From contig JAFWMS010000028.1 in assembly GCA_017545535.1 (NCBI GenBank), forward strand, positions 1-64,000: a DNA stretch of 64,000 nucleotides, read 5' to 3'. The translations under genes and the position numbers were made by a program. The first letter of the stretch is position 1. Each line of letters starts with the position of its first letter. Below, one piece after another: positions 1-64,000 of the stretch. The notes beneath the pieces were generated by a model. That model was not told the origin of the DNA. It saw nothing but the letters and a program-made list of their open reading frames with translations, and searched no databases. Origin of the DNA: Clostridia bacterium (GTDB lineage: Bacteria > Bacillota > Clostridia > Christensenellales > CAG-138).

Positions 1-82
1 AGTTACTCTCACCGCCGTCCCTGTCCTCGTCGCCCACGGAAAGGCGGGAGTAAAGGGCTGTAATTTTACTATAATCAGTCAT
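1..82 (-). CDS. Large serine recombinase, N-terminal fragment running off the window
   Basis: Reading leftward from the ATG at 82-80, 27 codons are visible before the window edge, beginning MTDYSKITALYSRLSVGDED. The YSRLS segment is the catalytic-serine motif found at the extreme N-terminus of large serine recombinases of Firmicute mobile elements; that family cuts and rejoins DNA at attachment sites through a serine-DNA intermediate. A perfect AGGAGG lies at 91-96, which fixes the start. The gene begins about 55 bases from the point where the virD4 reading frame breaks, the usual position for the recombinase of an element inserted into that gene. The rest of the protein is outside the window, so its subfamily cannot be told. 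Confidence 0.8.
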   Translation of the reverse strand, partial: MTDYSKITALYSRLSVGDEDRDGGESN

Positions 83-138
83 GTGCATAACCTCCTGTGC
101 GTCCATATAGGCTTCCTTTACACTTAAAATTATGCACT
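1..138. mobile_element. End of a serine-recombinase element inserted in virD4
   Basis: The virD4 reading frame is intact up to the Trp codon at 139-141, then runs into foreign sequence and a stop at 130-132. Within 60 bases a serine-recombinase gene begins, reading away from the break. This is the geometry of one end of an integrated element with its recombinase next to the attachment site. The other end is beyond the left edge, so the boundary (about 133-139) is set only by loss of VirD4 homology. Confidence 0.6.
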
Positions 139-438
139 CCAGCGGGCGGAGCCGTACTCTTCATTGCGCCGATACTTTTTGGCATTCCGGCTTTTCTCAT
201 AGGCCAGCAGCCGCAGAACACAGCCGATCACCAGACCGATCAGGAGATCCGAAGGATGAAAGCTGGGAAGCACAGACTGAAAAGCGGCGGTAAAGCCGTC
301 CATCAGGTGGAGGAATTTCTGAGAAGCGTCAGCGCCCTCGGCTAAGCGCCAGGCTTCTCCCAGCTTGGTCGCGTAAAGGCCGATCAGGATATACGGAAGA
401 TTCAGGATCAGCTGCTTTTTCAGCTTATCGCCGTTCAT
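130..438 (-). pseudogene. VirD4-like conjugation coupling protein, first ~100 residues only
   Basis: The 102 visible residues start MNGDKLKKQLILNLPYIL, have two hydrophobic stretches (about residues 8-24 and 63-78) and end EEYGSARW followed by two foreign residues and a stop. This matches the N-terminal membrane part of the VirD4/TraG coupling ATPases of Firmicute conjugative elements, which normally run to about 600 residues with Walker motifs further on. All ATPase motifs are missing here. The frame is lost exactly where the serine-recombinase element begins. The start overlaps the end of the PcfB gene by 4 bases, the normal arrangement in these elements. The rest of the gene may survive beyond the left edge. 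Confidence 0.8.
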
Positions 439-923
439 CGCTGCATCCCCTTATCTCGGACACGGTCCTTTTTGCGGCCCGGCAGCATCTCTTTGAGCGG
501 ATCCACGACCTGCTCGATGGGCGGATGCGTCCGTTTGTGCTTCTTCATATAGCTGGCGGCATAGGCCGACATGGCCTGATCAATGGCACTCCGGTCACGG
601 GCTTTGAAGAACAGCATATAGCGCTGCTTGCCCTCTGGGGACACGCCCTTTTTGATGGCATAGTCCACGCCGTACTGCTTGGCAATGTGGTCGAAGGTTC
701 TGACCTCTGCCTTGTCAGCCAGTTCTGTCTTTTCGACGCCCTGGTTCTGGGAAATCAGCTCCTTGACCGTCTGCTTGCCCTGTGGCTTCACATCATGGTG
801 TTCCTTCAGCTTTCCCTTGGAATACCGCAGGAATTTCATGAACGCCGTCGCCAGTGTACGGGCCGTCAGCTTGCTGGTATTGATGATCAGGGTAACCGAT
901 TTGTTTTCGATCTCTTCCTGCAT
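435..923 (-). CDS. PcfB family (DUF3801) conjugation protein
   Basis: This 162-residue protein begins MQEEIENKSVTLIINTSKLT and has the mixed helical, lysine-rich make-up of the PcfB/DUF3801 family, small cytosolic proteins encoded just before the VirD4 coupling protein in Firmicute integrative conjugative elements; PcfB of pCF10 is part of the relaxosome/coupling apparatus. The full frame appears intact. Its stop overlaps the virD4 start by 4 bases, suggesting translational coupling, and the Cna-B surface-protein gene lies upstream. Since virD4 is broken and the neighbouring transfer genes are absent, it is probably no longer useful for transfer. Confidence 0.82.
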   Translation of the reverse strand: MQEEIENKSVTLIINTSKLTARTLATAFMKFLRYSKGKLKEHHDVKPQGKQTVKELISQNQGVEKTELADKAEVRTFDHIAKQYGVDYAIKKGVSPEGKQRYMLFFKARDRSAIDQAMSAYAASYMKKHKRTHPPIEQVVDPLKEMLPGRKKDRVRDKGMQR

Positions 924-1024
924 GGGAATCTCCCTTCTCTGTCAGAATGGAAAAGGAGATGCCAGGGAGGCACCTCCAATCGGTGAAGGAAATACAGACG
1001 CTTCATGCAAGCATCTCTCCTTGC

Positions 1025-2488
1025 TTATTTCGTTTTGCGCCGCCTGCGGATCAGACCCACTGTGCCGCTGATCGCCATCAGGCCAAGGCCCGCCCACATG
1101 ACACCGGTGACCGCGATGTGCACGCCGGTCTGGATGGTGGTGTAGTTGACGAACTGCTTCAGCTTTTCAGGCACCGTATAGTATTCATCCAGCTTCAGCT
1201 TGATGACTTCGCCCGAAACGCTGTAGCCCTCCAGGGTTTCAATCTCCCGGATGAGATAGGTGCCGGGCTTCAGATCTTTGATCTGCACCATACCGTCCTT
1301 ACCGGATTCATAGGTACCCAGATCCTTGCCGTTTTCATCCTCAAGCCGGAACTTCACGCCCGCCAGAGGATTGCCGGAGCTGTCGGTTTTCCTGAACTCA
1401 TAGTGGTTCGGGATATTGACGCACAGGATGGGCTTGGGCTCCTTCCAGCCGTCGTGCACCTGGAATCGGATATCCTCCATTTTCGAGTAGCCTTCCGGAG
1501 CAGCGCTCTCCCGGATGATCCATTCGCCGTAATCGAAATTGCGGAAGATGACCACGCCGTCCTTGTCGCTGACCGCGGTTTCCACCTTTTCCATGGTGGC
1601 TGCGTTGTAGAGGGAGAACTCTACGCCGGGAATGGGCTTGCCGGAGGTGTCCGCCTTGATGCACATGATCTTCTTTTCAGGGTCGATCACAGTCGCGGCG
1701 GGCTTGTCCGTGTTGGTGTAGCCCTCGTCAATGGTGACGGAGATCACATCACGGCTGACCAGATAACCTTCCGGAGCGGACAGTTCGCGAATGGTATATT
1801 TCCCATAATCCGCGCCAACGAACCTCGCCATGCCTTCGATATCGGAGACGGCGGTCATGATGAGCTTACCGCTCTCGTCGTACAGTCCAAACTCAGCGCC
1901 CTGCAGCGCGGTGTTGTTCTGATCTACCTTCTGGATCAGGATCACGGACTGACAGTTTTCCAGCGTGGCAATCGGTTCCTTGGGATTGACGAATGTACCG
2001 TCAATCTTGATGGGCACCTTTGTGAAGTTCTTCAGATAGCCGGTCAGGGTTTTCGTTTCCTGAATGGTGTATGTGCCATACGGGATCTTTTCAAAGGTCA
2101 CAAGGCCCTTTTCATCCGATACCGCCGAAGCCTGCTGCGTGCCGTCCTCACGGAAGAGGCCGAACTCTACGCCGGCAAGGGGCTTATGGTATTCATCCAC
2201 CTTCAGGAGGCTGAAGCGTGTGTAGTCATCCGCCACGGTCGCTTTGCCCTCAATCTGACCCTCGGAATTGATCTCAAAGGCCAGCTCGGTCACGCACAGC
2301 TCATAGCCCTCCGGAGCCAGCACCTCGCGGTAGGTATACTTGCCAGGAACCGCCGGGAAGGCAGGCAGATAGCCGTCATCTCCGGTGTAATCCTTCAGCA
2401 CGGTCTGACCGTCCGCGCTCTTTACCTCGATCAGGGTGTGCGGCAGATAATCCGAGCCGGTCAGATCCGTCTTGGACACGCGCACATC
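1025..2488 (-). pseudogene. Cna-B (SpaA-type) repeat surface protein, N-terminus missing
   Basis: About 487 residues remain. They contain five Cna-B-type beta-sandwich units, each with an opening like KVDEYHKPLAGVEFGLF and a close like YTIRE...APEGY; such domains usually form internal Lys-Asn isopeptide bonds. The C-terminus has a sortase-like stretch (NYTTIQTG), one hydrophobic helix and the tail RRRRKTK, so the protein was anchored in the membrane or wall. Proteins like this sit next to pcfB and virD4 in Firmicute conjugative elements and probably act as adhesins in mating. The homologous frame starts abruptly at VRVSKTDL (about 2488); the codons open upstream of that are antisense to the GIY-YIG gene, so signal peptide and N-terminal domains are lost. 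Confidence 0.85.
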
Positions 2489-2503
2489 ATTGTGAATGGC
2501 AGC

Positions 2504-3469
2504 TATTGGATGGAAGTTGTGATTCTGATCACATTGGATGGCTCGCTGGATAAGGCAAAGATCAAATACCTCGAGAATCGTTTCCATCATATCGTTGTAG
2601 AGACAAGTCGCTATATCGTCAAAAACGGCAACACTCCTCCACAGTCGCCGGTCCAAAAGAAGATTCAGGATATGCTGGAAGAGTTTATTCTGAACACTCA
2701 ACTGATCATGCCTGCACTTGGCCATAAGGTGTTTGAACCCCAACCATCAGAAAACAATGATGATTCCACTGAAAACAATCTCTTTATTTTCCGCGATAAA
2801 GGCAAGAACATCGTGGCTACTGGAAAAGTTGCAGATGATGGTTTCTGGGTGCTTAAAGGTAGCCAAATCAACCCCAAAATCGCGCCTTCGCTGCCTGCAG
2901 GCGTCAAAAAATCGCGACAACTGTTTGCTACTCAGATTGATCAGGAAAACATACTTCAGGTAGATGTTTCTTTCGGCAGTCCATCCTATGCCGCTTCTTT
3001 TGTCATCGGAAGGAATTCCAATGGACTGACTGAGTGGAAGAACAAGGAAGGTGTTTCTCTGAAGGAAATGAATGAAGGCACAAGCGCAGGAAAGAAGAAA
3101 CCTCCGAATACGAGAGGAACCTATTCCAAGCCGACTTCTTCATTTGAGCCCGTAGTTCAACCGGCCAATTTGCTGTACCTTGCTTCAAAAAAAGTGACAG
3201 CCACTGCCTATATCTCCGGTGATCAAATTGTGGTGGTAAAAGGTTCTCAAATCAGCCCCGTTGAAAGAAAAACATGCCGTCCATGGGTTAGAAACATGCG
3301 TGATGCTCTGGTTAAAGAGGGTAAGGTCGTCAATTATGTGTTTACTGTCGATACGCCGTTTTCTAGCCCCTCTGCTGCCGCAGCTGCAATTCTTGGCGGT
3401 GAGTCCAACGGGCAAACTCTTTGGCGCAACGAAAACGGAAAAACGTTGAAGGAATTGAGCACAAAATAG
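2504..3469 (+). pseudogene. GIY-YIG/DUF4357 protein, catalytic N-terminus missing
   Basis: The frame from 2504 gives about 321 residues: first a segment like the tail of GIY-YIG nuclease-family proteins (LDKAKIKYLENRF, a glycine/asparagine turn, then a helix ending in IMPALG), followed by two DUF4357-like repeats. The repeats share FSSPSAAAAAILGGESNG / FGSPSYAASFVIGRNSNG and a closing W-N-x-G-x-x-LKEL. The GIY-YIG catalytic core that should precede this is absent, and the frame upstream lies in the Cna-B gene. The only early ATG (2510) has no ribosome site. It is read as a remnant cut at about 2490-2504. Confidence 0.7.
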
Positions 3470-3611
3470 CTTTTACGAGAATTCAGAGGAACTAAAAGAG
3501 CTGTTTATTAATCTTAGCCCTTATTACCGGGCAAAGATGAACTTGGCCGACGATCAGACACAGAGTGTTTAAACTCGCACTGTAAAAAAACGAGGGTAAT
3601 CGGAGGTTAAT

Positions 3612-4319
3612 ATGAAATCTGAATGTGAAGGCATTTCCCAAGCGATAGACCTTGGAAACCTTGGGGTCATTGCGCCTCATAAAGTAAAGTATTATAACCG
3701 TTACAATATTGATTGGTTGATCGATATCGTAAAAACGGGAACACAACTGAAATACATTACCTTCTGGCACGAAGGAAAAGAGTATCCAAATTATTACTTC
3801 TCACAATGGTATCAGGGGAAGCCGTTTTCTGTAAATGGACGGTCATATCTATCGGCGGAGCAGTATATGATGTCTGAAAAGGCTCTCCTGTTCAAGGATC
3901 TGTATCATTACGGCTTGATCATGGAGGAGCCTTCTCCGAAGAAATGCAAAGACCTTGGCCGTTTGGTATCAGGATTTGAATCCACAACCTGGGATAATGC
4001 GTTGAGAGAAATCATTTTCCACGGGAATCTTGGAAAATTCCAGAGTGATATTGTGCTCGTGAATGCGCTTCTGGAAACGGAGAACGCTGTTCTAATTGAA
4101 GCCAGTCCTTACGATGGAATCTATGGTGCAGGGTTGACTGAAAGCGATTTGTTGAACTCTGATGGCTCGCTTAAAGTGCAGCCAGAGAACTGGAAGAATC
4201 CGAAGAATGGCACTCAGGCAACCAATCATCTTGGTTTTGTGCTGATGGGAATTCGCGACTTGTTCCGGCAGCTGATGGGCCACTCCTGGCGTCCTGGAGA
4301 AGAGAACAAATCCTTCTAA
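3612..4319 (+). CDS. NADAR family protein (YbiA-like)
   Basis: The 235-residue product has the NADAR fold signature: FSQWYQGKPFSVNGRSYLSA (about residues 65-84), the EQYMM...KALLF segment, and a C-terminal block with YDGIYGAGL and NHLGFVLMGIRDL. NADAR proteins hydrolyse N-glycosidic bonds of riboflavin intermediates or act on ADP-ribose and NAD-derived modifications, and several occur with ADP-ribosylating toxins or phage defence. The start follows a GGAGG at 3602-3606. The gene lies in the decayed mobile-element zone, with a strong terminator about 300 bases downstream. No partner toxin is recognisable next to it. Its exact substrate cannot be read from the sequence. Confidence 0.8.
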   Translation: MKSECEGISQAIDLGNLGVIAPHKVKYYNRYNIDWLIDIVKTGTQLKYITFWHEGKEYPNYYFSQWYQGKPFSVNGRSYLSAEQYMMSEKALLFKDLYHYGLIMEEPSPKKCKDLGRLVSGFESTTWDNALREIIFHGNLGKFQSDIVLVNALLETENAVLIEASPYDGIYGAGLTESDLLNSDGSLKVQPENWKNPKNGTQATNHLGFVLMGIRDLFRQLMGHSWRPGEENKSF

Positions 4320-4622
4320 CATCCTCCTTGCTAAGTATTCCGGTAGGCATTAGCAGAGCCAATAAACCTCATTAATCTTGCTAATCAACTACCTTCCACA
4401 TTTAGCAGACAATTGTCCTCACAGAGATCAAAAGCATCTTGATGTTCGTCTGGTTTTTCTTTACCGAGCTCTCAAAACACTAGGGCTTACGAGCGCTTTT
4501 TTCAGATTCAGGAAAGATGCCGTTCGCGTCGTCCGCCAAAATTAGCACGATCGTCCGAAAAAATTAGACGCTGAAGCAAGGGCTTCCATGAAGGTTGATT
4601 AGAAATCGGGCTTAAAAATTAG
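4320..4622. other. Gap between NADAR gene and terminator; no gene seen
   Basis: No reading frame of convincing length or composition is present. The stretch is AT-richer than the flanking chromosome and contains several copies of short ATTAG/ATTAGAAATC-like words, probably element debris. Confidence 0.4.
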
Positions 4623-4664
4623 AAATCTGCTAACAGGGGGCATCTTCTGTTAGCAGATTTTTAT
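4623..4664 (+). terminator. Strong rho-independent terminator
   Basis: The arms AAATCTGCTAACAG (4623-4636) and CTGTTAGCAGATTT (4647-4660) form a 14-bp perfect stem with a 10-base loop, and the descending arm runs into five T in all. It is the first terminator downstream of the NADAR gene. The A-run on the other side makes it potentially bidirectional. Confidence 0.75.
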
Positions 4665-4687
4665 GCATTCCGTAGTGTCCCGTAAAA

Positions 4688-4747
4688 GAAAAATCCTACC
4701 AGCTTCACAGTTGCCTTTTTGAGGGCAAGTCTGTCGAATCTGGTAGG
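4688..4747 (-). terminator. Terminator of the tRNA-Arg gene
   Basis: On the minus strand, CCTACCAG (4747-4740) pairs with CTGGTAGG (4702-4695), with a nested TTGCC/GGCAA stem inside, followed by ATTTTTCTTTT. It begins 5 bases after the encoded CCA of the tRNA. Confidence 0.7.
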
Positions 4748-4752
4748 CAAAA

Positions 4753-4829
4753 TGGCGATCCCGGCGCGATTCGAACGCGCGACGTTCCGCTTAGGAGGCG
4801 GACCCTCTATCCTGCTGAGGTACGGGACC
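4753..4829 (-). tRNA. tRNA-Arg, anticodon CCT
   Basis: A 77-base cloverleaf can be drawn in full. The 7-bp acceptor pairs GGTCCCG with CGGGATC (one G-T pair). The D stem is CCTC/GAGG. The anticodon stem TCCGC/GCGGA encloses the loop CTCCTAA, giving anticodon CCT (reads AGG). The T stem is GCGCG/CGCGC with loop TTCGAAT, and CCA is encoded at 4755-4753. Compared with the broken copy at 5082-5121 it differs in the acceptor and D stems, with changes that keep pairing in the D stem (CCTC/GAGG instead of GCTC/GAGC). It may have come in with the mobile element. Confidence 0.92.
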
Positions 4830-5081
4830 ATGCTCTCGAAAGTCCTTATTTTCCAAGGCTTCCGAGAATTCGGTGACTGTTCACCGTGGAGGTTGGAGTG
4901 CCTTTTTCTAATCAGGAAAGGTCGATTTCTAATCAGCTTTTCTAACTTTGGCGGTAGGACATTTTCCCACATGCTGATTTCGACCTTGCTTGGTAAGGGC
5001 GTCGGAGCAACTGGGAAACCGGGTCACTTCCGAACGCTGTTCCCGTTTTCAGTTTCCGGAAAGACGGTAGTCGGCCTACTT
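4830..5081. other. Segment between the two tRNA-Arg copies; no gene seen
   Basis: There is no convincing gene. The words CTAATCAG and TTTCTAATCAG recur around 4905-4940, echoing ATTAGAAATC words left of the tRNA. The segment is bounded by matching tRNA 5' halves and is best read as a remnant of an integrated element. Confidence 0.4.
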
Positions 5082-5121
5082 CTTAGGAGGCGGACGCTCT
5101 ATCCTGCTGAGCTACGGAGAG
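5082..5121 (-). pseudogene. 5' half of a second tRNA-Arg(CCT), broken in the anticodon stem
   Basis: From 5121 leftward a normal tRNA start is seen: a 7-base acceptor strand, TA, a GCTC/GAGC D arm, then TCCGC and the loop CTCCTAA. After CTCCTAAG the sequence no longer supplies the GCGGA strand, T arm or 3' acceptor. The preserved stretch nearly repeats 4790-4829. This is what is left when an integrative element recombines within the anticodon region of a tRNA gene, so 5082-5095 is a likely attachment core. Confidence 0.75.
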
Positions 5122-5212
5122 GGATGCGGTCGGGGGGTGACCGCGGGAAGTATTATACCAGATTTCGGCGGATTGTCAACGCGCACCGCAGACCCGCCTG
5201 AGGGTCTGATCG

Positions 5213-6577
5213 TCAGAGGAGCTTGCGGGTCTGGGCGTAGACGTTGCCGCTTCCCACGGTGATGACCAGATCGCCTGGGGTCGCGTTCTCGTCCAGCCAG
5301 GCGCGGATCTCCTCGAAGGTGGCAAGATACAGGGCGTTGCCCGTGGCGGCGTTGATGCCCTTCACCATATCCCGGGCGTGGACGATGCCGGTGTCCACCT
5401 CCCGGCCGGGATAGATGTCGGGAACCAGGACCTTGTCGGCGCGGCCAAAGCAGGTCACGTCCTCACAGAACAGGGTCCGAGCCCGGGTATAGCTGTTGCA
5501 CTGGAAGACGCAGTAGAGGGCTTTGTGGGGCACCCGGGAAGCGGCCTCCAACGTGGCGGCGATCTCATTGGGATGATGGCCGTAGTCGTGGAAGACGCGG
5601 ACGCCGTTGCGCTCCCCCATGAATTCGAACCGGCGCTTGGTGTTCTGGAAACGATCCAGGGCCCGGGCCATGCTTTCGAAGTCGGTGCCGAAGACGCTGG
5701 CCACCGCGCAGGCGCCCAGGGCGTTGATGATGTTGTGGGTGCCGGGCACATGGAGGGTGATCCGGCCCAGGGTCCTTCCTTCATGGACCAGATCGAAGGC
5801 GGCGCAACCCCATTCGTCGAAGGCGACGTCGTCCGCATGCCAGTCCCCTTCCGAAAGGCCATAGGTCACGGGCGTCCGATCCAAAAGAGGCAGCAGCCGC
5901 TGGACCTTCTCATCGTCCCGGCAGACGATGATCTGCCCCTCGGGGGGCACCAGGGCACAGAACTGGGCGAAGGTGTCGATGATCTCCTGCTGATCCCGAT
6001 AGCAATCTAGATGATCGTTGTCGATGTTGTTGACCAGGGCCACCGTGGGTACCAGGGTGAGAAAGCTCTTTACATATTCGCAGGCTTCGGTGATGAACAG
6101 ATCCCCGTCCCCCACCTTCACGCCGCCGCCCAGCAGGTCCACAAACCCGCCCACGTGGACCGTGGCGTCCAGCTTCGCTTCCTCGTTGATATAGGCCAGC
6201 ATGGAGGTGATGGTGGTTTTGCCGTGGCAGCCGGAGATGGCCGCCACATGGGGATACCGGGCGGAAATCTGCCCCAAGGCTACGCTCCGCTCCATCTCGG
6301 GGATGCCGTGGGCCCGGGCGTAGGCCCGCTCCGGGTTGTCGGGCTTGATGGCGGCGGAATAGACGACCAGCTCCGCCCCCTCCACCTGCTCCCCCTTTTG
6401 GGGCACTGACACGGGGATGCCCAACTCCTCCAGGCGATCGGTGAACTGGGAATGCTCCCGGTCCGAGCCGGTGACCTCATGGCCCTGCTTTTTCAAAATC
6501 AGCGCGATGCCGCTCATGCTGCAGCCGCCCACCCCGATGAGGTGGATGCGCTTCACGTCGTCCAAACCCACTGCCAT
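5213..6577 (-). CDS. murC: UDP-N-acetylmuramate--L-alanine ligase
   Basis: MurC adds L-alanine to UDP-MurNAc, the first amino acid of the peptidoglycan stem peptide, in the cytosol using ATP. The 454-residue protein has the N-terminal Rossmann motif IHLIGVGGCSMSGIA (residues 11-25), the ATP loop GCHGKTT (116-122), the central NIDNDHLDCY segment, and the C-terminal domain with HDYGHHPNEI, all typical of Mur ligases and of normal length. The start has a GGAGG ribosome site and the gene has its own promoter at 6608-6636, although the GNAT gene upstream ends just before it and reads the same way. Confidence 0.95.
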   Translation of the reverse strand: MAVGLDDVKRIHLIGVGGCSMSGIALILKKQGHEVTGSDREHSQFTDRLEELGIPVSVPQKGEQVEGAELVVYSAAIKPDNPERAYARAHGIPEMERSVALGQISARYPHVAAISGCHGKTTITSMLAYINEEAKLDATVHVGGFVDLLGGGVKVGDGDLFITEACEYVKSFLTLVPTVALVNNIDNDHLDCYRDQQEIIDTFAQFCALVPPEGQIIVCRDDEKVQRLLPLLDRTPVTYGLSEGDWHADDVAFDEWGCAAFDLVHEGRTLGRITLHVPGTHNIINALGACAVASVFGTDFESMARALDRFQNTKRRFEFMGERNGVRVFHDYGHHPNEIAATLEAASRVPHKALYCVFQCNSYTRARTLFCEDVTCFGRADKVLVPDIYPGREVDTGIVHARDMVKGINAATGNALYLATFEEIRAWLDENATPGDLVITVGSGNVYAQTRKLL

Positions 6578-6607
6578 CTTTCTATGCCTCCGACCAACTT
6601 TCTGTAT

Positions 6608-6636
6608 AGTATACGCTCTTACGACAGATTTAGCAA
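6608..6636 (-). promoter_or_regulatory. Sigma-A promoter of murC
   Basis: On the minus strand TTGCTA (6636-6631) and TATACT (6613-6608) are 17 bases apart, about 30 bases before the murC ATG. The -35 box lies right beside the stop codon of the GNAT gene. Confidence 0.7.
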
Positions 6637-6637
6637 C

Positions 6638-7840
6638 TTATTCGTCCGCCTTCGCCTGCTTCCGGGCCTTGAGCTCGTCAAGATTGTCCAGCCGGGTGAC
6701 CACCGGGGGCTCGCTTCCGTCCAGCATGCGAATGAAGCAGCGTCGGCGCTTGTGCTGCTCCGTGTCGAACAGCCGCCATTGGGACAGCACGTTTTGGTTC
6801 ATCTCCAGCTGGGGTCCCGTCTCGGCGTATTTAACACCGTTTTGTATGGCCTTCTTCAGCAGATCCTCCACGATGACCAGGTTGACGCCGGAACCTTTGA
6901 GATCCGGCCGAACGGCGATGAGGAACAGATCCAGCCGATCGTTCTTGCCCTTGAGGGCCCGCAGGGTGGGGATCCAGCCGAAGGGGAACAGCCGCCCCCG
7001 GGTCTTCTGATTGGCCCGCGACAAAGACGGGGCCCCCACGCCGAAGCCCACCAGCTCGTCCTTGTCGTTATAGACCAGGCAGGTGGTCTTGTTGTTCACC
7101 AGGGGCAAAAATTCGTGGGTGTATTTCTCGATCTGCCTGGGCGTCAGGGGCACCATGCCGAAGAGGACCTGATAGGCCTCGTTATACAGCTCGAACACGT
7201 CGTGGAGATACTTGGGCAGCTGCCCCTTTTCGGACAGGTCCCGGATCTCCAGATTCATATGGTTTTTCGTCCGCGCCACCAGCTGAGCAAGGCGCGGCGG
7301 CACCTCGCTGGGGATGTGGATGAGATACTCCACCCAGTCCACCTCCTTCACGAAGCCCAGTCGGGCCATGTGGTCGAGGTAGTAGGGGTGGTTGTAGTAC
7401 ACATAGAACTGGGAGAGCTGGTCGAAGCCCTCCACCAGCATGCCCTCCCGATCCATGTCGGAGAAGCCCTGGGGCCCGTGGATGGCCACACAGCCCAGCT
7501 CCCGGGCGTAGTCCGCCAAGGCCCCATAGAGGGCGTCCGTCACCTCCGGATCGTCGATAAAATCGAAGAAGGCGAAGCGGAGATAGTTCACGTTGTTCTT
7601 CTCGTTGGCCCGCTTGTTGAGGATACCGGCCACCCGACCCACGATCTTCCCGTCCCGATAGGCTAAAAAACACCTTGCCTCACAGTACTCGAAGGCCGGG
7701 TTCTTGTCGGGCATGAGATCGTTGATCTGGTCCCCCACCATGTCGGGGACGTAATAGGGATCGTTTTGATAGAGCTTGACCGGGAAGAGGACGAAATCCC
7801 GGATCTCTCGCCTGGTTTTCGCAGCCTTGATGGTGACCAT
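6638..7840 (-). CDS. GNAT-type N-acetyltransferase-like protein
   Basis: This roughly 400-residue cytosolic protein resembles the two-part GNAT-like proteins common in Clostridia. An N-terminal domain contains FLAYRDGKIVGRVAGILN, and a C-terminal acetyl-CoA-binding-like segment has LIAVRPDLKGSGV followed by a helix. The substrate is unknown. I chose the ATG at 7840, preceded by AAGGCGA, rather than a frame extension that overlaps the HIT gene. It follows the HIT gene by 8 bases as the last gene of the prmA operon. A role linked to its RNA- and ribosome-modifying neighbours is possible but unsupported by motif. Confidence 0.6.
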   Translation of the reverse strand: MVTIKAAKTRREIRDFVLFPVKLYQNDPYYVPDMVGDQINDLMPDKNPAFEYCEARCFLAYRDGKIVGRVAGILNKRANEKNNVNYLRFAFFDFIDDPEVTDALYGALADYARELGCVAIHGPQGFSDMDREGMLVEGFDQLSQFYVYYNHPYYLDHMARLGFVKEVDWVEYLIHIPSEVPPRLAQLVARTKNHMNLEIRDLSEKGQLPKYLHDVFELYNEAYQVLFGMVPLTPRQIEKYTHEFLPLVNNKTTCLVYNDKDELVGFGVGAPSLSRANQKTRGRLFPFGWIPTLRALKGKNDRLDLFLIAVRPDLKGSGVNLVIVEDLLKKAIQNGVKYAETGPQLEMNQNVLSQWRLFDTEQHKRRRCFIRMLDGSEPPVVTRLDNLDELKARKQAKADE

Positions 7841-7848
7841 GGCTCGCC

Positions 7849-8187
7849 TTAGTTGTCCCACTTGAGGGTCTTGCCGCCGATCAGGTGCAGATGGAGATGG
7901 TGGACGCTCTGGCCCGCGTTGTCCCCCACGTTGGTGATGAGCCGGTAGCCGGACTTCGCCACGCCTTCGCTCTCGGCGATCTTGCGGGCGCAGGCGAACA
8001 TATGGCACAGAAGGGCGTCGTCCTCCCGGGTCAACGCCTGGGCGCTCTCGATATGCTTCTTGGGGATGATGAGCACATGGACCGGGCCCTGGGGCGCGAT
8101 GTCCCGAAAGGCGTAGACCAGCTCGTCCTCATAGACCTTGGCGGAGGGGATTTCCCCGGCAGCGATTTTGCAGAATAAGCAACTCAT
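7849..8187 (-). CDS. HIT family (HinT-like) nucleotide hydrolase
   Basis: This 112-residue protein has the defining histidine triad HHLHLHLIGG at about residues 95-104, and starts CLFCKIAAGEIPSAKVYED, the standard HinT opening with a CxxC pair. HinT proteins are cytosolic hydrolases of AMP-N-linked compounds such as aminoacyl-adenylate side products. Length is normal. Its start overlaps the mtaB stop by 4 bases, so it is translated as part of the prmA-rsmE-mtaB operon. Confidence 0.92.
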   Translation of the reverse strand: MSCLFCKIAAGEIPSAKVYEDELVYAFRDIAPQGPVHVLIIPKKHIESAQALTREDDALLCHMFACARKIAESEGVAKSGYRLITNVGDNAGQSVHHLHLHLIGGKTLKWDN

Positions 8188-9449
8188 AGCAATTCTCCTT
8201 TGGCGATGGTATCTTTCCGTCCCACGATGCGCACCCTTGCCAGCTCCCCCGCCGGTCCCGGGCAGCGCACCCGGACGTAGTTTTTCGTGTAGCCCGTGCC
8301 GTCCTCCTCCATGAGGACCTGCTGCACGGTGCCGATCTGGCGGTCGATGAAGGCCCTTTCAAGCTCCTCTCCGATAGCGATGAGCTCCTTCGCGCGGCGG
8401 GCCTTCTCCTGCCGGGTGAGCTGGCCGGGCATGGCCGCCGCCTTGGTACCGGGCCGCCGGGAATAGGGGAACACATGGATGCGGGCAAAGCCCACCTGCC
8501 GCAAAAAGGCGGCGGTCTCTGTATGCTCCGCTTCCGTCTCCCCGGGGAAGCCCGCGATCACGTCCGTGGTGATGGCGGCGTCCGGCATGTACGCCCGGAG
8601 CCGGTCGGCGTTTTCAAGATATTCCTCGGCGGAGTACCGGCGGTTCATTCGCTGCAGCACCGTGTTCGACCCGCTTTGCAGCGACAGATGGAACTGGTGG
8701 CAGAGGCTTCGGCTTTCCGCACAGGCCTCAGCGAAGGACTCGTCCGCGAACCGAGGGTCCAGGGAGCCCAGCCTGAGCCGTTCCACCCCGCACTCATCGC
8801 TGAGGCGGATGAGGTCTCTCAGCGTGGGCTTGTCCGCCAAATCCTTGCCGTACTCGGTGAGCTCGATGCCGGTCAAAACGATCTCCCGATAGCCCTTCTC
8901 CACCAGGGCAAGGAGCTCCCGGCGGCAGCTCTCCAAAGACCGGGACCGAAGCGCCCCCCGGGCAAAGGGGATGGCACAATAGGTGCAAAAGCTGACGCAG
9001 CCGTCCTGGACCTTCAGCGTGGCCCGGGTGCGGCTGTCCGCCACGGCGGAAAGGTCCTCAAAGCTCCGCCTGGAAAAGGGCGGCACGCTCTCGGGGTCCG
9101 GCTTCTCCCCCATCATCGCCCGCTCCACCAGGGACACGATATCCTTCCTTCCGCCAGTGCCCAGCACCAGGTCCACGCCGGGCAAGGCGGATACCTTCTC
9201 CTTCGCCACCTCGCTGTAGCAGCCCACGGCCACGACAAGGGCGTCGGGGTTTTGGGCGTGAGCCCTGCTCAGCATCTGCCGGGATTTCTGGTCCGCCACC
9301 GCCGTCACCGTGCAGGTGTTGACGATATAAACGTCCGCCGGTTCCGCAAAGTCCACCACCTGATGGCCCAACCCCTGGAACAGCTCCGCCATGGCCGCGG
9401 TCTCATAGTGGTTCACCTTGCAGCCCAGAGTGTAGAATGCAACCTTCAT
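8184..9449 (-). CDS. mtaB: tRNA t6A37 C2-methylthiotransferase
   Basis: MtaB is a radical-SAM enzyme that adds a methylthio group to t6A37 in tRNAs reading ANN codons. The protein (about 421 residues from the ATG at 9449) starts MKVAFYTLGCKVN, the methylthiotransferase N-terminal domain with cluster cysteines. It has the radical-SAM motif CVSFCTYC near residue 143 and a basic C-terminal TRAM-like region. An in-frame ATG 21 bases upstream lies within the end of rsmE and lacks a ribosome site, so the MKVAF start (GGGGAA upstream) is preferred. It sits 4 bases after rsmE. Confidence 0.92.
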   Translation of the reverse strand: MKVAFYTLGCKVNHYETAAMAELFQGLGHQVVDFAEPADVYIVNTCTVTAVADQKSRQMLSRAHAQNPDALVVAVGCYSEVAKEKVSALPGVDLVLGTGGRKDIVSLVERAMMGEKPDPESVPPFSRRSFEDLSAVADSRTRATLKVQDGCVSFCTYCAIPFARGALRSRSLESCRRELLALVEKGYREIVLTGIELTEYGKDLADKPTLRDLIRLSDECGVERLRLGSLDPRFADESFAEACAESRSLCHQFHLSLQSGSNTVLQRMNRRYSAEEYLENADRLRAYMPDAAITTDVIAGFPGETEAEHTETAAFLRQVGFARIHVFPYSRRPGTKAAAMPGQLTRQEKARRAKELIAIGEELERAFIDRQIGTVQQVLMEEDGTGYTKNYVRVRCPGPAGELARVRIVGRKDTIAKGELL

Positions 9450-9453
9450 GGGC

Positions 9454-10170
9454 TTATTCCCCAAGTTCAAACAATATCTGGGCCACCATGGCCATGCCCG
9501 CGGTCTCGGTCCTGAGGATGCGGGGCCCCAGGGACACCGGCCGGGCGTCCTTTTCCACCAGGCTCTGCACCTCGTCCGGTTCGAACCCGCCCTCGGGCCC
9601 GACGAACAGGGCGATGCGGCGGCCGGGGCGCTCCCCCATGGCCGCTTTCAGACTGGTCTCCTTCTCCCCCTCGTAGGCCACATAGACCGTGTCGAAGATG
9701 GACAGATCCGCCTTCTTCAGCTCCACCAGAGGCAGCACCTCCGGGATCCAGCCCCGATGGCTCTGCATGGCGGCCTCCCGGGCCACCTTTCGATACCGCT
9801 GGAGCTTTTTATCAAAGTCCTTGCCCGGCTGGACCACGCAGCGGGCACTGAGGGTGGGCACCAGGGCGTTTATGCCCAGCTCCGTGCACTTCTGAAGGAT
9901 GACCTCCATCTTCCCCGCCTTGGGCAGGCATTGGAACAGGGTGAGCTTATGGTGGGGCTCGGAGATGCAGGGCCTCCAGGGACCCGTCTTTACCTGGGCC
10001 CGGCCCGGCTCCACACGCTCGATCTCCCCCTGGCATTCGGAGCCCTTGCCGTCGGAGAGCATCACCTTGTCCCCCTTCTTTAGGCGCAGCACGGCGGAGA
10101 GGTGCTTGAGATCCTCCCCGGTGATGGTGGCCCGATCCGGTCCTATGTCCTCCACAAAGAAGCGGTTCAT
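9454..10170 (-). CDS. rsmE: 16S rRNA (uracil1498-N3)-methyltransferase
   Basis: RsmE methylates U1498 in the decoding region of 16S rRNA. The 238-residue protein begins MNRFFVEDIG, has an N-terminal PUA-like domain and a C-terminal SPOUT knot domain with LFVGPEGGF and LGPRILRTETA, the SAM-binding signatures. The ATG at 10170 overlaps the prmA stop (ATGA), so the pair is translationally coupled; a longer frame upstream is antisense or out-of-frame prmA sequence. prmA followed by rsmE is a common Firmicute order. Confidence 0.95.
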   Translation of the reverse strand: MNRFFVEDIGPDRATITGEDLKHLSAVLRLKKGDKVMLSDGKGSECQGEIERVEPGRAQVKTGPWRPCISEPHHKLTLFQCLPKAGKMEVILQKCTELGINALVPTLSARCVVQPGKDFDKKLQRYRKVAREAAMQSHRGWIPEVLPLVELKKADLSIFDTVYVAYEGEKETSLKAAMGERPGRRIALFVGPEGGFEPDEVQSLVEKDARPVSLGPRILRTETAGMAMVAQILFELGE

Positions 10171-11132
10171 TGGGGGTTCCTGCAGAGCATGGCGTACCAG
10201 CAGTCGGAGGAGATGACCTCCCTGACCTCGAAGCCCGCCTGCTTCAATTTTTCTTCCGTTTCCGCCGCCCGATCGTCGATGATGCCGGAGACGATGAACC
10301 AGCCCCCGGGCGATACCACCGTTTTTGCGTAGGGAGCGAGGCCGATGATCACGTCCGCCACGATGTTGGCCGCCACCACGGGATAGGGGCCGCCGATCTT
10401 CGCCCGCAGGGCCCCGTCGTCCAGCAGGTTCCCGATATATATCTCGTACCCGTCCTCCCCGAGGCCGTTCATGTCGGCGTTGTCCCGGGCCACGGTTTCG
10501 GCGATGGGGTCGATGTCCACGGCCACAGCCCGCTTGGCCCCCAACAGCCGGGCGGTGATGGAGAGGATGCCGCTGCCGCAGCCCATGTCCAGCATATCCT
10601 GCCCGGGGCTCATGACCCGCTCCAAAAACTCCAGGCACATGCGGGTGGTGTGGTGAGCGCCGGTACCGAAGGCCATGCCGGGATCCAGCTTCAAAACCAC
10701 CCGATCCGTCTCCGGTTTTTCCTCCCAGCAGGGGAGCACCAAAAGGCGCTTCCCGATCTCCAACGGCTTATAGTACTGCTTCCAGTTGTTGGCCCAGTCC
10801 TCTTCGTCCACAGTGCGGACGGTAATTGCGAGGGTACCCAAATCCACACCCAAGCCCAAGGATGCGAGCCGAGCCACGGCGGCCTTGGCCGCCTCCACCT
10901 TCTCGTAGTTCTCCGGGCAGTCCGCCACATATCCCTTCACGCAGGGCCGGTCCGTGCCGATCTTGTCCATATCGGCAAAGTCCCAATATAGTACGCTCTC
11001 CCGCAGAAAGGCCGCGGCGGCGGTCCGGCTCTCCTCGATGCTCTGGCCCGTGATGCCGGCCCCGTCCAGGGCGGCGCACACGTAATCCAAGCCCTCATCG
11101 GTGGTATAGACGCTGATCTCCAGCCATTTCAT
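10167..11132 (-). CDS. prmA: Ribosomal protein L11 methyltransferase
   Basis: PrmA trimethylates lysines and the N-terminus of ribosomal protein L11. The 321-residue protein opens MKWLEISVYTTDEG and has the SAM-binding motif LDMGCGSGILSI at about residues 181-192, the downstream VVAANIVADV motif, and normal length. It is the first gene of the operon prmA-rsmE-mtaB-HIT-GNAT and follows a promoter at 11171-11199. Confidence 0.95.
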   Translation of the reverse strand: MKWLEISVYTTDEGLDYVCAALDGAGITGQSIEESRTAAAAFLRESVLYWDFADMDKIGTDRPCVKGYVADCPENYEKVEAAKAAVARLASLGLGVDLGTLAITVRTVDEEDWANNWKQYYKPLEIGKRLLVLPCWEEKPETDRVVLKLDPGMAFGTGAHHTTRMCLEFLERVMSPGQDMLDMGCGSGILSITARLLGAKRAVAVDIDPIAETVARDNADMNGLGEDGYEIYIGNLLDDGALRAKIGGPYPVVAANIVADVIIGLAPYAKTVVSPGGWFIVSGIIDDRAAETEEKLKQAGFEVREVISSDCWYAMLCRNPQ

Positions 11133-11170
11133 GGGTGACCCCCCCTGCTTTCTTCATATTATAACAAGAT

Positions 11171-11199
11171 ATTATACAATGCTTTTTGGGCCCTCACAA
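11171..11199 (-). promoter_or_regulatory. Promoter of the prmA operon
   Basis: TTGTGA (11199-11194) and TATAAT (11176-11171) on the minus strand are 17 bases apart, about 40 bases before the prmA ATG. A second TATAAT-like word lies a few bases further in. Confidence 0.65.
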
Positions 11200-11232
11200 G
11201 CCCTATTCTGTCTGTGAGCGCCGTCCTTTCGT

Positions 11233-12801
11233 TTACCAATCGCTGCTCCAGTCGGTGCTGCCGGAATCCCAACTGTCGTAGCTGCTGCCGGAATCCCAGC
11301 TGTCGTAGCTACTGCCGGAATCGGAGCTGGAGTAGGAGGGATGCAGATCGTCCCAGGTGTCGGAGTCGGTAAAGCTTTCCGTGCCCCAGTCGCTGTCCCA
11401 ATTTTCCCCCTCGTAGGCCGTGTCGTAGGAACCTTCGGGAGCATCGGTCTTGACCCAATCCCCGTCGTCATAGCCGTACCAGTTGTTGTCGCTGTCGTAT
11501 GACTGGCCGTAGTAATAGAACAGTTGGTCCCCAAACCAATAGTAACCGTCCTTGCTGTGCCAGTCGCTTTGGGTGGCCACGGCAAAGGAATCCTCCGCCT
11601 TGGGCACCCCCCAGGCCGGATCGTGTTCGGCGCTCAAAAAAGCTGCGTTGTAAGCTTTGTAGTCGCCCTCCGGGGCTTCCGTGCTTTGCCAGCCCTTCTC
11701 TCCATACGCATACCAGTTCTCGGCCCTGTCGTAGTGCTCGCCGAAATAGTAATAGATATCGTCGCCGAAACGATAGTATCCGTCCCGGCTGTGCCAATCC
11801 TTCATGGTGGCGATGTAGAAATCGTCGTCCACATCAGGCATGTTCCAGGCAGGATCATGATCCCAGCCCAAAAAGGCGCCGTCCTGCTTGAATCCCGCGG
11901 GACACTGGGGGAGGCCGTACAGCTCCTTCCATCCCTCTTCCTCACCGCCATACGCAAACCAGATTGAGCCATAGAAATAATAGAAGCTTCCATCCGGCAG
12001 CCGGTAATAGCCCGTGCTGGGGTAGCCCGCCCGCTCCTGGATAAAGGGCACTATGTCGCTTCGGTTTGCCGCTTCCTTCTTTTTGATAAAGAGCGTTGCC
12101 TCGTCGTATGGCAGGTATGTCACAGGGACCCACCAGTCATCCGTCTCGCTCAGGCAATAGACACTGCTCCCGCTTCGATAGTAGAGGGATTGATCCTCAT
12201 AACGATAATATCCGTCATCCTTATGTCTGCGGTAGTTGCCGATACCCAGGAATAGGGCCAGGACGCCGCCGGCCAGAACGCTGATGATCAACGTGATCAG
12301 AATCAGCAAGCCGCACCCCTTTCGGAGGGCTTGGCCATTGGACATCTGGCTCTGAGGATCGGACCGGCTGGCGCTGGGCGTGGGTCGCCCGTCGGGGTAG
12401 ATGCCCCGGTTATGGCATTCGGACAGCAGCTTTTGAAAGAGTTCGTTCACGGCATAGGCTTCGTCCGGCCCGTCGTAGCGGACGGCCCGGTTGCCGTTGT
12501 CCTTGTTTTTATAGACCACGAACCGATCCCCATCCTGGTAGATACCAAAGGCCCGGGGTTCCCGATAGTCCTCACCGATGAAAAAGCGCATACGGAGCAG
12601 AGGCATGCCCCGCTCGGCGCAGTATTCCTTCAACTCTGCGATGGTCTTGGGATGGAAGATCCGCCGGGGCGTGTCCTCCACATAATTGGGATTGGAAGCG
12701 CCGCAGTTGGTACAGAACTTCTGATCGGAGCGCAGTGTGCCGCCGCAATAGGCGCATGCACTGGTGGAAACGGGCTTTTGCTGCGAATCTTCTCTGTCCA
12801 T
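11233..12801 (-). CDS. Zinc-ribbon membrane protein with four tandem aromatic repeats
   Basis: I do not recognise a named family. The 522 residues show: an N-terminal zinc ribbon (CAYCG at 16-20, CTNCG at 30-34); a domain of about 80 residues (51-135, core RFFIGEDYREPRAFGIY) shared with the next gene; one transmembrane helix (about 163-187); then four repeats of 67-78 residues beginning GYYRY (197), GYYRL (264), GYYRF (341) and GYYWF (419). The last two carry HDPAW and DWHSKDGYY links. The end is a Tyr/Asp/Ser/Trp-rich tail with SSYDSWDSG repeated. With the ribbon in the cytosol, the repeats should face outside. It follows its paralogue by 18 bases. Confidence 0.7.
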   Translation of the reverse strand: MDREDSQQKPVSTSACAYCGGTLRSDQKFCTNCGASNPNYVEDTPRRIFHPKTIAELKEYCAERGMPLLRMRFFIGEDYREPRAFGIYQDGDRFVVYKNKDNGNRAVRYDGPDEAYAVNELFQKLLSECHNRGIYPDGRPTPSASRSDPQSQMSNGQALRKGCGLLILITLIISVLAGGVLALFLGIGNYRRHKDDGYYRYEDQSLYYRSGSSVYCLSETDDWWVPVTYLPYDEATLFIKKKEAANRSDIVPFIQERAGYPSTGYYRLPDGSFYYFYGSIWFAYGGEEEGWKELYGLPQCPAGFKQDGAFLGWDHDPAWNMPDVDDDFYIATMKDWHSRDGYYRFGDDIYYYFGEHYDRAENWYAYGEKGWQSTEAPEGDYKAYNAAFLSAEHDPAWGVPKAEDSFAVATQSDWHSKDGYYWFGDQLFYYYGQSYDSDNNWYGYDDGDWVKTDAPEGSYDTAYEGENWDSDWGTESFTDSDTWDDLHPSYSSSDSGSSYDSWDSGSSYDSWDSGSTDWSSDW

Positions 12802-12819
12802 GCTTTACATCTCCTTTGC

Positions 12820-13197
12820 TCACAGACCAGCCAGGCGGCAGCTGTCCAAAAGCTTTTCGAACAGCTCCCCCACGGCCTGCTTTTCGTCCGGCCCCCGGTA
12901 GCGGATGGCGCGGGTGCCGTCAGCCTTGTTTTTATAGACCACAAAATCGGCCCCGTCCCGATAGATGCCGAAGGCTTTGGGCTGGCGATAATCCTCTCCG
13001 ATAAAGTACCGCAGCCGGTCCAGTGGCAACTTTTTCTCCTCACAGTACTCCTTGAGCTCCGCCACAGTCTGCGGACGCAGGAACCCACCACCGACCGGGG
13101 CCGCATACAGAGGGTTGGCCGCCCCACAGTGGGGGCATTTCAAGCTGGCCGAAGTAACAGGCGCCCCGCAGTAGGCGCATAATCCAGTGGAAGCCAT
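12820..13197 (-). CDS. Small zinc-ribbon protein, paralogue of the repeat protein
   Basis: This 125-residue protein has a zinc ribbon (CAYCGAPV, CPHCGA) and the same following domain as the adjacent membrane protein: RYFIGEDYRQPKAFGIY against RFFIGEDYREPRAFGIY, and RAIRYRGPDEKQAVGELFEKLL against RAVRYDGPDEAYAVNELFQKLL. It stops there, with no membrane helix or repeats, so it looks like a soluble partner or duplicate of the first 135 residues. The ATG at 13197 has GGAAAG upstream. It is first in a two-gene operon with the promoter at 13246-13274. Confidence 0.7.
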   Translation of the reverse strand: MASTGLCAYCGAPVTSASLKCPHCGAANPLYAAPVGGGFLRPQTVAELKEYCEEKKLPLDRLRYFIGEDYRQPKAFGIYRDGADFVVYKNKADGTRAIRYRGPDEKQAVGELFEKLLDSCRLAGL

Positions 13198-13245
13198 GCC
13201 GTTTCTTTCCTTTTCCAAACCGTTATTTTCCTTCGAATCTACTTG

Positions 13246-13274
13246 ATTTTATGCGTCTTTTTATCGTCTGTCAA
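13246..13274 (-). promoter_or_regulatory. Promoter of the zinc-ribbon gene pair
   Basis: TTGACA (13274-13269) and TAAAAT (13251-13246) on the minus strand are 17 bases apart, about 50 bases before the start codon. Confidence 0.7.
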
Positions 13275-13404
13275 GGGAAAGGTCTCCGTCGAAAGGCGCC
13301 AGCATTTCCTCTGCCTTGCCCTGCTTGCAAGCGCCATGTTTCAATAATTTCACAAGTCGACGGCAAATTATTCGCCGAAAAACCATTTTGTCCCCTGTTT
13401 TTTG

Positions 13405-13434
13405 TTGCACATCGGGATAGAGTTGTGCTATAAT
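13405..13434 (+). promoter_or_regulatory. Promoter of ftsA-ftsZ
   Basis: TTGCAC at 13405-13410 and TATAAT at 13429-13434 are separated by 18 bases, with an extended -10 TG at 13426-13427. The transcript would have a leader of roughly 70 bases before ftsA. Confidence 0.7.
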
Positions 13435-13514
13435 CTCATGCGTATAGATATAGATGGGGTATCCCGTGTTGTTTCGTGTGCGCGGAATCCCGGCAAGTTA
13501 AGCGTGGAGGAAGC

Positions 13515-14711
13515 ATGAAACCCGCAACGATACTGGATGTGGGCAGTTCCAAAGTGGTGTGCCTGTGCGGCAGCATGGTCGACAAGGACGGAATCGTCGT
13601 CCACGGAGCCGGCATCTGCGCATACGCCGGCTTTCGGGACGGGGCGTTCCTCGATAAGCAGAGTTTGCACAACGCCGTGGTGGAATGCGTGCAGAAGACT
13701 GAGCAGGAGAGCCGGTTGCGCATCCGGGACGTGGCGCTGACGGTGCCCGCCTCCTTCGCCCGGATGGAGCTGTGCGACGCCACCATTGCCCTGGGGTCCT
13801 CCCGGCTGGTGGAAAGCGGGGACGTGGACAAGCTCATCCACCTGTCGCTGCAAAAGGCAAATAAGGAGGATGGCTGGACGCTGATGCATTCCACCCCCGT
13901 CTTCTTCATGGTGGACGGCATATCCTCCACGGAGATGCCCGATGGGGTCACGGCGGAGGAGATCTCCGCCCTGGTGAGCCACATGTTCGTCCGGGACGAG
14001 TACATCCGCTCCATCCAGGACGCCCTGGACGATCTGGGTGTGGAGATCAGCATGTGCGTGAGCGCCCAGTTGGGAGAAGCGGTCATGCTCATCCCCGAAA
14101 GCGAGCGGGTCCGGCCGGCGGTGCTCATCGACATCGGCTACATGCAGACGGACATCGCCGTGGTGGAGAATGCGGCCCTCACCGGTCTCGTCACGCTGCC
14201 CGTGGGCGGATACCAGTTCGCCTCCGATCTATCCTTTGGGTTGGACGTGCCCATGGACGCCGCCGAGCAGGCCAAACGCCGCTTCGTCTTCTCCCTGGAC
14301 TATCGGGACAAGACGGAGGTGCTGCGCACGGCTGCCGGCTCCAAAAAGGTTTCTCACCAGGCCATCTCCTACATCATCGAGGCGAGGGCCGGTGAATTGG
14401 CGGGGATGATCCGCCGGGAGATGGAAACATTGGGCGTCAATCTGGACGCCCGGCCCGCCGTGTACGTGTCCGGGGGGGGACTCCTCATGATGCGGGGAGG
14501 CTTGGACTTTTTGCGGGAGGCGCTGAACCTGCCTTTGAAGCGGGACATGCCCTGGACGCCGCGGCTATCCTCGCCCAACTACTGCAGCGCCTTTGGCGCA
14601 TTGGACTTCGTGTTGAAGGCCAACAGCGCGCCGGAGGAATCCATGGCCAAGCAGCAGGACGACCGCTTGTCCCGTCTGCTTCAAAAGATAAAAGACTTCT
14701 TCATGAAATAA
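13515..14711 (+). CDS. ftsA: FtsA-like cell division protein (actin family)
   Basis: FtsA tethers FtsZ to the membrane at the division site. The 398-residue product has the actin-fold phosphate motifs ILDVGSSKVVCLCG (near residue 5) and VLIDIGYMQTDIAVVE (about 205), and the adenosine motif VYVSGGGLLMMRGG near 318. The C-terminal LSRLLQKIKDFFMK is the amphipathic membrane-targeting helix. The ATG at 13515 follows GGAGGA. It is shorter and more divergent than model FtsA proteins, but lies 16 bases before ftsZ and ends in the expected helix, so the call is firm. Confidence 0.88.
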   Translation: MKPATILDVGSSKVVCLCGSMVDKDGIVVHGAGICAYAGFRDGAFLDKQSLHNAVVECVQKTEQESRLRIRDVALTVPASFARMELCDATIALGSSRLVESGDVDKLIHLSLQKANKEDGWTLMHSTPVFFMVDGISSTEMPDGVTAEEISALVSHMFVRDEYIRSIQDALDDLGVEISMCVSAQLGEAVMLIPESERVRPAVLIDIGYMQTDIAVVENAALTGLVTLPVGGYQFASDLSFGLDVPMDAAEQAKRRFVFSLDYRDKTEVLRTAAGSKKVSHQAISYIIEARAGELAGMIRREMETLGVNLDARPAVYVSGGGLLMMRGGLDFLREALNLPLKRDMPWTPRLSSPNYCSAFGALDFVLKANSAPEESMAKQQDDRLSRLLQKIKDFFMK

Positions 14712-14727
14712 CTAAGGGGGACTCAAG

Positions 14728-15975
14728 ATGTTTGAACAGGATTTCGAGGGCGCATCCTTTGCCCAGATCAAGGTCATCGGTGTGGGCGGCGCCGGCTGCA
14801 ACGCGGTGAACCGCATGGTCCAGTATGGGCTCCAGGGCGTGGAATTCATCGCCGTGAACACGGATAAGCAGGCTTTGTCCATGAACAAGGGCGACAACAA
14901 GATCCAGATCGGCGAGAAGCTGACCAAGGGCCTCGGCGCAGGCGCCGATCCGGAGATCGGCCGCAAGGCTGCCGACGAGAGCCGGGATCTCATTCAGGAA
15001 GCCCTGCGCGGCGCGGACATGGTGTTCATCACCGCCGGTATGGGCGGCGGCACCGGCACGGGCGCGGCGCCCATCGTGGCCCAGTGCGCCAAGGAGATGG
15101 GCATCCTCACCGTGGGCGTGGTCACCAAGCCCTTCACTTTCGAGGGCCGGGTCCGCATGCGCAACGCCGAAGCGGGCATCGAGAACCTCAAGCCCGCCGT
15201 GGACACCCTCATCACCATCCCCAACGATAAGCTCATCGCTCTGGTGGGCAAGGCCTCCCTGCCCGATGCGCTGCGGGTCGCCGACGACGTGCTGCGTCAG
15301 GGCATCCAGGGCATTTCCGATCTGATCGCCGTGCCCGCCATGATCAATTTGGACTTCGCAGACGTAAAGACCATCATGAAAGAGAAGGGCATGGCCCACA
15401 TGGGCATCGGCACCGCCTGCGGCGAGAAGCGGGCCAGCGAAGCGGCCAAGCAGGCCGTGGAGAGCCCCTTGCTGGAGACCAGCATCGACGGCGCCAAGGG
15501 CATCCTCATGAACATCACCGGCGGTCCCGATCTAAGCCTCCTGGAGGTCAACGAGGCTGCCGAGCTCATCCAGCAGTCCGCCGATCCCGACGCCAACATC
15601 ATCTTCGGCGCGGACATCGACGAATCCATGGGCGACGCCCTCAGGATCACCGTCATCGCCACGGGCTTCGACAAGGCCGAGGTGGGCAAGCAGAGCGCCC
15701 AGCAGCCCCTGGTGTTCGGCAGCCGTCCCGCCGCCCCCACCTCTGGGCCCCGGACCTACGCCGCGCCCCAGGCCTACGCCGCGCCCCAGGTGGTCCCCGC
15801 CTCTGCGGAAAACGCCTTCAGCGCCCGGCCCTATGCCCAGCTGAAGGATGACGACATCCCCGCCCCCGAACCCGAGCAAAAGAAGGAAAGCACCTTCACC
15901 GAGCAGGACATCCGCCGGGAGTACACCAACCGTCCCGCCAACAAGCTGGACATCCCCGCCTTCCTGCGCAAATAA
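14728..15975 (+). CDS. ftsZ: Cell division GTPase FtsZ
   Basis: The tubulin-like ring protein of cell division. The 415-residue sequence has [14 protein letters not shown] near the start, the tubulin signature [10 protein letters not shown] (about residues 108-117), the NLDFADV T7 loop (about 208-214), a variable Ala/Pro-rich linker (about 325-385) and a conserved C-terminal peptide ending DIPAFLRK that binds FtsA and other partners. It is co-transcribed with ftsA and followed by a terminator at 15997. Confidence 0.97.
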
Positions 15976-15996
15976 GGACCATCCCTGAACAAAACG

Positions 15997-16029
15997 GAAG
16001 CCTCCCATGCAGGAGGCTTCTGTTTTTTG
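15997..16029. terminator. Bidirectional terminator between ftsZ and the alkyltransferase gene
   Basis: GAAGCCTCC (15997-16005) pairs with GGAGGCTTC (16012-16020), followed by TGTTTTTTG on the plus strand and by CGTTTTG on the minus strand. It serves the convergent ends of ftsZ and the gene ending at 16038. Confidence 0.88.
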
Positions 16030-16037
16030 TATGCCGA

Positions 16038-16997
16038 TTACTGCAGCAGCCCTTCGGCCAGCAGACGTTCCAGGACCATGGTCTCCCGAAGGAGCATGGT
16101 GTGGTGCTTGCGCTCATAGACGCTGGTGAGGGCCTTGTTTTGTTGGATGGCCTCCCGTGGGTCCACCCAGCGAAGGGTGTAGCCCTCAGCCGCCTCGTAG
16201 CCGTCCAGCTCCTGAGGGACCAGGGCGGAGGCTGACGCCAGATAGTAGAAGTTGTCCTGAATGAACAACGGCTCCCTATCGCCCCGTTCGATCCGATGGA
16301 CGAAGCCGTAGGGGCGGACGGTTTTCGGGTCCAGGACCAGCCCCGCCTCCTCCCGGGCCTCCCGAACGAGGGCCGTCTCCCGGCTCTCGCCGGGCTCAAT
16401 GCCGCCGCCGGGGAACTTGTAGTGGCCGTACTTCCGGCTGTGGACCATGGCCACCCGGCCGCTTTCGATGACGATGGCCCGGGCCGAGGGTCGGGAAAAG
16501 GCCTTTTTCCCCTCCTGGTAGTCGCCCCGATCCAGGGTGAACAACAGGCGCATGCGGCTCTCCTCCAGGGTGAGGAGGCGCCGCTTCACGTCCAGGCCCC
16601 CCGCAAACCCCGTCAGGCTCCCGTCCGCGCCCACGACCCGATGGCAGGGGATCAATATGGCCACGGGATTCACATGGACCGCCTGTCCCACGGCCCGGGG
16701 GGCGCCGCAGCCCGCGGCCCGGGCCACGGCCCCGTAGCTGGCGGTGCTTCCGAAGGGGATCTTTTCCAACTCCGCCCACACCCGTTTTTGAAAGGCGGTG
16801 CCCGCCGGATCGACGGGCGGCGTGGGGCCGGGGTCCCGGCCGGCGAAATAGGCGTCCAACCAGGAAAAGGTCTCCCGAAAGATCGGCAGCTCCGCCGGCG
16901 CCGCCTGGGAAGGGCCGAAGGAAAGGCCCGTGAGGGCCGTCCCGTCGGAGGCGAGGGCCAGGGGCCCCAGGGGGCTGTCATATTGAGTATGGAACAT
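16038..16997 (-). CDS. O6-alkylguanine-DNA alkyltransferase fused to a NUDIX hydrolase
   Basis: Residues 1-147 are a methylated-DNA--protein-cysteine methyltransferase: helix-turn-helix region around 78-105 and active site LIPCHRVVG with Cys118, which takes the alkyl group from O6-alkylguanine in a suicide reaction. Residues from about 150 to 319 are a NUDIX hydrolase with a complete Nudix box at 198-220 (GGIEPGE...REAREEAGL). One uninterrupted frame joins them through a short linker, and the start has AAAGGAGG. It follows comEC by 12 bases in the same direction. The NUDIX part probably cleans damaged nucleotides, but its substrate cannot be read. Confidence 0.88.
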   Translation of the reverse strand: MFHTQYDSPLGPLALASDGTALTGLSFGPSQAAPAELPIFRETFSWLDAYFAGRDPGPTPPVDPAGTAFQKRVWAELEKIPFGSTASYGAVARAAGCGAPRAVGQAVHVNPVAILIPCHRVVGADGSLTGFAGGLDVKRRLLTLEESRMRLLFTLDRGDYQEGKKAFSRPSARAIVIESGRVAMVHSRKYGHYKFPGGGIEPGESRETALVREAREEAGLVLDPKTVRPYGFVHRIERGDREPLFIQDNFYYLASASALVPQELDGYEAAEGYTLRWVDPREAIQQNKALTSVYERKHHTMLLRETMVLERLLAEGLLQ

Positions 16998-17009
16998 GGG
17001 GCACCTCCT

Positions 17010-18476
17010 TTACACGAAAAACCAGACCAAGGCGCCGACCGCCATAAGGCCCCATCCAAGATAGGCGGGCCGCTGCCGGTTCGGCAAATAGTACTCCGAG
17101 ACAAACAGCATCCCAGCGAACCACAAAACGAGAGCGATCCCGCTGCAGGGCGGCAAAGCAAGGCCCTCCTGGGGCACCAGCCCCGCCAGGGTGTCGAAGT
17201 AATAGAGCACCCCCTGGGGCAGCAGAGCCAGGCCCTTCGCCAGGAAAGGCAATACGGGATGGAGCAGCACGGCGATCCAGCCGGGGATCAAAAATAGCGG
17301 CGCGGCGGGCAGGGCCAGCGGGGACAGCAGCACGCCGATCCAGGAGACCTGGCCGCCCGTCACGGACAGCAGGGGCAGCGTGCCTAAAAACACGCCCAAA
17401 GCTCCCGCCACCAGGCCGCCCAGCCCTTCCTTGCGGCCGTGGAGCAGGTCCGTCAAGGGCCCCGTCAGACAGAAAAGGCCCCAGATGGCCCCGAAGGACA
17501 GGCAAAAGCCGGAGCTATAGAGGAACCAGGGATCGATCAAAAGCAGCAGCGTCAAAGCGCAGCCGATCTCGCTCAAGGGATCCTCCTGCCGGTCCAGCAG
17601 ATGGGAGAAGCGGACCACCAGCAGCATGATAGCCGCCCGCACCGAGGAGGGCGAAAGGCCCGTCAGCAGACAGAAGAACAGCAGCACCAGGGCGGACAGA
17701 AGAAACCGCAGCCACCGCCGCCGCCCCCGGAGGAAGCGCAGGGCCGCCCCACAGACCACCCCCACGTGGAGGCCGGACACGGTCAAAAGGTGCAGTAGCC
17801 CGCTGCGGCGATAGGCCAGGAAGGTGAGATAGTGGACGTCGTCCCGGTCCCCGAAGAGCATGGCCTTGGCCACCCCCGCCCGATCGGCAAAGAGAGCGTC
17901 CGCCGCCTGGCCCAGCCTTTCCCGCCAGGACAGGGCCAGGCCGTAAAGGAGGGATGCCCGGCCCGCCTTGACCGTGATCTCCCCTGTCGCTCGGCCCTCA
18001 TATTGGACCGTTGTCAGGGCCCGGGCCGCTCCCCGGCCGCCGGGGGATACCCACGCCTGCAGGGAGAGGGAATCCCCATAGGCGATGGAGGCGTCGAAGG
18101 GCACCGTAAGGGCCAAGGCTTCGGGAACTCGCTTTCCATCCAGAGCCACCCGGCCCATTATCAGCGTCGTCTCTCCCTTCCCCCGCTCCGGTTCGTCGAT
18201 GACGGTGCCGGTAAGGGCGTATTCCCCGGGGATCACCTCCACGGCGGGCAGGATGGCGCCCCGCAGGAGCACCAGTCCAAGCAACAAAGGCAAAGCGTAG
18301 AGCGCCTTCCCCCGCCGCAGCAGGAACAGCCCCAGGCCCAGGGCGACCAATCCCATAGGCCACAGGATGCCCGCCCCCAGACGGATCGCCAACAGGGCCC
18401 CCGCCAAAACCCCGGGGATGCCCCAGAGCATGGGCCGCTCGTTGAAATATGTACGGTGATCCAACCAATCTTCCAT
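17010..18476 (-). CDS. comEC: ComEC/Rec2 family DNA-uptake membrane protein, without nuclease-like domain
   Basis: ComEC forms the channel that carries single-stranded DNA across the membrane in transformation. The 488-residue product has N-terminal membrane helices, an OB-like segment (VIPGEYALTGTVIDEPERG) and the competence domain with RSGLLHLLTVSGLHVGV and GLSPSSVRAAIM, followed by many helices. The metallo-beta-lactamase-like C-terminal domain of full-length ComEC (about 750 residues) is absent. The only good start is the ATG at 18476; no ribosome site precedes it, but a -10 box ends 8 bases upstream, so the mRNA may be leaderless. Confidence 0.85.
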   Translation of the reverse strand: MEDWLDHRTYFNERPMLWGIPGVLAGALLAIRLGAGILWPMGLVALGLGLFLLRRGKALYALPLLLGLVLLRGAILPAVEVIPGEYALTGTVIDEPERGKGETTLIMGRVALDGKRVPEALALTVPFDASIAYGDSLSLQAWVSPGGRGAARALTTVQYEGRATGEITVKAGRASLLYGLALSWRERLGQAADALFADRAGVAKAMLFGDRDDVHYLTFLAYRRSGLLHLLTVSGLHVGVVCGAALRFLRGRRRWLRFLLSALVLLFFCLLTGLSPSSVRAAIMLLVVRFSHLLDRQEDPLSEIGCALTLLLLIDPWFLYSSGFCLSFGAIWGLFCLTGPLTDLLHGRKEGLGGLVAGALGVFLGTLPLLSVTGGQVSWIGVLLSPLALPAAPLFLIPGWIAVLLHPVLPFLAKGLALLPQGVLYYFDTLAGLVPQEGLALPPCSGIALVLWFAGMLFVSEYYLPNRQRPAYLGWGLMAVGALVWFFV

Positions 18477-18484
18477 ATATAAAA

Positions 18485-18513
18485 AGTATACCGCAAAGGG
18501 GCCCGTCGGTAAA
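18485..18513 (-). promoter_or_regulatory. Promoter of comEC, predicted leaderless
   Basis: On the minus strand TTTACC (18513-18508) and TATACT (18490-18485) are 17 bases apart. The ATG begins 8 bases after the -10 box, and no Shine-Dalgarno sequence fits between. Confidence 0.65.
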
Positions 18514-18519
18514 GAGCCG

Positions 18520-18548
18520 TTGACCCGCTCCGCCGAATATGCTATACT
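18520..18548 (+). promoter_or_regulatory. Promoter of the Sir2 gene, predicted leaderless
   Basis: TTGACC (18520-18525) and TATACT (18543-18548) are exactly 17 bases apart, and the ATG at 18555 lies 6 bases after the -10 box, where transcription itself should start. The comEC promoter is back-to-back with it. Confidence 0.75.
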
Positions 18549-18554
18549 GCCCCT

Positions 18555-19277
18555 ATGAACGAGAAATTGAGACAAGTCATTGAAAACAGTCGCCGCATCG
18601 CCTTTTTGGGCGGGGCGGGCCTGTCCACGGAAAGCGGCATCCCCGACTTTCGCAGCGCGGACGGCATCTACAAAGCCCAGACCGCCTACGGCCACTCCCC
18701 GGAGGTGCTGCTGAGCCACGACTTCTTCTGGCGGCATACGGACGTCTTCTACGACTATTATAAGAAGTTCCTGCTGTATCCGGAAGCCAAGCCCAACAAG
18801 GCCCACAAAGCCCTGGTGAAACTGGAGCGGGACGGCAAGCTCACCGCCGTCATCACCCAGAACATCGACGGGCTCCACCAGGCCGCGGGGAGCAAAAACG
18901 TGCTGGAGCTTCACGGCAGCGTCCATCGGAACTACTGCACCAAGTGCCGCAAATTCTACCCCATGGAATACATCCAGCAAAGCGAGGGCGTGCCCACCTG
19001 CTCTTGCGGCGGCGTCATCAAGCCGGACGTGGTCCTTTACGGCGAGGGGCTGGACACCAATACCCTCGTTTCCGCCGTGACCCACATCCAGCGGGCGGAC
19101 ACCCTGATCGTGGGGGGCACCTCGCTGGTGGTGTACCCGGCGGCAGGGCTCATCGACTACTTCTCGGGCAAGGAGCTGGTGCTCATCAACCTGAGCCGGA
19201 CGGACCGGGATTCCGACGCCACCCTCTGCGTCCACGAAAAGATCGGTGAAGCATTATCCTTCCTTTTGGAGGAATAA
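18555..19277 (+). CDS. Sir2 family NAD-dependent protein deacylase
   Basis: Sirtuins remove acyl groups from lysines using NAD. The 240-residue protein has the NAD motif GGAGLSTESGIPDFRS (19-34), TQNIDGLH with the catalytic region at about 99-106, LHGS, a zinc site (CTKC then CSC), and VVLYGEGL. All sirtuin core motifs are present and length is normal. The gene appears to be expressed from a leaderless transcript. Mrp follows 34 bases later and may be co-transcribed. Confidence 0.95.
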   Translation: MNEKLRQVIENSRRIAFLGGAGLSTESGIPDFRSADGIYKAQTAYGHSPEVLLSHDFFWRHTDVFYDYYKKFLLYPEAKPNKAHKALVKLERDGKLTAVITQNIDGLHQAAGSKNVLELHGSVHRNYCTKCRKFYPMEYIQQSEGVPTCSCGGVIKPDVVLYGEGLDTNTLVSAVTHIQRADTLIVGGTSLVVYPAAGLIDYFSGKELVLINLSRTDRDSDATLCVHEKIGEALSFLLEE

Positions 19278-19311
19278 TAGACCGTAACAATAGTACGAAA
19301 GGAAATCGACA

Positions 19312-20142
19312 ATGGAAGAATGCAATCATGATTGTTCCAACTGCTCCGCGAACTGCGACAGCCGCGATCCCAAGAGCTTTATCGAACAACCCCATCCCCT
19401 GTCCAAGGTGAAGAAGGTCATCGCCGTGCTGAGCGGCAAGGGCGGCGTGGGCAAGTCCCTGGTCACCTCCCTCCTCGCTGTAAACACCCAGCGGGCGGGC
19501 TACCGGGCCGCCATTTTGGACGCGGACGTGACCGGCCCCTCCATCCCCCAGGCCTTCGGCATCCATGAGAAGGCCACGGGCACCGAGGACGCCCTCTTCG
19601 CCTCTGAAAGCAAGACCGGCATCCAGATGATGAGCATCAACCTGCTCCTCCCGGACGAGACCTCTCCCGTGGTGTGGCGGGGCCCCGTCATCGCCGGCGC
19701 GGTGAAACAGTTTTGGACCGACGTGGTCTGGAAGGACGTGGACGTGCTGTACGTGGACATGCCTCCGGGCACCGGCGACGTGCCCTTGACCGTCATGCAG
19801 TCCCTCCCCCTGGACGGGATCGTGGTGGTCACCTCCCCCCAGGAGCTGGTGGGCATGATCGTGGAGAAAGCGGTGAAGATGGCCGGGCTTCTCAACGTGC
19901 CCATCGTGGGCATCGTGGAGAACCTCAGCTACTTCGAGTGCCCCGACTGCGGCAAGAAGCACTATCTCTTCGGCGAAAGCCATCTGGAGGAGATCGCCCA
20001 GAAGAACGGCATCCCCCAGGTCGCCCGCATCCCCATCACCCCCAAGCTCTCCGCCGCCGTGGACGCGGGGCTCATCGAGCTCTACGAGGGGCCCTGGCTG
20101 GACAAGCTGACAGAATCCCTTTTGAAGGACGTGGCGGATTAA
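19312..20142 (+). CDS. mrp: Mrp/NBP35 family iron-sulfur carrier ATPase
   Basis: Mrp proteins bind and pass on iron-sulfur clusters in the cytosol. The 276-residue product has the ATPase loop GKGGVGKS (42-49), LDADVTGPS, and DMPPGTGDV. It has an N-terminal cysteine cluster (CNHDCSNCSANC, residues 4-15), like the NBP35 group, and a C-terminal CPDCG pair that holds the bridging cluster. It begins 34 bases after the Sir2 gene with a good ribosome site (AAAGGAAA) and is closed by the terminator at 20159. Confidence 0.93.
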   Translation: MEECNHDCSNCSANCDSRDPKSFIEQPHPLSKVKKVIAVLSGKGGVGKSLVTSLLAVNTQRAGYRAAILDADVTGPSIPQAFGIHEKATGTEDALFASESKTGIQMMSINLLLPDETSPVVWRGPVIAGAVKQFWTDVVWKDVDVLYVDMPPGTGDVPLTVMQSLPLDGIVVVTSPQELVGMIVEKAVKMAGLLNVPIVGIVENLSYFECPDCGKKHYLFGESHLEEIAQKNGIPQVARIPITPKLSAAVDAGLIELYEGPWLDKLTESLLKDVAD

Positions 20143-20158
20143 CTCTATATCGACCTGT

Positions 20159-20184
20159 CCGGGAGGCAATCGCCTCCCGGTTTT
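20159..20184 (+). terminator. Terminator after mrp
   Basis: CCGGGAGGC (20159-20167) and GCCTCCCGG (20172-20180) form a perfect 9-bp stem with a 4-base loop, followed by TTTT. Confidence 0.85.
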
Positions 20185-20212
20185 ATATGACCGCCCCAGA
20201 AAGGATGAACCT

Positions 20213-21340
20213 ATGATGAAGAGACCCCTTCCCACCGGCGCATATGCCGTCGGCACGACGACCTACACGGTATATACCGAAAGAGACGAGCTAAGAGCGT
20301 CCGGAACCAAAAGAAGCGTTCCGGTCAGGGTCTATTACCCTGTGCAAAAGGGATCCGTTGCGGGCATGGACCGGACCCGCTATATGTCCAGGAACGTGGC
20401 GGAAGGCTTGCGCAAGGCCATCCATGTGCCCATCCCCTATGACAAGCGGGAAGCCGCCGGAGACAACGTATCGGAATGCTATACCGATGCGCCGCGGATA
20501 GAGGGCGCCGCGTTCCCGCTGGTCGTCTTCAATCACGGACTGTCCTCCTATCGGGAGAGCAATTCCTTCCTCTGCATCGAGCTCGCCTCCCAAGGGTACG
20601 TGATCCTCGCCGTGGGCCACCCCTACGACGCCTGCTGCGCGGAGCTGGACGACGGCACCTACATCTTTTTCGACGGTGAGCTCTCCAAAAAACAGTACGA
20701 TCCCCTTCTGGGCGGCATGATCCAGGCCTTTCGGCTGACCCGTTCCAAAGGCGACCACCGGGAGCTGGCGCAGCGATTCGACGAGCTGCAGCAGCGGTAT
20801 TGTCGGCTCATCCTCAGCCGGGTCCTGACCTGGGAGCAGGATACCCTGGACGCCGTCCGATACGCCAGGGAGCAGTACGGCGATCTCATCGACTTTCACT
20901 GCGGCATCGCCGCAACGGGCCATTCCCTGGGCGGCGCCACGGCCTATGCCCTGTGCCTGGACTATCCCGAGTTTGTCTGCGGCGTCAATCTGGATGGAGC
21001 CTTGTTCGGAGATACCCAGGGAAAGGTCTTACATAAGCCCTTCCTGCAAATCAGCTGCCAGGCAAACGTCAAGGCGGAGACCCGAGCTTTTATCGATCAC
21101 ACCCAACCTGTCTACGGCGCTGTATTCAAGGGGATGCAGCACTTGGGGTTCACCGATATGAAGCACATGATGCATATGCCTCTTTTGACTGGAAAACTCG
21201 ATGCGGACGTCATGCACGAGAACGTGTGCAAGCTGCATAGGAACCTCTTTGACACCTACGTCAAAAAAGTCAAAGCGCGTCCAGAGATGATCAGCAACGA
21301 GGCTGTCACGATCAGGGAATACCCTCCGGATATGAAATAG
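20213..21340 (+). CDS. Alpha/beta hydrolase, PAF-acetylhydrolase-like
   Basis: The 375-residue protein has an alpha/beta-hydrolase core: FPLVVFNHGLSSY with the oxyanion region (about 100-112), the nucleophile elbow GHSLGG near residue 238, NLDGALFG supplying the acid, and GMQHLGFTD supplying the histidine. The layout and the opening PVRVYYPV resemble platelet-activating-factor acetylhydrolase-type esterases. No signal peptide is evident, so it should be cytosolic. AAGGA precedes the ATG by 7 bases. Its substrate is unknown. It stands alone between terminators and promoters. Confidence 0.75.
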   Translation: MMKRPLPTGAYAVGTTTYTVYTERDELRASGTKRSVPVRVYYPVQKGSVAGMDRTRYMSRNVAEGLRKAIHVPIPYDKREAAGDNVSECYTDAPRIEGAAFPLVVFNHGLSSYRESNSFLCIELASQGYVILAVGHPYDACCAELDDGTYIFFDGELSKKQYDPLLGGMIQAFRLTRSKGDHRELAQRFDELQQRYCRLILSRVLTWEQDTLDAVRYAREQYGDLIDFHCGIAATGHSLGGATAYALCLDYPEFVCGVNLDGALFGDTQGKVLHKPFLQISCQANVKAETRAFIDHTQPVYGAVFKGMQHLGFTDMKHMMHMPLLTGKLDADVMHENVCKLHRNLFDTYVKKVKARPEMISNEAVTIREYPPDMK

Positions 21341-21357
21341 GCAGGCGACCCCTTCCC

Positions 21358-21386
21358 TTGCTTTTTGAGGGGGAGGAGGGTATACT
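21358..21386 (+). promoter_or_regulatory. Promoter of the 21412-22660 operon
   Basis: TTGCTT (21358-21363) and TATACT (21381-21386) are 17 bases apart. The ribosome site AAGGAGG lies at 21397-21403. Confidence 0.7.
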
Positions 21387-21411
21387 AAAGGAACGCAAGG
21401 AGGTGATCGGC

Positions 21412-22038
21412 GTGGATGCGGTCGCTATTTTGAAGGAAAGATTCGCGCTGAAGGACGTTACGCCCGAGAAATACCGGACCATGGGGAGCCTCATGATGCG
21501 GTTCCACCTGGAACAATATCAGGTAGAGGGCCTGGGAAATCTGTGTGTGCTCAAGACCCGCGCCATGCTGGGGCTCATGAACCTCACCACCGTGGTGGTG
21601 ACGCCCAGCTCCGGAAAGAACGTGCCCTTTTTGCTCATCGACACCATGGACATGGGCAAGAAGCACCTATGCTACGTGGAGTATTACGACTGCACCGTCC
21701 AAGGGGCAGACAAGGATATATTGCTGGCCGCCAGCGCGCCCTATGGGAACGTGCCGGACTACGCCGAGAACCCCGCCTGGTATGTGCAGGAGCGCATGGA
21801 GGGCTCCCTCATCAAGACCGGGGACAAGGCGTTGCTGGAGCAGATGGCCATGGACGCCCTGAAAGCCTATGCCGCTCAGGCCGAAACCGCTCCCGTGAAA
21901 CCTGAAAACATCGATGGTCTCAAGGCCTTCCAGCGGCGGATGATCGAGGAGGGAAACCCCTCCACCGCCGCCCTGACCAAAACCTTGGGTAAGGAAGGGG
22001 CCGAGGACTTCTTCCGCACCGTGGTCATGCCCCTGTGA
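21412..22038 (+). CDS. Unrecognised cytosolic protein (208 residues)
   Basis: I do not recognise this protein. The start is taken as the GTG at 21412, 8 bases after a perfect AAGGAGG; upstream in-frame codons overlap the promoter. It has no membrane helix or signal peptide. Features seen are a mixed alpha/beta N-terminal region, an YVEYYDCTVQGADKD segment, and an Ala-rich helical end after about residue 150. It is co-transcribed with the six-helix membrane protein 28 bases downstream, so they may act together. Confidence 0.6.
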   Translation: MDAVAILKERFALKDVTPEKYRTMGSLMMRFHLEQYQVEGLGNLCVLKTRAMLGLMNLTTVVVTPSSGKNVPFLLIDTMDMGKKHLCYVEYYDCTVQGADKDILLAASAPYGNVPDYAENPAWYVQERMEGSLIKTGDKALLEQMAMDALKAYAAQAETAPVKPENIDGLKAFQRRMIEEGNPSTAALTKTLGKEGAEDFFRTVVMPL

Positions 22039-22066
22039 TCGAACGAAAAGCGAGGAGGATGGATAT

Positions 22067-22660
22067 ATGACGACACCTATGGCGTTGATGGACTTTGTGC
22101 CGGTACTGCTCTTTGGCGCAGCCTGGGTGGTCCTGTTCAAGGACCTGAAGAACAAGCTGGATCTGTGCGCAGGGCTGCTGCTCCCTCTGGGCGCGGCCAC
22201 GGTGTTCGCAGCCGGTCTCTTCAAGGCGATCTGGAAGCTGCAGAACGCCCTGGGCGCCTCCCCCGTGGAGCTGTTCAACCGGGCCTTCTTCCCCTGCCAG
22301 TCCATCGGCTTTGTTCTGCTGGGGGTGGGCATGCTGGCCTTTATGTACGGCAAGCGCCGGATCGTTCATTCCCTCACCATGGTCTTCGTCATGGGCATGG
22401 TGCTGGGAAATTTGGGCATGTCCGCCGGCCTGGTGTACATCGCCCGGAAGGTGAACCGAAGCGCCGTTCCCCTGTTCATCCTCTCCTTCGTGCTGATCCT
22501 GATGATGGGATACCTGTCCAGCCGGGACTTTGCTCAGGCCTCCATGCACTGGGTGGCCCAAAGCGTCAACCTGCTGGGCGAGGGGCTGCTGTTCATCGGC
22601 GCCCTCCTGCTCCACAGAGCGGGTCTCGCAGCTCCCGATGTCCTCAGCGGCCGGGCGTGA
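22067..22660 (+). CDS. Unrecognised integral membrane protein, about six helices
   Basis: The 197-residue protein is almost wholly hydrophobic, with about six membrane segments (roughly 8-23, 33-54, 76-93, 103-128, 133-150, 162-182) and few conserved-looking polar residues. No transporter or enzyme signature is visible. GAGGAGG lies just before the ATG. It is the second gene of a two-gene operon and is closed by the terminator at 22679. Confidence 0.6.
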   Translation: MTTPMALMDFVPVLLFGAAWVVLFKDLKNKLDLCAGLLLPLGAATVFAAGLFKAIWKLQNALGASPVELFNRAFFPCQSIGFVLLGVGMLAFMYGKRRIVHSLTMVFVMGMVLGNLGMSAGLVYIARKVNRSAVPLFILSFVLILMMGYLSSRDFAQASMHWVAQSVNLLGEGLLFIGALLLHRAGLAAPDVLSGRA

Positions 22661-22678
22661 CCATTCTCCATCTTTTGG

Positions 22679-22707
22679 CGGGACAGTCCGGGCTGTCCCG
22701 TTTTTTT
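22679..22707 (+). terminator. Terminator of the 21412-22660 operon
   Basis: CGGGACAG (22679-22686) and CTGTCCCG (22693-22700) form an 8-bp stem followed by seven T. Confidence 0.88.
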
Positions 22708-22768
22708 CATAAAAACCGTTGCGAAATTGTGAACTATTCCCCTCGGGATGGCCCCTTTTGTCGAAACG

Positions 22769-22777
22769 TGCTATGAT
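22769..22777 (+). promoter_or_regulatory. Extended -10 promoter, predicted leaderless
   Basis: TGCTATGAT at 22769-22777 is an extended -10 element with no good -35 box. The ATG of the transglutaminase-like gene starts 7 bases after it, leaving no room for a ribosome site. Confidence 0.5.
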
Positions 22778-22784
22778 GTAGGGC

Positions 22785-24848
22785 ATGGAAATGGATGTGC
22801 GCCAATCGAATAAAGAGGAAGCTGCCGCCCCTCGCAACAGGGGACGGACAGTTTTGCTGTACCTGCTGGCCCTGCTGTTGGTGCTGGGCGTATTTTTGCT
22901 TTGGATGTACCATGGCGTATCCCCCGTGGTCCACGGAGAATATGGCGAGGGCGTGCCCCCGGCTGCCGCTTTTTGTCGGGCCGAAGGGGCCATGCGGCTT
23001 TTTGACGAAAGCGACACGACAATTGGCCGACACGTGGTGCAGGTGGTCACCCGTTTTCGGGTGGTGCCCTGTCTGTTGATCGTGGAGGATACCACCGCTC
23101 CCGCTGCAGATTCGGTGACGCTGGAGTTCCCCTCGGGCTACGAGCCCACGCCGGACCAATTCATCGCCAATCTGAAGGACGCGGACCAGGTGGCCGTCAG
23201 CTTTTTCGAGGAATACGACTTCTCCCCCGCCGGGACCCAGGCGGTGGTGATCCATCTGGAGGACGGCAGCGGCAATCAAAACGAGGTGGTATCCACCGCC
23301 CACATCCGCGCCACGATGGATCGGGTCCTGATGGAAGCGGGCAGCCCCATCCCCACGGTGGACCCCTTTTTGACCGAAGGATTCCACGGGACTCTTTTGG
23401 ACCCCATCACGGAGGAGATGCTGCGGACGCCGGGGGAATACCGTCTGCGGATCGAATGCCATGAGAACGGGCGCGTCTTCACCACTACCCTGGTGGTCCA
23501 GGATACGGTGCCCCCCTCCGGAGAAGGACAGCTTTTGATCCTGCAGCCGGGAGAAAGCGTGCCGCCGGAAGATTTTTTGGCGAACACCGATGACGTAACG
23601 GCGCTGAACTACCTCTTTGCCGTGGCGCCCGATCCCGACAGCCGGGAGATACAGGACATCCTCATCCGGGTGATGGATGCCGGCGGCAACCAAACGGACG
23701 TGCCCGCCCAGGTCCTCTATTCCTCCTTAGGTCGTTTGACCGTGGAGGCAAAAAACGGCCTGCTCACCGGAGACGATCTGGGCCATCCCGAGGGGTCCCC
23801 GGAGCCCTTTATGGCCAACGTGCCGGGGACCTATCCCGTGCGGGTCCAACTCGGCGAGGCGACCGAGATCGCCATGGTGACGTTGGTGGACACCACCGGA
23901 CCCGCCCTCACCCTGAAGAAGGGACCCTTCTACACCCACCATACCCTGTCACCGGAGCAGCTGGTGGATGCGGAGGACGTGTCTGGCGCGACCCTCTCCT
24001 TCCTCCAGGCCCCCGACGAAACCAGTGACCAGCCTCAAACCTTCACCGTCCGGGCCGTGGACGCCATCGGGAATGAAACCACCGCGACCTTCCCCCTGAC
24101 CCTGCTGATGGACGACACCCCCCCCGTCCTGTACGGCGTGGTGGACCGCAGTGGATATGTGGGCGAGCCCATCGTTTATCTGCAGGAAGCCTACGCAGAG
24201 GACGCCGTGGACGGGCGGGTGGACATGATGGTGGACAGCCAGGTGATTCTGTCCCGGAAGGGAAAGTATACCGTCACCTACTCCGCCACGGACCAAAGCG
24301 GAAACACCGCCTCCAAGAGCTGTACCTACACCCTGGTTGAACCGGCCGTGACCGAGGAACAGGTCCATGAAATGGCCCAAGCCGTCCTCTCCCAGATCCT
24401 GACGCCGGACATGGTCGCTGCCGAAAAGCTAAAAGCCGTCTTTGAGTACGTACGGGCACGGGTCCATTACACCGGGACCTCCAACAAGACGGACTGGCGC
24501 CGGGAGGCCATCCGGGGCAACCAGGAGGGACGGGGCGATTGCTTCACCGTGTATTCTCTGACCCGCTCTCTGCTGGACGAGCTTCAGGTCCCCTACATGA
24601 GCGTGACCCGTCGGGGCGGCGCAACCCGCCATTATTGGCTGATCGTCAACATCGGCACCGGTTGGTACCACTTCGATCCTCTGATCAGCCCGATCCACAA
24701 GCACAAATGCTTCATGTGGACCAACCAGCAATGCAAGGTCAAACCCTATTTCTGGCGATTCTATGAGGACAACTTTCCCCCCATCGCCACAGAGCTCTTT
24801 GACTACGACGCCGTGGTCCAGGCAGAGCGGGAAGGAAAGCTGCCGTAA
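22785..24848 (+). CDS. Membrane-anchored transglutaminase-like protein with Ig-like repeats
   Basis: The 687-residue protein has a charged N-terminus, one membrane helix (about 22-42), a long extracellular part built of beta-rich repeats with DTTxP-type joints (EDTTAP, QDTVPP, VDTTGP, MDDTPP), and a C-terminal transglutaminase-like domain. The catalytic triad is readable: GRGDCF with Cys586, RHYW with His616, YHFDP with Asp631. Proteins of this design act outside the membrane as cysteine proteases or crosslinkers; which one is unclear. No ribosome site precedes the ATG; a -10 box ends 7 bases upstream. It lies just before the polysaccharide locus. Confidence 0.8.
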   Translation: MEMDVRQSNKEEAAAPRNRGRTVLLYLLALLLVLGVFLLWMYHGVSPVVHGEYGEGVPPAAAFCRAEGAMRLFDESDTTIGRHVVQVVTRFRVVPCLLIVEDTTAPAADSVTLEFPSGYEPTPDQFIANLKDADQVAVSFFEEYDFSPAGTQAVVIHLEDGSGNQNEVVSTAHIRATMDRVLMEAGSPIPTVDPFLTEGFHGTLLDPITEEMLRTPGEYRLRIECHENGRVFTTTLVVQDTVPPSGEGQLLILQPGESVPPEDFLANTDDVTALNYLFAVAPDPDSREIQDILIRVMDAGGNQTDVPAQVLYSSLGRLTVEAKNGLLTGDDLGHPEGSPEPFMANVPGTYPVRVQLGEATEIAMVTLVDTTGPALTLKKGPFYTHHTLSPEQLVDAEDVSGATLSFLQAPDETSDQPQTFTVRAVDAIGNETTATFPLTLLMDDTPPVLYGVVDRSGYVGEPIVYLQEAYAEDAVDGRVDMMVDSQVILSRKGKYTVTYSATDQSGNTASKSCTYTLVEPAVTEEQVHEMAQAVLSQILTPDMVAAEKLKAVFEYVRARVHYTGTSNKTDWRREAIRGNQEGRGDCFTVYSLTRSLLDELQVPYMSVTRRGGATRHYWLIVNIGTGWYHFDPLISPIHKHKCFMWTNQQCKVKPYFWRFYEDNFPPIATELFDYDAVVQAEREGKLP

Positions 24849-24853
24849 GCACA

Positions 24854-24876
24854 CAGCCTGGCAAGTGGCCAGGCTG
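24854..24876. terminator. Inverted repeat after the transglutaminase-like gene
   Basis: CAGCCTGGC (24854-24862) and GCCAGGCTG (24868-24876) form a perfect 9-bp stem with a 5-base loop. It is followed by TAAATAAAT rather than a T-run, so it may be a weak terminator. Confidence 0.5.
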
Positions 24877-24894
24877 TAAATAAATGCCGCACCG

Positions 24895-24923
24895 TTGCTT
24901 TTTTTGGCCTCTCATGCTATAAT
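24895..24923 (+). promoter_or_regulatory. Promoter of the Wzz-like gene pair
   Basis: TTGCTT (24895-24900) and TATAAT (24918-24923) are 17 bases apart, with TG at 24915-24916 extending the -10. The leader is about 55 bases, with AGGAGG at 24973-24978. Confidence 0.8.
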
Positions 24924-24985
24924 TTAGTGTACTTTGTATAAGTATGTATACCTGTGCCTGAAAAGGCCGGATAGGAGGTATCTAT

Positions 24986-26542
24986 TTGGAAAACAACGAA
25001 CGTAGGGAAGACCTGATCCCGATAGCAGACCGTGGCCAGCAGATCAACCTGGTCGTCAATCGGCCAAGCGAAGAAGGCGTGACGGAAATCAATCTGGCCC
25101 GCGTTTTTCACAACATGAAGAAAAAGCTGCGCGTCTATCTCTGGGTAATGCTGCTTTGCTTCACGGCCGGCGTATGCGCCGCGCTGCTGCTGTATCAAGT
25201 CAAGAAAAAACCCTTGACCGTTTCCTCTGTGGTGACGCTCAAGTACGATGTGGTAAAGCGCGACAGCAGCGGGCAGGTCACCTCCCGGACTCCGGTGAAG
25301 CTCTTGACAGCGCCGGACGGCAAGGATTTGGACCTGACCCAGGTCACCTCCTCCTATGTGCTGCAAGCTGCCATGAATGGGCTGACCCTCTCCCAGCCAG
25401 TGACGCTGGCGGAGCTGCGGGACAACATCCAGATCGACCGTATCCTGACAGAGGATAGCCGTCGCAAACAGGAGGTTGCCTCCCGCATGATCAGCGATAA
25501 AAACACTGGCGCCTATACCCAGGTCCAGAACATCGATCTCACCTATATCAACAGCTTCGTGGTCTCCTTGACCAACGGATTTGGCCAAAAAGAAATCATG
25601 TTGACGGATACGGAACTGCAGCTGGTGCTGGATCGGGTGATGACCGCATACAACGAATATCTGGTGGCCACCTACGCGGACCTTAAGCTGCCGGATAACG
25701 TCATAGCTGCCATCGACATCCAAGCCCAAGATATCCAGGAAACCCTGGACATGCTGCGCACTGCAGTTCAGGATTTGTATTCGTTTTGTGAAAACGAGCC
25801 CGAAACGGTCCGTTTCTATCGCTCCTGGCGCACGGGACGTTCGTTGAACGACCTTATGGCAGAGCTCCAAACGGTGCGTGATGTAAGCGTGAACTACCTC
25901 AATTCCTATGTGTACGCAAATGATATCGTTCGTGATCGGGAAGCCGTAACGACCAGCTATCAATACCGGCTCCGCAATCTGCAGACCAGGCTGGCCGCGA
26001 TCGAAGAAAAGACCGCCACCAATCAGGGCATCCTGGATAACTATAAGAACGACGAGATTTTTGTCTCCATGCAGGAAAGCGACAGCAGCCGCTCCACCAA
26101 AACGACCACCGACTATTACAACAATTTGATCATCGAGCAGGCCAAAAACTTCAATACTGTCGCACAACTGGAGGAACAGATATCCGATATCGAAGACAAG
26201 CTTGAAAAGCTGGATGCCGCAAGAACGGACGCATCCTTAATTGACCCGGCAAAAGCCGATGCTGAGCTCTCCTCAGTCATCGACATCTGTTCCCGAGCCT
26301 ATGACCAGATCAAAGAGCAGTTCCAGGAGATCATCGACAGTCCCTCCTTCACCACTTTTGCCGACCATTCCGTCGCCCAAGGCAAAGGCGAAAGCCTCTT
26401 CTCCGCTGCCAAGAAGGTGGCTCTCGGCGGTTTTGCCGGACTCTTCATCGGTTGCGGACTCTGGCTCCTCAGTGGGATCGCTCCGGAGTTTAGACTCAAA
26501 AAAGAGGAAGAATCGATTCGAAAGGAGGTGGCTGAAGGATGA
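24986..26542 (+). CDS. Wzz-like polysaccharide chain-length protein, copy 1
   Basis: The 518-residue protein has the chain-length-determinant layout: short cytosolic N-terminus, helix at about 49-70, a large outer domain with long coiled-coil segments, and a second helix at about 478-498 followed by a charged tail. It starts with TTG, placed 7 bases after AGGAGG. Such proteins set polymer length in Wzx/Wzy pathways, usually with a tyrosine kinase; no kinase gene or Tyr-rich tail is present here. Its last bases overlap the start of the next gene (ATGA). The two genes converge on the polysaccharide operon. Confidence 0.78.
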   Translation: MENNERREDLIPIADRGQQINLVVNRPSEEGVTEINLARVFHNMKKKLRVYLWVMLLCFTAGVCAALLLYQVKKKPLTVSSVVTLKYDVVKRDSSGQVTSRTPVKLLTAPDGKDLDLTQVTSSYVLQAAMNGLTLSQPVTLAELRDNIQIDRILTEDSRRKQEVASRMISDKNTGAYTQVQNIDLTYINSFVVSLTNGFGQKEIMLTDTELQLVLDRVMTAYNEYLVATYADLKLPDNVIAAIDIQAQDIQETLDMLRTAVQDLYSFCENEPETVRFYRSWRTGRSLNDLMAELQTVRDVSVNYLNSYVYANDIVRDREAVTTSYQYRLRNLQTRLAAIEEKTATNQGILDNYKNDEIFVSMQESDSSRSTKTTTDYYNNLIIEQAKNFNTVAQLEEQISDIEDKLEKLDAARTDASLIDPAKADAELSSVIDICSRAYDQIKEQFQEIIDSPSFTTFADHSVAQGKGESLFSAAKKVALGGFAGLFIGCGLWLLSGIAPEFRLKKEEESIRKEVAEG

Positions 26543-28071
26543 AACAGGTAAAGAAAAACCACTGGTTGCGAAACGCCTTGCTCATATTGCTGGCCTGCGG
26601 GATTGTCGGTTTGGTGCTGAGCGCCGTTCTCTTCTTTGGAAAACCCTCCCCCACCTATGCCTCCGCCACACTGGTATTCACCTTTGATGGTGCCGCCGCA
26701 GGCAAAGCGCCCAATGGCGCCTCCTTTGATCTGAGAGATATCCTGCGGACGGAGATCCTGTCGGAAGGTTTGAAAAACGCTTCTATGGACACGCGATATG
26801 ACCCGGAACAGATCCATCCCTGCTTGGTGGCCCGCGGGGTATATCCAGACGACATAGTCGAGCAGACCATGCATTATGAATCACTGCTGAACTTTTCCGC
26901 CAGTCGGGAACTGGCCATTCGTGATTACCATCCCACCACTTTCAATATTGTGTTGTATAACAGCTTCGATAAGTCTATCTCTAAGAAGGATCTGACAACC
27001 CTGCTGCATGGTATTATAGACGCTTACCGCGCTTATTTTTCCCGTATCTATGCCTATGATTATGATCCCAACGTCACCCTCTTTGATCTGGATACGTACG
27101 ATTATCCGCAGCAGCTGCTAATCCTGGAAGAACGGCTCACCACGGCTTCCAACTATGCTCAGGAGCTTTATATGAAGGAACCGGCCTTCCGACTGGATGG
27201 CAGCGGGTTCAACGATATCAGTGTGCGGCTGAATACGCTTGTCGACAACAACCTTACCCGGTTGAATGCAGATCTGACGATCAATGCTTTGACGAAGAAT
27301 CCGGAACGTTTGCTTACCCAATACCAATATGAGTTGCGCGATCTCAACAACAAGCTGGATAAAAAGAACCGTGCGCTGGCCAGGCTGGACAAGCTGATCG
27401 ATTCTTACGAAAAGAACGAAGTGCTCTATCTGAGCACCACGGAAACGCTCACTAAAATCGACGGCAACTCTTCTGAGACCTACGACACGCTGATGGGCCG
27501 TCGCAAATCGCTGGCCAACGATATCACGGACATCAACTATCAAATCAGCCTCTACCAGCTGCGCTTGGCCGATTTGCTGGGAAAGGGAAGCGATGTGCTG
27601 ACGGATGCCTCCGTTGAACCCCCTTCTGACTCTGCCGATCTTCCGGAGACGTCCGCTTCTGAAGATGATGCTGCGGATAATCAGGGAGGTATCGAAGGCC
27701 AGAAGCCCATTTCCGCATCTAATTCGGTCATCTCTGAAACAGATTCAACTGCATCTTCTGTTGAATTGGATCGTGAAAAGGAAGCGAAGCGGCTCAAGCT
27801 GGAATCGGCCATCCAGGCTCTCGTCACGGAAAGTGATACTATCCTTGCCGAGTTCAAAACCATGCTCCAGGCCTATTCCAATCAGAAGATCAATGAACAG
27901 TCCGTGACCATCACAAAGTATGATTACAGGACCCCCTCTCTTCTCTCGGGCGCGTTCATCAAGAAAGCCATCATGACCGCCGGCCCGATCATGGCCATCG
28001 GCTTCATGGTTTGTATTGTCCTTATCGTCCGCAGCCGCAGCAAAGAGGAAAAGCGTCTTACGAAAGCATGA
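26539..28071 (+). CDS. Wzz-like polysaccharide chain-length protein, copy 2
   Basis: This 510-residue protein repeats the layout of its neighbour: membrane helix at about 11-33, outer coiled-coil domain, membrane helix at about 477-497 and a basic tail. Shared features include a D-x-D-TYDYPQQ-like segment and the DKLIDSYEKNEVLYLS region matching LDNYKNDEIFVSMQ in copy 1. An acidic, Ser-rich insert (about 355-400) is unique to it. The start overlaps the previous stop by 4 bases, so the two are coupled and may form a mixed oligomer. Sequence similarity to named Wzz proteins is weak; the call rests on topology and context. Confidence 0.72.
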   Translation: MKQVKKNHWLRNALLILLACGIVGLVLSAVLFFGKPSPTYASATLVFTFDGAAAGKAPNGASFDLRDILRTEILSEGLKNASMDTRYDPEQIHPCLVARGVYPDDIVEQTMHYESLLNFSASRELAIRDYHPTTFNIVLYNSFDKSISKKDLTTLLHGIIDAYRAYFSRIYAYDYDPNVTLFDLDTYDYPQQLLILEERLTTASNYAQELYMKEPAFRLDGSGFNDISVRLNTLVDNNLTRLNADLTINALTKNPERLLTQYQYELRDLNNKLDKKNRALARLDKLIDSYEKNEVLYLSTTETLTKIDGNSSETYDTLMGRRKSLANDITDINYQISLYQLRLADLLGKGSDVLTDASVEPPSDSADLPETSASEDDAADNQGGIEGQKPISASNSVISETDSTASSVELDREKEAKRLKLESAIQALVTESDTILAEFKTMLQAYSNQKINEQSVTITKYDYRTPSLLSGAFIKKAIMTAGPIMAIGFMVCIVLIVRSRSKEEKRLTKA

Positions 28072-28094
28072 TCACAGGCAAGTAAAAAACGCAA

Positions 28095-28123
28095 GTGCCC
28101 GCTTCCGAACAGGAAGCGGGCAC
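28095..28123. terminator. Shared hairpin between the convergent polysaccharide operons
   Basis: GTGCCCGCTTCC (28095-28106) and GGAAGCGGGCAC (28112-28123) form a perfect 12-bp stem. The minus strand continues TTGCGTTTTTT, so it ends the long leftward operon; the rightward side lacks a clean T-run. Confidence 0.82.
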
Positions 28124-28159
28124 ATATTATTATGCTTATGAAAAAAAGGAAGAAAAAGG

Positions 28160-29566
28160 CTATCCCTTGGCCAAGCCATCCAATACCGAGAACTGCACCT
28201 TCCCGTATTCATTGCGCGGGATCTCGTCCACCAGTATTGCTCTGAAAGCCGAATTATGTATGTTGGTTTTTCCGCTTATGAACGGGACGATCTTGTCCTT
28301 CAAAGAAGCTTCCGTTATGAAGATATTCATCATCTTGTCATCGCCCGTGCAAACGATGTCCGTGTTCGGGAATTCCGATTTTAGTATTCTTTCCGTCTCA
28401 TCCAAGCTCACCCGCAATCCAAACAACTTCAAAAAGCGCCCCTTGCGGCCAATGATATAATAAAACCCGTCCGAATCTCGCCTGGCGATATCTCCGGTAT
28501 GATATTCCCCTTTGAATTCATCCCCTTTTTGTAGATCTTCACGGCAAAAAGCATATCCCATGGTCACATTGGGACCCCGATATCCAAGTTCTCCGGTCGT
28601 TGACCCGTCCTCCTGTCGCTGCTCATCCAACAAAAACAGCTCGCCGCCGGGAATAGCTTTGCCGATGCTGCCTATTTTTTCCAACGCCATATCAGGATTT
28701 AGGAACGCCATGCGTGCGCTCGTTTCGCTGGTCCCGAAAGTCGCACAGAAGCGCCTTCCGCTGTTCTTGGCAAAGGATGCGATCCACCTAAACATCTTAT
28801 CAGTCAGCTTGCCGCCACCCTCAGCAAGAGTATGCAATGCCGGAAGCTCCATTTTATCAAACCCAATTCGACGCATGACCTCATAACTAAAAGGAACGCC
28901 GCAGAAACTGGTCCCTTTATTCTCCCGGATAAACTGCCAAAAAGCCGGGTCCATCAGATTGGCCTTGACCAACAGCACCGTAGCGCCCACAATTAGATGG
29001 CTGTTGATCACATTGAGGCCCATGGTGTAATTCATGGGCAAATCGCAGATCCCTATCTCCTCACTTCGCCAGGCAAAAGCCTTAGCCACATTCCGAGCGT
29101 TAGCATCCAGGTTTCCATATTTGTGCCGCACAAGCTTCGGGCTTCCCGTAGATCCGGAGGTCGTGAGCAGCAAGGACAGCTGTTCATGAAGAGGATAGGG
29201 CTCGTTTTCCGTGCGCAGCAACACGTATCCGCACGCACTGTATATCTGCTCCCCTCGAACAATATCTCTCATCTGTTGAGGAAGCCAGTAATACGCTGGA
29301 AGATATAGATCCGACAGCCGCTTCAGCAGTTCAGTATCCAGTTTTGCTCCCAGCAGCAGGGGAACTTGCCCGTTGTTCTCCAAGGCCAAATATCCGATCA
29401 GGGAACCGGCAGAGTTTTCGCACAGGCAAAAGACCACACATCTGGGCAAATGCAAAGCGTCAAAGCCGCCAATCAGATCGCATGCTTCCCTGTATGTCAG
29501 TGCAAAACCGGAATCGTCTTTGATCGCCAGCTTTGACCTTTCCTGCCTGTCTAAATCTAAAAACAT
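28160..29566 (-). CDS. AMP-forming acyl/aryl ligase
   Basis: An AMP-binding (ANL) enzyme that activates a carboxylic acid as an adenylate and passes it to CoA or a carrier-protein thiol. The 468-residue protein has the phosphate loop LTTSGSTGSPK (134-144), the TFGTSETSA segment, YHTGDIARRDSDGFYYIIGR and the hinge plus C-terminal catalytic lysine in RNEYGKVQ near the end. It is the last gene of the long polysaccharide operon. With two acyl carrier proteins and ketoacyl synthases in the same operon, loading of a starter or finished acid on a carrier is the likely job. The acid cannot be read from the sequence. Confidence 0.85.
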   Translation of the reverse strand: MFLDLDRQERSKLAIKDDSGFALTYREACDLIGGFDALHLPRCVVFCLCENSAGSLIGYLALENNGQVPLLLGAKLDTELLKRLSDLYLPAYYWLPQQMRDIVRGEQIYSACGYVLLRTENEPYPLHEQLSLLLTTSGSTGSPKLVRHKYGNLDANARNVAKAFAWRSEEIGICDLPMNYTMGLNVINSHLIVGATVLLVKANLMDPAFWQFIRENKGTSFCGVPFSYEVMRRIGFDKMELPALHTLAEGGGKLTDKMFRWIASFAKNSGRRFCATFGTSETSARMAFLNPDMALEKIGSIGKAIPGGELFLLDEQRQEDGSTTGELGYRGPNVTMGYAFCREDLQKGDEFKGEYHTGDIARRDSDGFYYIIGRKGRFLKLFGLRVSLDETERILKSEFPNTDIVCTGDDKMMNIFITEASLKDKIVPFISGKTNIHNSAFRAILVDEIPRNEYGKVQFSVLDGLAKG

Positions 29567-29581
29567 GGCTTCACCTCCGGA

Positions 29582-30340
29582 TCACATGATCGTGCAGCCA
29601 TCCACCGCCAAAATCTGCCCGGAAACATAACCGGACAGATCGGATAACATGAACACGCATGCTTTAGCGATGTCCTCCGGCTCCGCCAGCCGACCCATGC
29701 AGATGTTGGCGATCCGACTCTGAAGCTTATCCGCCTGAGCCTGACGCATCATTTCCGTGTTGGTGAGTCCCGGAGCGATGGCGTTCACGCGAATATTCTT
29801 TTCCGCCAGCTCCTTGGCCGCAGATTTTGTCATGGACACGACAGCGCCTTTTGTCGCCGAATAGACCAGCTGGCCCCGATTGCCGCGAAGGGCCGTCATG
29901 GAAGCGATGTTCACGATGCTGCCGCCTTCAGCCTGACGGCTCATCACCCGGCTGACGATCTGAAGCATATTGATGGCGCCGAACACGTTGACGGTGAACA
30001 TCTTTTCCATATTGCTGCGACTGATCATTCCGATCAATTCGTTGAACTCAACGCCAGCGTTGTTCACCAATCCGTCGATTCGACCGCATTCTCTCTTGAT
30101 CTGCATGACGGCGGCTTTCGCTTCCTGCTCGCTGCTGATGTCAAAATAGAGAGGCCGAACCTCCCCTGGACCCTCTCTGTTGACCGACTCGTTCCATGCC
30201 TCCACCGTACCGGGACGAACATCGTTGGCATACACGACGGCCCCGTTTTGCGCAAACACGGTGGCCATGGCCTGTCCGATCCCTCGGCCGGCACCGGTGA
30301 CCAGGATGACTTTGTCTTTCAGACAATGATTCTCCCTCAT
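29582..30340 (-). CDS. Short-chain dehydrogenase/reductase, FabG-like
   Basis: The 252-residue protein has the nucleotide motif VTGAGRGIGQA (about 14-24), NNAG at about 93, the catalytic Ser in NIASMTALRG and the Tyr-Lys pair in YSATKGAV, all of the classical short-chain reductase family and closest in type to 3-oxoacyl-ACP reductases. It lies 15 bases before the ligase gene, with GGGAGG before its ATG. It is the third reductase of the operon and differs from the more alike pair at 38741-40298. Confidence 0.87.
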   Translation of the reverse strand: MRENHCLKDKVILVTGAGRGIGQAMATVFAQNGAVVYANDVRPGTVEAWNESVNREGPGEVRPLYFDISSEQEAKAAVMQIKRECGRIDGLVNNAGVEFNELIGMISRSNMEKMFTVNVFGAINMLQIVSRVMSRQAEGGSIVNIASMTALRGNRGQLVYSATKGAVVSMTKSAAKELAEKNIRVNAIAPGLTNTEMMRQAQADKLQSRIANICMGRLAEPEDIAKACVFMLSDLSGYVSGQILAVDGCTIM

Positions 30341-30563
30341 ACCTACCTCCCAAATAATAAAACAATGAGGAATCTATTTTTTGTTGCGAAAAGATGTCTT
30401 GCGTGATCTCAATCTTTTTTCTGAAACCCAATCCGATCAGAACAGTCTTCAAAGGAAGCAGATATGCGCCGTTTGGTTTTATGCGTTTCTCAAAATGCTT
30501 TCCGATCGTGTGCTCTTGGTTCAATCCATTATCGTTTTTCTCTGAAAAATCAGCGCAGCAAGC

Positions 30564-31697
30564 TTACATTCCCTTTTTTCTATGGCTTGCTTCGATTAAG
30601 TTCTCTTCTAAATACTTCAAGGAGCTCTCTCGTATTTTTTCCAGTTTATCCTTTGCTGCTGTGAAATCCGGAGCTTCAAAATCAAGGGAAGAGGGCATCT
30701 CGTTTATTAATCTGCTATCGAGCTCAAGGTTTTCCAGGAAATCATATAAACGAATGTTGCTTCTGGTCTGCCGATCGCCTTGAATGACCGTAAAAAACTT
30801 TTTTTCGAATAAAACAGAAAAAGCTGTCCCATGAAAGCTGTTCGTTACAACATACTCGGCATTTTTGAGAAGGCCAAGCCATTTTGCGGGATCAACGGAT
30901 GTAAATGCTCTTTGACGAACCATGTCGTTCGGCAGCCATGTTATATTAACCACTGGCAATCCTGTGCTTTTCTGAATCATTTTTAGAAAGCTTATGTAAT
31001 TCGGTCTTGTGCTTGTGCTGTATGCAAAAATATACTTGCCGCGTTTTATGTTCTCTGGAATTACTTTTGTCCATTCATCCTGAGTCAATAAAAGGACCGG
31101 ATCGCAAGCACATTCAACCGGCTTGGAAACGAACTCCTTCAACATTTCTGCCGCTTCTTTTTCCCGGACGGACACTCGATCCAATTGAGGTATATACCGC
31201 TCATATATCTTTTTCGGATCCTCATCAAGCTCGAGTCCTTCTTCATGAAAATCCAATTTTCCTTTCCCAAAGCTTGCGGCATATGAAAATTTGTATTTTG
31301 TCGCAAAATCGAGGAAATAAAGCGTGTCGCCTCTCGTATAGCCAAAGTTCCAAATAACATCGCTTCCACAGATAAAAGCGTCATATCTGTCGTTTAAACG
31401 AGACAGCTCTTCTCTTCTGTGACAATCCGCATAGCGAATATACTTATCCTCGAACGACTTAAACTGCGCTCTGCGATATTTCTTTGCTATGCTTTTGATG
31501 ATTCTTTTCGCGACCGCAGTTACTGAACGTGACGATGCTTTCCTCTGGGATGCCAGTATAGTTGCAGGCAGTAAATCATATACATATGATTCTCCCTCTA
31601 TACTGATCCTTTCGATAGCTGTTTTCAGTGCATAGGCTTGAAGACAGCTTCCATAGTTGGTAGTATGATCAAATGTTACACCGCATATGCGCAGCAT
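30564..31697 (-). CDS. Polysaccharide pyruvyl transferase family protein, copy 1
   Basis: The 377-residue protein opens with RICGVTFDHTTNYGSCLQAY, the N-terminal signature of the polysaccharide pyruvyl transferase (PS_pyruv_trans) superfamily. It contains CGSDVIWNFG (about 110-119) and the VTNSFHGTAFSVLF motif near 286, which forms the active-site region in this family. Members transfer pyruvate from phosphoenolpyruvate to sugars as ketals, although many homologues act otherwise. Its neighbour is a close paralogue, and an FrhB-like iron-sulfur protein precedes both. A 220-base gap follows it. Confidence 0.82.
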   Translation of the reverse strand: MLRICGVTFDHTTNYGSCLQAYALKTAIERISIEGESYVYDLLPATILASQRKASSRSVTAVAKRIIKSIAKKYRRAQFKSFEDKYIRYADCHRREELSRLNDRYDAFICGSDVIWNFGYTRGDTLYFLDFATKYKFSYAASFGKGKLDFHEEGLELDEDPKKIYERYIPQLDRVSVREKEAAEMLKEFVSKPVECACDPVLLLTQDEWTKVIPENIKRGKYIFAYSTSTRPNYISFLKMIQKSTGLPVVNITWLPNDMVRQRAFTSVDPAKWLGLLKNAEYVVTNSFHGTAFSVLFEKKFFTVIQGDRQTRSNIRLYDFLENLELDSRLINEMPSSLDFEAPDFTAAKDKLEKIRESSLKYLEENLIEASHRKKGM

Positions 31698-31724
31698 ATT
31701 TTCTCTCCTTCTATCGTCCGCATT

Positions 31725-32819
31725 TTACATCCTTGCTCTGTGTGTTTCATCATATGCCTTTTCAAGATTCGTTTGCAAATAGTCTAACGATTTTTGCCGC
31801 AAAGCTTCGATTTTTTTATCCGCCTCTGAAAACTGTATCTCATTTAAATCTATCGTCTCTGGGACAGCGGAAAAAATCCGATCTTCCAGCCCCACATATT
31901 TCAAGAAATCATTCATGCGAACATTGATTCCCTGGCTTTTCCCTCCATGGACGACGGTAAAAAACTTCTTGTGGAACAAAACAGAAAAAGCCGTGGCATG
32001 GAACGAATTTGTAACCACATATTCTGCATCCCGTAACTGCTGAAGCCATTTTTCTGGCTTCTGCACCTGCAAAATTCCTTGTTTCAGCGTTTGCTTAGGT
32101 CCATTTGCTGAACGAATGACCTTCAGCCCTGTCACCTTTCTCAGTTTTTCAATAAAACTGATGATCGAATCATTCAAATGCGTCATGTACACAAAAATAT
32201 ATTTATCTTCTTTCTTGTCAGGCGTCAATAGTTTATCCCACGTTTGAGAACCTAACAGAAGAACTGGGTCAACCACTATGCTCACCGATTTATCTACGCA
32301 TCGCCGGGCGATCTCCTGCCCTGTTTTTTCCCGTACAGAAATGGCATTGAACGAGGAAAGATGCTTGCCCACAGTCAAATATTGTTTCTCACCAATATCT
32401 GCTTTGCCAAAGCTGGCTGCATAAGAAAATTTGTATTTGTGCGCAAAATCCAAAAAAAACACGCCCAAGTTATCGTTAAAATCAGGATTCCAAATCACGT
32501 CGCTCCCACAGACAAATGCATCCATCTGCTCATTCAGGCTGGGAAGATCCGTCAGCCTGGAAACCGGCACATATTTCATGCACTTTTTCTCAAAAGGAAC
32601 AAATTGTGTCCTATGAAGTTTTAATATCGGCTTAATCACATTTCGTTGCCATGACCGCTTAACGGGATAATCCAGTAAAGTATGCACTGGAATTAGACCA
32701 TATTCACACTGTTCTCCTCGAATCTGTAGATTTTCAATGGCCGTCTGAAGTGCATAAGCCTGAAAACAGCTTCCGTAGTTGGTGGTATGATCAAAAGTAA
32801 CACCGCACACTCGCAACAT
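31725..32819 (-). CDS. Polysaccharide pyruvyl transferase family protein, copy 2
   Basis: The 364-residue protein is a paralogue of the next gene downstream. Both begin RxCGVTFDHTTNYGSC and share CGSDVIWN, KYKFSYAASFGK, VVDPVLLL and VTNSFHATAFSVLF. The two diverge most in the middle, suggesting an old duplication with different sugar targets. It starts 11 bases after the FrhB-like gene and 27 bases before its paralogue. The pyruvyl-transferase fold call is strong; the reaction is inferred from family only. Confidence 0.82.
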   Translation of the reverse strand: MLRVCGVTFDHTTNYGSCFQAYALQTAIENLQIRGEQCEYGLIPVHTLLDYPVKRSWQRNVIKPILKLHRTQFVPFEKKCMKYVPVSRLTDLPSLNEQMDAFVCGSDVIWNPDFNDNLGVFFLDFAHKYKFSYAASFGKADIGEKQYLTVGKHLSSFNAISVREKTGQEIARRCVDKSVSIVVDPVLLLGSQTWDKLLTPDKKEDKYIFVYMTHLNDSIISFIEKLRKVTGLKVIRSANGPKQTLKQGILQVQKPEKWLQQLRDAEYVVTNSFHATAFSVLFHKKFFTVVHGGKSQGINVRMNDFLKYVGLEDRIFSAVPETIDLNEIQFSEADKKIEALRQKSLDYLQTNLEKAYDETHRARM

Positions 32820-32830
32820 ATGCTTTTCTC

Positions 32831-34027
32831 CTACCCTCTTCTTCTGAGTATCTTCTTTATCGCTGAAACCGCCTTATCTGGCATCCTCTGCTTGAGCCAG
32901 AGCTTTAGTCTCGTTTTATTGAATAAGAATTTTCGTTCCGCAGCCGTCCATCCTCTAGTTTTTATTGTTGCAAAAAAAGCACTTCGGAACGCCGGCGCAT
33001 GGAATTCCACTCGCTTATCGCCTAAAGTCAGATTGTTTCCCAAAGCGATATCCTCTACCCGTGTAGGCGACAGCTGAAGCTGATCCCGGATGGACGCCAA
33101 CAATGCTTCGCCTTTATCAGAGTTCACCAGAAGAGTCGAAACCCCAGCGCGAATGTCAAACTCTTTATGAAACCTTCCAACGCCCCAATAATCACCGATG
33201 GTCAGGTCTTCTACCCGTTGAAAATAGCGATATTGACAATGATAGCAGGGCTTGCGATGAAACACCTTGGTGTGATAAGAGAAAAAATAGGGATTGCGCA
33301 CATAGGATTGATGGATTCGCCCATTCTTTCCCTCGTAGGAAATATGCACACCCACACCATGCTTTGATTTGTCCCGGAATTTGAAATTCAACCTATCCAA
33401 AGGCACATCACAGGTAATCGTTTTAAGATACTCATGAAAAGCGTATGGACTGGGAGATCCGCCGCAGAAGAAGTCCACCAAATACAGGTTGTCATACTCC
33501 TTGCGGAGATAATTCTTCAACCCCGCCACCTGGCAGGGGAGGCCGGTGAACATCACCGTACGTCCTGCTTTCAAAAAAGCTTCGATCTCCGGGAAAGTAT
33601 CTCCGGCCCAGCTCCATACATATTTGGAGCCACGCATGGGCTTCATTTCCTTCTCGTTCTCCGCTTTTTTGATCACGGCGTTATACTGCTCGTCCCATAC
33701 ACAGCCGTAGACCACGCCGCCCCTACGGAAAATCTCCCGGGAAAGCACGGTAAACAGACCGCCGGACGTGCTGTCCTTCAGCGCATCGCGGTCCAGGATC
33801 TGAGCTGCATAGGCCTGTCGAATGGGTTCTGACTTGGCCGAATTCAACGCCGGGCAGACCTTGCTGCACAGTCCGCACTCTACGCATTTGTCGGCCTGAA
33901 TAAAAGGCGTAGGAAAGCCCTCTTCATCGTCTCGAAACAGAATCGCCTGTTTGGGGCATGCCTTCGCGCAGGCCCCACAGCCTGTACACTGCTCCGGTGC
34001 TGCTAATGCTATTCTTTTCTCTCCCAT
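32831..34027 (-). CDS. Iron-sulfur protein with FrhB/FdhB C-terminal domain
   Basis: This roughly 398-residue protein has two 4Fe-4S motifs at the N-terminus (CTGCGACAKACP and CVECGLCSKVCP) followed by the coenzyme F420 hydrogenase/dehydrogenase beta-subunit domain: FTGLPCQVAGLKNYL, FFCGGSPSP, and CHYCQYR...DLTIGDYWG. Proteins of this type often accompany pyruvyl transferase genes in Firmicute and Bacteroidete polysaccharide loci; their reaction there is not settled, but a flavin-dependent redox step is likely. The ATG at 34027 is preferred because AAAGGAG lies 5 bases before it, inside the longer frame. Confidence 0.82.
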   Translation of the reverse strand: MGEKRIALAAPEQCTGCGACAKACPKQAILFRDDEEGFPTPFIQADKCVECGLCSKVCPALNSAKSEPIRQAYAAQILDRDALKDSTSGGLFTVLSREIFRRGGVVYGCVWDEQYNAVIKKAENEKEMKPMRGSKYVWSWAGDTFPEIEAFLKAGRTVMFTGLPCQVAGLKNYLRKEYDNLYLVDFFCGGSPSPYAFHEYLKTITCDVPLDRLNFKFRDKSKHGVGVHISYEGKNGRIHQSYVRNPYFFSYHTKVFHRKPCYHCQYRYFQRVEDLTIGDYWGVGRFHKEFDIRAGVSTLLVNSDKGEALLASIRDQLQLSPTRVEDIALGNNLTLGDKRVEFHAPAFRSAFFATIKTRGWTAAERKFLFNKTRLKLWLKQRMPDKAVSAIKKILRRRG

Positions 34028-34062
34028 ACAAAGCTCCTTTATTCCCATGAAAGACTTCTACA

Positions 34063-35523
34063 TTAATCCTTTTTGATCCGCTTTCTTTTAATAAAGATGC
34101 CGACCAGGCTCTCGATTTCTTTCCTCTTCCACCAAACGATCCCAATCATAGCAACGAAGGACACGCCGATGACCGACCAGCGAAGGACTGTACTGGAATA
34201 GATAATAAGCCCAAGCGGAATCATCAACAGAGATACAACTAAAACTGCTAAAAGGTCTTTGAAAGGAAGGATCTCACTGATCCGCATTCCTTTCATCACA
34301 TGGTAATGCAATAGTATAGCAATTATCTGACTAATAACTGTCGCATAGCATGTTGCTTGATATCCAAACAGCTTTATTCCAATGATGTCCAGCGCAATAT
34401 TGAATACTGCAACCCCACCGGTTATCTTCCCCGCATACCCTGCCTTTTTATTAAATACCTCATAATTTGTGAATTGAAGGACCAGCGCAGTGAAAACGCC
34501 ATTCAGAATATTGGCCGGCACAATCTGCAACGATTCAGCGTATTGCTTTCCGCCCAGTATAGCCACGATCTCCGGTGCAAACAATATCACGCCAAACGTA
34601 CCAAGCAACAGAAGCCAAATAAATGCCATAAAGGGACGTCTCGTCGCCTGATGCTGATTTGCATTCAACTTATCGTAGAACCAAGGGGACCACGCCGTGG
34701 TCAGCGCGGAGACTAACAGCAAAACGATTCTGGTGCAAGTATGCGAAAGGGACAGATACCCCACCTGTTCTCCCAAACACATGTGTTTAACGATAATGTT
34801 GTCTGACGAAAGCAAGATATGACTGCCCAAATAGCTGAATGCCAATGGAAGTCCAAGAAGCAGGGCGTATTTATAGTTCGACAAGCGGATAGTTCTGCTT
34901 TTCTTTAGAAAAAAAACATAAAAAACCGCGCCCACGATGATGCTGGGAGAATATTGTCCGATTATCCTTCCGAACAATCGATCCCCGCTTGATGTCATGG
35001 CAAGAGCCACGGCCAATCCGGAAGATACAAAAGTGATCGACAGCGCAACAGCAGCACTTAATCTGTATCTATACTCCACCCTTTGCTTGGATTGAAACAT
35101 CATAAAGGCCGGTTCCGCAAATAAATAAAGGAATAAGATCATCATATACTTCCTGTCAAGCAAAAGCACACGATGAAATATATCCGGAAAGAGCAAATAT
35201 AAAACAAAGAGGAAAGCAGTAATCAGAGTGCTCAGCGACAGGCATGAGCTGATATATGAATTAAAGTCAGACTCATTTTGATAATCGAATCTCGCTCGAT
35301 TGATCGTTGCATATAGCTGCAGTCCACACGCCCCCAAAAGAAGTGCTTGCCACGATGTATACACCGAGAAATCACCGATTTGCTCCTTGGATAGGACCCT
35401 CGTGAAAATCGGAGTCGTAATGAATGCCATGGCTCGCGGCAAAAACGTGGACAGTGTGTACCAAAAGCTGGATTTTATCAACACATTCGTGTTAATCTTC
35501 TTTTTTTCAACAGTATTATCCAT
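34063..35523 (-). CDS. Polysaccharide flippase (Wzx/MOP family)
   Basis: The 486-residue protein has about 14 membrane helices in the MOP-superfamily pattern, opening SSFWYTLSTFLPRAMAFITT with an arginine-led first loop (RAMAFITTPIFTRVLS), typical of Wzx-type flippases. These move undecaprenyl-linked oligosaccharide units from the cytosolic to the outer face of the membrane. It follows the polymerase gene by about 77 bases in the operon. The base composition is clearly more AT-rich than the chromosome outside the locus. Confidence 0.85.
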   Translation of the reverse strand: MDNTVEKKKINTNVLIKSSFWYTLSTFLPRAMAFITTPIFTRVLSKEQIGDFSVYTSWQALLLGACGLQLYATINRARFDYQNESDFNSYISSCLSLSTLITAFLFVLYLLFPDIFHRVLLLDRKYMMILFLYLFAEPAFMMFQSKQRVEYRYRLSAAVALSITFVSSGLAVALAMTSSGDRLFGRIIGQYSPSIIVGAVFYVFFLKKSRTIRLSNYKYALLLGLPLAFSYLGSHILLSSDNIIVKHMCLGEQVGYLSLSHTCTRIVLLLVSALTTAWSPWFYDKLNANQHQATRRPFMAFIWLLLLGTFGVILFAPEIVAILGGKQYAESLQIVPANILNGVFTALVLQFTNYEVFNKKAGYAGKITGGVAVFNIALDIIGIKLFGYQATCYATVISQIIAILLHYHVMKGMRISEILPFKDLLAVLVVSLLMIPLGLIIYSSTVLRWSVIGVSFVAMIGIVWWKRKEIESLVGIFIKRKRIKKD

Positions 35524-35600
35524 TTTCTATTATAAAACGCAGTACAATACGGGCAACATTATCAACGGGTTGCAATAATACTTTTTCTCTCAGCCAGCGC

Positions 35601-36893
35601 TTATTGTTCCCAGGCAAGTCCCAATTCTGTTTCTATTGTTCTTTTCTTTTTGCTTTTCATTTTTTTAGTCTTTATTATGATCACAAGCAGTGTCCAGAAA
35701 GCAGCATTGTACCAAAATGAATTTGACAATATCAATTTCATGGAGGTCGTCAAAAAAGTGATCCAAACGACTTGTTTTTCCAAACTATAACAATGCCTAT
35801 AAACAAAAAAAACGCCAAATATGAGCAGCAGGATCAGTATGCTCCCGCCAATATAACCAAAGGAAACGAGCAATTCCAAAAAGATGTCGTGAGAATAGCC
35901 CCACTGAAAGAAATTACCAATGTAATAACGGTCCCCATATACTCCCCGGCCCAACGGGCCTCCCGTTTTAATCAAATCCCATGCCATACGATATATGACA
36001 TCACGACCACTTCCATCCGAAAACGTTCCCGACACTAATGAATTCAGTGTCCTTGACGAAATGCCATGCCTTAACATCCATGTTGCCAAGCCCCTCATAA
36101 TTGCGTCATATTGCAGCACGGCAACAATTGTAATTGCTAAAAACAGCAGAAGCAAAACACAAAAAATAACTCGCTTTTTCCCCGTCATGTATTTCCATCG
36201 AAATGGAAGTGCAAAAAAGAACAAAGCAGCCACCCAAATGATTGCGCCTCTTGATCCCCCTAAAAGAATGGATGCCGCTCCCACGATAAAAGGGAAAGCA
36301 TACATTTTTCTTCGCCGAATAACTATTTCTGCGCCAAAAAACGAAACTGGGAACAGCATATCATAGCCAAATTCCATATCATATTCACTTTTTAATACCG
36401 ATCCGTTTGGCTGAGCTATCACCCAGTAACCTCGAACCTTTGCCATAATAAATTGAAGAAACAAAAAAAGGAACAACCCCCAGCAGGAAATTTTTAGATA
36501 ATAATAAAGTTGTTTCTCATCCTTAACAATCCATACAACCAAAAACGCCCATATCCCTCGGCTCGGATAAAGAAAACCGGGAACGATACCGTAAGACGAA
36601 TGCGTGAACCAAGTAATGTATTCGGGATGGAATATATAAGTTATCAAAAAGCAAAGAGCTATGATAAAATATACAATCAAAGGGACGAATGCCTTTTTGG
36701 GGTTGCTTACAATACAAAGCAACAGCAACACGAAGAAAAGCAAAGCAAACAAAGGTCTCATAATTCCTGCTCCGAACAGTCTCGCCAGCACGGATGAAAC
36801 CACTCTGCTGCAGAAATACATAAGAAACAGTATGCCTGTGATAAAGTCTTTTCGTACAGTTATGCTTTTTTTGATTGAAATGCCACCGTTCAC
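35601..36893 (-). CDS. Oligosaccharide polymerase/ligase (Wzy/O-antigen ligase-like)
   Basis: The 430-residue protein has about 11 membrane helices and a longer outer loop at about 270-330 (SRTLNSLVSGTFSDGSGR, then DRYYIGNFFQWGYSHDIFLE). The conserved-looking GR...R and H-D-x-x-LE pattern is that of the Wzy_C/O-antigen ligase family. Next to a Wzx flippase, it is best read as the polymerase that joins repeat units on the outer membrane face. It is AT-rich like its neighbour. Assignment to Wzy rather than a ligase rests on context. Confidence 0.78.
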   Translation of the reverse strand: MNGGISIKKSITVRKDFITGILFLMYFCSRVVSSVLARLFGAGIMRPLFALLFFVLLLLCIVSNPKKAFVPLIVYFIIALCFLITYIFHPEYITWFTHSSYGIVPGFLYPSRGIWAFLVVWIVKDEKQLYYYLKISCWGLFLFLFLQFIMAKVRGYWVIAQPNGSVLKSEYDMEFGYDMLFPVSFFGAEIVIRRRKMYAFPFIVGAASILLGGSRGAIIWVAALFFFALPFRWKYMTGKKRVIFCVLLLLFLAITIVAVLQYDAIMRGLATWMLRHGISSRTLNSLVSGTFSDGSGRDVIYRMAWDLIKTGGPLGRGVYGDRYYIGNFFQWGYSHDIFLELLVSFGYIGGSILILLLIFGVFFVYRHCYSLEKQVVWITFLTTSMKLILSNSFWYNAAFWTLLVIIIKTKKMKSKKKRTIETELGLAWEQ

Positions 36894-37009
36894 TTTGCGA
36901 CAATCCCCTTCAAAACAATCCTATATCAGGCAAACAAAAATGCTGTCAAAAAGCAGTCTGACCTGCTCGGAAATACACCGTTACTCAAAAGCGCTTGCTT
37001 CCTGGTATG

Positions 37010-37249
37010 TTACAGCTCTATTCCCATTCTCCCAAGGATGGCCTTTCCGTTCTCATAGGAGCCAAAGTGCAGAATATCTTCCGAGTCGAACATGATATCG
37101 AAAGCGTCTTCCAGCTCGGAAATGAGGGACAGATGGGCAACAGAATCCCATTGAGGCACACTTTGAAAAGTAAATGTGTCATCCAGCTGCTCTTTCTTTG
37201 CGTTCAGCACGCGCATAAATATCTCGTTATATTTTTCTAAATTGCTCAT
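37010..37249 (-). CDS. Acyl carrier protein 1
   Basis: A 79-residue acidic helical protein with the phosphopantetheine attachment serine in WDSVAHL (Ser36), where carrier proteins usually have DSL. It has the four-helix make-up and size of a free-standing acyl carrier protein. It is one of two carriers lying between the ketoacyl synthase gene and the Wzy gene, so it is probably dedicated to this locus rather than to general fatty-acid synthesis. It is about as unlike the second carrier as two ACP families can be. Confidence 0.85.
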   Translation of the reverse strand: MSNLEKYNEIFMRVLNAKKEQLDDTFTFQSVPQWDSVAHLSLISELEDAFDIMFDSEDILHFGSYENGKAILGRMGIEL

Positions 37250-37339
37250 TCTCTCATCCTTCTTTTTCCCAATAATACAATAAACCGTTCAAAGCCACAG
37301 AATTGCTTCTGCGGCCTTGAACGTTCTTCAAAAAAACAC

Positions 37340-37561
37340 TTATTTGTTCATCAAAGCAACGATATCACCAACGGTTTCAAAGCCCTTGATCATATCTCCG
37401 GTCAGCTTCACGCCGAACTCATCCTCCATGAGAACGATCAAGGACAGCTTCGCCATGGAATCGTACTCATCGATATCATCTAACTCCTTGTCCAAGGTGA
37501 GGTCCCCCTCATCCAGTTCCAGCATGTCCTCCAACAGGGCCAGCTTTTCACGTTCCGTCAT
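37340..37561 (-). CDS. Acyl carrier protein 2
   Basis: A 73-residue acidic carrier protein with the attachment serine in EYDSMAKLSL (Ser35). The ATG at 37561 is preferred over one 18 bases upstream because the perfect AAGGAGG sits within the longer frame. It follows ketoacyl synthase III copy 1 and precedes carrier 1. Having two carriers suggests that starter and extender, or two different acyl products, are kept apart; that is inference. Confidence 0.86.
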   Translation of the reverse strand: MTEREKLALLEDMLELDEGDLTLDKELDDIDEYDSMAKLSLIVLMEDEFGVKLTGDMIKGFETVGDIVALMNK

Positions 37562-37635
37562 TTTGACATCCTCCTTCATAGTTCTTTATCTACATCAGCA
37601 CGTCGTTCGCTGTATGTACCCATGCACTTTTTGCT

Positions 37636-38712
37636 TTATTTGAGTTCCCCATCATCGGTATAATCATCTGAATACCCATCGTCATAGGTATCTTTTCCAA
37701 TGCGGATCGGGAGAATATCCTTTACGTTGATCCTGAACCCGACGACGCCCCAGGAAAGGCCGATTCCAAAGGAGCTAGTCAACAGGTTTACTTCTTTGTC
37801 CTCCTCGCAGGTGCCATACTTATCCACGATAGCCAGCGGCACGGAGCAGCCGCTTGTATTGCCATAGCGATCCAGACACACGGGGACTTTTTCCATAGGC
37901 ATGCCCACGCGTTTGGCGATGGTCTTCAGGATCATCATATTGGCCTGATGGAGTACCAGATCATCATAATCATCGGCAGTCGTGCCGGTCTTCTGCAAAT
38001 ACTCTTCCAAAAGCATGGGAACTTCCCCGATGGTAAAGTTGAAAACAGCAACATCGTCGCCCGGAATGCTCTGAGGCCCTTCGGGATGTCTCCACGCCCC
38101 ATATGGACTCGACAGGGCTGCATGCCTGGTCCCGTCGCTCATAAGAGCGGAAGAGAAGCCGTTGTCCTCGCTCTTTTCAAGAAGGATAGCCGCACAGGCG
38201 TCGCCAAACAAAAGCCCTGTATTGGAAGACATGACCTTCTTTCTGTGCCTCCTGCCGCGGGCAAGCGTGTCTCCGACCGTCACCAAGGCTTTCGTCGCCG
38301 TCGATGTTTTCAAAATACTCGCGGCAAGTGAAACGCCGTAAACAAAGCCGGAGCAACCGAGATTGATATCAAACACCAGGCAATCCATGGAGAGGCCCAA
38401 TCTTTTCTGAATGACCAGCGCCGTAGCGGGCGTTCGATAATCGGGCGTCTGCGTCAGGTTGATCAACACGCCGATCTCTTCCGGCTTGTAATACCCAGCG
38501 TCCATGATCTGTTTTGCTGCGGAAAAGGAAAAATCTCCCGCAGTTTGTGAGAATCCGCTTTTCCTTTTCTCCAGGATCCCCGTGTTCTTCATGAAGCTTT
38601 TGACGTACTTGGGGTCGGGGTTGTCCAACTCACTCATAACATTAATCACCATCTCAGGGACTGAGGCAGCGATCGATGCGATCCTGATTCCTTCGTAATT
38701 GCTAAAAACCAT
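37636..38712 (-). CDS. 3-oxoacyl-ACP synthase III (KAS III), copy 1
   Basis: KAS III enzymes start acyl chains by condensing an acyl-CoA or acyl-ACP with malonyl-ACP. The 358-residue protein has the full triad: Cys120 in NLGCSGFVYG, His255 in LHQANMM, and Asn285 in DRYGNTSGCS. The C-terminus ends in an unusual acidic tail rich in Asp and Tyr (about 343-358). It shares Cys spacing and the SMDC...DI-LGCSGF block with copy 2. The four genes here run KAS III copy 2, reductase, reductase, KAS III copy 1. All active residues are present, so a working condensing enzyme is likely. Confidence 0.92.
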   Translation of the reverse strand: MVFSNYEGIRIASIAASVPEMVINVMSELDNPDPKYVKSFMKNTGILEKRKSGFSQTAGDFSFSAAKQIMDAGYYKPEEIGVLINLTQTPDYRTPATALVIQKRLGLSMDCLVFDINLGCSGFVYGVSLAASILKTSTATKALVTVGDTLARGRRHRKKVMSSNTGLLFGDACAAILLEKSEDNGFSSALMSDGTRHAALSSPYGAWRHPEGPQSIPGDDVAVFNFTIGEVPMLLEEYLQKTGTTADDYDDLVLHQANMMILKTIAKRVGMPMEKVPVCLDRYGNTSGCSVPLAIVDKYGTCEEDKEVNLLTSSFGIGLSWGVVGFRINVKDILPIRIGKDTYDDGYSDDYTDDGELK

Positions 38713-38740
38713 GTAATTTACTCTCCCTTCCTATGATTGA

Positions 38741-39511
38741 TCAGCAGCAGGCGAATCCGCCGTCAACGGGAAGATGGACGCCGGTGATCGTGCGGGAAGC
38801 GGGCGATAAGAGGAAAATGATAGCATTCGCGACGTCCAGCGGCGCATTCATGCCCAGGAACTGACGGGGATTGGCCTGCATCTTCATCTCCGTATCTTTC
38901 ATCGTCGCTTTCAGCTCCATATACTCAGTATACATCGCCGTCGCGGTAGCGGCCGGTTGAACGGTGTTCAGCCGAATTCCCTTCTCTCCAAGCTCCTTGG
39001 CCAGGCACCGCATCGCGCCATCCATAGCCGCTTTTGAAGCGCCGTATGCAGCTTGAGCTGTTGCTCCATGGGTCGCTGCAATAGAAGAGATGCCCACGAT
39101 GCTCATGCCTTCATTGAAACGGCCCTTTTTGCTGAGGATACGAACGATCTCAAAATAGGAATAGAAATTGACCAGCATGATTTTATGCAGACGATCGTAT
39201 TTATAATTGATCAGAGGCAGGTTCTTCACAATGCCCGCGCACTGCACGAAGCCGTCAAAAGCGCCGGTCTCCTTAACGATGTTCACCACCAACGGTTCCA
39301 GCTCTTCGATTTTAGAGAGGTCCGTCACATGGATCGAATGCCCTTCACCGGCAAGCATGGAAAGGGTCTCTTTCAACCCCTCCTCTTGCAGATCCATGAT
39401 CGAAACGCGAGCCCCCAATTGGCTCAGAGTGATAGCCGTCTGACGGCCGATACCGGAAGCGCCGCCGGTTATCAGGATATGTTTTCCTTCCATCTGAATG
39501 TAATCGAGCAT
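38741..39511 (-). CDS. Short-chain dehydrogenase/reductase, second of a pair
   Basis: The protein is 256 residues from the ATG at 39511, chosen because AAGGAGGAG precedes it. It has the cofactor motif ITGGASGIGRQ (about 14-24), QCAG, GISSIAATHG with the catalytic Ser, and YGASKAAMDGAMR with Tyr and Lys. It resembles the neighbouring reductase (39537-40298) in its shared EELEPLV segment and in the active-site helix. FabG-type reduction of a 3-oxoacyl carrier intermediate is likely given the flanking ketoacyl synthases. Confidence 0.87.
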   Translation of the reverse strand: MLDYIQMEGKHILITGGASGIGRQTAITLSQLGARVSIMDLQEEGLKETLSMLAGEGHSIHVTDLSKIEELEPLVVNIVKETGAFDGFVQCAGIVKNLPLINYKYDRLHKIMLVNFYSYFEIVRILSKKGRFNEGMSIVGISSIAATHGATAQAAYGASKAAMDGAMRCLAKELGEKGIRLNTVQPAATATAMYTEYMELKATMKDTEMKMQANPRQFLGMNAPLDVANAIIFLLSPASRTITGVHLPVDGGFACC

Positions 39512-39536
39512 TGTTCTCCTCCTTATGTACTCTTCT

Positions 39537-40298
39537 TTATCCCTGTAATATTCCGCCATCCATCAGGATGGATGTGCCCGTAATCGTCTTGGTCGCATCG
39601 CTCAGCAGGAAAGCAATGACGTTAGCTACCTCAACGGGTTCACTGACCCCCAAATACTGCCGCTCCTGGATCTCCTGTATATCCCTGCTGTCCGGATAAT
39701 CCCGTAAGAAGGAAGCATACATGTTTGTATTTACCCAACTGGGCATGATGGAATTGATGCGGATTTTCTTCTGCTTCAAGTCGCAAACCATGCAACGGAT
39801 CGCGGCATCGATCGCCGCTTTGGAAGCGCTGTACGCTACCTTGGTAGGCTTGCCGTGGATGCTGCCCGTGGAAGACATTGCTACAATGCTGCCGCCATTA
39901 GCAAACCGCTTTTTCAGCGTGATGCAGCGCACGATCTCCACAAAGGAAAAAAAGTTTATCTGCATCGTAGGTAGGATATCCTCATACTTGGTCATTTTAA
40001 ATGGCCGCATAGGTGCGATCCCAGCACAATGGACGAAACCGTCTAATGTGCCCACGTCATCGTAGACCTGCGCTATAAGTGGCTCTAATTCCTCTATTTT
40101 CTTCAGGTTGCTGACATAACATCTGTGGCCAGTCCCCTCAAGAGACTTCATTGTTTCCTCCAGCCTGTCCGGAAACACATCCATCATGATTATTCGTGCG
40201 CCCAATCGAGAAAGCTGCTGAGACGTAACCCGTCCAATGCCTCCGCCAGCACCTGAAATTAATACGGTTTTCCCACTCAAATCCATAGGATTGATCAT
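39537..40298 (-). CDS. Short-chain dehydrogenase/reductase, first of a pair
   Basis: The 253-residue protein has ISGAGGGIGRVT (about 14-25), HCAG, MSSTGSIHG with the catalytic Ser, and YSASKAAIDAAIRC with the Tyr-Lys pair. It begins about 14 bases after KAS III copy 2 and is followed by its paralogue. The two reductases share the sequence EELEPL and the same C-terminal pattern (LGxxxPxxVANxIxFLLS), pointing to a duplication. Each may serve one of the two ketoacyl synthases. Confidence 0.87.
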   Translation of the reverse strand: MINPMDLSGKTVLISGAGGGIGRVTSQQLSRLGARIIMMDVFPDRLEETMKSLEGTGHRCYVSNLKKIEELEPLIAQVYDDVGTLDGFVHCAGIAPMRPFKMTKYEDILPTMQINFFSFVEIVRCITLKKRFANGGSIVAMSSTGSIHGKPTKVAYSASKAAIDAAIRCMVCDLKQKKIRINSIMPSWVNTNMYASFLRDYPDSRDIQEIQERQYLGVSEPVEVANVIAFLLSDATKTITGTSILMDGGILQG

Positions 40299-40312
40299 TG
40301 TTTACTTCCCTT

Positions 40313-41404
40313 TCACATCAGCATCTCTGGAGTAATCTTTCCTTCCACATACCAATCCTTCGTTCTAATAATCGGAAAGACTTGGTCCATATTGATTTCG
40401 GCACTGGTCACGCCCCAGGACAATCCAATCCCGAAACCAGCCATGAAAACCCGCTTTACGCCCATGCCATGGCCTCCATAGTTTGCGCACAGAGTCAAGG
40501 GAATGGAGATGCCGCCTGTATTCCCATATCGATCCAGAGAGATCGGTACCTTCTCTTTGGGCAGCTTCAGCTTTCTGGACAGCTGTTTGATGATGAATTG
40601 ATTTGCCTGGTGGAACAAAAACAATTCATAATCGTCTGGCGTGGTTTGAGTATAGCCTAAATACTCCTGTACAGCTTGGGGAACATCCGAGATAGAGAAA
40701 GAGAATACCGACGTTCCTTCCATGTAAATATCGTACAAAGACCGCTCAATCCCATCGCTGCAAATAAAGCGATCCGCTGGAGGGTTCATATCCCGAAAAC
40801 CACCCGCAGGAAGGATGATGGTCCTAAACCTGCTTCCGTCGCTGCGCAACAGCGTAATGGACTTTGCCTTGGGCTGTCGCTCCAGCAAAATAGCCACCCC
40901 AGCATCACCATACATCATAACGATGGACTTGTCCAGCGGATGGACCAATTTGGAAGCCGTCTCCCCCATGAGCAGGAGGCAATACTTCATGTCCGATTGC
41001 GCCATCATGCTCATAGCCGTTTGAAGGCCGTAGATAAATCCAGAGCAGCCCAAACCGATATCCATGGCCGCGCAGTCCATGGAGAGTTTTAACCGGTGCT
41101 GCAGCACGCAGGCCGTGGCCGGCCGCCGGTAGTCCGGGGACTGGGTCACGAACAGCAGCGCCCCGATCTCGGACCGATCCACGGGCATATGGACAAAGAG
41201 ATTCTCCGCCGCCGCATAGGCAAGATCGCCGGCCGTCTGATCGGGCAATGCCTTAAACATGGCCTTGATCCCCGTTCCTGCGGTAAATTTTGCTGGGATC
41301 TCTTCGCCAAAAACAGGAACGAAGCTGTCGACCGTCACTTCATTGTCAGGCACGGCGCAGGCCATGCCCGCGATGCCGATCCCGCTGCTTTGGAAAAACG
41401 CCAA
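40313..41404 (-). CDS. 3-oxoacyl-ACP synthase III (KAS III), copy 2
   Basis: The 363-residue protein has the catalytic triad Cys120 (GLGCSGFIYG), His265 (FHQANQF) and Asn295 (DRYGNTGGIS), in the same positions relative to the start as copy 1. The first third, coding from about 41404 to 41060, is strikingly GC-rich, like FabD and the hydrolase upstream, while the rest matches the AT-richer downstream genes. This may mark an old recombination joint inside the gene, though the protein reads through intact. Confidence 0.92.
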   Translation of the reverse strand: MAFFQSSGIGIAGMACAVPDNEVTVDSFVPVFGEEIPAKFTAGTGIKAMFKALPDQTAGDLAYAAAENLFVHMPVDRSEIGALLFVTQSPDYRRPATACVLQHRLKLSMDCAAMDIGLGCSGFIYGLQTAMSMMAQSDMKYCLLLMGETASKLVHPLDKSIVMMYGDAGVAILLERQPKAKSITLLRSDGSRFRTIILPAGGFRDMNPPADRFICSDGIERSLYDIYMEGTSVFSFSISDVPQAVQEYLGYTQTTPDDYELFLFHQANQFIIKQLSRKLKLPKEKVPISLDRYGNTGGISIPLTLCANYGGHGMGVKRVFMAGFGIGLSWGVTSAEINMDQVFPIIRTKDWYVEGKITPEMLM

Positions 41405-41413
41405 AAGGATCCC

Positions 41414-42040
41414 TCACTTTCGTTTATAAATAAAGCTGTCGAAGTGGCCGGGATAGACGATGAGCCCTTCCGGCAGCTTTGCCAGGCGTGGAGCGCCGAT
41501 GGTGTTCCATCTTGTCTTACTTCCACCGGGAAGGCGAAGCGCGATCTGCACACCCTCGATCAGCGTGTCTCCCGAGAAAAAGTACCGATCATCCAAAATG
41601 ATCCCGATGCTGCCCAGAGAGTGGCCGGGCAATGCAAACAGTTTAAACGCATGGCCCCGCCATGTCAATACCGTTTCATCTTCGAAGGTCTCATCCGCGT
41701 GACAGGAAAACTGCGAATCGGCATCCGGAAGCTTGTCCAGCTTGACCCAAGTCTGCAGTTCACAGAACGCCGTAAAGGTACTTGCCAGGTTTCGCCGAGG
41801 GCTTTGAATATTCTCTCCACACGCCTGACTGCACAGGACCATGGCTCCGGTGGCTTCCTTCCACGCCAACACGCCAGAGATGTGATCGTAGTGCTCATGG
41901 GTCAAAAGGATATAATCGATCACCAGTCCCTCCGCCGGCGCTGTGTCCCGACAGGGGTCGATGATGATCCCATGATCCCCCTCTACGATCAGATACATAT
42001 TGGAGGACAGCAGATCCGATTCAAACCGCCTGATCTCCAT
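41414..42040 (-). CDS. Metallo-beta-lactamase-fold hydrolase
   Basis: The 208-residue protein has the metal-binding motif HEHYDH (48-53), a later GHS and FSGDTLIEG, and ends with PGH, the glyoxalase-II-like layout. Its ATG overlaps the FabD stop (TGATG), so translation is coupled. Enzymes of this fold release acyl or polyketide chains from carrier proteins as thioesterases in some pathways. That role fits the location between FabD and a ketoacyl synthase but is inference; glyoxalase-like activity is the alternative. Confidence 0.8.
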   Translation of the reverse strand: MEIRRFESDLLSSNMYLIVEGDHGIIIDPCRDTAPAEGLVIDYILLTHEHYDHISGVLAWKEATGAMVLCSQACGENIQSPRRNLASTFTAFCELQTWVKLDKLPDADSQFSCHADETFEDETVLTWRGHAFKLFALPGHSLGSIGIILDDRYFFSGDTLIEGVQIALRLPGGSKTRWNTIGAPRLAKLPEGLIVYPGHFDSFIYKRK

Positions 42041-42966
42041 CAAGCTTTCAGCTCCTCCAAGGTGTTGTTCAGCGTCTTAAGGTTCTCCACGCGGAGGATC
42101 TTCACGCCCTGCAACGTTTTTTTCACCAAGCCGGAGAGGGTCTTGCCGGGGCCGCATTCGATGAAGGTATCGATCCCGGCCGCCTGCATGTTCTCCAGCG
42201 TCTGCACCCAGCGAACGGGGTTCATGGCCTGCTTCACCAGCAGATCGGCCACCGGCGCAGCCGTAGTGATGGGCTTGCCGTCCACATTCATATACACGGG
42301 AACGGACGGATCGGCAAAGGGGATGGACTTGAATTCCTCTCCAAGGCGCATGGCCGCTGGCTCCATCAGCGCGCAATGGAAGGGGGCGCTGACAGCCAGC
42401 TTGATGCTCCGAAAGCCCTCCGCCTCCGCCAGTTCGCAGGCTTCGTCCACGCCGGCGGCAGTGCCGGAAACCACGGTCTGCACGGGGCTGTTATAGTTGG
42501 CAGCGACCACGTATCCCTTCGTCACCTTGGCGCAGAGCTGCTCCACCTGCTCCGCTGTGGCACCCACGAAAGCCGCCATGGCGCCCTCACCGGGAGCCAC
42601 CGCCTCCTGCATGGCGTCGGCCCGGATCTGCACCACCCGGAACGCTTCCTCTACGGGAATGGCCCCGGCAAACGCCAACGCCGCGTACTCGCCCAGGGAG
42701 AACCCTGCCACGGCGTCCGGTTCGATACCCTTGGCCCGCAATGCCATGCCGGCAGCCAAATCGCCGGCCAGCATGCAGGGCTGGGTGTTGTGGGTCAGGT
42801 TCAGATCCTCCTGGGTTCCCTCGAAGCATACCTGCGATATGGAACGCCCCAAAGCCTTATCGGCCTGCTCAAACACCTTCCGTGCAGCCTCGTCGGTATC
42901 GCACAGATCTTTCATCATGCCCGGGTACTGAGCCCCCTGGCCGGAAAACAAAAAAGCGATCTTCAT
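42040..42966 (-). CDS. fabD: Malonyl-CoA:ACP transacylase
   Basis: FabD loads malonyl units on acyl carrier protein. The 308-residue protein has FSGQGAQYPGM at the N-terminus, the nucleophile Ser90 in GFSLGEYAAL, Arg in the QIRADAMQ segment, and His197 in SAPFHCALM; all match the family and normal length. It is GC-rich like the chromosomal backbone, unlike the sugar genes upstream. It is the first gene of the acyl module inside the polysaccharide operon and would feed both ketoacyl synthases. Confidence 0.94.
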   Translation of the reverse strand: MKIAFLFSGQGAQYPGMMKDLCDTDEAARKVFEQADKALGRSISQVCFEGTQEDLNLTHNTQPCMLAGDLAAGMALRAKGIEPDAVAGFSLGEYAALAFAGAIPVEEAFRVVQIRADAMQEAVAPGEGAMAAFVGATAEQVEQLCAKVTKGYVVAANYNSPVQTVVSGTAAGVDEACELAEAEGFRSIKLAVSAPFHCALMEPAAMRLGEEFKSIPFADPSVPVYMNVDGKPITTAAPVADLLVKQAMNPVRWVQTLENMQAAGIDTFIECGPGKTLSGLVKKTLQGVKILRVENLKTLNNTLEELKA

Positions 42967-43069
42967 AATCTAATGATTCTCCATTCACAATTATTCGTTA
43001 ACAGCAAACGATCATTGCAATCCTACATGTAATCTCCATTTATTGAGTGCTTTTTTGAGTAAAAAAGCG

Positions 43070-43714
43070 TTACTCCCCCTTCGATGGACTACCCATAAAC
43101 TCTTCCATAGTCACACAAGTGCCAGAGTCAATACCATCATGTTTTAATACCACGCGAACCGTATCCAAAATGATTTTCAAATCACCAAGAAAAGTGATCT
43201 TATCTACATACCTCACATCCCACTCAAATTTTTCCTCCCAAGAGATACTGTTCCTCCCATGAACCTGAGCTAAACCGGTGAACCCAGGGCGCACTTCGTG
43301 ACGCCTGGCCTGTCGAGGATTATATCGTGAAAGGTATTGCACCATCAACGGTCTGGGACCAACCAAACTCATGTCACCTTTCAAAATGTTAAGCAACTCC
43401 GGCAATTCATCCAAAGAAGTAGCTCGCAGCTTCTTTCCAAAGGCCGTCAGTCGCATATCGTCAGGCAACAAATTACCTTCTGCATCTTTTTCGTTGGTCA
43501 TGGAGCGAAATTTATAAAGTCTAAATATCTTTCCTTCCCGGCCGGGCCTCTGCTGCGAAAAAATCACCGGGGCACCCAACTTCACTCTCACCAAAACAGC
43601 TAGTATCAACAACGCCGGAGACAATACGATTATCGCCAATGCTGCACAGAGAATATCTTGTGGCCGCTTAACAAACCTTTCGTAAAACCCATAAGGTTTA
43701 TGCTTTGTCATCAT
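43070..43714 (-). CDS. Initiating phosphosugar transferase (PglC-like)
   Basis: The 214-residue protein is a small monotopic phosphoglycosyl transferase: one N-terminal hydrophobic helix (about 22-43), FRLYKFRSM, DELPELLNILKGDMSLVGPRP with the catalytic Asp-Glu pair, and a C-terminal EVRPGFTGLAQVHGRN. Such enzymes put the first sugar phosphate of the repeat unit onto undecaprenyl phosphate. The short PglC form commonly uses UDP-diacetylbacillosamine, matching the PglF/PglE/PglD-like genes of this operon. It follows the PglD-like gene by 15 bases. Confidence 0.88.
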   Translation of the reverse strand: MMTKHKPYGFYERFVKRPQDILCAALAIIVLSPALLILAVLVRVKLGAPVIFSQQRPGREGKIFRLYKFRSMTNEKDAEGNLLPDDMRLTAFGKKLRATSLDELPELLNILKGDMSLVGPRPLMVQYLSRYNPRQARRHEVRPGFTGLAQVHGRNSISWEEKFEWDVRYVDKITFLGDLKIILDTVRVVLKHDGIDSGTCVTMEEFMGSPSKGE

Positions 43715-43729
43715 TTCTCAGTACCTCAG

Positions 43730-44380
43730 TTAGTTTTCCAACATATGCATCCGTTTGGCCGGATTACCCAGCACGGTGGTACCTGCCTTAACATTAGAAA
43801 ACACTACGCTGCCCGCTGCCACTGTAGCCCTGTCACCTATCTTCTTACCAGGAAGGATAAACACGTGCCCGCCAATCCGCACTTCAGTTCCGATTTTGCA
43901 ATCACCGCTGATACCGGTCATCGGCATAATAGTGGTATAATCGCCGACGCTCACATCATGCCCGATGTTCGCCATCTGATTCAGGACCACCCCATCGCCG
44001 ATAGTGCAGTTAACTGAAACGGAGACGCCTCCATAAAGCACGCAGCCTGCCCCTAATCTAGTATAGGGACAAACGAAACTGCCGTAAGCAGTAATCGTCT
44101 CAAACTGCACCCCCTGGGCCATCAGTTCCCGCTGAATCTTCCCTTTCACTGCCGGATTGCCGATAGTACAATTACATACCACATCCTTATGAGTCAATAT
44201 CCACTCTTTCTTTCCAATCCATGGATAGCCATTGATCATCATTCCTTCTTTATATCCAGTACCATCATCCAAAAAACCCAACAGCTCATAAGTAGGCCTT
44301 ATGGAGTTAAGCACCTCAATAATGGATGCTACCTCACGACCAAATCCGCCTGCACCGATCAGAACAATCCTCTTTAGCAT
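43730..44380 (-). CDS. PglD-like sugar N-acyltransferase (hexapeptide repeat)
   Basis: The 216-residue protein has an N-terminal Rossmann start (LIGAGGFGREVASII) and a C-terminal left-handed beta helix of hexapeptide repeats (INGYPWIG, then GAGCVLYGGVSVSVN, NIGHDVSVGDY with the catalytic-type His, GKKIGDRATVAAGSVV). This is the PglD/NeuD acyltransferase family, which acetylates amino groups of nucleotide sugars, as in bacillosamine synthesis. With an acyl module in the operon, a longer acyl donor is conceivable, but nothing in the sequence decides this. Confidence 0.87.
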   Translation of the reverse strand: MLKRIVLIGAGGFGREVASIIEVLNSIRPTYELLGFLDDGTGYKEGMMINGYPWIGKKEWILTHKDVVCNCTIGNPAVKGKIQRELMAQGVQFETITAYGSFVCPYTRLGAGCVLYGGVSVSVNCTIGDGVVLNQMANIGHDVSVGDYTTIMPMTGISGDCKIGTEVRIGGHVFILPGKKIGDRATVAAGSVVFSNVKAGTTVLGNPAKRMHMLEN

Positions 44381-44453
44381 AGTTTTTTTTCCTGTTCACA
44401 CATATTTTCAACAAGTTACATCATCCAAGTACCATCAAACGATGCGTCACTAG

Positions 44454-45632
44454 TTAGCTATCCTTTCGCCACACCATTTTGTTAACAATACCAACATAGC
44501 TTTGAATGATCTTGATCACTTTATCGCTAACATTTACATCTTTATAATCTGGAACCGCAACAGCTCCCCCACAAGGCTCATTTCGCACCATATCGGTTGC
44601 GATATCCACCGCCTGCAATAATCCTGCAGCATTTATGCCCGAAAGGACGAAACAACCTTTTTCCATAGCCTCTGGCCGCTCTGTTGATGTTCTGATACAA
44701 ACTGCAGGAAAAGGATGACCAATAGAAGTAAAGAATGAGCTTTCTTCCGGCAACGTCCCGCTGTCTGATACCACGCAGAACGCATTCATCTGTAGACAAT
44801 TATAATCATGGAATCCCAATGGCTCATGCTGAATAACATTTTTGTTTAACTGAAATCCGCTTTCATTCAGTCGTTTTTTACTTCTAGGATGGCATGAATA
44901 CAAGATCGGCATATCATACTTTTCAGCCATACGGTTAATTGCCGAAAACAAGCTGATAAAGTTTTTCTCGATATCAATGTTTTCTTCCCGATGCGCAGAA
45001 AGCAAGATATACTTCCCCTTTTCTAACCCAAGCCGCGAGTGAATATTCGAAGATAATATTGCCGATAAACTGTCCGACAACACTTCAGCCATGGGACTAC
45101 CCGTCACGAATGTCCGCTCTTTAGGCAAACCACAATCAGCAAGATAACGTCTGGCATGTTCAGAATATGCTAAATTTACATCTGAAATTATGTCCACAAT
45201 TCGGCGATTGGTTTCCTCTGGCAGACACTCATCCTTACAGCGATTTCCTGCCTCCATATGGAAGATTGGAATATGAAGCCTTTTCGCACCAATAACCGAT
45301 AAGCAAGAATTTGTATCTCCCAAAACAAGCACAGCATCTGGTCCGATCTTCACCATGAGTTGGTAGCTTTTTGAAATAATGTTCCCCATCGTCTCACCCA
45401 AATCTTTACCAACTGCATCCAAGTATATCTCAGGGGCTTCTAACTGTAGGTCGCGAAAAAAGACCCCATTCAATGAATAATCATAATTCTGTCCGGTATG
45501 CGCAAGAATCGTATCAAAATACTGCCGACTTTTTTTGATCACTGCCGCTAAGCGTATTATTTCTGGTCTTGTACCAACAATAATTAAAAGCTTTAGCTTT
45601 CCGTTTTCTTTCCAAGTAACTGTTTCTTTCAT
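44454..45632 (-). CDS. capG: UDP-N-acetylglucosamine 2-epimerase type (CapG)
   Basis: The 392-residue protein has the WecB/CapG fold signatures: IVGTRPEIIRLA, DAVLVLGDTNSCLS, FHMEAGNRCKDECLPEETNR, SAHREENID and SDSGTLPEESSFF. In the CapE-CapF-CapG route the last enzyme inverts C2 to yield UDP-N-acetyl-L-fucosamine. The three genes are adjacent and in order here, so CapG is preferred over a general WecB. It starts 18 bases after capF. The gene is AT-rich, like the rest of this block. Confidence 0.9.
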   Translation of the reverse strand: MKETVTWKENGKLKLLIIVGTRPEIIRLAAVIKKSRQYFDTILAHTGQNYDYSLNGVFFRDLQLEAPEIYLDAVGKDLGETMGNIISKSYQLMVKIGPDAVLVLGDTNSCLSVIGAKRLHIPIFHMEAGNRCKDECLPEETNRRIVDIISDVNLAYSEHARRYLADCGLPKERTFVTGSPMAEVLSDSLSAILSSNIHSRLGLEKGKYILLSAHREENIDIEKNFISLFSAINRMAEKYDMPILYSCHPRSKKRLNESGFQLNKNVIQHEPLGFHDYNCLQMNAFCVVSDSGTLPEESSFFTSIGHPFPAVCIRTSTERPEAMEKGCFVLSGINAAGLLQAVDIATDMVRNEPCGGAVAVPDYKDVNVSDKVIKIIQSYVGIVNKMVWRKDS

Positions 45633-45650
45633 GTTGCGCCTCTTTCACGC

Positions 45651-46901
45651 TCACCGTTTCACAACTGGTTCAAAAAAAGTGTCTGGGCTTTGTGGATTAA
45701 ACACTTCGTTTGCCCACATCAATGTCACCAAATCTTCTGTTTTGCTCAGATTGATAATATTATGAGTATACCCTGGAAGCATATGTACCGCCTGAATCTT
45801 CTTCCCACTCACTCTAAATTCAAGCACCTCATCTGTTGCAATTTTCCTCTCTTGAATCAATCCTTCCCCGGAAACAACAATGAAAAACTCCCATTTACTG
45901 TTGTGCCAATGCTCCCCCTTTGTGACCCCTGGTTTGCTGATGTTCACCGAAAACTGACCGTGATCAATTGTTTTTATGAGTTCAGTAAAACTTCCCCTGT
46001 CATCACAATGCATTTTAAGGTCGACAACAATCTTTTCCTTTGGCAAATAGCTCAAATACATAGAATACAATTTTTTTTCAAAGCTATTCGATGCGATTCT
46101 AGGCATAAAAAGAGTTTTTGGCTGATCGTGAAAAGCATGTAAACACTCCACGATATATCCTAATGATGCTTTGTGCGTAACTGTTGCCCCACAATACTTC
46201 CCTTCAGCAGTCCACAACGGCGTCACTCCATCATATTGAACCCCTCCAACCGTTTCTCCCGCCATAGGATAATTGCAACGATGCGGATGACCCTCCATCG
46301 CTTCAAACATCTCTTCAACTAGATCATCAATGAACAACAGTTCAAGTTCCAAATTCGGATCACTTATGTGAATTGGAAGATCATTTGCAATACTGTTGCA
46401 AAACGTGGCAACCGCAGAGTTATAATTTGGTCGAATCCATTTCCCCACTAAATTCGGAAGCCTATATACATACACTGTAGCTCCTGTTTTTTCTGCATAC
46501 TCAAAAAAAAGATCTTCTCCTTCTTTTTTACTAAGACCATATTCTGAAACACCAAAACGGCCGGAAAGGGTTGCCTGAATGCTGCTACTTAACATGACAG
46601 GGCAGGTATTTCGATGCTTTTTAAGGATGTCCAGAAGTTGGGAGGCAAAGCCAAAGTTCCCTCTTTTGTAGTCCGCAGGATCCTTGGGTCGATTAACCCC
46701 TGCAATGTTGAACACAAAATCTGCTTTTGCGCACCATTCATCCAGCTGTTCCAGCGAATTATTTAAATCATATTCATATACCTCATTAATCCTCAGCGCT
46801 GGATGCATCCGATTTTTTGAATCGCGAATATTCTTTAGATTCTCTACAAGATTCCTTCCAAAAAACCCGGCTGCTCCGGTAACCAAAACATTCATATGCA
46901 T
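45651..46901 (-). CDS. capF: CapF-type bifunctional epimerase/reductase
   Basis: The 416-residue protein combines an N-terminal short-chain reductase (VTGAAGFFGRNLVEN, YGLSKKEGED) with a C-terminal cupin (GVTKGEHWHNSKWEFFIVV with metal histidines, and HMLPGYTHNI), the specific architecture of CapF. In Staphylococcus aureus this enzyme carries out C3 epimerisation and C4 reduction on the way to UDP-L-FucNAc. It lies between capE and capG. The frame's first codon pair MHM offers two starts; the difference is trivial. Confidence 0.93.
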   Translation of the reverse strand: MHMNVLVTGAAGFFGRNLVENLKNIRDSKNRMHPALRINEVYEYDLNNSLEQLDEWCAKADFVFNIAGVNRPKDPADYKRGNFGFASQLLDILKKHRNTCPVMLSSSIQATLSGRFGVSEYGLSKKEGEDLFFEYAEKTGATVYVYRLPNLVGKWIRPNYNSAVATFCNSIANDLPIHISDPNLELELLFIDDLVEEMFEAMEGHPHRCNYPMAGETVGGVQYDGVTPLWTAEGKYCGATVTHKASLGYIVECLHAFHDQPKTLFMPRIASNSFEKKLYSMYLSYLPKEKIVVDLKMHCDDRGSFTELIKTIDHGQFSVNISKPGVTKGEHWHNSKWEFFIVVSGEGLIQERKIATDEVLEFRVSGKKIQAVHMLPGYTHNIINLSKTEDLVTLMWANEVFNPQSPDTFFEPVVKR

Positions 46902-46928
46902 CTGCCTCTTTCTTTGATGCCCTTTGCT

Positions 46929-47975
46929 CTAGTTGTATCTTATGCCCTTCAACTCTTCTTGCACATAGTCAGTCGTCAATAGTTTCTTTACGATACCATT
47001 AATGTCTAATCTTAAAGTATTATGACTGGTGTAACTCTCCTCCGCTTCCGTTTCAACCTTGCCGCGAACAAAGAATTTATCATAGTTCAAATCACGATTA
47101 TCAGCTGCAATGCGGAAGTATTCCCCCATATCTTCTGCACGCAACCTTTCTTCTCTGGTCATTAATGTTTCATATAACTTTTCACCATGTCTCGTTCCAA
47201 TGATATTTGTACCTGTATCGCCAAACAGTTTCTGGACTGCTTTTGCTAAATCACCGATAGTGCTTGCATCTGCTTTTTGAATAAAAAGATCCCCGGGACT
47301 CGCATTTATAAAAGCGAAACGAACCAACTCAACCGCTTCATCTAAATTCATCAAAAAGCGAGTCATTTCTGGATTGGTAATTGTAATTGGGGCCCCCATT
47401 CGAATTTGATCAATAAACAAAGGAATGACCGAACCACGAGAACACATCACGTTCCCATATCTCGTGCAACAAATTACTGTTCCCCCTCGTTCCGAAGCCA
47501 CTCGCGCATTTGCAAAAATGACGTGTTCCATCATCGCCTTTGAAATCCCCATTGCATTAATTGGATAGGCTGCCTTATCTGTTGAAAGACAGACTACCTT
47601 TTTCACGTTTGCATCTATTGCAGCATGAAGAACATTATCTGTTCCTTCAACATTTGTTTTTACTGCCTGCATGGGAAAAAACTCGCAGGAAGGAACCTGC
47701 TTCAACGCCGCGGCATGAAAAATATAGTCCACACCTGGCATCGCATCGGCAATGCTTCTCTGGTCTCTTACGTCCCCAACGAAAAACTTAACCTTTGATG
47801 CAAAATCAGGATATTTAGCCTGTAATTCATGTCGCATATCATCCTGTTTCTTTTCATCTCGAGAAAAAATACGGATTTGTCCAATATCTGACCCCAAAAA
47901 ATGTTTCAAAACCGTATTCCCAAAAGACCCCGTTCCGCCAGTTATCATCAATGTCGCGCCACCAAATTCAGACAT
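46929..47975 (-). CDS. capE: CapE-type UDP-GlcNAc 4,6-dehydratase/5-epimerase
   Basis: The 348-residue protein has ITGGTGSFGNTVLKHFL (about 11-27), FHAAALKQVPSCEF, STDKAAYPINAMGISKAMME with the family's Met-x3-Lys pair, and the C-terminal GTRHGEKLYETL. This is the soluble inverting dehydratase that starts UDP-L-FucNAc synthesis. It is the first of capE-capF-capG and follows the glycosyltransferase gene by about 70 bases. A longer membrane-bound relative (50655-52721) serves the other sugar. Confidence 0.93.
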   Translation of the reverse strand: MSEFGGATLMITGGTGSFGNTVLKHFLGSDIGQIRIFSRDEKKQDDMRHELQAKYPDFASKVKFFVGDVRDQRSIADAMPGVDYIFHAAALKQVPSCEFFPMQAVKTNVEGTDNVLHAAIDANVKKVVCLSTDKAAYPINAMGISKAMMEHVIFANARVASERGGTVICCTRYGNVMCSRGSVIPLFIDQIRMGAPITITNPEMTRFLMNLDEAVELVRFAFINASPGDLFIQKADASTIGDLAKAVQKLFGDTGTNIIGTRHGEKLYETLMTREERLRAEDMGEYFRIAADNRDLNYDKFFVRGKVETEAEESYTSHNTLRLDINGIVKKLLTTDYVQEELKGIRYN

Positions 47976-48043
47976 CTTTGTCCTCTCTTTCTTTTTAATG
48001 TCTGGAATAATGTTTGTTACCCCAATAGTTTTATCTCAATTAT

Positions 48044-49258
48044 TCATAATTGTTTAATTGAATTCATTATAATCTGATATGACCTTTTTGATGAATACCG
48101 TTCCTGTAGAATGCGATATTCATTATCCGTGTCCGGCCAACTTGTTCCCGATAGGATCTGATGTATCAAACGAGAAAACCCTTCTGCATCATTGCTTTCA
48201 CACCACCATCCAAAGCGGCCTTCCGTAATCACCTTACCCACATCAGAGTTTGCGTCTGTGCAAGCTAAAACGGGAAGCTTTGCCTGCATATATCCCAAAA
48301 GTCTGCTGGGAAAATTAGGAATAGTAAACCTATGGTCAAGAAAAATTAGTCCTACATCGCATGCGGCGATGAGTGTATTATAATCCTCTTGAGGGATTCT
48401 TTTCATCAACATAAAATTGTTTTGTGTAGAAGATCGCGCATAGTTCTCTAGGAGTCCATATTCTGTCCCGTTGCCCACAACAAGGAAGAAAGAATCATGA
48501 ATCTCCTTGCACTTATTTATGCATTCAATCAAAAAACGAATCCCCTGGGGTTTACCAAGGTTTCCACCATACACAAACACTTTTTTATCATTGGAGATTC
48601 CATATTTATTCCGAATGATCCTTCGAACCTCTGCATCAACACTTTTATCTTTTGCTTCAATGCTGTTAGGACATACCTCAACGCGTGTTGCATCAATTTC
48701 CGGATTGTTTTCAAGAACGAATTTGACATTTGCTTCTGACATGCACCCAATACGATCAGAAACACGATACAACCGCTTTTCCAAATTTCGAAAATATCGG
48801 TACAGTAGACCTTTCAACCCTTTTTTCGACAGCATACCCAAATCAACTGCGTTTTGAGGGAAAATATCTTTGAGGAGAAGATAAGTTCGTGCATTGTCTC
48901 TTTTTTTCACATATTCGATTGCACTCACAAAAGAAATAGGCGGCGTAGAATAGATGACCAAATCAAAATGAATATCGGCAAAAAATTTTTTTACGCCATC
49001 CACGATGATCGGCTCAATCAAAATTGTAGATATCCCTTTTTCTATAATGTTTGTTTTTTGCGTATTTCCAATTTTAATTTTTAGAATGGTTGAATTATCT
49101 TCTCGAATAACATGCGTTTGCTGTTTCAAGCGTCGCTCAAATGGAGAAACAACGTACATATGATGCCCGTTCTTTGCGAATTCACGCAATAAATCCGTAT
49201 AAATACCAGGCATGTTAATTGTCCTAATGTCAGCCAGAGTCAAAAACAGAATATTCAT
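48044..49258 (-). CDS. Glycosyltransferase family 4, probable L-FucNAc transferase
   Basis: The 404-residue protein begins MNILFLTLADI and has a GT-B layout. The C-terminal nucleotide-sugar domain carries VFVYGGNLGKPQGI, FLVVGNGTEYGLL and the acidic/serine region around LGYMQAKLPVLACTDAN. Relatives next to UDP-L-FucNAc genes (WbuB type) transfer L-FucNAc; the adjacent capEFG supports the same role. It is the only recognisable glycosyltransferase in the operon. I use the ATG at 49258, preceded by AAGGAG, rather than the TTG just before it. Confidence 0.85.
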   Translation of the reverse strand: MNILFLTLADIRTINMPGIYTDLLREFAKNGHHMYVVSPFERRLKQQTHVIREDNSTILKIKIGNTQKTNIIEKGISTILIEPIIVDGVKKFFADIHFDLVIYSTPPISFVSAIEYVKKRDNARTYLLLKDIFPQNAVDLGMLSKKGLKGLLYRYFRNLEKRLYRVSDRIGCMSEANVKFVLENNPEIDATRVEVCPNSIEAKDKSVDAEVRRIIRNKYGISNDKKVFVYGGNLGKPQGIRFLIECINKCKEIHDSFFLVVGNGTEYGLLENYARSSTQNNFMLMKRIPQEDYNTLIAACDVGLIFLDHRFTIPNFPSRLLGYMQAKLPVLACTDANSDVGKVITEGRFGWWCESNDAEGFSRLIHQILSGTSWPDTDNEYRILQERYSSKRSYQIIMNSIKQL

Positions 49259-49285
49259 CAAGTATTCTCCTTAAGAAAGATGCCC

Positions 49286-50596
49286 TCACATAAAGCAGCG
49301 ATGGATAATCTCGATCACCCTGTCCTGCCGTGCAGGAGTCATCTTGTTATCAGACGGTAAGCAGAGGCCGCGGCGGAAAATATCCGCGCCAACGTCCTGG
49401 CCAGAACCGGCGATGTAGGCGTTGGTGCAGCCGCGACCGTTGCCCTCGGCCGTGATGAAAGCATGAGTGCGATAGATGGGCTGCATATGCATGGGCTTCC
49501 AAATGGGACGGCCCTCGGCGTTGAAGGCGGCCAAGGCGTCCAGGATCTCATGGGGCGAGCTCTTCCCACTCTCATGGATGTAGAGGTAATCCTGTTCTCC
49601 GCGGACCATGGGCGCCATGGCCTCCTCGTCGATGATCAGGCAGGACAGCCAGAAATTGGGCTGGGACTTTTCTGCATCGAAGGGATTCATTTTGACGGGC
49701 AAGTCGGCAAGGCCGGCCTTGTACCGCTCATAGATCGCCTTCTTCTGGGCAATATGCTCGTCAAGGTGAGGAAGCTGACCCCGGACGATGCCCGCGATGA
49801 TGTTGCTCATGCGGTAGTTGTAGCCGATCTCCTCGTGCTGGTACCAAGGGGCGGCTTCACGGCTCTGGGTGGACCACTTTCGAACCTTGTTGGCGTCCTC
49901 CTCGCTGTCGGTCAGGAACATGCCGCCGGCGCTGCCGGTTATGATCTTGTTGCCGTTGAAGGAGATGCAGTTGTAATCGCCCAGAGTCCCCGTTTCGACC
50001 CACTGGCCGTTCAGCAAATATTTGGACCCAAAGGATTCCGCCGCGTCCTCCACGATCAGTGCCCCATGGCTGTCACAGATGGCCTTGATCTGCTCCGCCT
50101 TTCCGGGCGTGCCATACAGATGCGCTACCACCACCAAGCGGGTGTCCGGGTAAAGCTCGAAAGCCTTTTCCAGTGCCTCGGGGCTCATGTTCCAGGTGTC
50201 GCTCTCCGTATCGATGAACACCGCTTCCCCATCCTCATAGGCCACGGGGTTGATGCTGGCGTCGAAGGTCATATCGGAGCAGAAGACCCGATGGCCCTGA
50301 AGGGTGCCTGCGTTGGGACGGGCCTGCCCATACAGCTTTTCACCGGCCAGCTTCGTGGCCAAATGAAGGGCCGCCGTGCCGCAGGACAGGGCCACGGCAT
50401 GCTTGCAGCCCACATAGTTTGCGACCTGCTTTTCGATCTCGTTGATGTTGGCACCGACGGTGCTGACCCAGTTGGTCCGGATGGCTTCGTCGACCCACTG
50501 CTGTTCCTCCCCATGCATGGTGGGGGTGGCAAGCCATACCTTGGTCGGGAACGGCTCTATCCCCGCAAACCGGGGATCGTTGTGAAAACTGCTCAT
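49286..50596 (-). CDS. DegT/DnrJ/EryC1 sugar aminotransferase (PglE-like)
   Basis: A PLP-dependent aminotransferase of the sugar type. The 436-residue protein has CGTAALHLA near the start, DAAESFGSKY, and SFNGNKIITGSAGGM with the PLP lysine, plus a C-terminal RPIWKPMHMQPIY active-site block. It follows the PglF-like dehydratase gene by 58 bases, so it should aminate the UDP-4-keto-6-deoxy sugar made by that enzyme, as PglE does. The gene is GC-rich again, unlike capEFG downstream. Confidence 0.92.
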   Translation of the reverse strand: MSSFHNDPRFAGIEPFPTKVWLATPTMHGEEQQWVDEAIRTNWVSTVGANINEIEKQVANYVGCKHAVALSCGTAALHLATKLAGEKLYGQARPNAGTLQGHRVFCSDMTFDASINPVAYEDGEAVFIDTESDTWNMSPEALEKAFELYPDTRLVVVAHLYGTPGKAEQIKAICDSHGALIVEDAAESFGSKYLLNGQWVETGTLGDYNCISFNGNKIITGSAGGMFLTDSEEDANKVRKWSTQSREAAPWYQHEEIGYNYRMSNIIAGIVRGQLPHLDEHIAQKKAIYERYKAGLADLPVKMNPFDAEKSQPNFWLSCLIIDEEAMAPMVRGEQDYLYIHESGKSSPHEILDALAAFNAEGRPIWKPMHMQPIYRTHAFITAEGNGRGCTNAYIAGSGQDVGADIFRRGLCLPSDNKMTPARQDRVIEIIHRCFM

Positions 50597-50654
50597 ACAG
50601 CGCTCTCCTCAATTGGATACTTATTCTTTCTCCAGGACGCAGCCCTAAGGCGCG

Positions 50655-52721
50655 TCAGCTGGCGGCTTTCTCTGTTTCGGATGCGCCTTCAGACCGGATG
50701 GACGCTCCCCCATCGACGGGATGGTAGGTGGACACCATATCCATCAGTTTCTCCCGAATGCACGATTCCTTGTTGGCATAGGCCACATCCATGAGTCCGG
50801 ACAGCTTCACCAGGAACAGATCGTGGTCAAAGGGAATGGGGTTGCCGATATGGATGAGATCGTTGTCCGTTTTGCGGAGCCCTTCCTCGGACATGAGCTT
50901 TTCCTCGTACAGCTTTTCGCCGGGACGGAGGCCGGTGTACACGATCTTGATATCCTCCCCCGGCTTAAACCCGGCCAGTTTGATGAGGTTCCGAGCCAAA
51001 GAGTCGATCTTGACAGGCCGTCCCATGTCCAGCACGAATATCTCTCCGCCGTGGGCGTAGGTGCCGGCCAGCATCACCAGGCTCACCGCCTCTGGGATGG
51101 TCATAAAGTAGCGAATGATGTCCGGGTGGGTCACGGTGACCGGGCCGCCCTTGGCGATCTGCCGCTTGAACAGGGGGATCACGGAGCCGTTGCTCCCCAG
51201 CACGTTGCCGAAGCGGACCGCCACGAACTCGGTTTGGATATTCTCGAACACTCGGCCGGTGCCATCCTTATCCGCGTTCTCCTCCCCAAGATGGGTGAAC
51301 AGCTGGGGGATATCTCGAGCCTTGCCCTCCTTGATCTTGGCGTCGAAGCACTGAATGATCATCTCGCAAAGCCGCTTACTGGCGCCCATCACGTTGGTGG
51401 GGTTCACCGCCTTGTCCGTGGAGATGAGCACGAATCGCTCACAGCCGTGGACCATGGCAGCGTAGGCGGTCTTATAGGTGCCGATGGCGTTGTTCTTGAT
51501 GGCCTCGCAGGGACTGTCCTCCATGAGGGGCACGTGCTTGTGAGCCGCCGCATGATATACGATCTGGGGGCGATAGGTATCGAACACCTGGAAGATCCTT
51601 CGACTGTCCCGAACAGACCCGATGAGGGTGGTCAACTTGAGGCCGGGGAAGTTGGATTTCAGCTCCAGCTTGATATCGTAGGCGTTATTCTCGTAGATAT
51701 CGAATATGATGAGCTCCTTGGGATTGTGGGCCGCGATCTGCCGGCAGAGCTCGCTGCCGATGGAGCCGCCGCCGCCCGTGACCATGACCGTTTTGCCGTT
51801 GATGAACGCAAAAACCCCGCTCATGTCGGCCTGGATAGGTGCACGACCCAGCAGATCTTCCACGGACACGTCCTTCATGGCGCTGACCGTCAGCTGGCCG
51901 GAAATCAGCTGGTACATGCCCGGCAGCTGCTTGAGCTCGCAGTCCGTGCTGCTGCAGATATTCAAAATCTCCCGTTTATCCTCCGCGTTGGCGCTGGGGA
52001 TGGCCAGAAAGATCTTGTCCACATGATACTTCTTCACGTTGACCAGGATATCGTCCCGGCCGCCCACCACCAGCACGCCGTCCATGTAGCGGCCCCACTT
52101 GTTGGGGTCGTCATCGATGATACAGACCACCTTGTTCTCCGGCTTCTCCGCCAGATTCACATCCCGCAGGATCATCTGTCCCGCATCGCCGGCGCCGATG
52201 AGCATGACCCGGCCCAAAGCTTCCTTATTCAGGCTTCGATGCTGTCGCTCATGACGGATGAATCGGTAGAAGAACCGGATCAATACCAGAAAGGCGGTTT
52301 GGGCCATGGTCCCGCCAAGATAATAGGAGATGGGCATACGACCGCCAGGAAGGCTATCCCGGCACAGCAGCGTGATGCCAATGGCATGGACCACGGAGGT
52401 CAAAAGGGATGCCTCCAGGGTGCGCACCAGCTCCGTGAAGCTGGCGTACTGCCACATGCTCTTATACAGCCGAAACAGCACCAGCACCAGCAAAGTAAAC
52501 AGAGCGTAGGGCAGGATGATCTTTTGGTAGGCCGCAAAGTACAGGCTCTCCTTATTCACGACCGTGGAGTAGGAGAAATCGAAGCGTGTCAACAGGGCCA
52601 GGAACCAGGCGCCGCAGACGGTGATAAAGTCATAGGCCCCCATCAGCAGAGACAGTATACGCCACTGCAAGCGCACTTTCCGATCTGCCTTATAATTCGA
52701 TTGCATAGGTTGCTCGCTCAT
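50655..52721 (-). CDS. PglF/CapD-type membrane UDP-GlcNAc 4,6-dehydratase
   Basis: The 688-residue protein starts with four or five membrane helices (to about residue 150), then a first Rossmann domain (VMLIGAGDAGQMILRD) and a catalytic domain with VMVTGGGGSIGSELCRQI, YHAAAHKHVPLMED and STDKAVNPTNVMGASKR. This is the WbpM/PglF/CapD class that makes UDP-2-acetamido-2,6-dideoxy-4-keto-hexose. Followed by the aminotransferase, and with PglD- and PglC-like genes further on, it fits the first step of UDP-diacetylbacillosamine synthesis. The protein is full length. Confidence 0.92.
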   Translation of the reverse strand: MSEQPMQSNYKADRKVRLQWRILSLLMGAYDFITVCGAWFLALLTRFDFSYSTVVNKESLYFAAYQKIILPYALFTLLVLVLFRLYKSMWQYASFTELVRTLEASLLTSVVHAIGITLLCRDSLPGGRMPISYYLGGTMAQTAFLVLIRFFYRFIRHERQHRSLNKEALGRVMLIGAGDAGQMILRDVNLAEKPENKVVCIIDDDPNKWGRYMDGVLVVGGRDDILVNVKKYHVDKIFLAIPSANAEDKREILNICSSTDCELKQLPGMYQLISGQLTVSAMKDVSVEDLLGRAPIQADMSGVFAFINGKTVMVTGGGGSIGSELCRQIAAHNPKELIIFDIYENNAYDIKLELKSNFPGLKLTTLIGSVRDSRRIFQVFDTYRPQIVYHAAAHKHVPLMEDSPCEAIKNNAIGTYKTAYAAMVHGCERFVLISTDKAVNPTNVMGASKRLCEMIIQCFDAKIKEGKARDIPQLFTHLGEENADKDGTGRVFENIQTEFVAVRFGNVLGSNGSVIPLFKRQIAKGGPVTVTHPDIIRYFMTIPEAVSLVMLAGTYAHGGEIFVLDMGRPVKIDSLARNLIKLAGFKPGEDIKIVYTGLRPGEKLYEEKLMSEEGLRKTDNDLIHIGNPIPFDHDLFLVKLSGLMDVAYANKESCIREKLMDMVSTYHPVDGGASIRSEGASETEKAAS

Positions 52722-52784
52722 GATCCTCTTTGCCTGTCCGGACGGTCCGGGCAGAGCACTCCTCTCTCTCAGCGTTGTGTCTCC

Positions 52785-54269
52785 TCATGCGAAATCTACA
52801 TACACCTCGTTGATGACGCTGTCCTGCGCATACCACCGGTTGACGTGAGTATTCCATTTCAGCTCCAGCGGGGAACCGAAGGCTTCATTCAGAGCATCCC
52901 CAGAGCTGCGCAGCTGCTTCTCCAGCTGACCAAGGGTTTGATAGTATTTCTCCCGCTGATTCTGCTCCTCTGCGGGCAATTTGGTCTTGTCATAGCGCTC
53001 CCTGGTCCATTGATCCACCTGATCGTACTGAGCCCGCAGCGCCTCGTAGTCCTGCCAGCACAGGGCATATGCCTGCTTCTGTGCCTCGGTCATTTCTCCC
53101 TCGGCGGCGACGCTGTGAACGTAGGCGAACAATCGCTTGGCATATCCCAGATGCTGCAGCGCCATGAACCCGCTCTCATACAGGAACTTTTCATACACCG
53201 GCGTGTCCACGGGCATAGGCGCGGCGTCGATGCCGTAGACCTCCTTCAGGATGTCGATCCGCTTCTGCTGATCGACCATGGAATACCGCCATAAGTACTG
53301 CTCATACATGTCGCCATGGATACTGTAGGAGCGGATCTGATCCGGATCGACGTCCGCGGCAAAAGATACCAGTGCCGCTACCTGAGGCGTGGACATGTTG
53401 GTATACAGATCCTTCTCCATGGCCTCCAGGATGTCGGGGATGAGGGAAAGCTGACCCGATTCCTTGATCTTCCGGAACAGAGCGATCATCATCTTCCGCT
53501 GCCGCTCGGTCCGCATATAGTCCAGCCCCCCCGCCGTCTTCCGCATGCGCAGATAAGCGAATACTTTCTCGCCGTCCATATGCTGCTGTCCTCTATGAGC
53601 AATGATCTTTCCATTTAAACCGTATAGATCGATCTCCGTATCGTAATCGATACCTCCAATAGCGTCCACCACGTCCATGGCCGCTTTGAAATCCAGGCCG
53701 AAGTAGTAGGGAACGGACACGCCCCCCAGCCATTCCTCCGCCGTCCGGCAGGAAAGCTCCAGTCCCTCATTCGGCGCCTTCAGCCCGCCCCCAACATTGA
53801 AAGCACAGTTGAACTTGTAGAATCCGTCATGGCCGGGCACGTCGGTGAAGATGTCCCGGGCGATGGAGATAAGGCTGACCTCTTTGGTGTCAAAATTGAT
53901 GGCCACGATCATATTGACGTCCGTATGGGGCATGGTCCCGCTGGTGGTTCGCCCGCTTTCGAAAGCATCGATGCCGAACAGGGCCACGTTCACGATGCCG
54001 GACAGAGGCTTTCCCTCCCCCAGGGGATCCGGATCCACTGTGAGTTCCGCCTCTTGGCTGGGCGCTGCGGGGAGGGGCGTCTCCCCTGCCGGCAGATAGG
54101 GGGCGATGTCGAAGAGGGGTGTGGGCGCCGGCGTAACTTCTGCCGATACCCATTTCGCCTGTTCAAAATATGACTCCGGTCGCTCCGTGATTCTATGGAT
54201 ATGATACGCTCCCATGGTGATGGGCAAAATCGCCAAGGCGATCAAGACAACAAATACCTTCTTTTTCAT
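52785..54269 (-). CDS. LytR-CpsA-Psr family protein, copy 2
   Basis: LCP proteins move completed polymers from undecaprenyl pyrophosphate to peptidoglycan outside the membrane. The 494-residue protein has an N-terminal membrane helix (about 3-22), then an LCP domain with NVALFGIDAFE, PHTDVNMIVAI, SISIARDIF-like ISIARDIFTDVPGH and YMRTERQRKMM holding the pyrophosphate-binding arginines. A long extension of about 150 residues follows and ends in the sequence VINEVYVDFA. It follows its paralogue by 12 bases. Confidence 0.9.
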   Translation of the reverse strand: MKKKVFVVLIALAILPITMGAYHIHRITERPESYFEQAKWVSAEVTPAPTPLFDIAPYLPAGETPLPAAPSQEAELTVDPDPLGEGKPLSGIVNVALFGIDAFESGRTTSGTMPHTDVNMIVAINFDTKEVSLISIARDIFTDVPGHDGFYKFNCAFNVGGGLKAPNEGLELSCRTAEEWLGGVSVPYYFGLDFKAAMDVVDAIGGIDYDTEIDLYGLNGKIIAHRGQQHMDGEKVFAYLRMRKTAGGLDYMRTERQRKMMIALFRKIKESGQLSLIPDILEAMEKDLYTNMSTPQVAALVSFAADVDPDQIRSYSIHGDMYEQYLWRYSMVDQQKRIDILKEVYGIDAAPMPVDTPVYEKFLYESGFMALQHLGYAKRLFAYVHSVAAEGEMTEAQKQAYALCWQDYEALRAQYDQVDQWTRERYDKTKLPAEEQNQREKYYQTLGQLEKQLRSSGDALNEAFGSPLELKWNTHVNRWYAQDSVINEVYVDFA

Positions 54270-54281
54270 CTCGTAACCTCC

Positions 54282-55844
54282 TTATCGAAAATCCACGTAC
54301 ACTTCGTTAATCACGCTGCCCTTTTCAAACCATCTGCTGACGCTTCGGCTCCAGTCGGTCTCCGTCTTTAAATCAAAGATATCCTTCATGGTCTCCGCCG
54401 ATGTCCTAAGCTTGTTCTCCAAGGAAGACAGCGCCTTATAATAGCTCCGCTGCCTCTCTTTTTCACTGCCGGTCAAAGCCTTTTGATCATCCCAGAACGT
54501 CAGCATCCACTGGTTCACCGTGTCAAACGCGGTATTTAGATCCGAATACTTTTTCCAGCAATCCGCATAGGCCCGCTTTTGCTCTGCGGTCATAGTCTCC
54601 TGGGAAAAGGAACCGTGGACCTCCTCGAAGAGATTCTTTGTGATGTTCAGATACTGGATAGCCATGAAGCCGCTGTCATACAAAAAGTGCTCGTACCGCT
54701 GAGTATCCACCGCCATGGGCTGAGCGTCGATGCCGTAGACCGTCTTAAGGATCTCAAGCCGCTTTTGCTGATCGATCATGGAGTATCGCCAGACATAGTT
54801 TTCAGCCATGTCCCCATAGATACTGTAGGTCTGAATGCTGTCCGGATCGATTTCCCGGGCGAAGTTGACCAGGGCCGCCGTCTGTTCCAGGGTAGTGTTG
54901 GTATACAGATTGTCCCCCATGGTCTTCAACAGTTCCGGGACCAGGGAGATCGTTCCTTCCGCTTTCAGCTTTCGGAATATGGCCACCATCATTTTCCGCT
55001 GACGCGCTGTCCGCATATAATCCATGCCGCCTGCGGTTTTTCGTGCGCGCAAATACGCTAAAACCTTTTCACCGTCCAGATGACGGGTGCTTCCCCTGGC
55101 GGCGATTCTTTCCCCATTCAGGTCATACAGATCGATGTCCAGATCGAATTCGATGCCGCCGATAGCATCCACCAGATTGATCACCGCCTGAAAATCCAAG
55201 CCATAATAATAGGGCACGGAGACGCCGCCCAACCACTCCTCCAACGCCCGGCTGGAGAGTTCGAATCCGGCCTTGGGATCCGCCATGCCGCCGCCCACGT
55301 TGAATATCCCGTTGAACTTATAAAAGCCCGAATGTCCTGGCACCGAGGTGAACACGTCTCGCGCCAAGGAGACGAGGCTCACCTCCTTGGTGTCGAAGTT
55401 CACCGCCACCACCATGTTCACGTCCGTGTGGGGCATGGATCCGCTGGTGCTACTGTTATCCTCCCGGGCGTCGATGCCGAAGAGAGCCACGTTCACGATC
55501 CCCTTCATCTGCGCGGGTTCTTTTGTCGAAGCCTGTTCCGGCTGCACAGCGGCAGGCGTCGCCGTCGCCAGCAGTTCCGGGGGGATGACCTCCTCTTCCT
55601 CCGTCGTTTTTTCTTCTGCCGGAAGATACTCTCGAATATCAAAAACGGGGGTGGCTTGGGCCGTGATCTCCGCCGTCCGCTGTTCCGTCGGCATAAACAG
55701 ATCGCTGGGTCGATGGAAAGCCGTATATACCCTGTATCCTCCCACCAGCAGTGCCACAACCACCAGGCCGAGGACTACTCCCAGCACAACGGAAGCCCAG
55801 GTGCGTTTTTTTCCGTGTCGTCTATCCTTTTCAGGTATTTCCAT
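54282..55844 (-). CDS. LytR-CpsA-Psr family protein, copy 1 (first gene of the operon)
   Basis: The 520-residue protein has a basic N-terminus, a membrane helix (about 16-38), a Pro/Thr/Glu-rich spacer, and the LCP domain with NVALFGIDARED, PHTDVNMVVAV, SLARDVFTSVPGH and YMRTARQRKMM. The C-terminal extension matches that of copy 2, ending VINEVYVDFR. The pair look like a tandem duplication. It is the promoter-proximal gene of the 25-gene operon and follows a leader of about 240 bases with several hairpins. Confidence 0.92.
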   Translation of the reverse strand: MEIPEKDRRHGKKRTWASVVLGVVLGLVVVALLVGGYRVYTAFHRPSDLFMPTEQRTAEITAQATPVFDIREYLPAEEKTTEEEEVIPPELLATATPAAVQPEQASTKEPAQMKGIVNVALFGIDAREDNSSTSGSMPHTDVNMVVAVNFDTKEVSLVSLARDVFTSVPGHSGFYKFNGIFNVGGGMADPKAGFELSSRALEEWLGGVSVPYYYGLDFQAVINLVDAIGGIEFDLDIDLYDLNGERIAARGSTRHLDGEKVLAYLRARKTAGGMDYMRTARQRKMMVAIFRKLKAEGTISLVPELLKTMGDNLYTNTTLEQTAALVNFAREIDPDSIQTYSIYGDMAENYVWRYSMIDQQKRLEILKTVYGIDAQPMAVDTQRYEHFLYDSGFMAIQYLNITKNLFEEVHGSFSQETMTAEQKRAYADCWKKYSDLNTAFDTVNQWMLTFWDDQKALTGSEKERQRSYYKALSSLENKLRTSAETMKDIFDLKTETDWSRSVSRWFEKGSVINEVYVDFR

Positions 55845-56082
55845 ACTATTCTATATATCCTTTCTCATTCTGATGCGGTTTTGGCCATGCCTTCGGCATC
55901 CGGAGCGCATCTCATGCGCTTCGGGGCCTTCCGCCTTTGTGTCAGCTGCCCGATCCCGGGGCGGCTATGGCCGCGCCACGTCCGTTGCAGCATCATGGAT
56001 CGCTCATGGCATAAACTATGCTTATGAACGGCATCCGATAAGCCTGTTTGTCAATGGACATACAAACCCATAGAATAATACA
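55845..56082 (-). promoter_or_regulatory. Structured 5' leader of the polysaccharide operon
   Basis: From the predicted transcription start (about 56082) to the first ATG there are some 238 bases without a gene but with four simple hairpins in transcript order: GCATA/TATGC (56021-56009), GCGGC/GCCGC (55974-55961), a 7-bp stem AGCGCAT/ATGCGCT with a 3-base loop (55920-55904), and ATGCC/GGCAT (55899-55887). None has a T-run, so they are not terminators. LoaP proteins act through leader RNA hairpins in other Firmicutes, so one of these may be its target here. Confidence 0.5.
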
Positions 56083-56088
56083 TAAGGC

Positions 56089-56117
56089 ATTATACAGGAA
56101 GCAGCAGGAAAAGTCAA
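56089..56117 (-). promoter_or_regulatory. Promoter of the 25-gene polysaccharide operon
   Basis: On the minus strand TTGACT (56117-56112) and a consensus TATAAT (56094-56089) are 17 bases apart, the best sigma-A match in the locus. It lies between the loaP terminator and the structured leader. Confidence 0.85.
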
Positions 56118-56168
56118 CAAAGGGCCCCTTCCTTGCCGAAATGCCGCATTTTTCCTGACGATTTCAAA

Positions 56169-56196
56169 ACAAAAGGCGGAACCGTTCGTTCCGCCA
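56169..56196 (-). terminator. Terminator after loaP
   Basis: The minus strand reads GGCGGAAC, a 5-base loop, GTTCCGCC, then TTTTGTTTTG, 30 bases after the loaP stop. It separates loaP from the polysaccharide promoter, but any readthrough would enter the polysaccharide operon. Confidence 0.82.
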
Positions 56197-56221
56197 AAAT
56201 GGGTCTGTTTTCTGATTTTTC

Positions 56222-56731
56222 TTAGGGCTGCAGCTCGTTTTTATCCTGGATATACTCGATGGAGCACCACATGGTGCGAAACAGATCCTCTTCGCCCCCC
56301 ACGGCGACCTGGACCTGACGGCGGCCCTTGTTGACCTTCAGCACCTGCCCCTCCATGCCCACTAAGGGGCCGCTGACAAAGGCGATCTTGGTGCCCACTT
56401 TCACCACCTCGGATACGTCGATGAGCCCTTCGTGCATCTTTAGCCAACGGACGAAGGACAGATCCTCACCCCGCAGCTCCGGCTGTTCGTCCTTGTAGTG
56501 AAGGACCCGCAGAACGGCGGAGTGACGGCCGATCCCGGTCCAGTCCGGAGCATCCTCCTGCTCAAAAAACACATACCCGGGGAGCAGTCGCTGCCGGGTC
56601 TTCTCCATGCCCTCCCTGCCGGGACGCAGATGCACGGCCAAAGGAGCCAGGGGCCGTGCCCCTCGCTCCTCCAGCATCCGCATCACGCTTTGTTCCTGCC
56701 CCCCCTTGCAGAACAGGCAATACCAGGGCAT
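56222..56731 (-). CDS. loaP: LoaP-type NusG-family antiterminator
   Basis: The 169-residue protein has a NusG N-terminal domain (MPWYCLFCKGGQE, LLPGYVFFE) and a C-terminal KOW domain (VGTKIAFVSGPLVGMEGQVLKVNKGRRQVQV). It is smaller than general NusG and lies beside a very long polysaccharide operon, which is the hallmark of LoaP, a specialised paralogue that lets RNA polymerase read through terminators and pauses in long operons. GGAGGAC precedes the ATG. It is the third gene after nadE and galE, and has its own terminator. Confidence 0.87.
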   Translation of the reverse strand: MPWYCLFCKGGQEQSVMRMLEERGARPLAPLAVHLRPGREGMEKTRQRLLPGYVFFEQEDAPDWTGIGRHSAVLRVLHYKDEQPELRGEDLSFVRWLKMHEGLIDVSEVVKVGTKIAFVSGPLVGMEGQVLKVNKGRRQVQVAVGGEEDLFRTMWCSIEYIQDKNELQP

Positions 56732-56764
56732 CTCTTCGTCCTCCGCTTGCGGTAAGGAAACGTC

Positions 56765-57778
56765 TTATGCGTCGTATCCTCTGGGGTTCAGCTGCTGCCA
56801 GTGCCAGGCATCGGCACACATGTCCTTCAGGGTACGCTTGGCCGTCCAGTGCAGCAGCTCCCGACTCTTCTGCGGGTCGGCGTAGCAGGTGGCGATATCG
56901 CCGGGACGCCGGGGCCCGATCCGGTGAGGGAGCTTCAGGTGGTTGACCTCCTCGAAGGCCTTCACCATGTCCAAAACCGAGTAGCCCTGGCCCGTGCCCA
57001 GGTTGAAGACCTCTGTCCCCCTGTGGGCCATCAGATAGTCGATGGCGGCGGCGTGGCCCTCTGCCAGGTCCATCACATGGATGTAATCCCGGACGCAGGT
57101 GCCGTCGGGGGTGGGATAGTCGTTGCCGAAGACCACCAGCTCCTTGCGGACGCCGCAGGCGGTTTGAGTGATGAAGGGCATCAGGTTGTTGGGGATGCCG
57201 TTGGGCGCCTCGCCGATGCGGCCCGAGGGATGGGCTCCCACCGGGTTAAAATACCGGAGGAGCACCGCGGACCATTCCGGATCCGCCTTCACCGCGTCAC
57301 GGATGATCTCCTCGCACATAAACTTGGTCCAGCCGTAGGGATTGGTGCAGCCCATGCGCCCGGTCTCGTTGAGAGGCATGGCGTTCTCCGTGCTGTAGAC
57401 CGTGGCGGAGGAGGAGAAGATAATCCGCTTCACCCCGTTTTGCCCCATGACCTTCAAAAGGGTCATGGTGGACAGCAGGTTGTTTTCATAGTACGCAAGG
57501 GGCTTTTCCACGCTCTCCCCCACGGCCTTGAGGCCCGCGAAATGGATGGCGCAGCCGATTTCATGCTCCCGGAACACCCGATCCAGGGCCGCCTCGTCCC
57601 GCACGTCGATGCCGTAGAGGGGCACCTTCTTTCCGGTGAGCTCCTCTACCCGTTTGAGGGACTCGGGGGAGCTGTTGCAAAAGTTGTCCACGGCCACCAC
57701 ATCATAGCCCAGCTCCAGCAGAGCGAGGCAAGTGTGGGACCCGATGTATCCGGCGCCGCCGGTGACCAATACCTTCAT
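56765..57778 (-). CDS. galE: UDP-glucose 4-epimerase
   Basis: GalE interconverts UDP-glucose and UDP-galactose (or their N-acetyl forms). The 337-residue protein begins VLVTGGAGYIGSHTCLALLE and has SSSATVYST, NPYGWTKFMCE with the Tyr-x3-Lys pair, and RRPGDIATCYADP, all standard for GalE, at normal length. It lies between nadE and loaP, 18 bases after nadE. It could feed the polysaccharide pathway, but no galactose-specific transferase is recognised in the operon. Confidence 0.94.
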   Translation of the reverse strand: MKVLVTGGAGYIGSHTCLALLELGYDVVAVDNFCNSSPESLKRVEELTGKKVPLYGIDVRDEAALDRVFREHEIGCAIHFAGLKAVGESVEKPLAYYENNLLSTMTLLKVMGQNGVKRIIFSSSATVYSTENAMPLNETGRMGCTNPYGWTKFMCEEIIRDAVKADPEWSAVLLRYFNPVGAHPSGRIGEAPNGIPNNLMPFITQTACGVRKELVVFGNDYPTPDGTCVRDYIHVMDLAEGHAAAIDYLMAHRGTEVFNLGTGQGYSVLDMVKAFEEVNHLKLPHRIGPRRPGDIATCYADPQKSRELLHWTAKRTLKDMCADAWHWQQLNPRGYDA

Positions 57779-57796
57779 TTTCGTCTCCTTTTGGTT

Positions 57797-58537
57797 TTAT
57801 TCTTCGCCGTAGGGGAAATAGGGGATGGGCTTGAGCTTGAAGAGGTTCAGCTTGTGGAGCCGATCGATGCGGGCCTTGACCGCCTCGTCCTCGATGACGC
57901 CCTCCCGGATGTAGCGATCCAGCGCCGCGTAGGTGAAGCCCAGATTGTCCTCGTCCGTCTTGCCGCAGAGGCCGTCGCTGGGCACCTTCTCCACCAGCAC
58001 CTGAGGCAGGCCCAGGGCGTGGCCGATGGCCTTCACCTCCCGAACCACCAGCTTCCCCAGGGGCGCGAAGTCCCCGGCCCCGTCGCCGTAGCGAGTGGCA
58101 TAGCCCACGTAGTCCTCGGACCAGTTGCAGGTGTTGGCCACCCGGCCGTTCAGGGACTGGCTCAGGGCGTATTCGCAGCTCATGCGGATACGGGGGGCCA
58201 GATTGATGCGGGTCTGGTTGCTGATCTCCACACCGGTCTTTTCGATCTCCCGGAGACAGGCTTCATAGGTGTCGTGGATGTTCAGGGTGTAGTAGCGAAT
58301 GCCCAAGGTCTCCACCAGCAGATGGGACATGTCGATATCCGGCTGCTCCCCGTTGGGCATGAGCACGCCGATGACCCGATCCTTCCCCAGGGCCTCCACG
58401 CACAGGGCAGCCACCACGGAGCTGTCCTTGCCGCCGGAGATGCCCACCACGGCGTTGCAGCCCTTGCCGTTCTCCTCGAACCAGTCCCGGATCCATTCTG
58501 TCAGCTGGTCCTTCACTTTATATGCATCGAATTCCAT
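57797..58537 (-). CDS. nadE: NAD(+) synthase
   Basis: NadE converts nicotinic acid adenine dinucleotide to NAD with ATP. The 246-residue protein is the ammonia-dependent short form, with the PP-loop motif VGISGGKDSSVVAALC (about 31-46), and RYGDGAGDFAPLGKL and KVPSDGLCGKTDEDNLG downstream. There is no glutaminase domain. AGGGAGG precedes the ATG. It is the first gene of nadE-galE-loaP, with a clear promoter at 58565-58593. Confidence 0.94.
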   Translation of the reverse strand: MEFDAYKVKDQLTEWIRDWFEENGKGCNAVVGISGGKDSSVVAALCVEALGKDRVIGVLMPNGEQPDIDMSHLLVETLGIRYYTLNIHDTYEACLREIEKTGVEISNQTRINLAPRIRMSCEYALSQSLNGRVANTCNWSEDYVGYATRYGDGAGDFAPLGKLVVREVKAIGHALGLPQVLVEKVPSDGLCGKTDEDNLGFTYAALDRYIREGVIEDEAVKARIDRLHKLNLFKLKPIPYFPYGEE

Positions 58538-58564
58538 GGTCGTACCTCCCTATGGGTTTTATTT

Positions 58565-58593
58565 ATTGTACCCTGAATCGGTGATGATTTCAA
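58565..58593 (-). promoter_or_regulatory. Promoter of nadE-galE-loaP
   Basis: TTGAAA (58593-58588) and TACAAT (58570-58565) on the minus strand are 17 bases apart, about 28 bases before the nadE ATG. Confidence 0.75.
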
Positions 58594-58742
58594 CCGAAAA
58601 AAAGGTCTTCCCATTATATATAGGAACCACCGGCACGGCGCGGTTCATAGGATAGAGAAGAAACGGAGCCAAATATGAACGGATTATCGGAAACCAAGGG
58701 CCCCTTTCGGCGGTATGCTGATGCCATAAGGAGGGAACATAT

Positions 58743-59504
58743 ATGGACAAAACCGTGAACGGATTCATTGAATATCTCAAGGCCCAGGTGGGAGAGCCCT
58801 ATCTTTGGGGCGGGCAGCACACCCGGCTGACGCCGGAAAACTACGTGAGGATCATCGAGAGAAAGGAGGCGGACCGGGGCGGCTACACGGGCGGCCCCAG
58901 CTATGCGGAAGCGGCCATCGACTTTTGCAAAAAGAAGTTTGAAAAGGGGGCCAAGGTCCTCTACGCCTACGACTGTTCCGGGCTGGGATGCTACTGGCTG
59001 GACAATCTGACCCACCTGTACCGCTGCGACGTAAACGCCAACACCATGATGAACCGATGTGAGCTGAAAACAGAGCTTCCGAGAAAAGGATGGTGGGTGT
59101 TTCGGTTGAATGGAAAGAGGGCCAGCCACATCGGCTACATGATCGACGACGAGTATCTGATCGAGGCCAAGGGGCGCAAGTACGGCGTGGTGAAAACCAG
59201 ATTCCGAGAAAAGGATTGGGCCTGCTGGGGCATCCCCAAGGTGTTCGAAAGCGAGCTGGCAAACCCGCCCGTGCCCCAGCCGGAACCGGGGTCGGAGCCC
59301 GTGCCCGGGCAACAGGTGGAGGTCGTCGGCCGGTCCGTGAACGTCCGGAACGCCGATTCGAAGAAAGGCCGGATCCTGTTCACGGCCCACCGGGGCGACC
59401 GATTCCCCTTCGTGGCCGTGGCCCCCTCCGGCTGGTATGAGATCGATACGAAAAAAGGCCAGGGGTTCATCACCAGCCTGGCCCGGTATACGAAGCTTAT
59501 CTGA
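58743..59504 (+). CDS. NlpC/P60 cysteine peptidase with SH3 domain, no signal peptide
   Basis: The 253-residue protein has an NlpC/P60-type domain, with GEPYLWGGQ, the catalytic Cys in YAYDCSGLGCYW (Cys79) and His in ASHIGYM (about 131), then a Pro/Glu linker (about 176-193), and a C-terminal bacterial SH3 domain starting VVGRSVNVRNADS. Such enzymes cut peptidoglycan stem peptides. Neither signal peptide nor membrane helix is present, as in phage-type endolysins. AAGGAGG precedes the ATG. No phage genes are nearby. A 27-codon frame (58675-58758) overlaps its start. Confidence 0.83.
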   Translation: MDKTVNGFIEYLKAQVGEPYLWGGQHTRLTPENYVRIIERKEADRGGYTGGPSYAEAAIDFCKKKFEKGAKVLYAYDCSGLGCYWLDNLTHLYRCDVNANTMMNRCELKTELPRKGWWVFRLNGKRASHIGYMIDDEYLIEAKGRKYGVVKTRFREKDWACWGIPKVFESELANPPVPQPEPGSEPVPGQQVEVVGRSVNVRNADSKKGRILFTAHRGDRFPFVAVAPSGWYEIDTKKGQGFITSLARYTKLI

Positions 59505-59985
59505 CGTCGGCGCGCCGGATGAGGATGCCGGCAAGGAGGCCCACCACCGCCCCGGCCACGGTGCCGGAGAGGAGCAGCACGGGCAGATAGGCGAAGAGGT
59601 AGCCGCTTTCCAGCACCAGTGCGGCCAGGGTGATCTGCCCCAGGTTATGGAGCACGCCCCCGGCCACGCTGACCCCCAAGTGGGAAAAGCGGCCCGATTT
59701 TTTCAGCAAGGTCGAACCCGCCAGGCTCAAAACCGCCCCGCTTAGACCGTAGAAAAAGGCGGCAAAGCCCGTGAACAGGGCGGCGGAGAGGAGCAGGCGG
59801 ATGAGGGACACGCCCCCCGCCTCCCGCCAGCCGTATCGGTATAATAGGAACAGTATCACGATATTGGGCAGGCCCACCTTCACCCCGGGCACGGCCATAA
59901 GAGGCGGCAGCAGGCTTTCCACGTAGGAGAGTATGAGGGCCAGCGCCGCAGAAAGGCCCAAGGTGGTGAGCTTTTTCGTCTTCAT
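59497..59985 (-). CDS. Gx transporter family membrane protein
   Basis: The 162-residue protein has about five membrane helices and the family's opening (LGLSAALALILSYVESLLPP) and Gly-rich core (VPGVKVGLPNIVILFLLY, GGVLHNLGQI). It belongs to the Gx transporter family, once annotated as heptaprenyl diphosphate synthase component I. Its start overlaps the stop of the NusG-II gene by 4 bases; this gene pair is common in Clostridia. Substrate is unknown. Its 3' end overlaps the convergent NlpC/P60 gene by 8 bases. Confidence 0.82.
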   Translation of the reverse strand: MKTKKLTTLGLSAALALILSYVESLLPPLMAVPGVKVGLPNIVILFLLYRYGWREAGGVSLIRLLLSAALFTGFAAFFYGLSGAVLSLAGSTLLKKSGRFSHLGVSVAGGVLHNLGQITLAALVLESGYLFAYLPVLLLSGTVAGAVVGLLAGILIRRADVR

Positions 59986-60380
59986 CCGCCGATCCCCCCG
60001 GTCACAGCGTCCAAGGGGGACGCTCCGCCCACGATCCGCACCGCCAGCTTATGGGGCAGGCACACGATGCTTTGCCCCGCATAGCGGATCTTCCCCGTCT
60101 TCACGCACAAAAGGTTGGGACAGTCGGCCTCGCTGAGCCAGACCTGGCCCCCTTCGATCACCAACGTGTTATAGCCCCCCTCCCCCTGGATCCTTACGGT
60201 CCGATCTTCGTCGAGGGCGTACCGGGCGGTCTCCCTTCCCTCCTGCTCCACGATCACCGCGCCGCCCTGCTTTCGAAGCCCCAGCCACAGGCCGCAGCAC
60301 ACCAGGGCTGCCAAAAGGCACCCCCCGATCAGGAATATGTCGCCCCGCTTCGGGACGATTCTTGCGCGGCTTTTATCCAT
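59982..60380 (-). CDS. NusG domain II (DUF) membrane-anchored protein
   Basis: The roughly 132-residue protein has an N-terminal helix (about 15-34) and an extracellular NusG-domain-II-like region containing CPNLLCVKTGKI and SIVCLPHKLAV, the family signature with its conserved cysteines. I start it at the ATG at 60380, not further upstream, because the upstream codons coincide with a good promoter. A -10 box ends 7 bases before this ATG, so the mRNA should be leaderless. It is coupled to the Gx transporter gene. Confidence 0.8.
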   Translation of the reverse strand: MDKSRARIVPKRGDIFLIGGCLLAALVCCGLWLGLRKQGGAVIVEQEGRETARYALDEDRTVRIQGEGGYNTLVIEGGQVWLSEADCPNLLCVKTGKIRYAGQSIVCLPHKLAVRIVGGASPLDAVTGGIGG

Positions 60381-60387
60381 TGGAGAC

Positions 60388-60416
60388 AGTATAGCATCCT
60401 CCCCGCCCTTTTTCAA
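60388..60416 (-). promoter_or_regulatory. Promoter of the NusG-II gene, predicted leaderless
   Basis: TTGAAA (60416-60411) and TATACT (60393-60388) on the minus strand are 17 bases apart with an extended TG. The ATG begins 7 bases after the -10 box. Confidence 0.72.
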
Positions 60417-60438
60417 AGGGAAAATCGTATATTCTCTC

Positions 60439-60467
60439 TTGACAAACGCATAGAAATGGGGTAAACT
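60439..60467 (+). promoter_or_regulatory. Promoter of the T-box/metNIQ operon
   Basis: TTGACA (60439-60444) and TAAACT (60462-60467) are 17 bases apart. It lies back-to-back with the NusG-II promoter. Confidence 0.8.
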
Positions 60468-60473
60468 GCATGC

Positions 60474-60742
60474 AATTACATACCGAAAGGCAAGGAAGGG
60501 AAGAGTACCCGATCAGGTACGGCCAAGAGAGCCCCGATAAGGTGGAAGCGGGGTGCGGATGGATCGGAGAACATGGTCCCGGAGCCGCGCGGGCGAGATG
60601 TAGTCCGCGACGGGGGCGCCCGTCATCGCGCAGGAGTGTGTTGGCACTCTACGAGGCGTCCGCCGCGAGGCGGGCGCGAAATCAAGGTGGTACCGCGAGT
60701 TTTTCGCCCCTGACTGTAGTTTGGTCAGGGGCTTTTCTATTT
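60474..60742 (+). promoter_or_regulatory. T-box riboswitch leader, probable methionine type
   Basis: The leader contains the near-invariant T-box word AAGGTGGTACCGCG (60684-60697), which pairs with uncharged tRNA ends, and a terminator formed by GCCCCTGAC (60706-60714) and GTCAGGGGC (60724-60732) followed by TTTTCTATTT. Upstream, GGGAAGAGTA and AGAGAG near 60500-60530 fit the stem I conserved parts. The best specifier candidate is ATG (60573-60575) in GAACATGG, i.e. methionine, which matches the metNIQ genes downstream. The specifier is assigned by eye, without a folded model. Confidence 0.87.
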
Positions 60743-60748
60743 GAAACG

Positions 60749-60798
60749 CCTTCCCCTTGAGGGGAAGGGGGCCCACCGAAGGTGGTGGATGAGGTGTA
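60749..60798. repeat. Two-hairpin intergenic element, probably dispersed
   Basis: CCTTCCCC (60749-60756) pairs with GGGGAAGG (60761-60768), followed by CCACC GAA GGTGG (60773-60785) and TGGATGAGGTG. I recall similar CCTTCCCC..GGGGAAGG...GGATGAGGTG units scattered between genes of gut Clostridia. Only one copy lies in this window, so repetition is not shown here. Confidence 0.5.
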
Positions 60799-60819
60799 TA
60801 AGGAGAGAAAAGGGACAGG

Positions 60820-61830
60820 ATGAGCAATCCGATCATTGAGTTGAAGGGCATTACCAAGATCTTCGGCACTGGGGACGGAGCCGTCACCGCGCTGAAGGAC
60901 GTAGACCTCGTCATAGACGTGGGGGAGATCTTCGGGGTCATCGGCCTTTCGGGGGCCGGTAAAAGCACCCTGGTCCGGTGCATCAACCTGCTGGAGAAGC
61001 CCACGGCGGGCACGGTGATCGTGAACGGGAGGGAACTCACCACGCTCAGCGAAAAGGAGCTCCGACAGGAGCGCCGAAGCATCGGCATGATCTTCCAGGG
61101 GTTCAACCTGCTGCAGCAGAAGAGCGTGCTGGACAACGTGTGCTTCCCCCTGCTCCTTGCCGGCGTCAACAAGAAGCAGGCCCGGCAGAAGGCGGAGAAG
61201 CTCCTCGAGCGGGTGGGCCTTTCCGACAAGCGGGACGCTTACCCCGCCCAGCTCTCCGGCGGCCAGTGCCAGCGGGTGGCCATCGCGAGGGCCCTCAGTA
61301 CGGATCCGAAGGTGCTGCTCTGCGACGAGGCCACCTCGGCCCTGGACCCCACGACCACCCTGTCCATCCTGGACCTGTTGAAGGAGCTGAATCGGGAGCT
61401 GAACGTGACCGTGGTGGTCATCACCCACGAGATGAAGGTGGTGGAAGCCATCTGTAACCGGGTGGCGATCCTGGCGGACAACCACGTGGAGGAGCTGGGC
61501 ACTGTGGAGGAGATCTTCCGCCAGCCCAAGAGCATGGCGGCCCGGCAGCTCATCGTCCCGTCGAGCCAGGTCCCCCCCAAGGAGAGCTTCGGGGACGGGC
61601 GGTTCCTGCGCATCACCTTCGATGGGCGGGAGCGGACGGATAAGCCGCTGGTGGCGGAGATGGTGCTCCACACCGGTGCGCCGGTGAGCATCGTGTTCGC
61701 GGATACAAGGAGTTTGAACGGCCGTCTCTACGGGCAGATGATCTTGCAGCTGCCGGAAGACGACGAGGCCATCGAAAAAATGTTTGGATTCCTTCGCACG
61801 GCGGAGGTCTCCTTCGAGGAGGTGATCTAA
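60820..61830 (+). CDS. metN: Methionine ABC transporter, ATP-binding subunit
   Basis: The 336-residue ATPase has the Walker A loop GLSGAGKST (about 44-52), the ABC signature LSGGQCQRVAIARAL, Walker B VLLCDEATSALDP, and a C-terminal ACT-like NIL domain (from about 260), which in MetN senses methionine and inhibits transport. It drives import through MetI of methionine bound to MetQ. It lies below the T-box leader and 0 bases before metI. Confidence 0.95.
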   Translation: MSNPIIELKGITKIFGTGDGAVTALKDVDLVIDVGEIFGVIGLSGAGKSTLVRCINLLEKPTAGTVIVNGRELTTLSEKELRQERRSIGMIFQGFNLLQQKSVLDNVCFPLLLAGVNKKQARQKAEKLLERVGLSDKRDAYPAQLSGGQCQRVAIARALSTDPKVLLCDEATSALDPTTTLSILDLLKELNRELNVTVVVITHEMKVVEAICNRVAILADNHVEELGTVEEIFRQPKSMAARQLIVPSSQVPPKESFGDGRFLRITFDGRERTDKPLVAEMVLHTGAPVSIVFADTRSLNGRLYGQMILQLPEDDEAIEKMFGFLRTAEVSFEEVI

Positions 61831-62502
61831 GTGCAGTTGACCGAAATGCTTTCCCTCATCGTGAAAGGGTTTTGGGAGACCCTCTATATGACCCTTGGGT
61901 CTACGCTGGTGGCCTACGCCATCGGGCTGCCCCTCGGGTTGCTGCTGATCCTCACGGACCCCCAGGGGCTCAGGCCCATGCCGGTGTTCAACCGGGTGCT
62001 GGGAGTGGTCATCAACCTGCTTAGGTCGGTGCCCTTCATCATCCTGCTGGTGTGGGTCATGCCCGTGACAAGGGCCCTCATGGGCACCACCATCGGTTCG
62101 AAGGCGACCCTCTCCCCCCTCACCATCGCGGCGGCGCCCTTCATCGCCCGGATGGTGGAATCCTCCGCCCGGGAGGTGGACCGGGGCGTCATCGAAGCAG
62201 CCCTGTCCATGGGCGCATCCCCCAGCCAGGTGCTCCTTCGGGTGATCCTGCCGGAGGCCAAGCCCTCCCTCATCACCGGCGCAGCCATCGCCATCACCAC
62301 CATCCTTGGCTATTCGGCCATGGCGGGCATCGTGGGCGGCGGCGGACTCGGGGCCATCGCCATCAACTATGGCTACTATCGGAGCAACAGCCGGATCATG
62401 CTCATCATGGTGGTGCTGCTGGTCCTCATCGTTCAGGTATTCCAGGAAGCGGGCAGCCGGATCGCCCACAAGTCAGACAGAAGGGTCCGGGAACAAAACT
62501 AA
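61831..62502 (+). CDS. metI: Methionine ABC transporter, permease
   Basis: The 223-residue membrane protein has five helices and the permease EAA loop EAALSMGASPSQVLLRVILP that contacts MetN. It starts with GTG directly after the metN stop, with GGAGGTGA overlapping the metN end. Its length and opening (LIVKGFWETLYMTLGSTLVAY) are typical MetI. It lies between metN and metQ in the usual order. Confidence 0.95.
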   Translation: MQLTEMLSLIVKGFWETLYMTLGSTLVAYAIGLPLGLLLILTDPQGLRPMPVFNRVLGVVINLLRSVPFIILLVWVMPVTRALMGTTIGSKATLSPLTIAAAPFIARMVESSAREVDRGVIEAALSMGASPSQVLLRVILPEAKPSLITGAAIAITTILGYSAMAGIVGGGGLGAIAINYGYYRSNSRIMLIMVVLLVLIVQVFQEAGSRIAHKSDRRVREQN

Positions 62503-62527
62503 TCTATTATGAAAAGGAGATACATCC

Positions 62528-63343
62528 ATGAAAAAACTCATCGCCATCATTTTGACCGTCGCTCTCATCCTCTCCTTCACCGCCTGCGGCAAGAAGGCTG
62601 CCGATAAGAAAGCCATCAAGGTCGGCGCCAGCATCACCCCCCACGCGGAGATCCTGCGGGAGGCCGCCAAGCTTCTTGAAAAGGAAGGCATCACCCTGGA
62701 GGTGGTGGAGTATACCGACTATGTCCAGCCCAACACCGCTGTGGAGGACGGGAGTTTGGACGCCAACTACTTCCAGCACACCCCCTATCTCAACACCTTC
62801 AACGCGGAGAACAAGACCCATCTGGTCTCTGTTGGTCTGGTCCACTACGAGCCCTTCGGCATCTATGCCGGCAAAGTGAAGGCCCTCAGTGACCTGCCCG
62901 AAGGCGCCAAGATCGGCGTGCCCAACGACGGCAGCAATGAGACCCGTGCCCTGCTCCTTCTGCAGCAGGAGGGCTTGATCAAGCTGAAGGACGGCATCGA
63001 CGCCGCCTCCAACGCCACCAAGCTGGACGTAGTGGAGAACCCCAAGAACATCGAGATCGTGGAGATGGAGGCCGCCCAGATCCCCAAGGCCCTTTCCGAT
63101 CTGGAGTTCGGCGTCATCAACGGCAACTACGCCCTGCAGGCGGGCCTGAACGCGGGCACGGACGCCCTGGCCGTGGAGGACGCCTCCGGCTCCGGCGCCC
63201 AGACCTACGCCAACGTTCTGTGCGTGAAAGAGGGGCATGAGAAGGACGAGGCCATCCTGGCCCTCTTCAAGGCCCTGACCAGCCAGGAAGTCAAGGACTT
63301 CATCAACGCCACCTACCAGGGCGCTGTGGTGCCGATTTTCTAA
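62528..63343 (+). CDS. metQ: Methionine-binding lipoprotein
   Basis: The 271-residue protein has a lipoprotein signal peptide with lipobox SFTAC (Cys20), so it is anchored on the outer face of the membrane. The mature part has the NlpA/MetQ pattern: KVGASITPHAEIL, VEYTDYVQPNTAV, DANYFQHTPYL, and KIGVPNDGSNETRAL. It captures methionine for MetNI. It begins 25 bases after metI with AAAAGGAG upstream, and a terminator follows at 63415. Confidence 0.95.
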   Translation: MKKLIAIILTVALILSFTACGKKAADKKAIKVGASITPHAEILREAAKLLEKEGITLEVVEYTDYVQPNTAVEDGSLDANYFQHTPYLNTFNAENKTHLVSVGLVHYEPFGIYAGKVKALSDLPEGAKIGVPNDGSNETRALLLLQQEGLIKLKDGIDAASNATKLDVVENPKNIEIVEMEAAQIPKALSDLEFGVINGNYALQAGLNAGTDALAVEDASGSGAQTYANVLCVKEGHEKDEAILALFKALTSQEVKDFINATYQGAVVPIF

Positions 63344-63414
63344 GGCGGCCATCAGGCAGCGACGGGGAGCATGCTTCCCGTAGGCGCCAAACAGAAAACA
63401 GGCAAGATCGCTAA

Positions 63415-63451
63415 AAGCCTGATCCGGTCTCGAACCGGATCAGGCTTTTTG
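63415..63451. terminator. Terminator after metQ
   Basis: AAGCCTGATCCGGT (63415-63428) and ACCGGATCAGGCTT (63434-63447) form a perfect 14-bp stem with a 5-base loop, followed by TTT; the A-rich other side makes it work for the convergent MATE gene too. A smaller palindrome GGGAGCATGCTTCCC lies at 63365-63379. Confidence 0.9.
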
Positions 63452-63493
63452 TTCGAACGATACAAGCTGGGCCCTGCAGATCGAAAGAAAAAA

Positions 63494-64000
63494 TTATTTT
63501 TCCCGCTCCAGGGGCTTGATCTTGTTCCGATACAGCCGGAGCATCAGAACCCCGGCCAGGATCAGGTGGGAGAACTCCGCGATGGGGAAGGCCCACCAGA
63601 CCGCTTCGATCCGATGGGTGAGGGTGGCCATGAGGTAGGCCACGGGGAGCAGGATCACCAGCTGCCTCGCAAGGGACGTGATCATCCCGTAGATGCCCGT
63701 GTCCGTGGCCCCGTAGACCGTGCCCATGGAGATGCCCACGGCCGCGCAGACGAAGCCCCAGGCGATGATGTGGATGGTGGTGACGGTGACGCCGTAGGTG
63801 AAGTCGGAAACGGCGAACAGCTCCATGAGGGTGGGCGCCCCCAGCTCGAAGAGGGCCGTGCCCGCCACCATGAACACCGCGCAGAACAACGTCAGCATCC
63901 CGTAGGCCCGCATGAACCGCTTCTTGTTCCGGGCGCCGTAGTTGTAGCCCAGGATGCTCATGGCCGCGTTGTTGAGGCCGAACACCGGCATGAAGATCAC
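63494..64000 (-). CDS. MATE family efflux transporter, C-terminal part
   Basis: The visible 168 residues are the C-terminal portion of a multidrug and toxin extrusion (MATE) transporter: FGLNNAAMSILGYNYGARN (a conserved start of the second half), then about five helices including VTTIHIIAWGFVCAAVGISM and GATDTGIYGMITSLARQL, and a basic C-terminus. Such proteins export cations or drugs using sodium or proton gradients. The N-terminal half lies beyond the window edge, so start and promoter are not visible. Confidence 0.88.
   Translation of the reverse strand: MIFMPVFGLNNAAMSILGYNYGARNKKRFMRAYGMLTLFCAVFMVAGTALFELGAPTLMELFAVSDFTYGVTVTTIHIIAWGFVCAAVGISMGTVYGATDTGIYGMITSLARQLVILLPVAYLMATLTHRIEAVWWAFPIAEFSHLILAGVLMLRLYRNKIKPLEREK

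Follow-up and report, generated by a model that had tools for sequence, protein, structure and literature searches.

A predicted short-chain acyl synthase beside amino-sugar genes in a Clostridia genome in which neither FabZ nor KAS I/II is detected

Described acyl-sugar systems and the present locus

The O-polysaccharide of Flavobacterium psychrophilum bears a 3,5-dihydroxyhexanoyl group, found by NMR, on the 4-amino group of Qui2NAc4N, and the locus with its R1-group genes wfpC-wfpG is described as holding fln genes, pglE/F, a PglD homologue, an ACP, two KAS and one reductase (PMC6519341). In Pseudomonas syringae, the viosamine island vioS/vioR/acp/vioB comprises a single KAS and a single reductase together with an ACP and VioB, and leads to an N-3-hydroxybutyryl sugar (PMC3927599). 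Clostridial precedents were not found in a limited literature search, which is no proof of their absence. Here we analyze a comparable gene set in a stretch of 64,000 nucleotides (the window; contig JAFWMS010000028.1 of assembly GCA_017545535.1) from a Clostridia bacterium (Table 1).

By gene content, the F. psychrophilum O-antigen locus is the closest described system: like the window, it combines two KAS, a reductase and an ACP with fln and pglE/F genes and with a PglD homologue. The content matches but the order does not, in a comparison made by description rather than by sequence: the KAS-ACP-KAS-reductase arrangement is absent here, and is present in loci L079, L080, L107 and L121. The described F. 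psychrophilum system also differs in being a Gram-negative O-antigen, with one reductase and with rhamnose genes in the cluster, and the accessible text names no FabD, MBL-fold hydrolase or ligase such as those of the window (PMC6519341). With the P. syringae island the window shares a KAS III, a reductase, an ACP and a PglD/VioB-type transferase for a 4-amino sugar, whereas that island has a single KAS and places 3-hydroxybutyryl on a dTDP-viosamine-derived sugar of flagellin; instead of the dTDP-viosamine pathway, the window carries UDP-sugar Pgl and Fnl homologues. Among unannotated loci, that of [Clostridium] symbiosum ATCC 14940 (L052) reads PglE-PglC-PglD-MBL-KAS1-SDR-ACP1-ACP2-SDR3-LIG, with acyl genes 47-69% identical to those of the window, but it has no KAS2 and no FabD in the cluster, and its genome has FabZ, FabD and AccC. 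Finally, the FabD, KAS III, ketoreductase-like SDR and ACP chemistry is that of a type II fatty-acid synthase, in a host genome that is, however, without a detected dehydratase or KAS I/II.

Table 1. Features of the window, in the order of the gene run
Feature	Coordinates	Strand	Evidence
PglF-type UDP-GlcNAc 4,6-dehydratase	50655..52721	-	NCBIfam PseB/FnlA domain matches, below cut-off
PglE-type sugar 4-aminotransferase	49286..50596	-	PF01041
FnlC, FnlB, FnlA, UDP-L-FucNAc genes	44454..47975	-	TIGR00236, NF047837, TIGR04130 best matches, each below curated cut-off
PglD/VioB-type sugar N-acyltransferase	43730..44380	-	TIGR03570 above cut-off; closest solved structures VioB and a pilin glycosylation transferase
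PglC-type initiating phosphoglycosyltransferase	43070..43714	-	PF02397
FabD-type malonyl-CoA:ACP acyltransferase	42040..42966	-	TIGR00128, 287.9 bits vs curated cut-off 260.9
MBL-fold hydrolase, glyoxalase II/GloB-like	41414..42043	-	PF00753; AlphaFold pLDDT 94.3; best PDB folds BLEG-1, GloB
KAS1, cassette-type KAS III	40313..41404	-	PF08541/PF08545; Cys-His-Asn kept; Trp32/Arg36 equivalents absent
SDR1, ketoreductase-like	39537..40298	-	PF13561; Ser-Tyr-Lys kept
SDR2, ketoreductase-like	38741..39559	-	PF13561; Ser-Tyr-Lys kept
KAS2, second cassette-type KAS III, separate clade	37636..38712	-	PF08541/PF08545; tree; Cys-His-Asn kept
ACP1, carrier of KAS sub-module	37340..37579	-	PF00550, 32.2 bits; Asp-Ser phosphopantetheine site kept
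17-bp RNA hairpin between ACP1 and ACP2	37286..37323	-	z -4.9
ACP2, carrier of ligase sub-module	37010..37249	-	No Pfam match; aligned with relatives from 12 other loci; Asp-Ser site kept
SDR3, reductase of ligase sub-module	29582..30340	-	PF13561
AMP-forming ligase (LIG)	28160..29566	-	PF00501; TSGSTGSPK loop and C-terminal GK (by eye)

Cassette genes, KAS III clades and distribution

All eight acyl genes that the first-pass annotation had listed are present, in the order FabD-MBL-KAS1-SDR1-SDR2-KAS2-ACP1-ACP2 (37010-42966), on the same strand and spaced -23 to +90 nt apart. Spacing and strand point to one operon, which the third reductase and the AMP-forming ligase, also anticipated, would close. 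The hairpin lies between the two carriers, and a strong counterpart occurs in the equivalent gap of L049 and L050; a 223-nt gap precedes SDR3. FabD has the Ser motif GFSLGE and the Arg in IRADAM (read by eye), and the metal site of the MBL hydrolase is complete, with all ligands of HxHxDH...H...D...H; a specific function for the hydrolase could not be drawn from the fold search, as its neighborhood is broadly glyoxalase II/lactamase. SDR1 and SDR2 are 43% identical. SDR2 adjoins KAS2 in L048, L049, L058, L060, L061 and L115, being 82-91% identical there, and ACP1 is 89-96% identical in L048, L049, L051, L058 and L115. A second sub-module of genes that occur together consists of ACP2, SDR3 and the ligase: SDR3 is found together with the ligase and ACP2 in L048, L050, L052-L055 and others, and ACP2 tracks these two genes, not KAS2. 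Relatives of the ligase are 39-73% identical, and every full-length one seen is accompanied by ACP2. The closest solved structures, oxalyl- and acyl-CoA ligases, were uninformative as to its substrate.

The intact Cys-His-Asn triads reported earlier for both KAS III are borne out, and the triad is kept in all 124 cassette KAS and in 8/8 housekeeping FabH. In E. coli FabH, the CoA-binding residues are Trp32 and Arg36. Their equivalents occur in none of the 124 cassette KAS, whereas housekeeping FabH have the Trp in 8/8 and the Arg in 6/8 cases. In a tree with a single FabH as outgroup, KAS1 and KAS2 fall into separate deep clades, KAS1 grouping with L048-L055, and the cassette KAS separate cleanly from housekeeping FabH when the split is retested with eight FabH. 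Of the 15 loci in the KAS2 clade, 14 have a second KAS; in L048 and L051 the KAS1-KAS2 pair is combined with a single reductase.

Cassette KAS are found in Bacillota, in Bacteroidota and in further phyla, in most cases next to genes for bacillosamine (Pgl), and a PglC/D/E neighborhood recurs in several phyla. A matched SDR was found in 76 and a matched ACP in 64 of 80 fetched loci, and among the 57 loci retrieved by KAS that span 14 kb or more, 44 have one or more Pgl homologues. A near-identical gene set occurs in L048-L050 and a related one in [Clostridium] symbiosum, so that the set is found outside the window as well, a point overlooked before. We infer that the cassette was acquired by transfer. 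An association of cassette FabD with loss of fatty-acid synthesis is not claimed: the raw counts (10/3 vs 6/22, Fisher p 0.0014) are not matched by independent KAS-tree pairs (3.5 vs 1.0, not significant), and three of the 13 FabZ-negative loci are without a cassette FabD (L056 and L064, on short contigs of 11 and 4 kb, and L061, which is not).

The host genome and the supply of malonyl units

In the host genome (97% complete), the FabD of the cassette is the only PF00698 protein found, and KAS1 and KAS2 are the only KAS III. The lack of dehydratase and KAS I/II genes, noted earlier for the window, extends genome-wide: PF07977 (FabZ/FabA) gives no match, while the same search has matches in 20 of 101 genomes, and the one weak partial match to PF00109 was rejected as a KAS I/II, the protein being a thiolase. 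FabZ was found in none of ten congeners and KAS III in none of nine of them, the tenth giving one weak match. The plsX-acpP-rnc-smc run of the host has no fab genes in between. That this host is without a fatty-acid synthase had been overlooked.

An acetyl-CoA carboxylase (AccC and AccD/AccA) was likewise not found in the host genome: no AccC-like match exceeds 26.7 bits, and the one PF01039 protein resembles MmdA, scoring 778 bits against a cut-off of 998.8. Thus, as judged from sequence, the source of malonyl-CoA would be unaccounted for, which counts against the explanation that we favor below. Tentatively, and with a probability well short of even, the cell may keep a malonyl-ACP pathway solely for sugar decoration, obtaining malonyl-CoA by another route (e.g., MmdA-type transcarboxylation) and priming its KAS III from a carrier protein rather than from CoA.

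Proposed product and alternative explanations

Most likely, the product of the cassette is a short side chain, hydroxylated and destined for one sugar. We consider it reasonably probable that the cassette is a self-contained type II acyl synthase for short chains and decorates a wall polysaccharide, with a two-round product on a diamino sugar; every reaction, like the transferase assignment, is inferred. FabD would charge ACP1 with malonyl, KAS1 would condense malonyl-ACP1 with a two-carbon primer, and SDR1 would reduce the product to 3-hydroxybutyryl-ACP; a second round without dehydration, most likely by KAS2 and SDR2, would then yield a 3,5-dihydroxyhexanoyl-type ACP. The PglD-like enzyme, the likely user of the acyl-ACP, would move the acyl group to the 4-amino group of UDP-2-acetamido-4-amino-2,4,6-trideoxyglucose, and PglC would load the acylated sugar on a lipid carrier. 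The MBL hydrolase, which we propose to be an editing thioesterase, would probably clear stalled thioesters, and in the ACP2-SDR3-ligase sub-module an acid that the ligase is proposed to load on ACP2 might serve as an alternative primer or as a second acyl group. A dedicated acyl-carrier module for glycan acylation, with the PglD-like enzyme as transferase, had been put forward by the first-pass annotation, and is supported by the Pgl co-occurrence across genomes and by the precedents in F. psychrophilum (PMC6519341) and P. syringae (PMC3927599).

The chain length is about evenly balanced. A single product of two rounds is favored, rather than a 3-hydroxyacyl made in one round or a pair of separate acyl groups, because F. 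psychrophilum, with the same Fnl/Pgl sugar genes and two KAS, has 3,5-dihydroxyhexanoyl. The earlier proposal that the chain stops after one condensation and reduction is made doubtful by this precedent, together with the distinct KAS clades, the one PglD-type gene of the window and the KAS pairs with a single reductase. That two KAS-reductase pairs and two carriers supply two different one-round 3-hydroxyacyl groups, as also suggested before, is rather unlikely: the two PglD homologues in each of L048-L050 would fit two acyl groups, against a single two-round product, and the separable ACP2-SDR3-ligase sub-module is the main route by which a second group could arise, but the window has a single PglD-type gene, ACP2 does not go with KAS2, and the two-KAS precedent yields one chain.

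An activated acid on ACP2 might instead act as the primer, extended by KAS1 (and KAS2) with malonyl-ACP1 to an unusual hydroxyacyl; this is a possible but less probable variant, and one that can be combined with the two-round synthase. The loss of the FabH CoA-binding residues throughout the cassette KAS and the constant company of ACP2 with full-length ligases speak for it, yet most cassettes have no such ligase and lack the Trp as well. Very improbable, in our view, is a non-glycan product (a lipid or small metabolite) whose genes lie in the operon by chance. The link between module and glycan is indirect, and a Pgl homologue is missing from 13 of the 57 long loci, but the recurrence of the PglC/D/E neighborhood in several phyla argues against coincidence, and a genome without FabZ leaves no usual fatty-acid role.

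If the synthase proposed here operates as outlined, malonyl-ACP chemistry would be separated from fatty-acid synthesis, and FabD and KAS III would be retained only for surface decoration in a cell that seemingly imports its fatty acids. A cassette that is widespread and unannotated would also be linked with a predicted sugar substituent, testable by mass spectrometry, and the finding raises the question of where malonyl-CoA originates in bacteria without a recognized acetyl-CoA carboxylase.

Composition of the cassette and its relatives

The eight-gene set proposed in the first-pass annotation was confirmed by coordinates, families (assigned with Pfam and NCBIfam) and catalytic residues, the genes being tightly spaced. 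FabD passes its curated NCBIfam cut-off, while KAS1 and KAS2 are KAS III enzymes according to Pfam, yet fall under the NCBIfam FabH cut-offs. The Cys-His-Asn triad is intact in both KAS, as are Ser-Tyr-Lys in SDR1 and SDR2 and the Asp-Ser site in both carriers, ACP1 and ACP2. The predicted model of the MBL hydrolase is confident (pLDDT 94.3) and similar in structure comparison to GloB-type hydrolases and BLEG-1; at a guess, this enzyme might edit thioesters. GC is 44–62% in the cassette versus 38–41% in FnlA-C and GT4 (window 54.5%), and the low GC of the latter genes suggests a mosaic operon.

Features of the window and of the host genome (G000)
Feature	Position	Strand	Remark
FabD, MBL-fold hydrolase, KAS1, SDR1, SDR2, KAS2, ACP1, ACP2	window 37010–42966	minus	order from highest coordinate downwards
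RNA hairpin, 17 bp	window 37286–37323	minus	ACP1–ACP2 gap
SDR3	window 29582–30340	minus	with the AMP ligase, closes the same run
AMP ligase	window 28160–29566	minus	run ends at 28160
FrhB-like protein, then two polysaccharide pyruvyl transferase genes	window 30564–34048		
FnlA-C and GT4	window 44454–49261		
AMP ligase-like ORF, 95-residue carrier protein, acyl-ACP thioesterase-like ORF	G000:C4 ~186.6–188 kb (L151:6621–11010)		
Methylmalonyl-CoA mutase C-terminal domain, epimerase-like gene, MmdA-like carboxyltransferase	G000:C6 ~50–53 kb (L148:5445–7925)		

An alignment of three KAS sequences, used to scan named genomes, yielded 80 loci. At analyst-set thresholds, BLAST against the window proteins matched an SDR in 76 of them, these matches not being family-specific, and an ACP in 64; a PglC, D, E or F homologue occurs in 44 of the 57 loci of at least 14 kb. 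The gene set of L048–L050 almost equals that of the window, with one SDR in L048; their extended flanks contain SDR3, and the ligase follows in L048 and L050, the L049 contig stopping after SDR3. The FrhB-like/pyruvyl transferase trio, whole or in part, lies near the cassette in L048–L050, L058, L060 and L115. In L049 and L050, the ACP1–ACP2 gap also holds strong hairpins (z < −4.5) differing in sequence from that of the window; none at z < −4.5 was found in the tested stretches of L048, L051, L052 and L053, although some of these stretches come from elsewhere than the gap.

In [Clostridium] symbiosum (L052), the genes form a compact run, PglE-PglC-PglD-MBL-KAS1-SDR-ACP1-ACP2-SDR3-LIG. Full-length ligase relatives (at least 39% identity) accompany ACP2 in every case seen (L036, L048, L050, L052–L055, L070, L078, L082 and L095), and ACP2, SDR3 and the ligase therefore look like a second sub-module.

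Fatty-acid synthesis and malonyl supply in the host

In the host genome (2.5 Mb, 43 contigs, 97% complete), the single PF00698 protein and both PF08541 proteins lie inside the cassette, and a PF07977 search gave no match. The sole weak PF00109 match was rejected as a KAS I/II, being a thiolase that adjoins a crotonase and a hydroxyacyl-CoA dehydrogenase. PF07977 matched in none of ten further genomes from this genus, and PF08541 was absent from nine of them, the tenth (G006, 70% complete) giving a single weak match (E 5.8e-4) under the family cut-off; in G005 (10 contigs, 97% complete) FabD was also not found. In many Firmicutes, fab genes sit within the plsX-acpP-rnc-smc region; the host has this gene order, with plsX identity confirmed, without fab genes. 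From these absences, type II fatty-acid synthesis appears to be missing in the lineage. Its absence from the congeners suggests that the cassette entered this genus late, and we infer acquisition by transfer. Most cassette genomes lacking FabZ have a single FabD, encoded in the cassette itself; a tie between cassette FabD and FabZ absence, strong as a raw association, was lost under a tree-aware test. Elsewhere in the host, which is without FabZ, the thioesterase-like ORF on contig C4 has no NCBIfam match, and PF00550 matches scoring like those of the neighbouring carrier occur in several congeners.

The only PF01039 protein of the host is MmdA-like (528 residues), adjoining the mutase domain and epimerase-like gene. 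The AccC search gave nothing above 26.7 bits in the host, and more than 650 bits in the FabZ-bearing G061, G090 and G105. Among FabZ-negative cassette genomes, none of G094, G023, G101, G102, G103, G113, G114 and G134 had AccC over the cut-off, G124 had no match at all, and G137 (Adlercreutzia) had two over it.

A KAS clade apart from FabH

The first KAS tree (125 rows) combined 122 KAS, taken from the 80 loci and, in addition, from L036 and L037 of two relative genomes, with the window's own KAS pair and a single housekeeping FabH as outgroup. KAS1 clusters with L048–L055 (9 rows, support 100), and KAS2 falls in a different clade (15 rows, support 99), 14 of whose 15 loci have a second KAS. 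Testing the split from FabH takes more than a single outgroup row, so the tree was rebuilt (FastTree) with eight housekeeping FabH from relatives, and all 124 cassette KAS and all eight FabH fell on opposite sides (support 100). In the same alignment, the triad is present in 124/124 cassette KAS. Trp32 and Arg36 of E. coli FabH are CoA-binding residues; at the columns that we take to carry this numbering, located via the DEW motif, Trp occurs in 8/8 FabH versus 0/124 cassette KAS, and Arg in 6/8 versus 0/124. The primer site of the cassette KAS may be altered.

Proposed sugar acylation and chain length

The Fnl and Pgl homologues are predicted to produce UDP-L-FucNAc and UDP-2-acetamido-4-amino-2,4,6-trideoxyglucose. 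Both sugars occur in the F. psychrophilum O-polysaccharide, whose cluster comprises fln, pglE/F, the PglD homologue wfpG, the ACP wfpD, the KAS wfpC and wfpE, and the reductase wfpF, a gene assignment predicted by its authors (PMC6519341); the 4-amino group there bears 3,5-dihydroxyhexanoyl, by NMR (PMC6519341; also PMC3210612). P. syringae makes its 3-hydroxybutyryl sugar with a single KAS, one reductase, one ACP and VioB, and the modified viosamine is lost on vioR deletion (PMC3927599).

The kind of module proposed in the first-pass annotation stands, while its chain length, one condensation and reduction, is uncertain. The main rival reading, taken there from the doubled KAS-reductase sets, is that two separate acyl groups are made. 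Given the two-KAS and one-KAS precedents and the single reductase beside the KAS1–KAS2 pair in L048 and L051, as in F. psychrophilum, we favour a reading in which KAS1 and KAS2 would perform two rounds on one chain, and consider it to have roughly an even chance. The host thiolase pathway could supply 3-hydroxybutyryl-CoA without the cassette; this argues mildly for a cassette product that is longer or carrier-bound.
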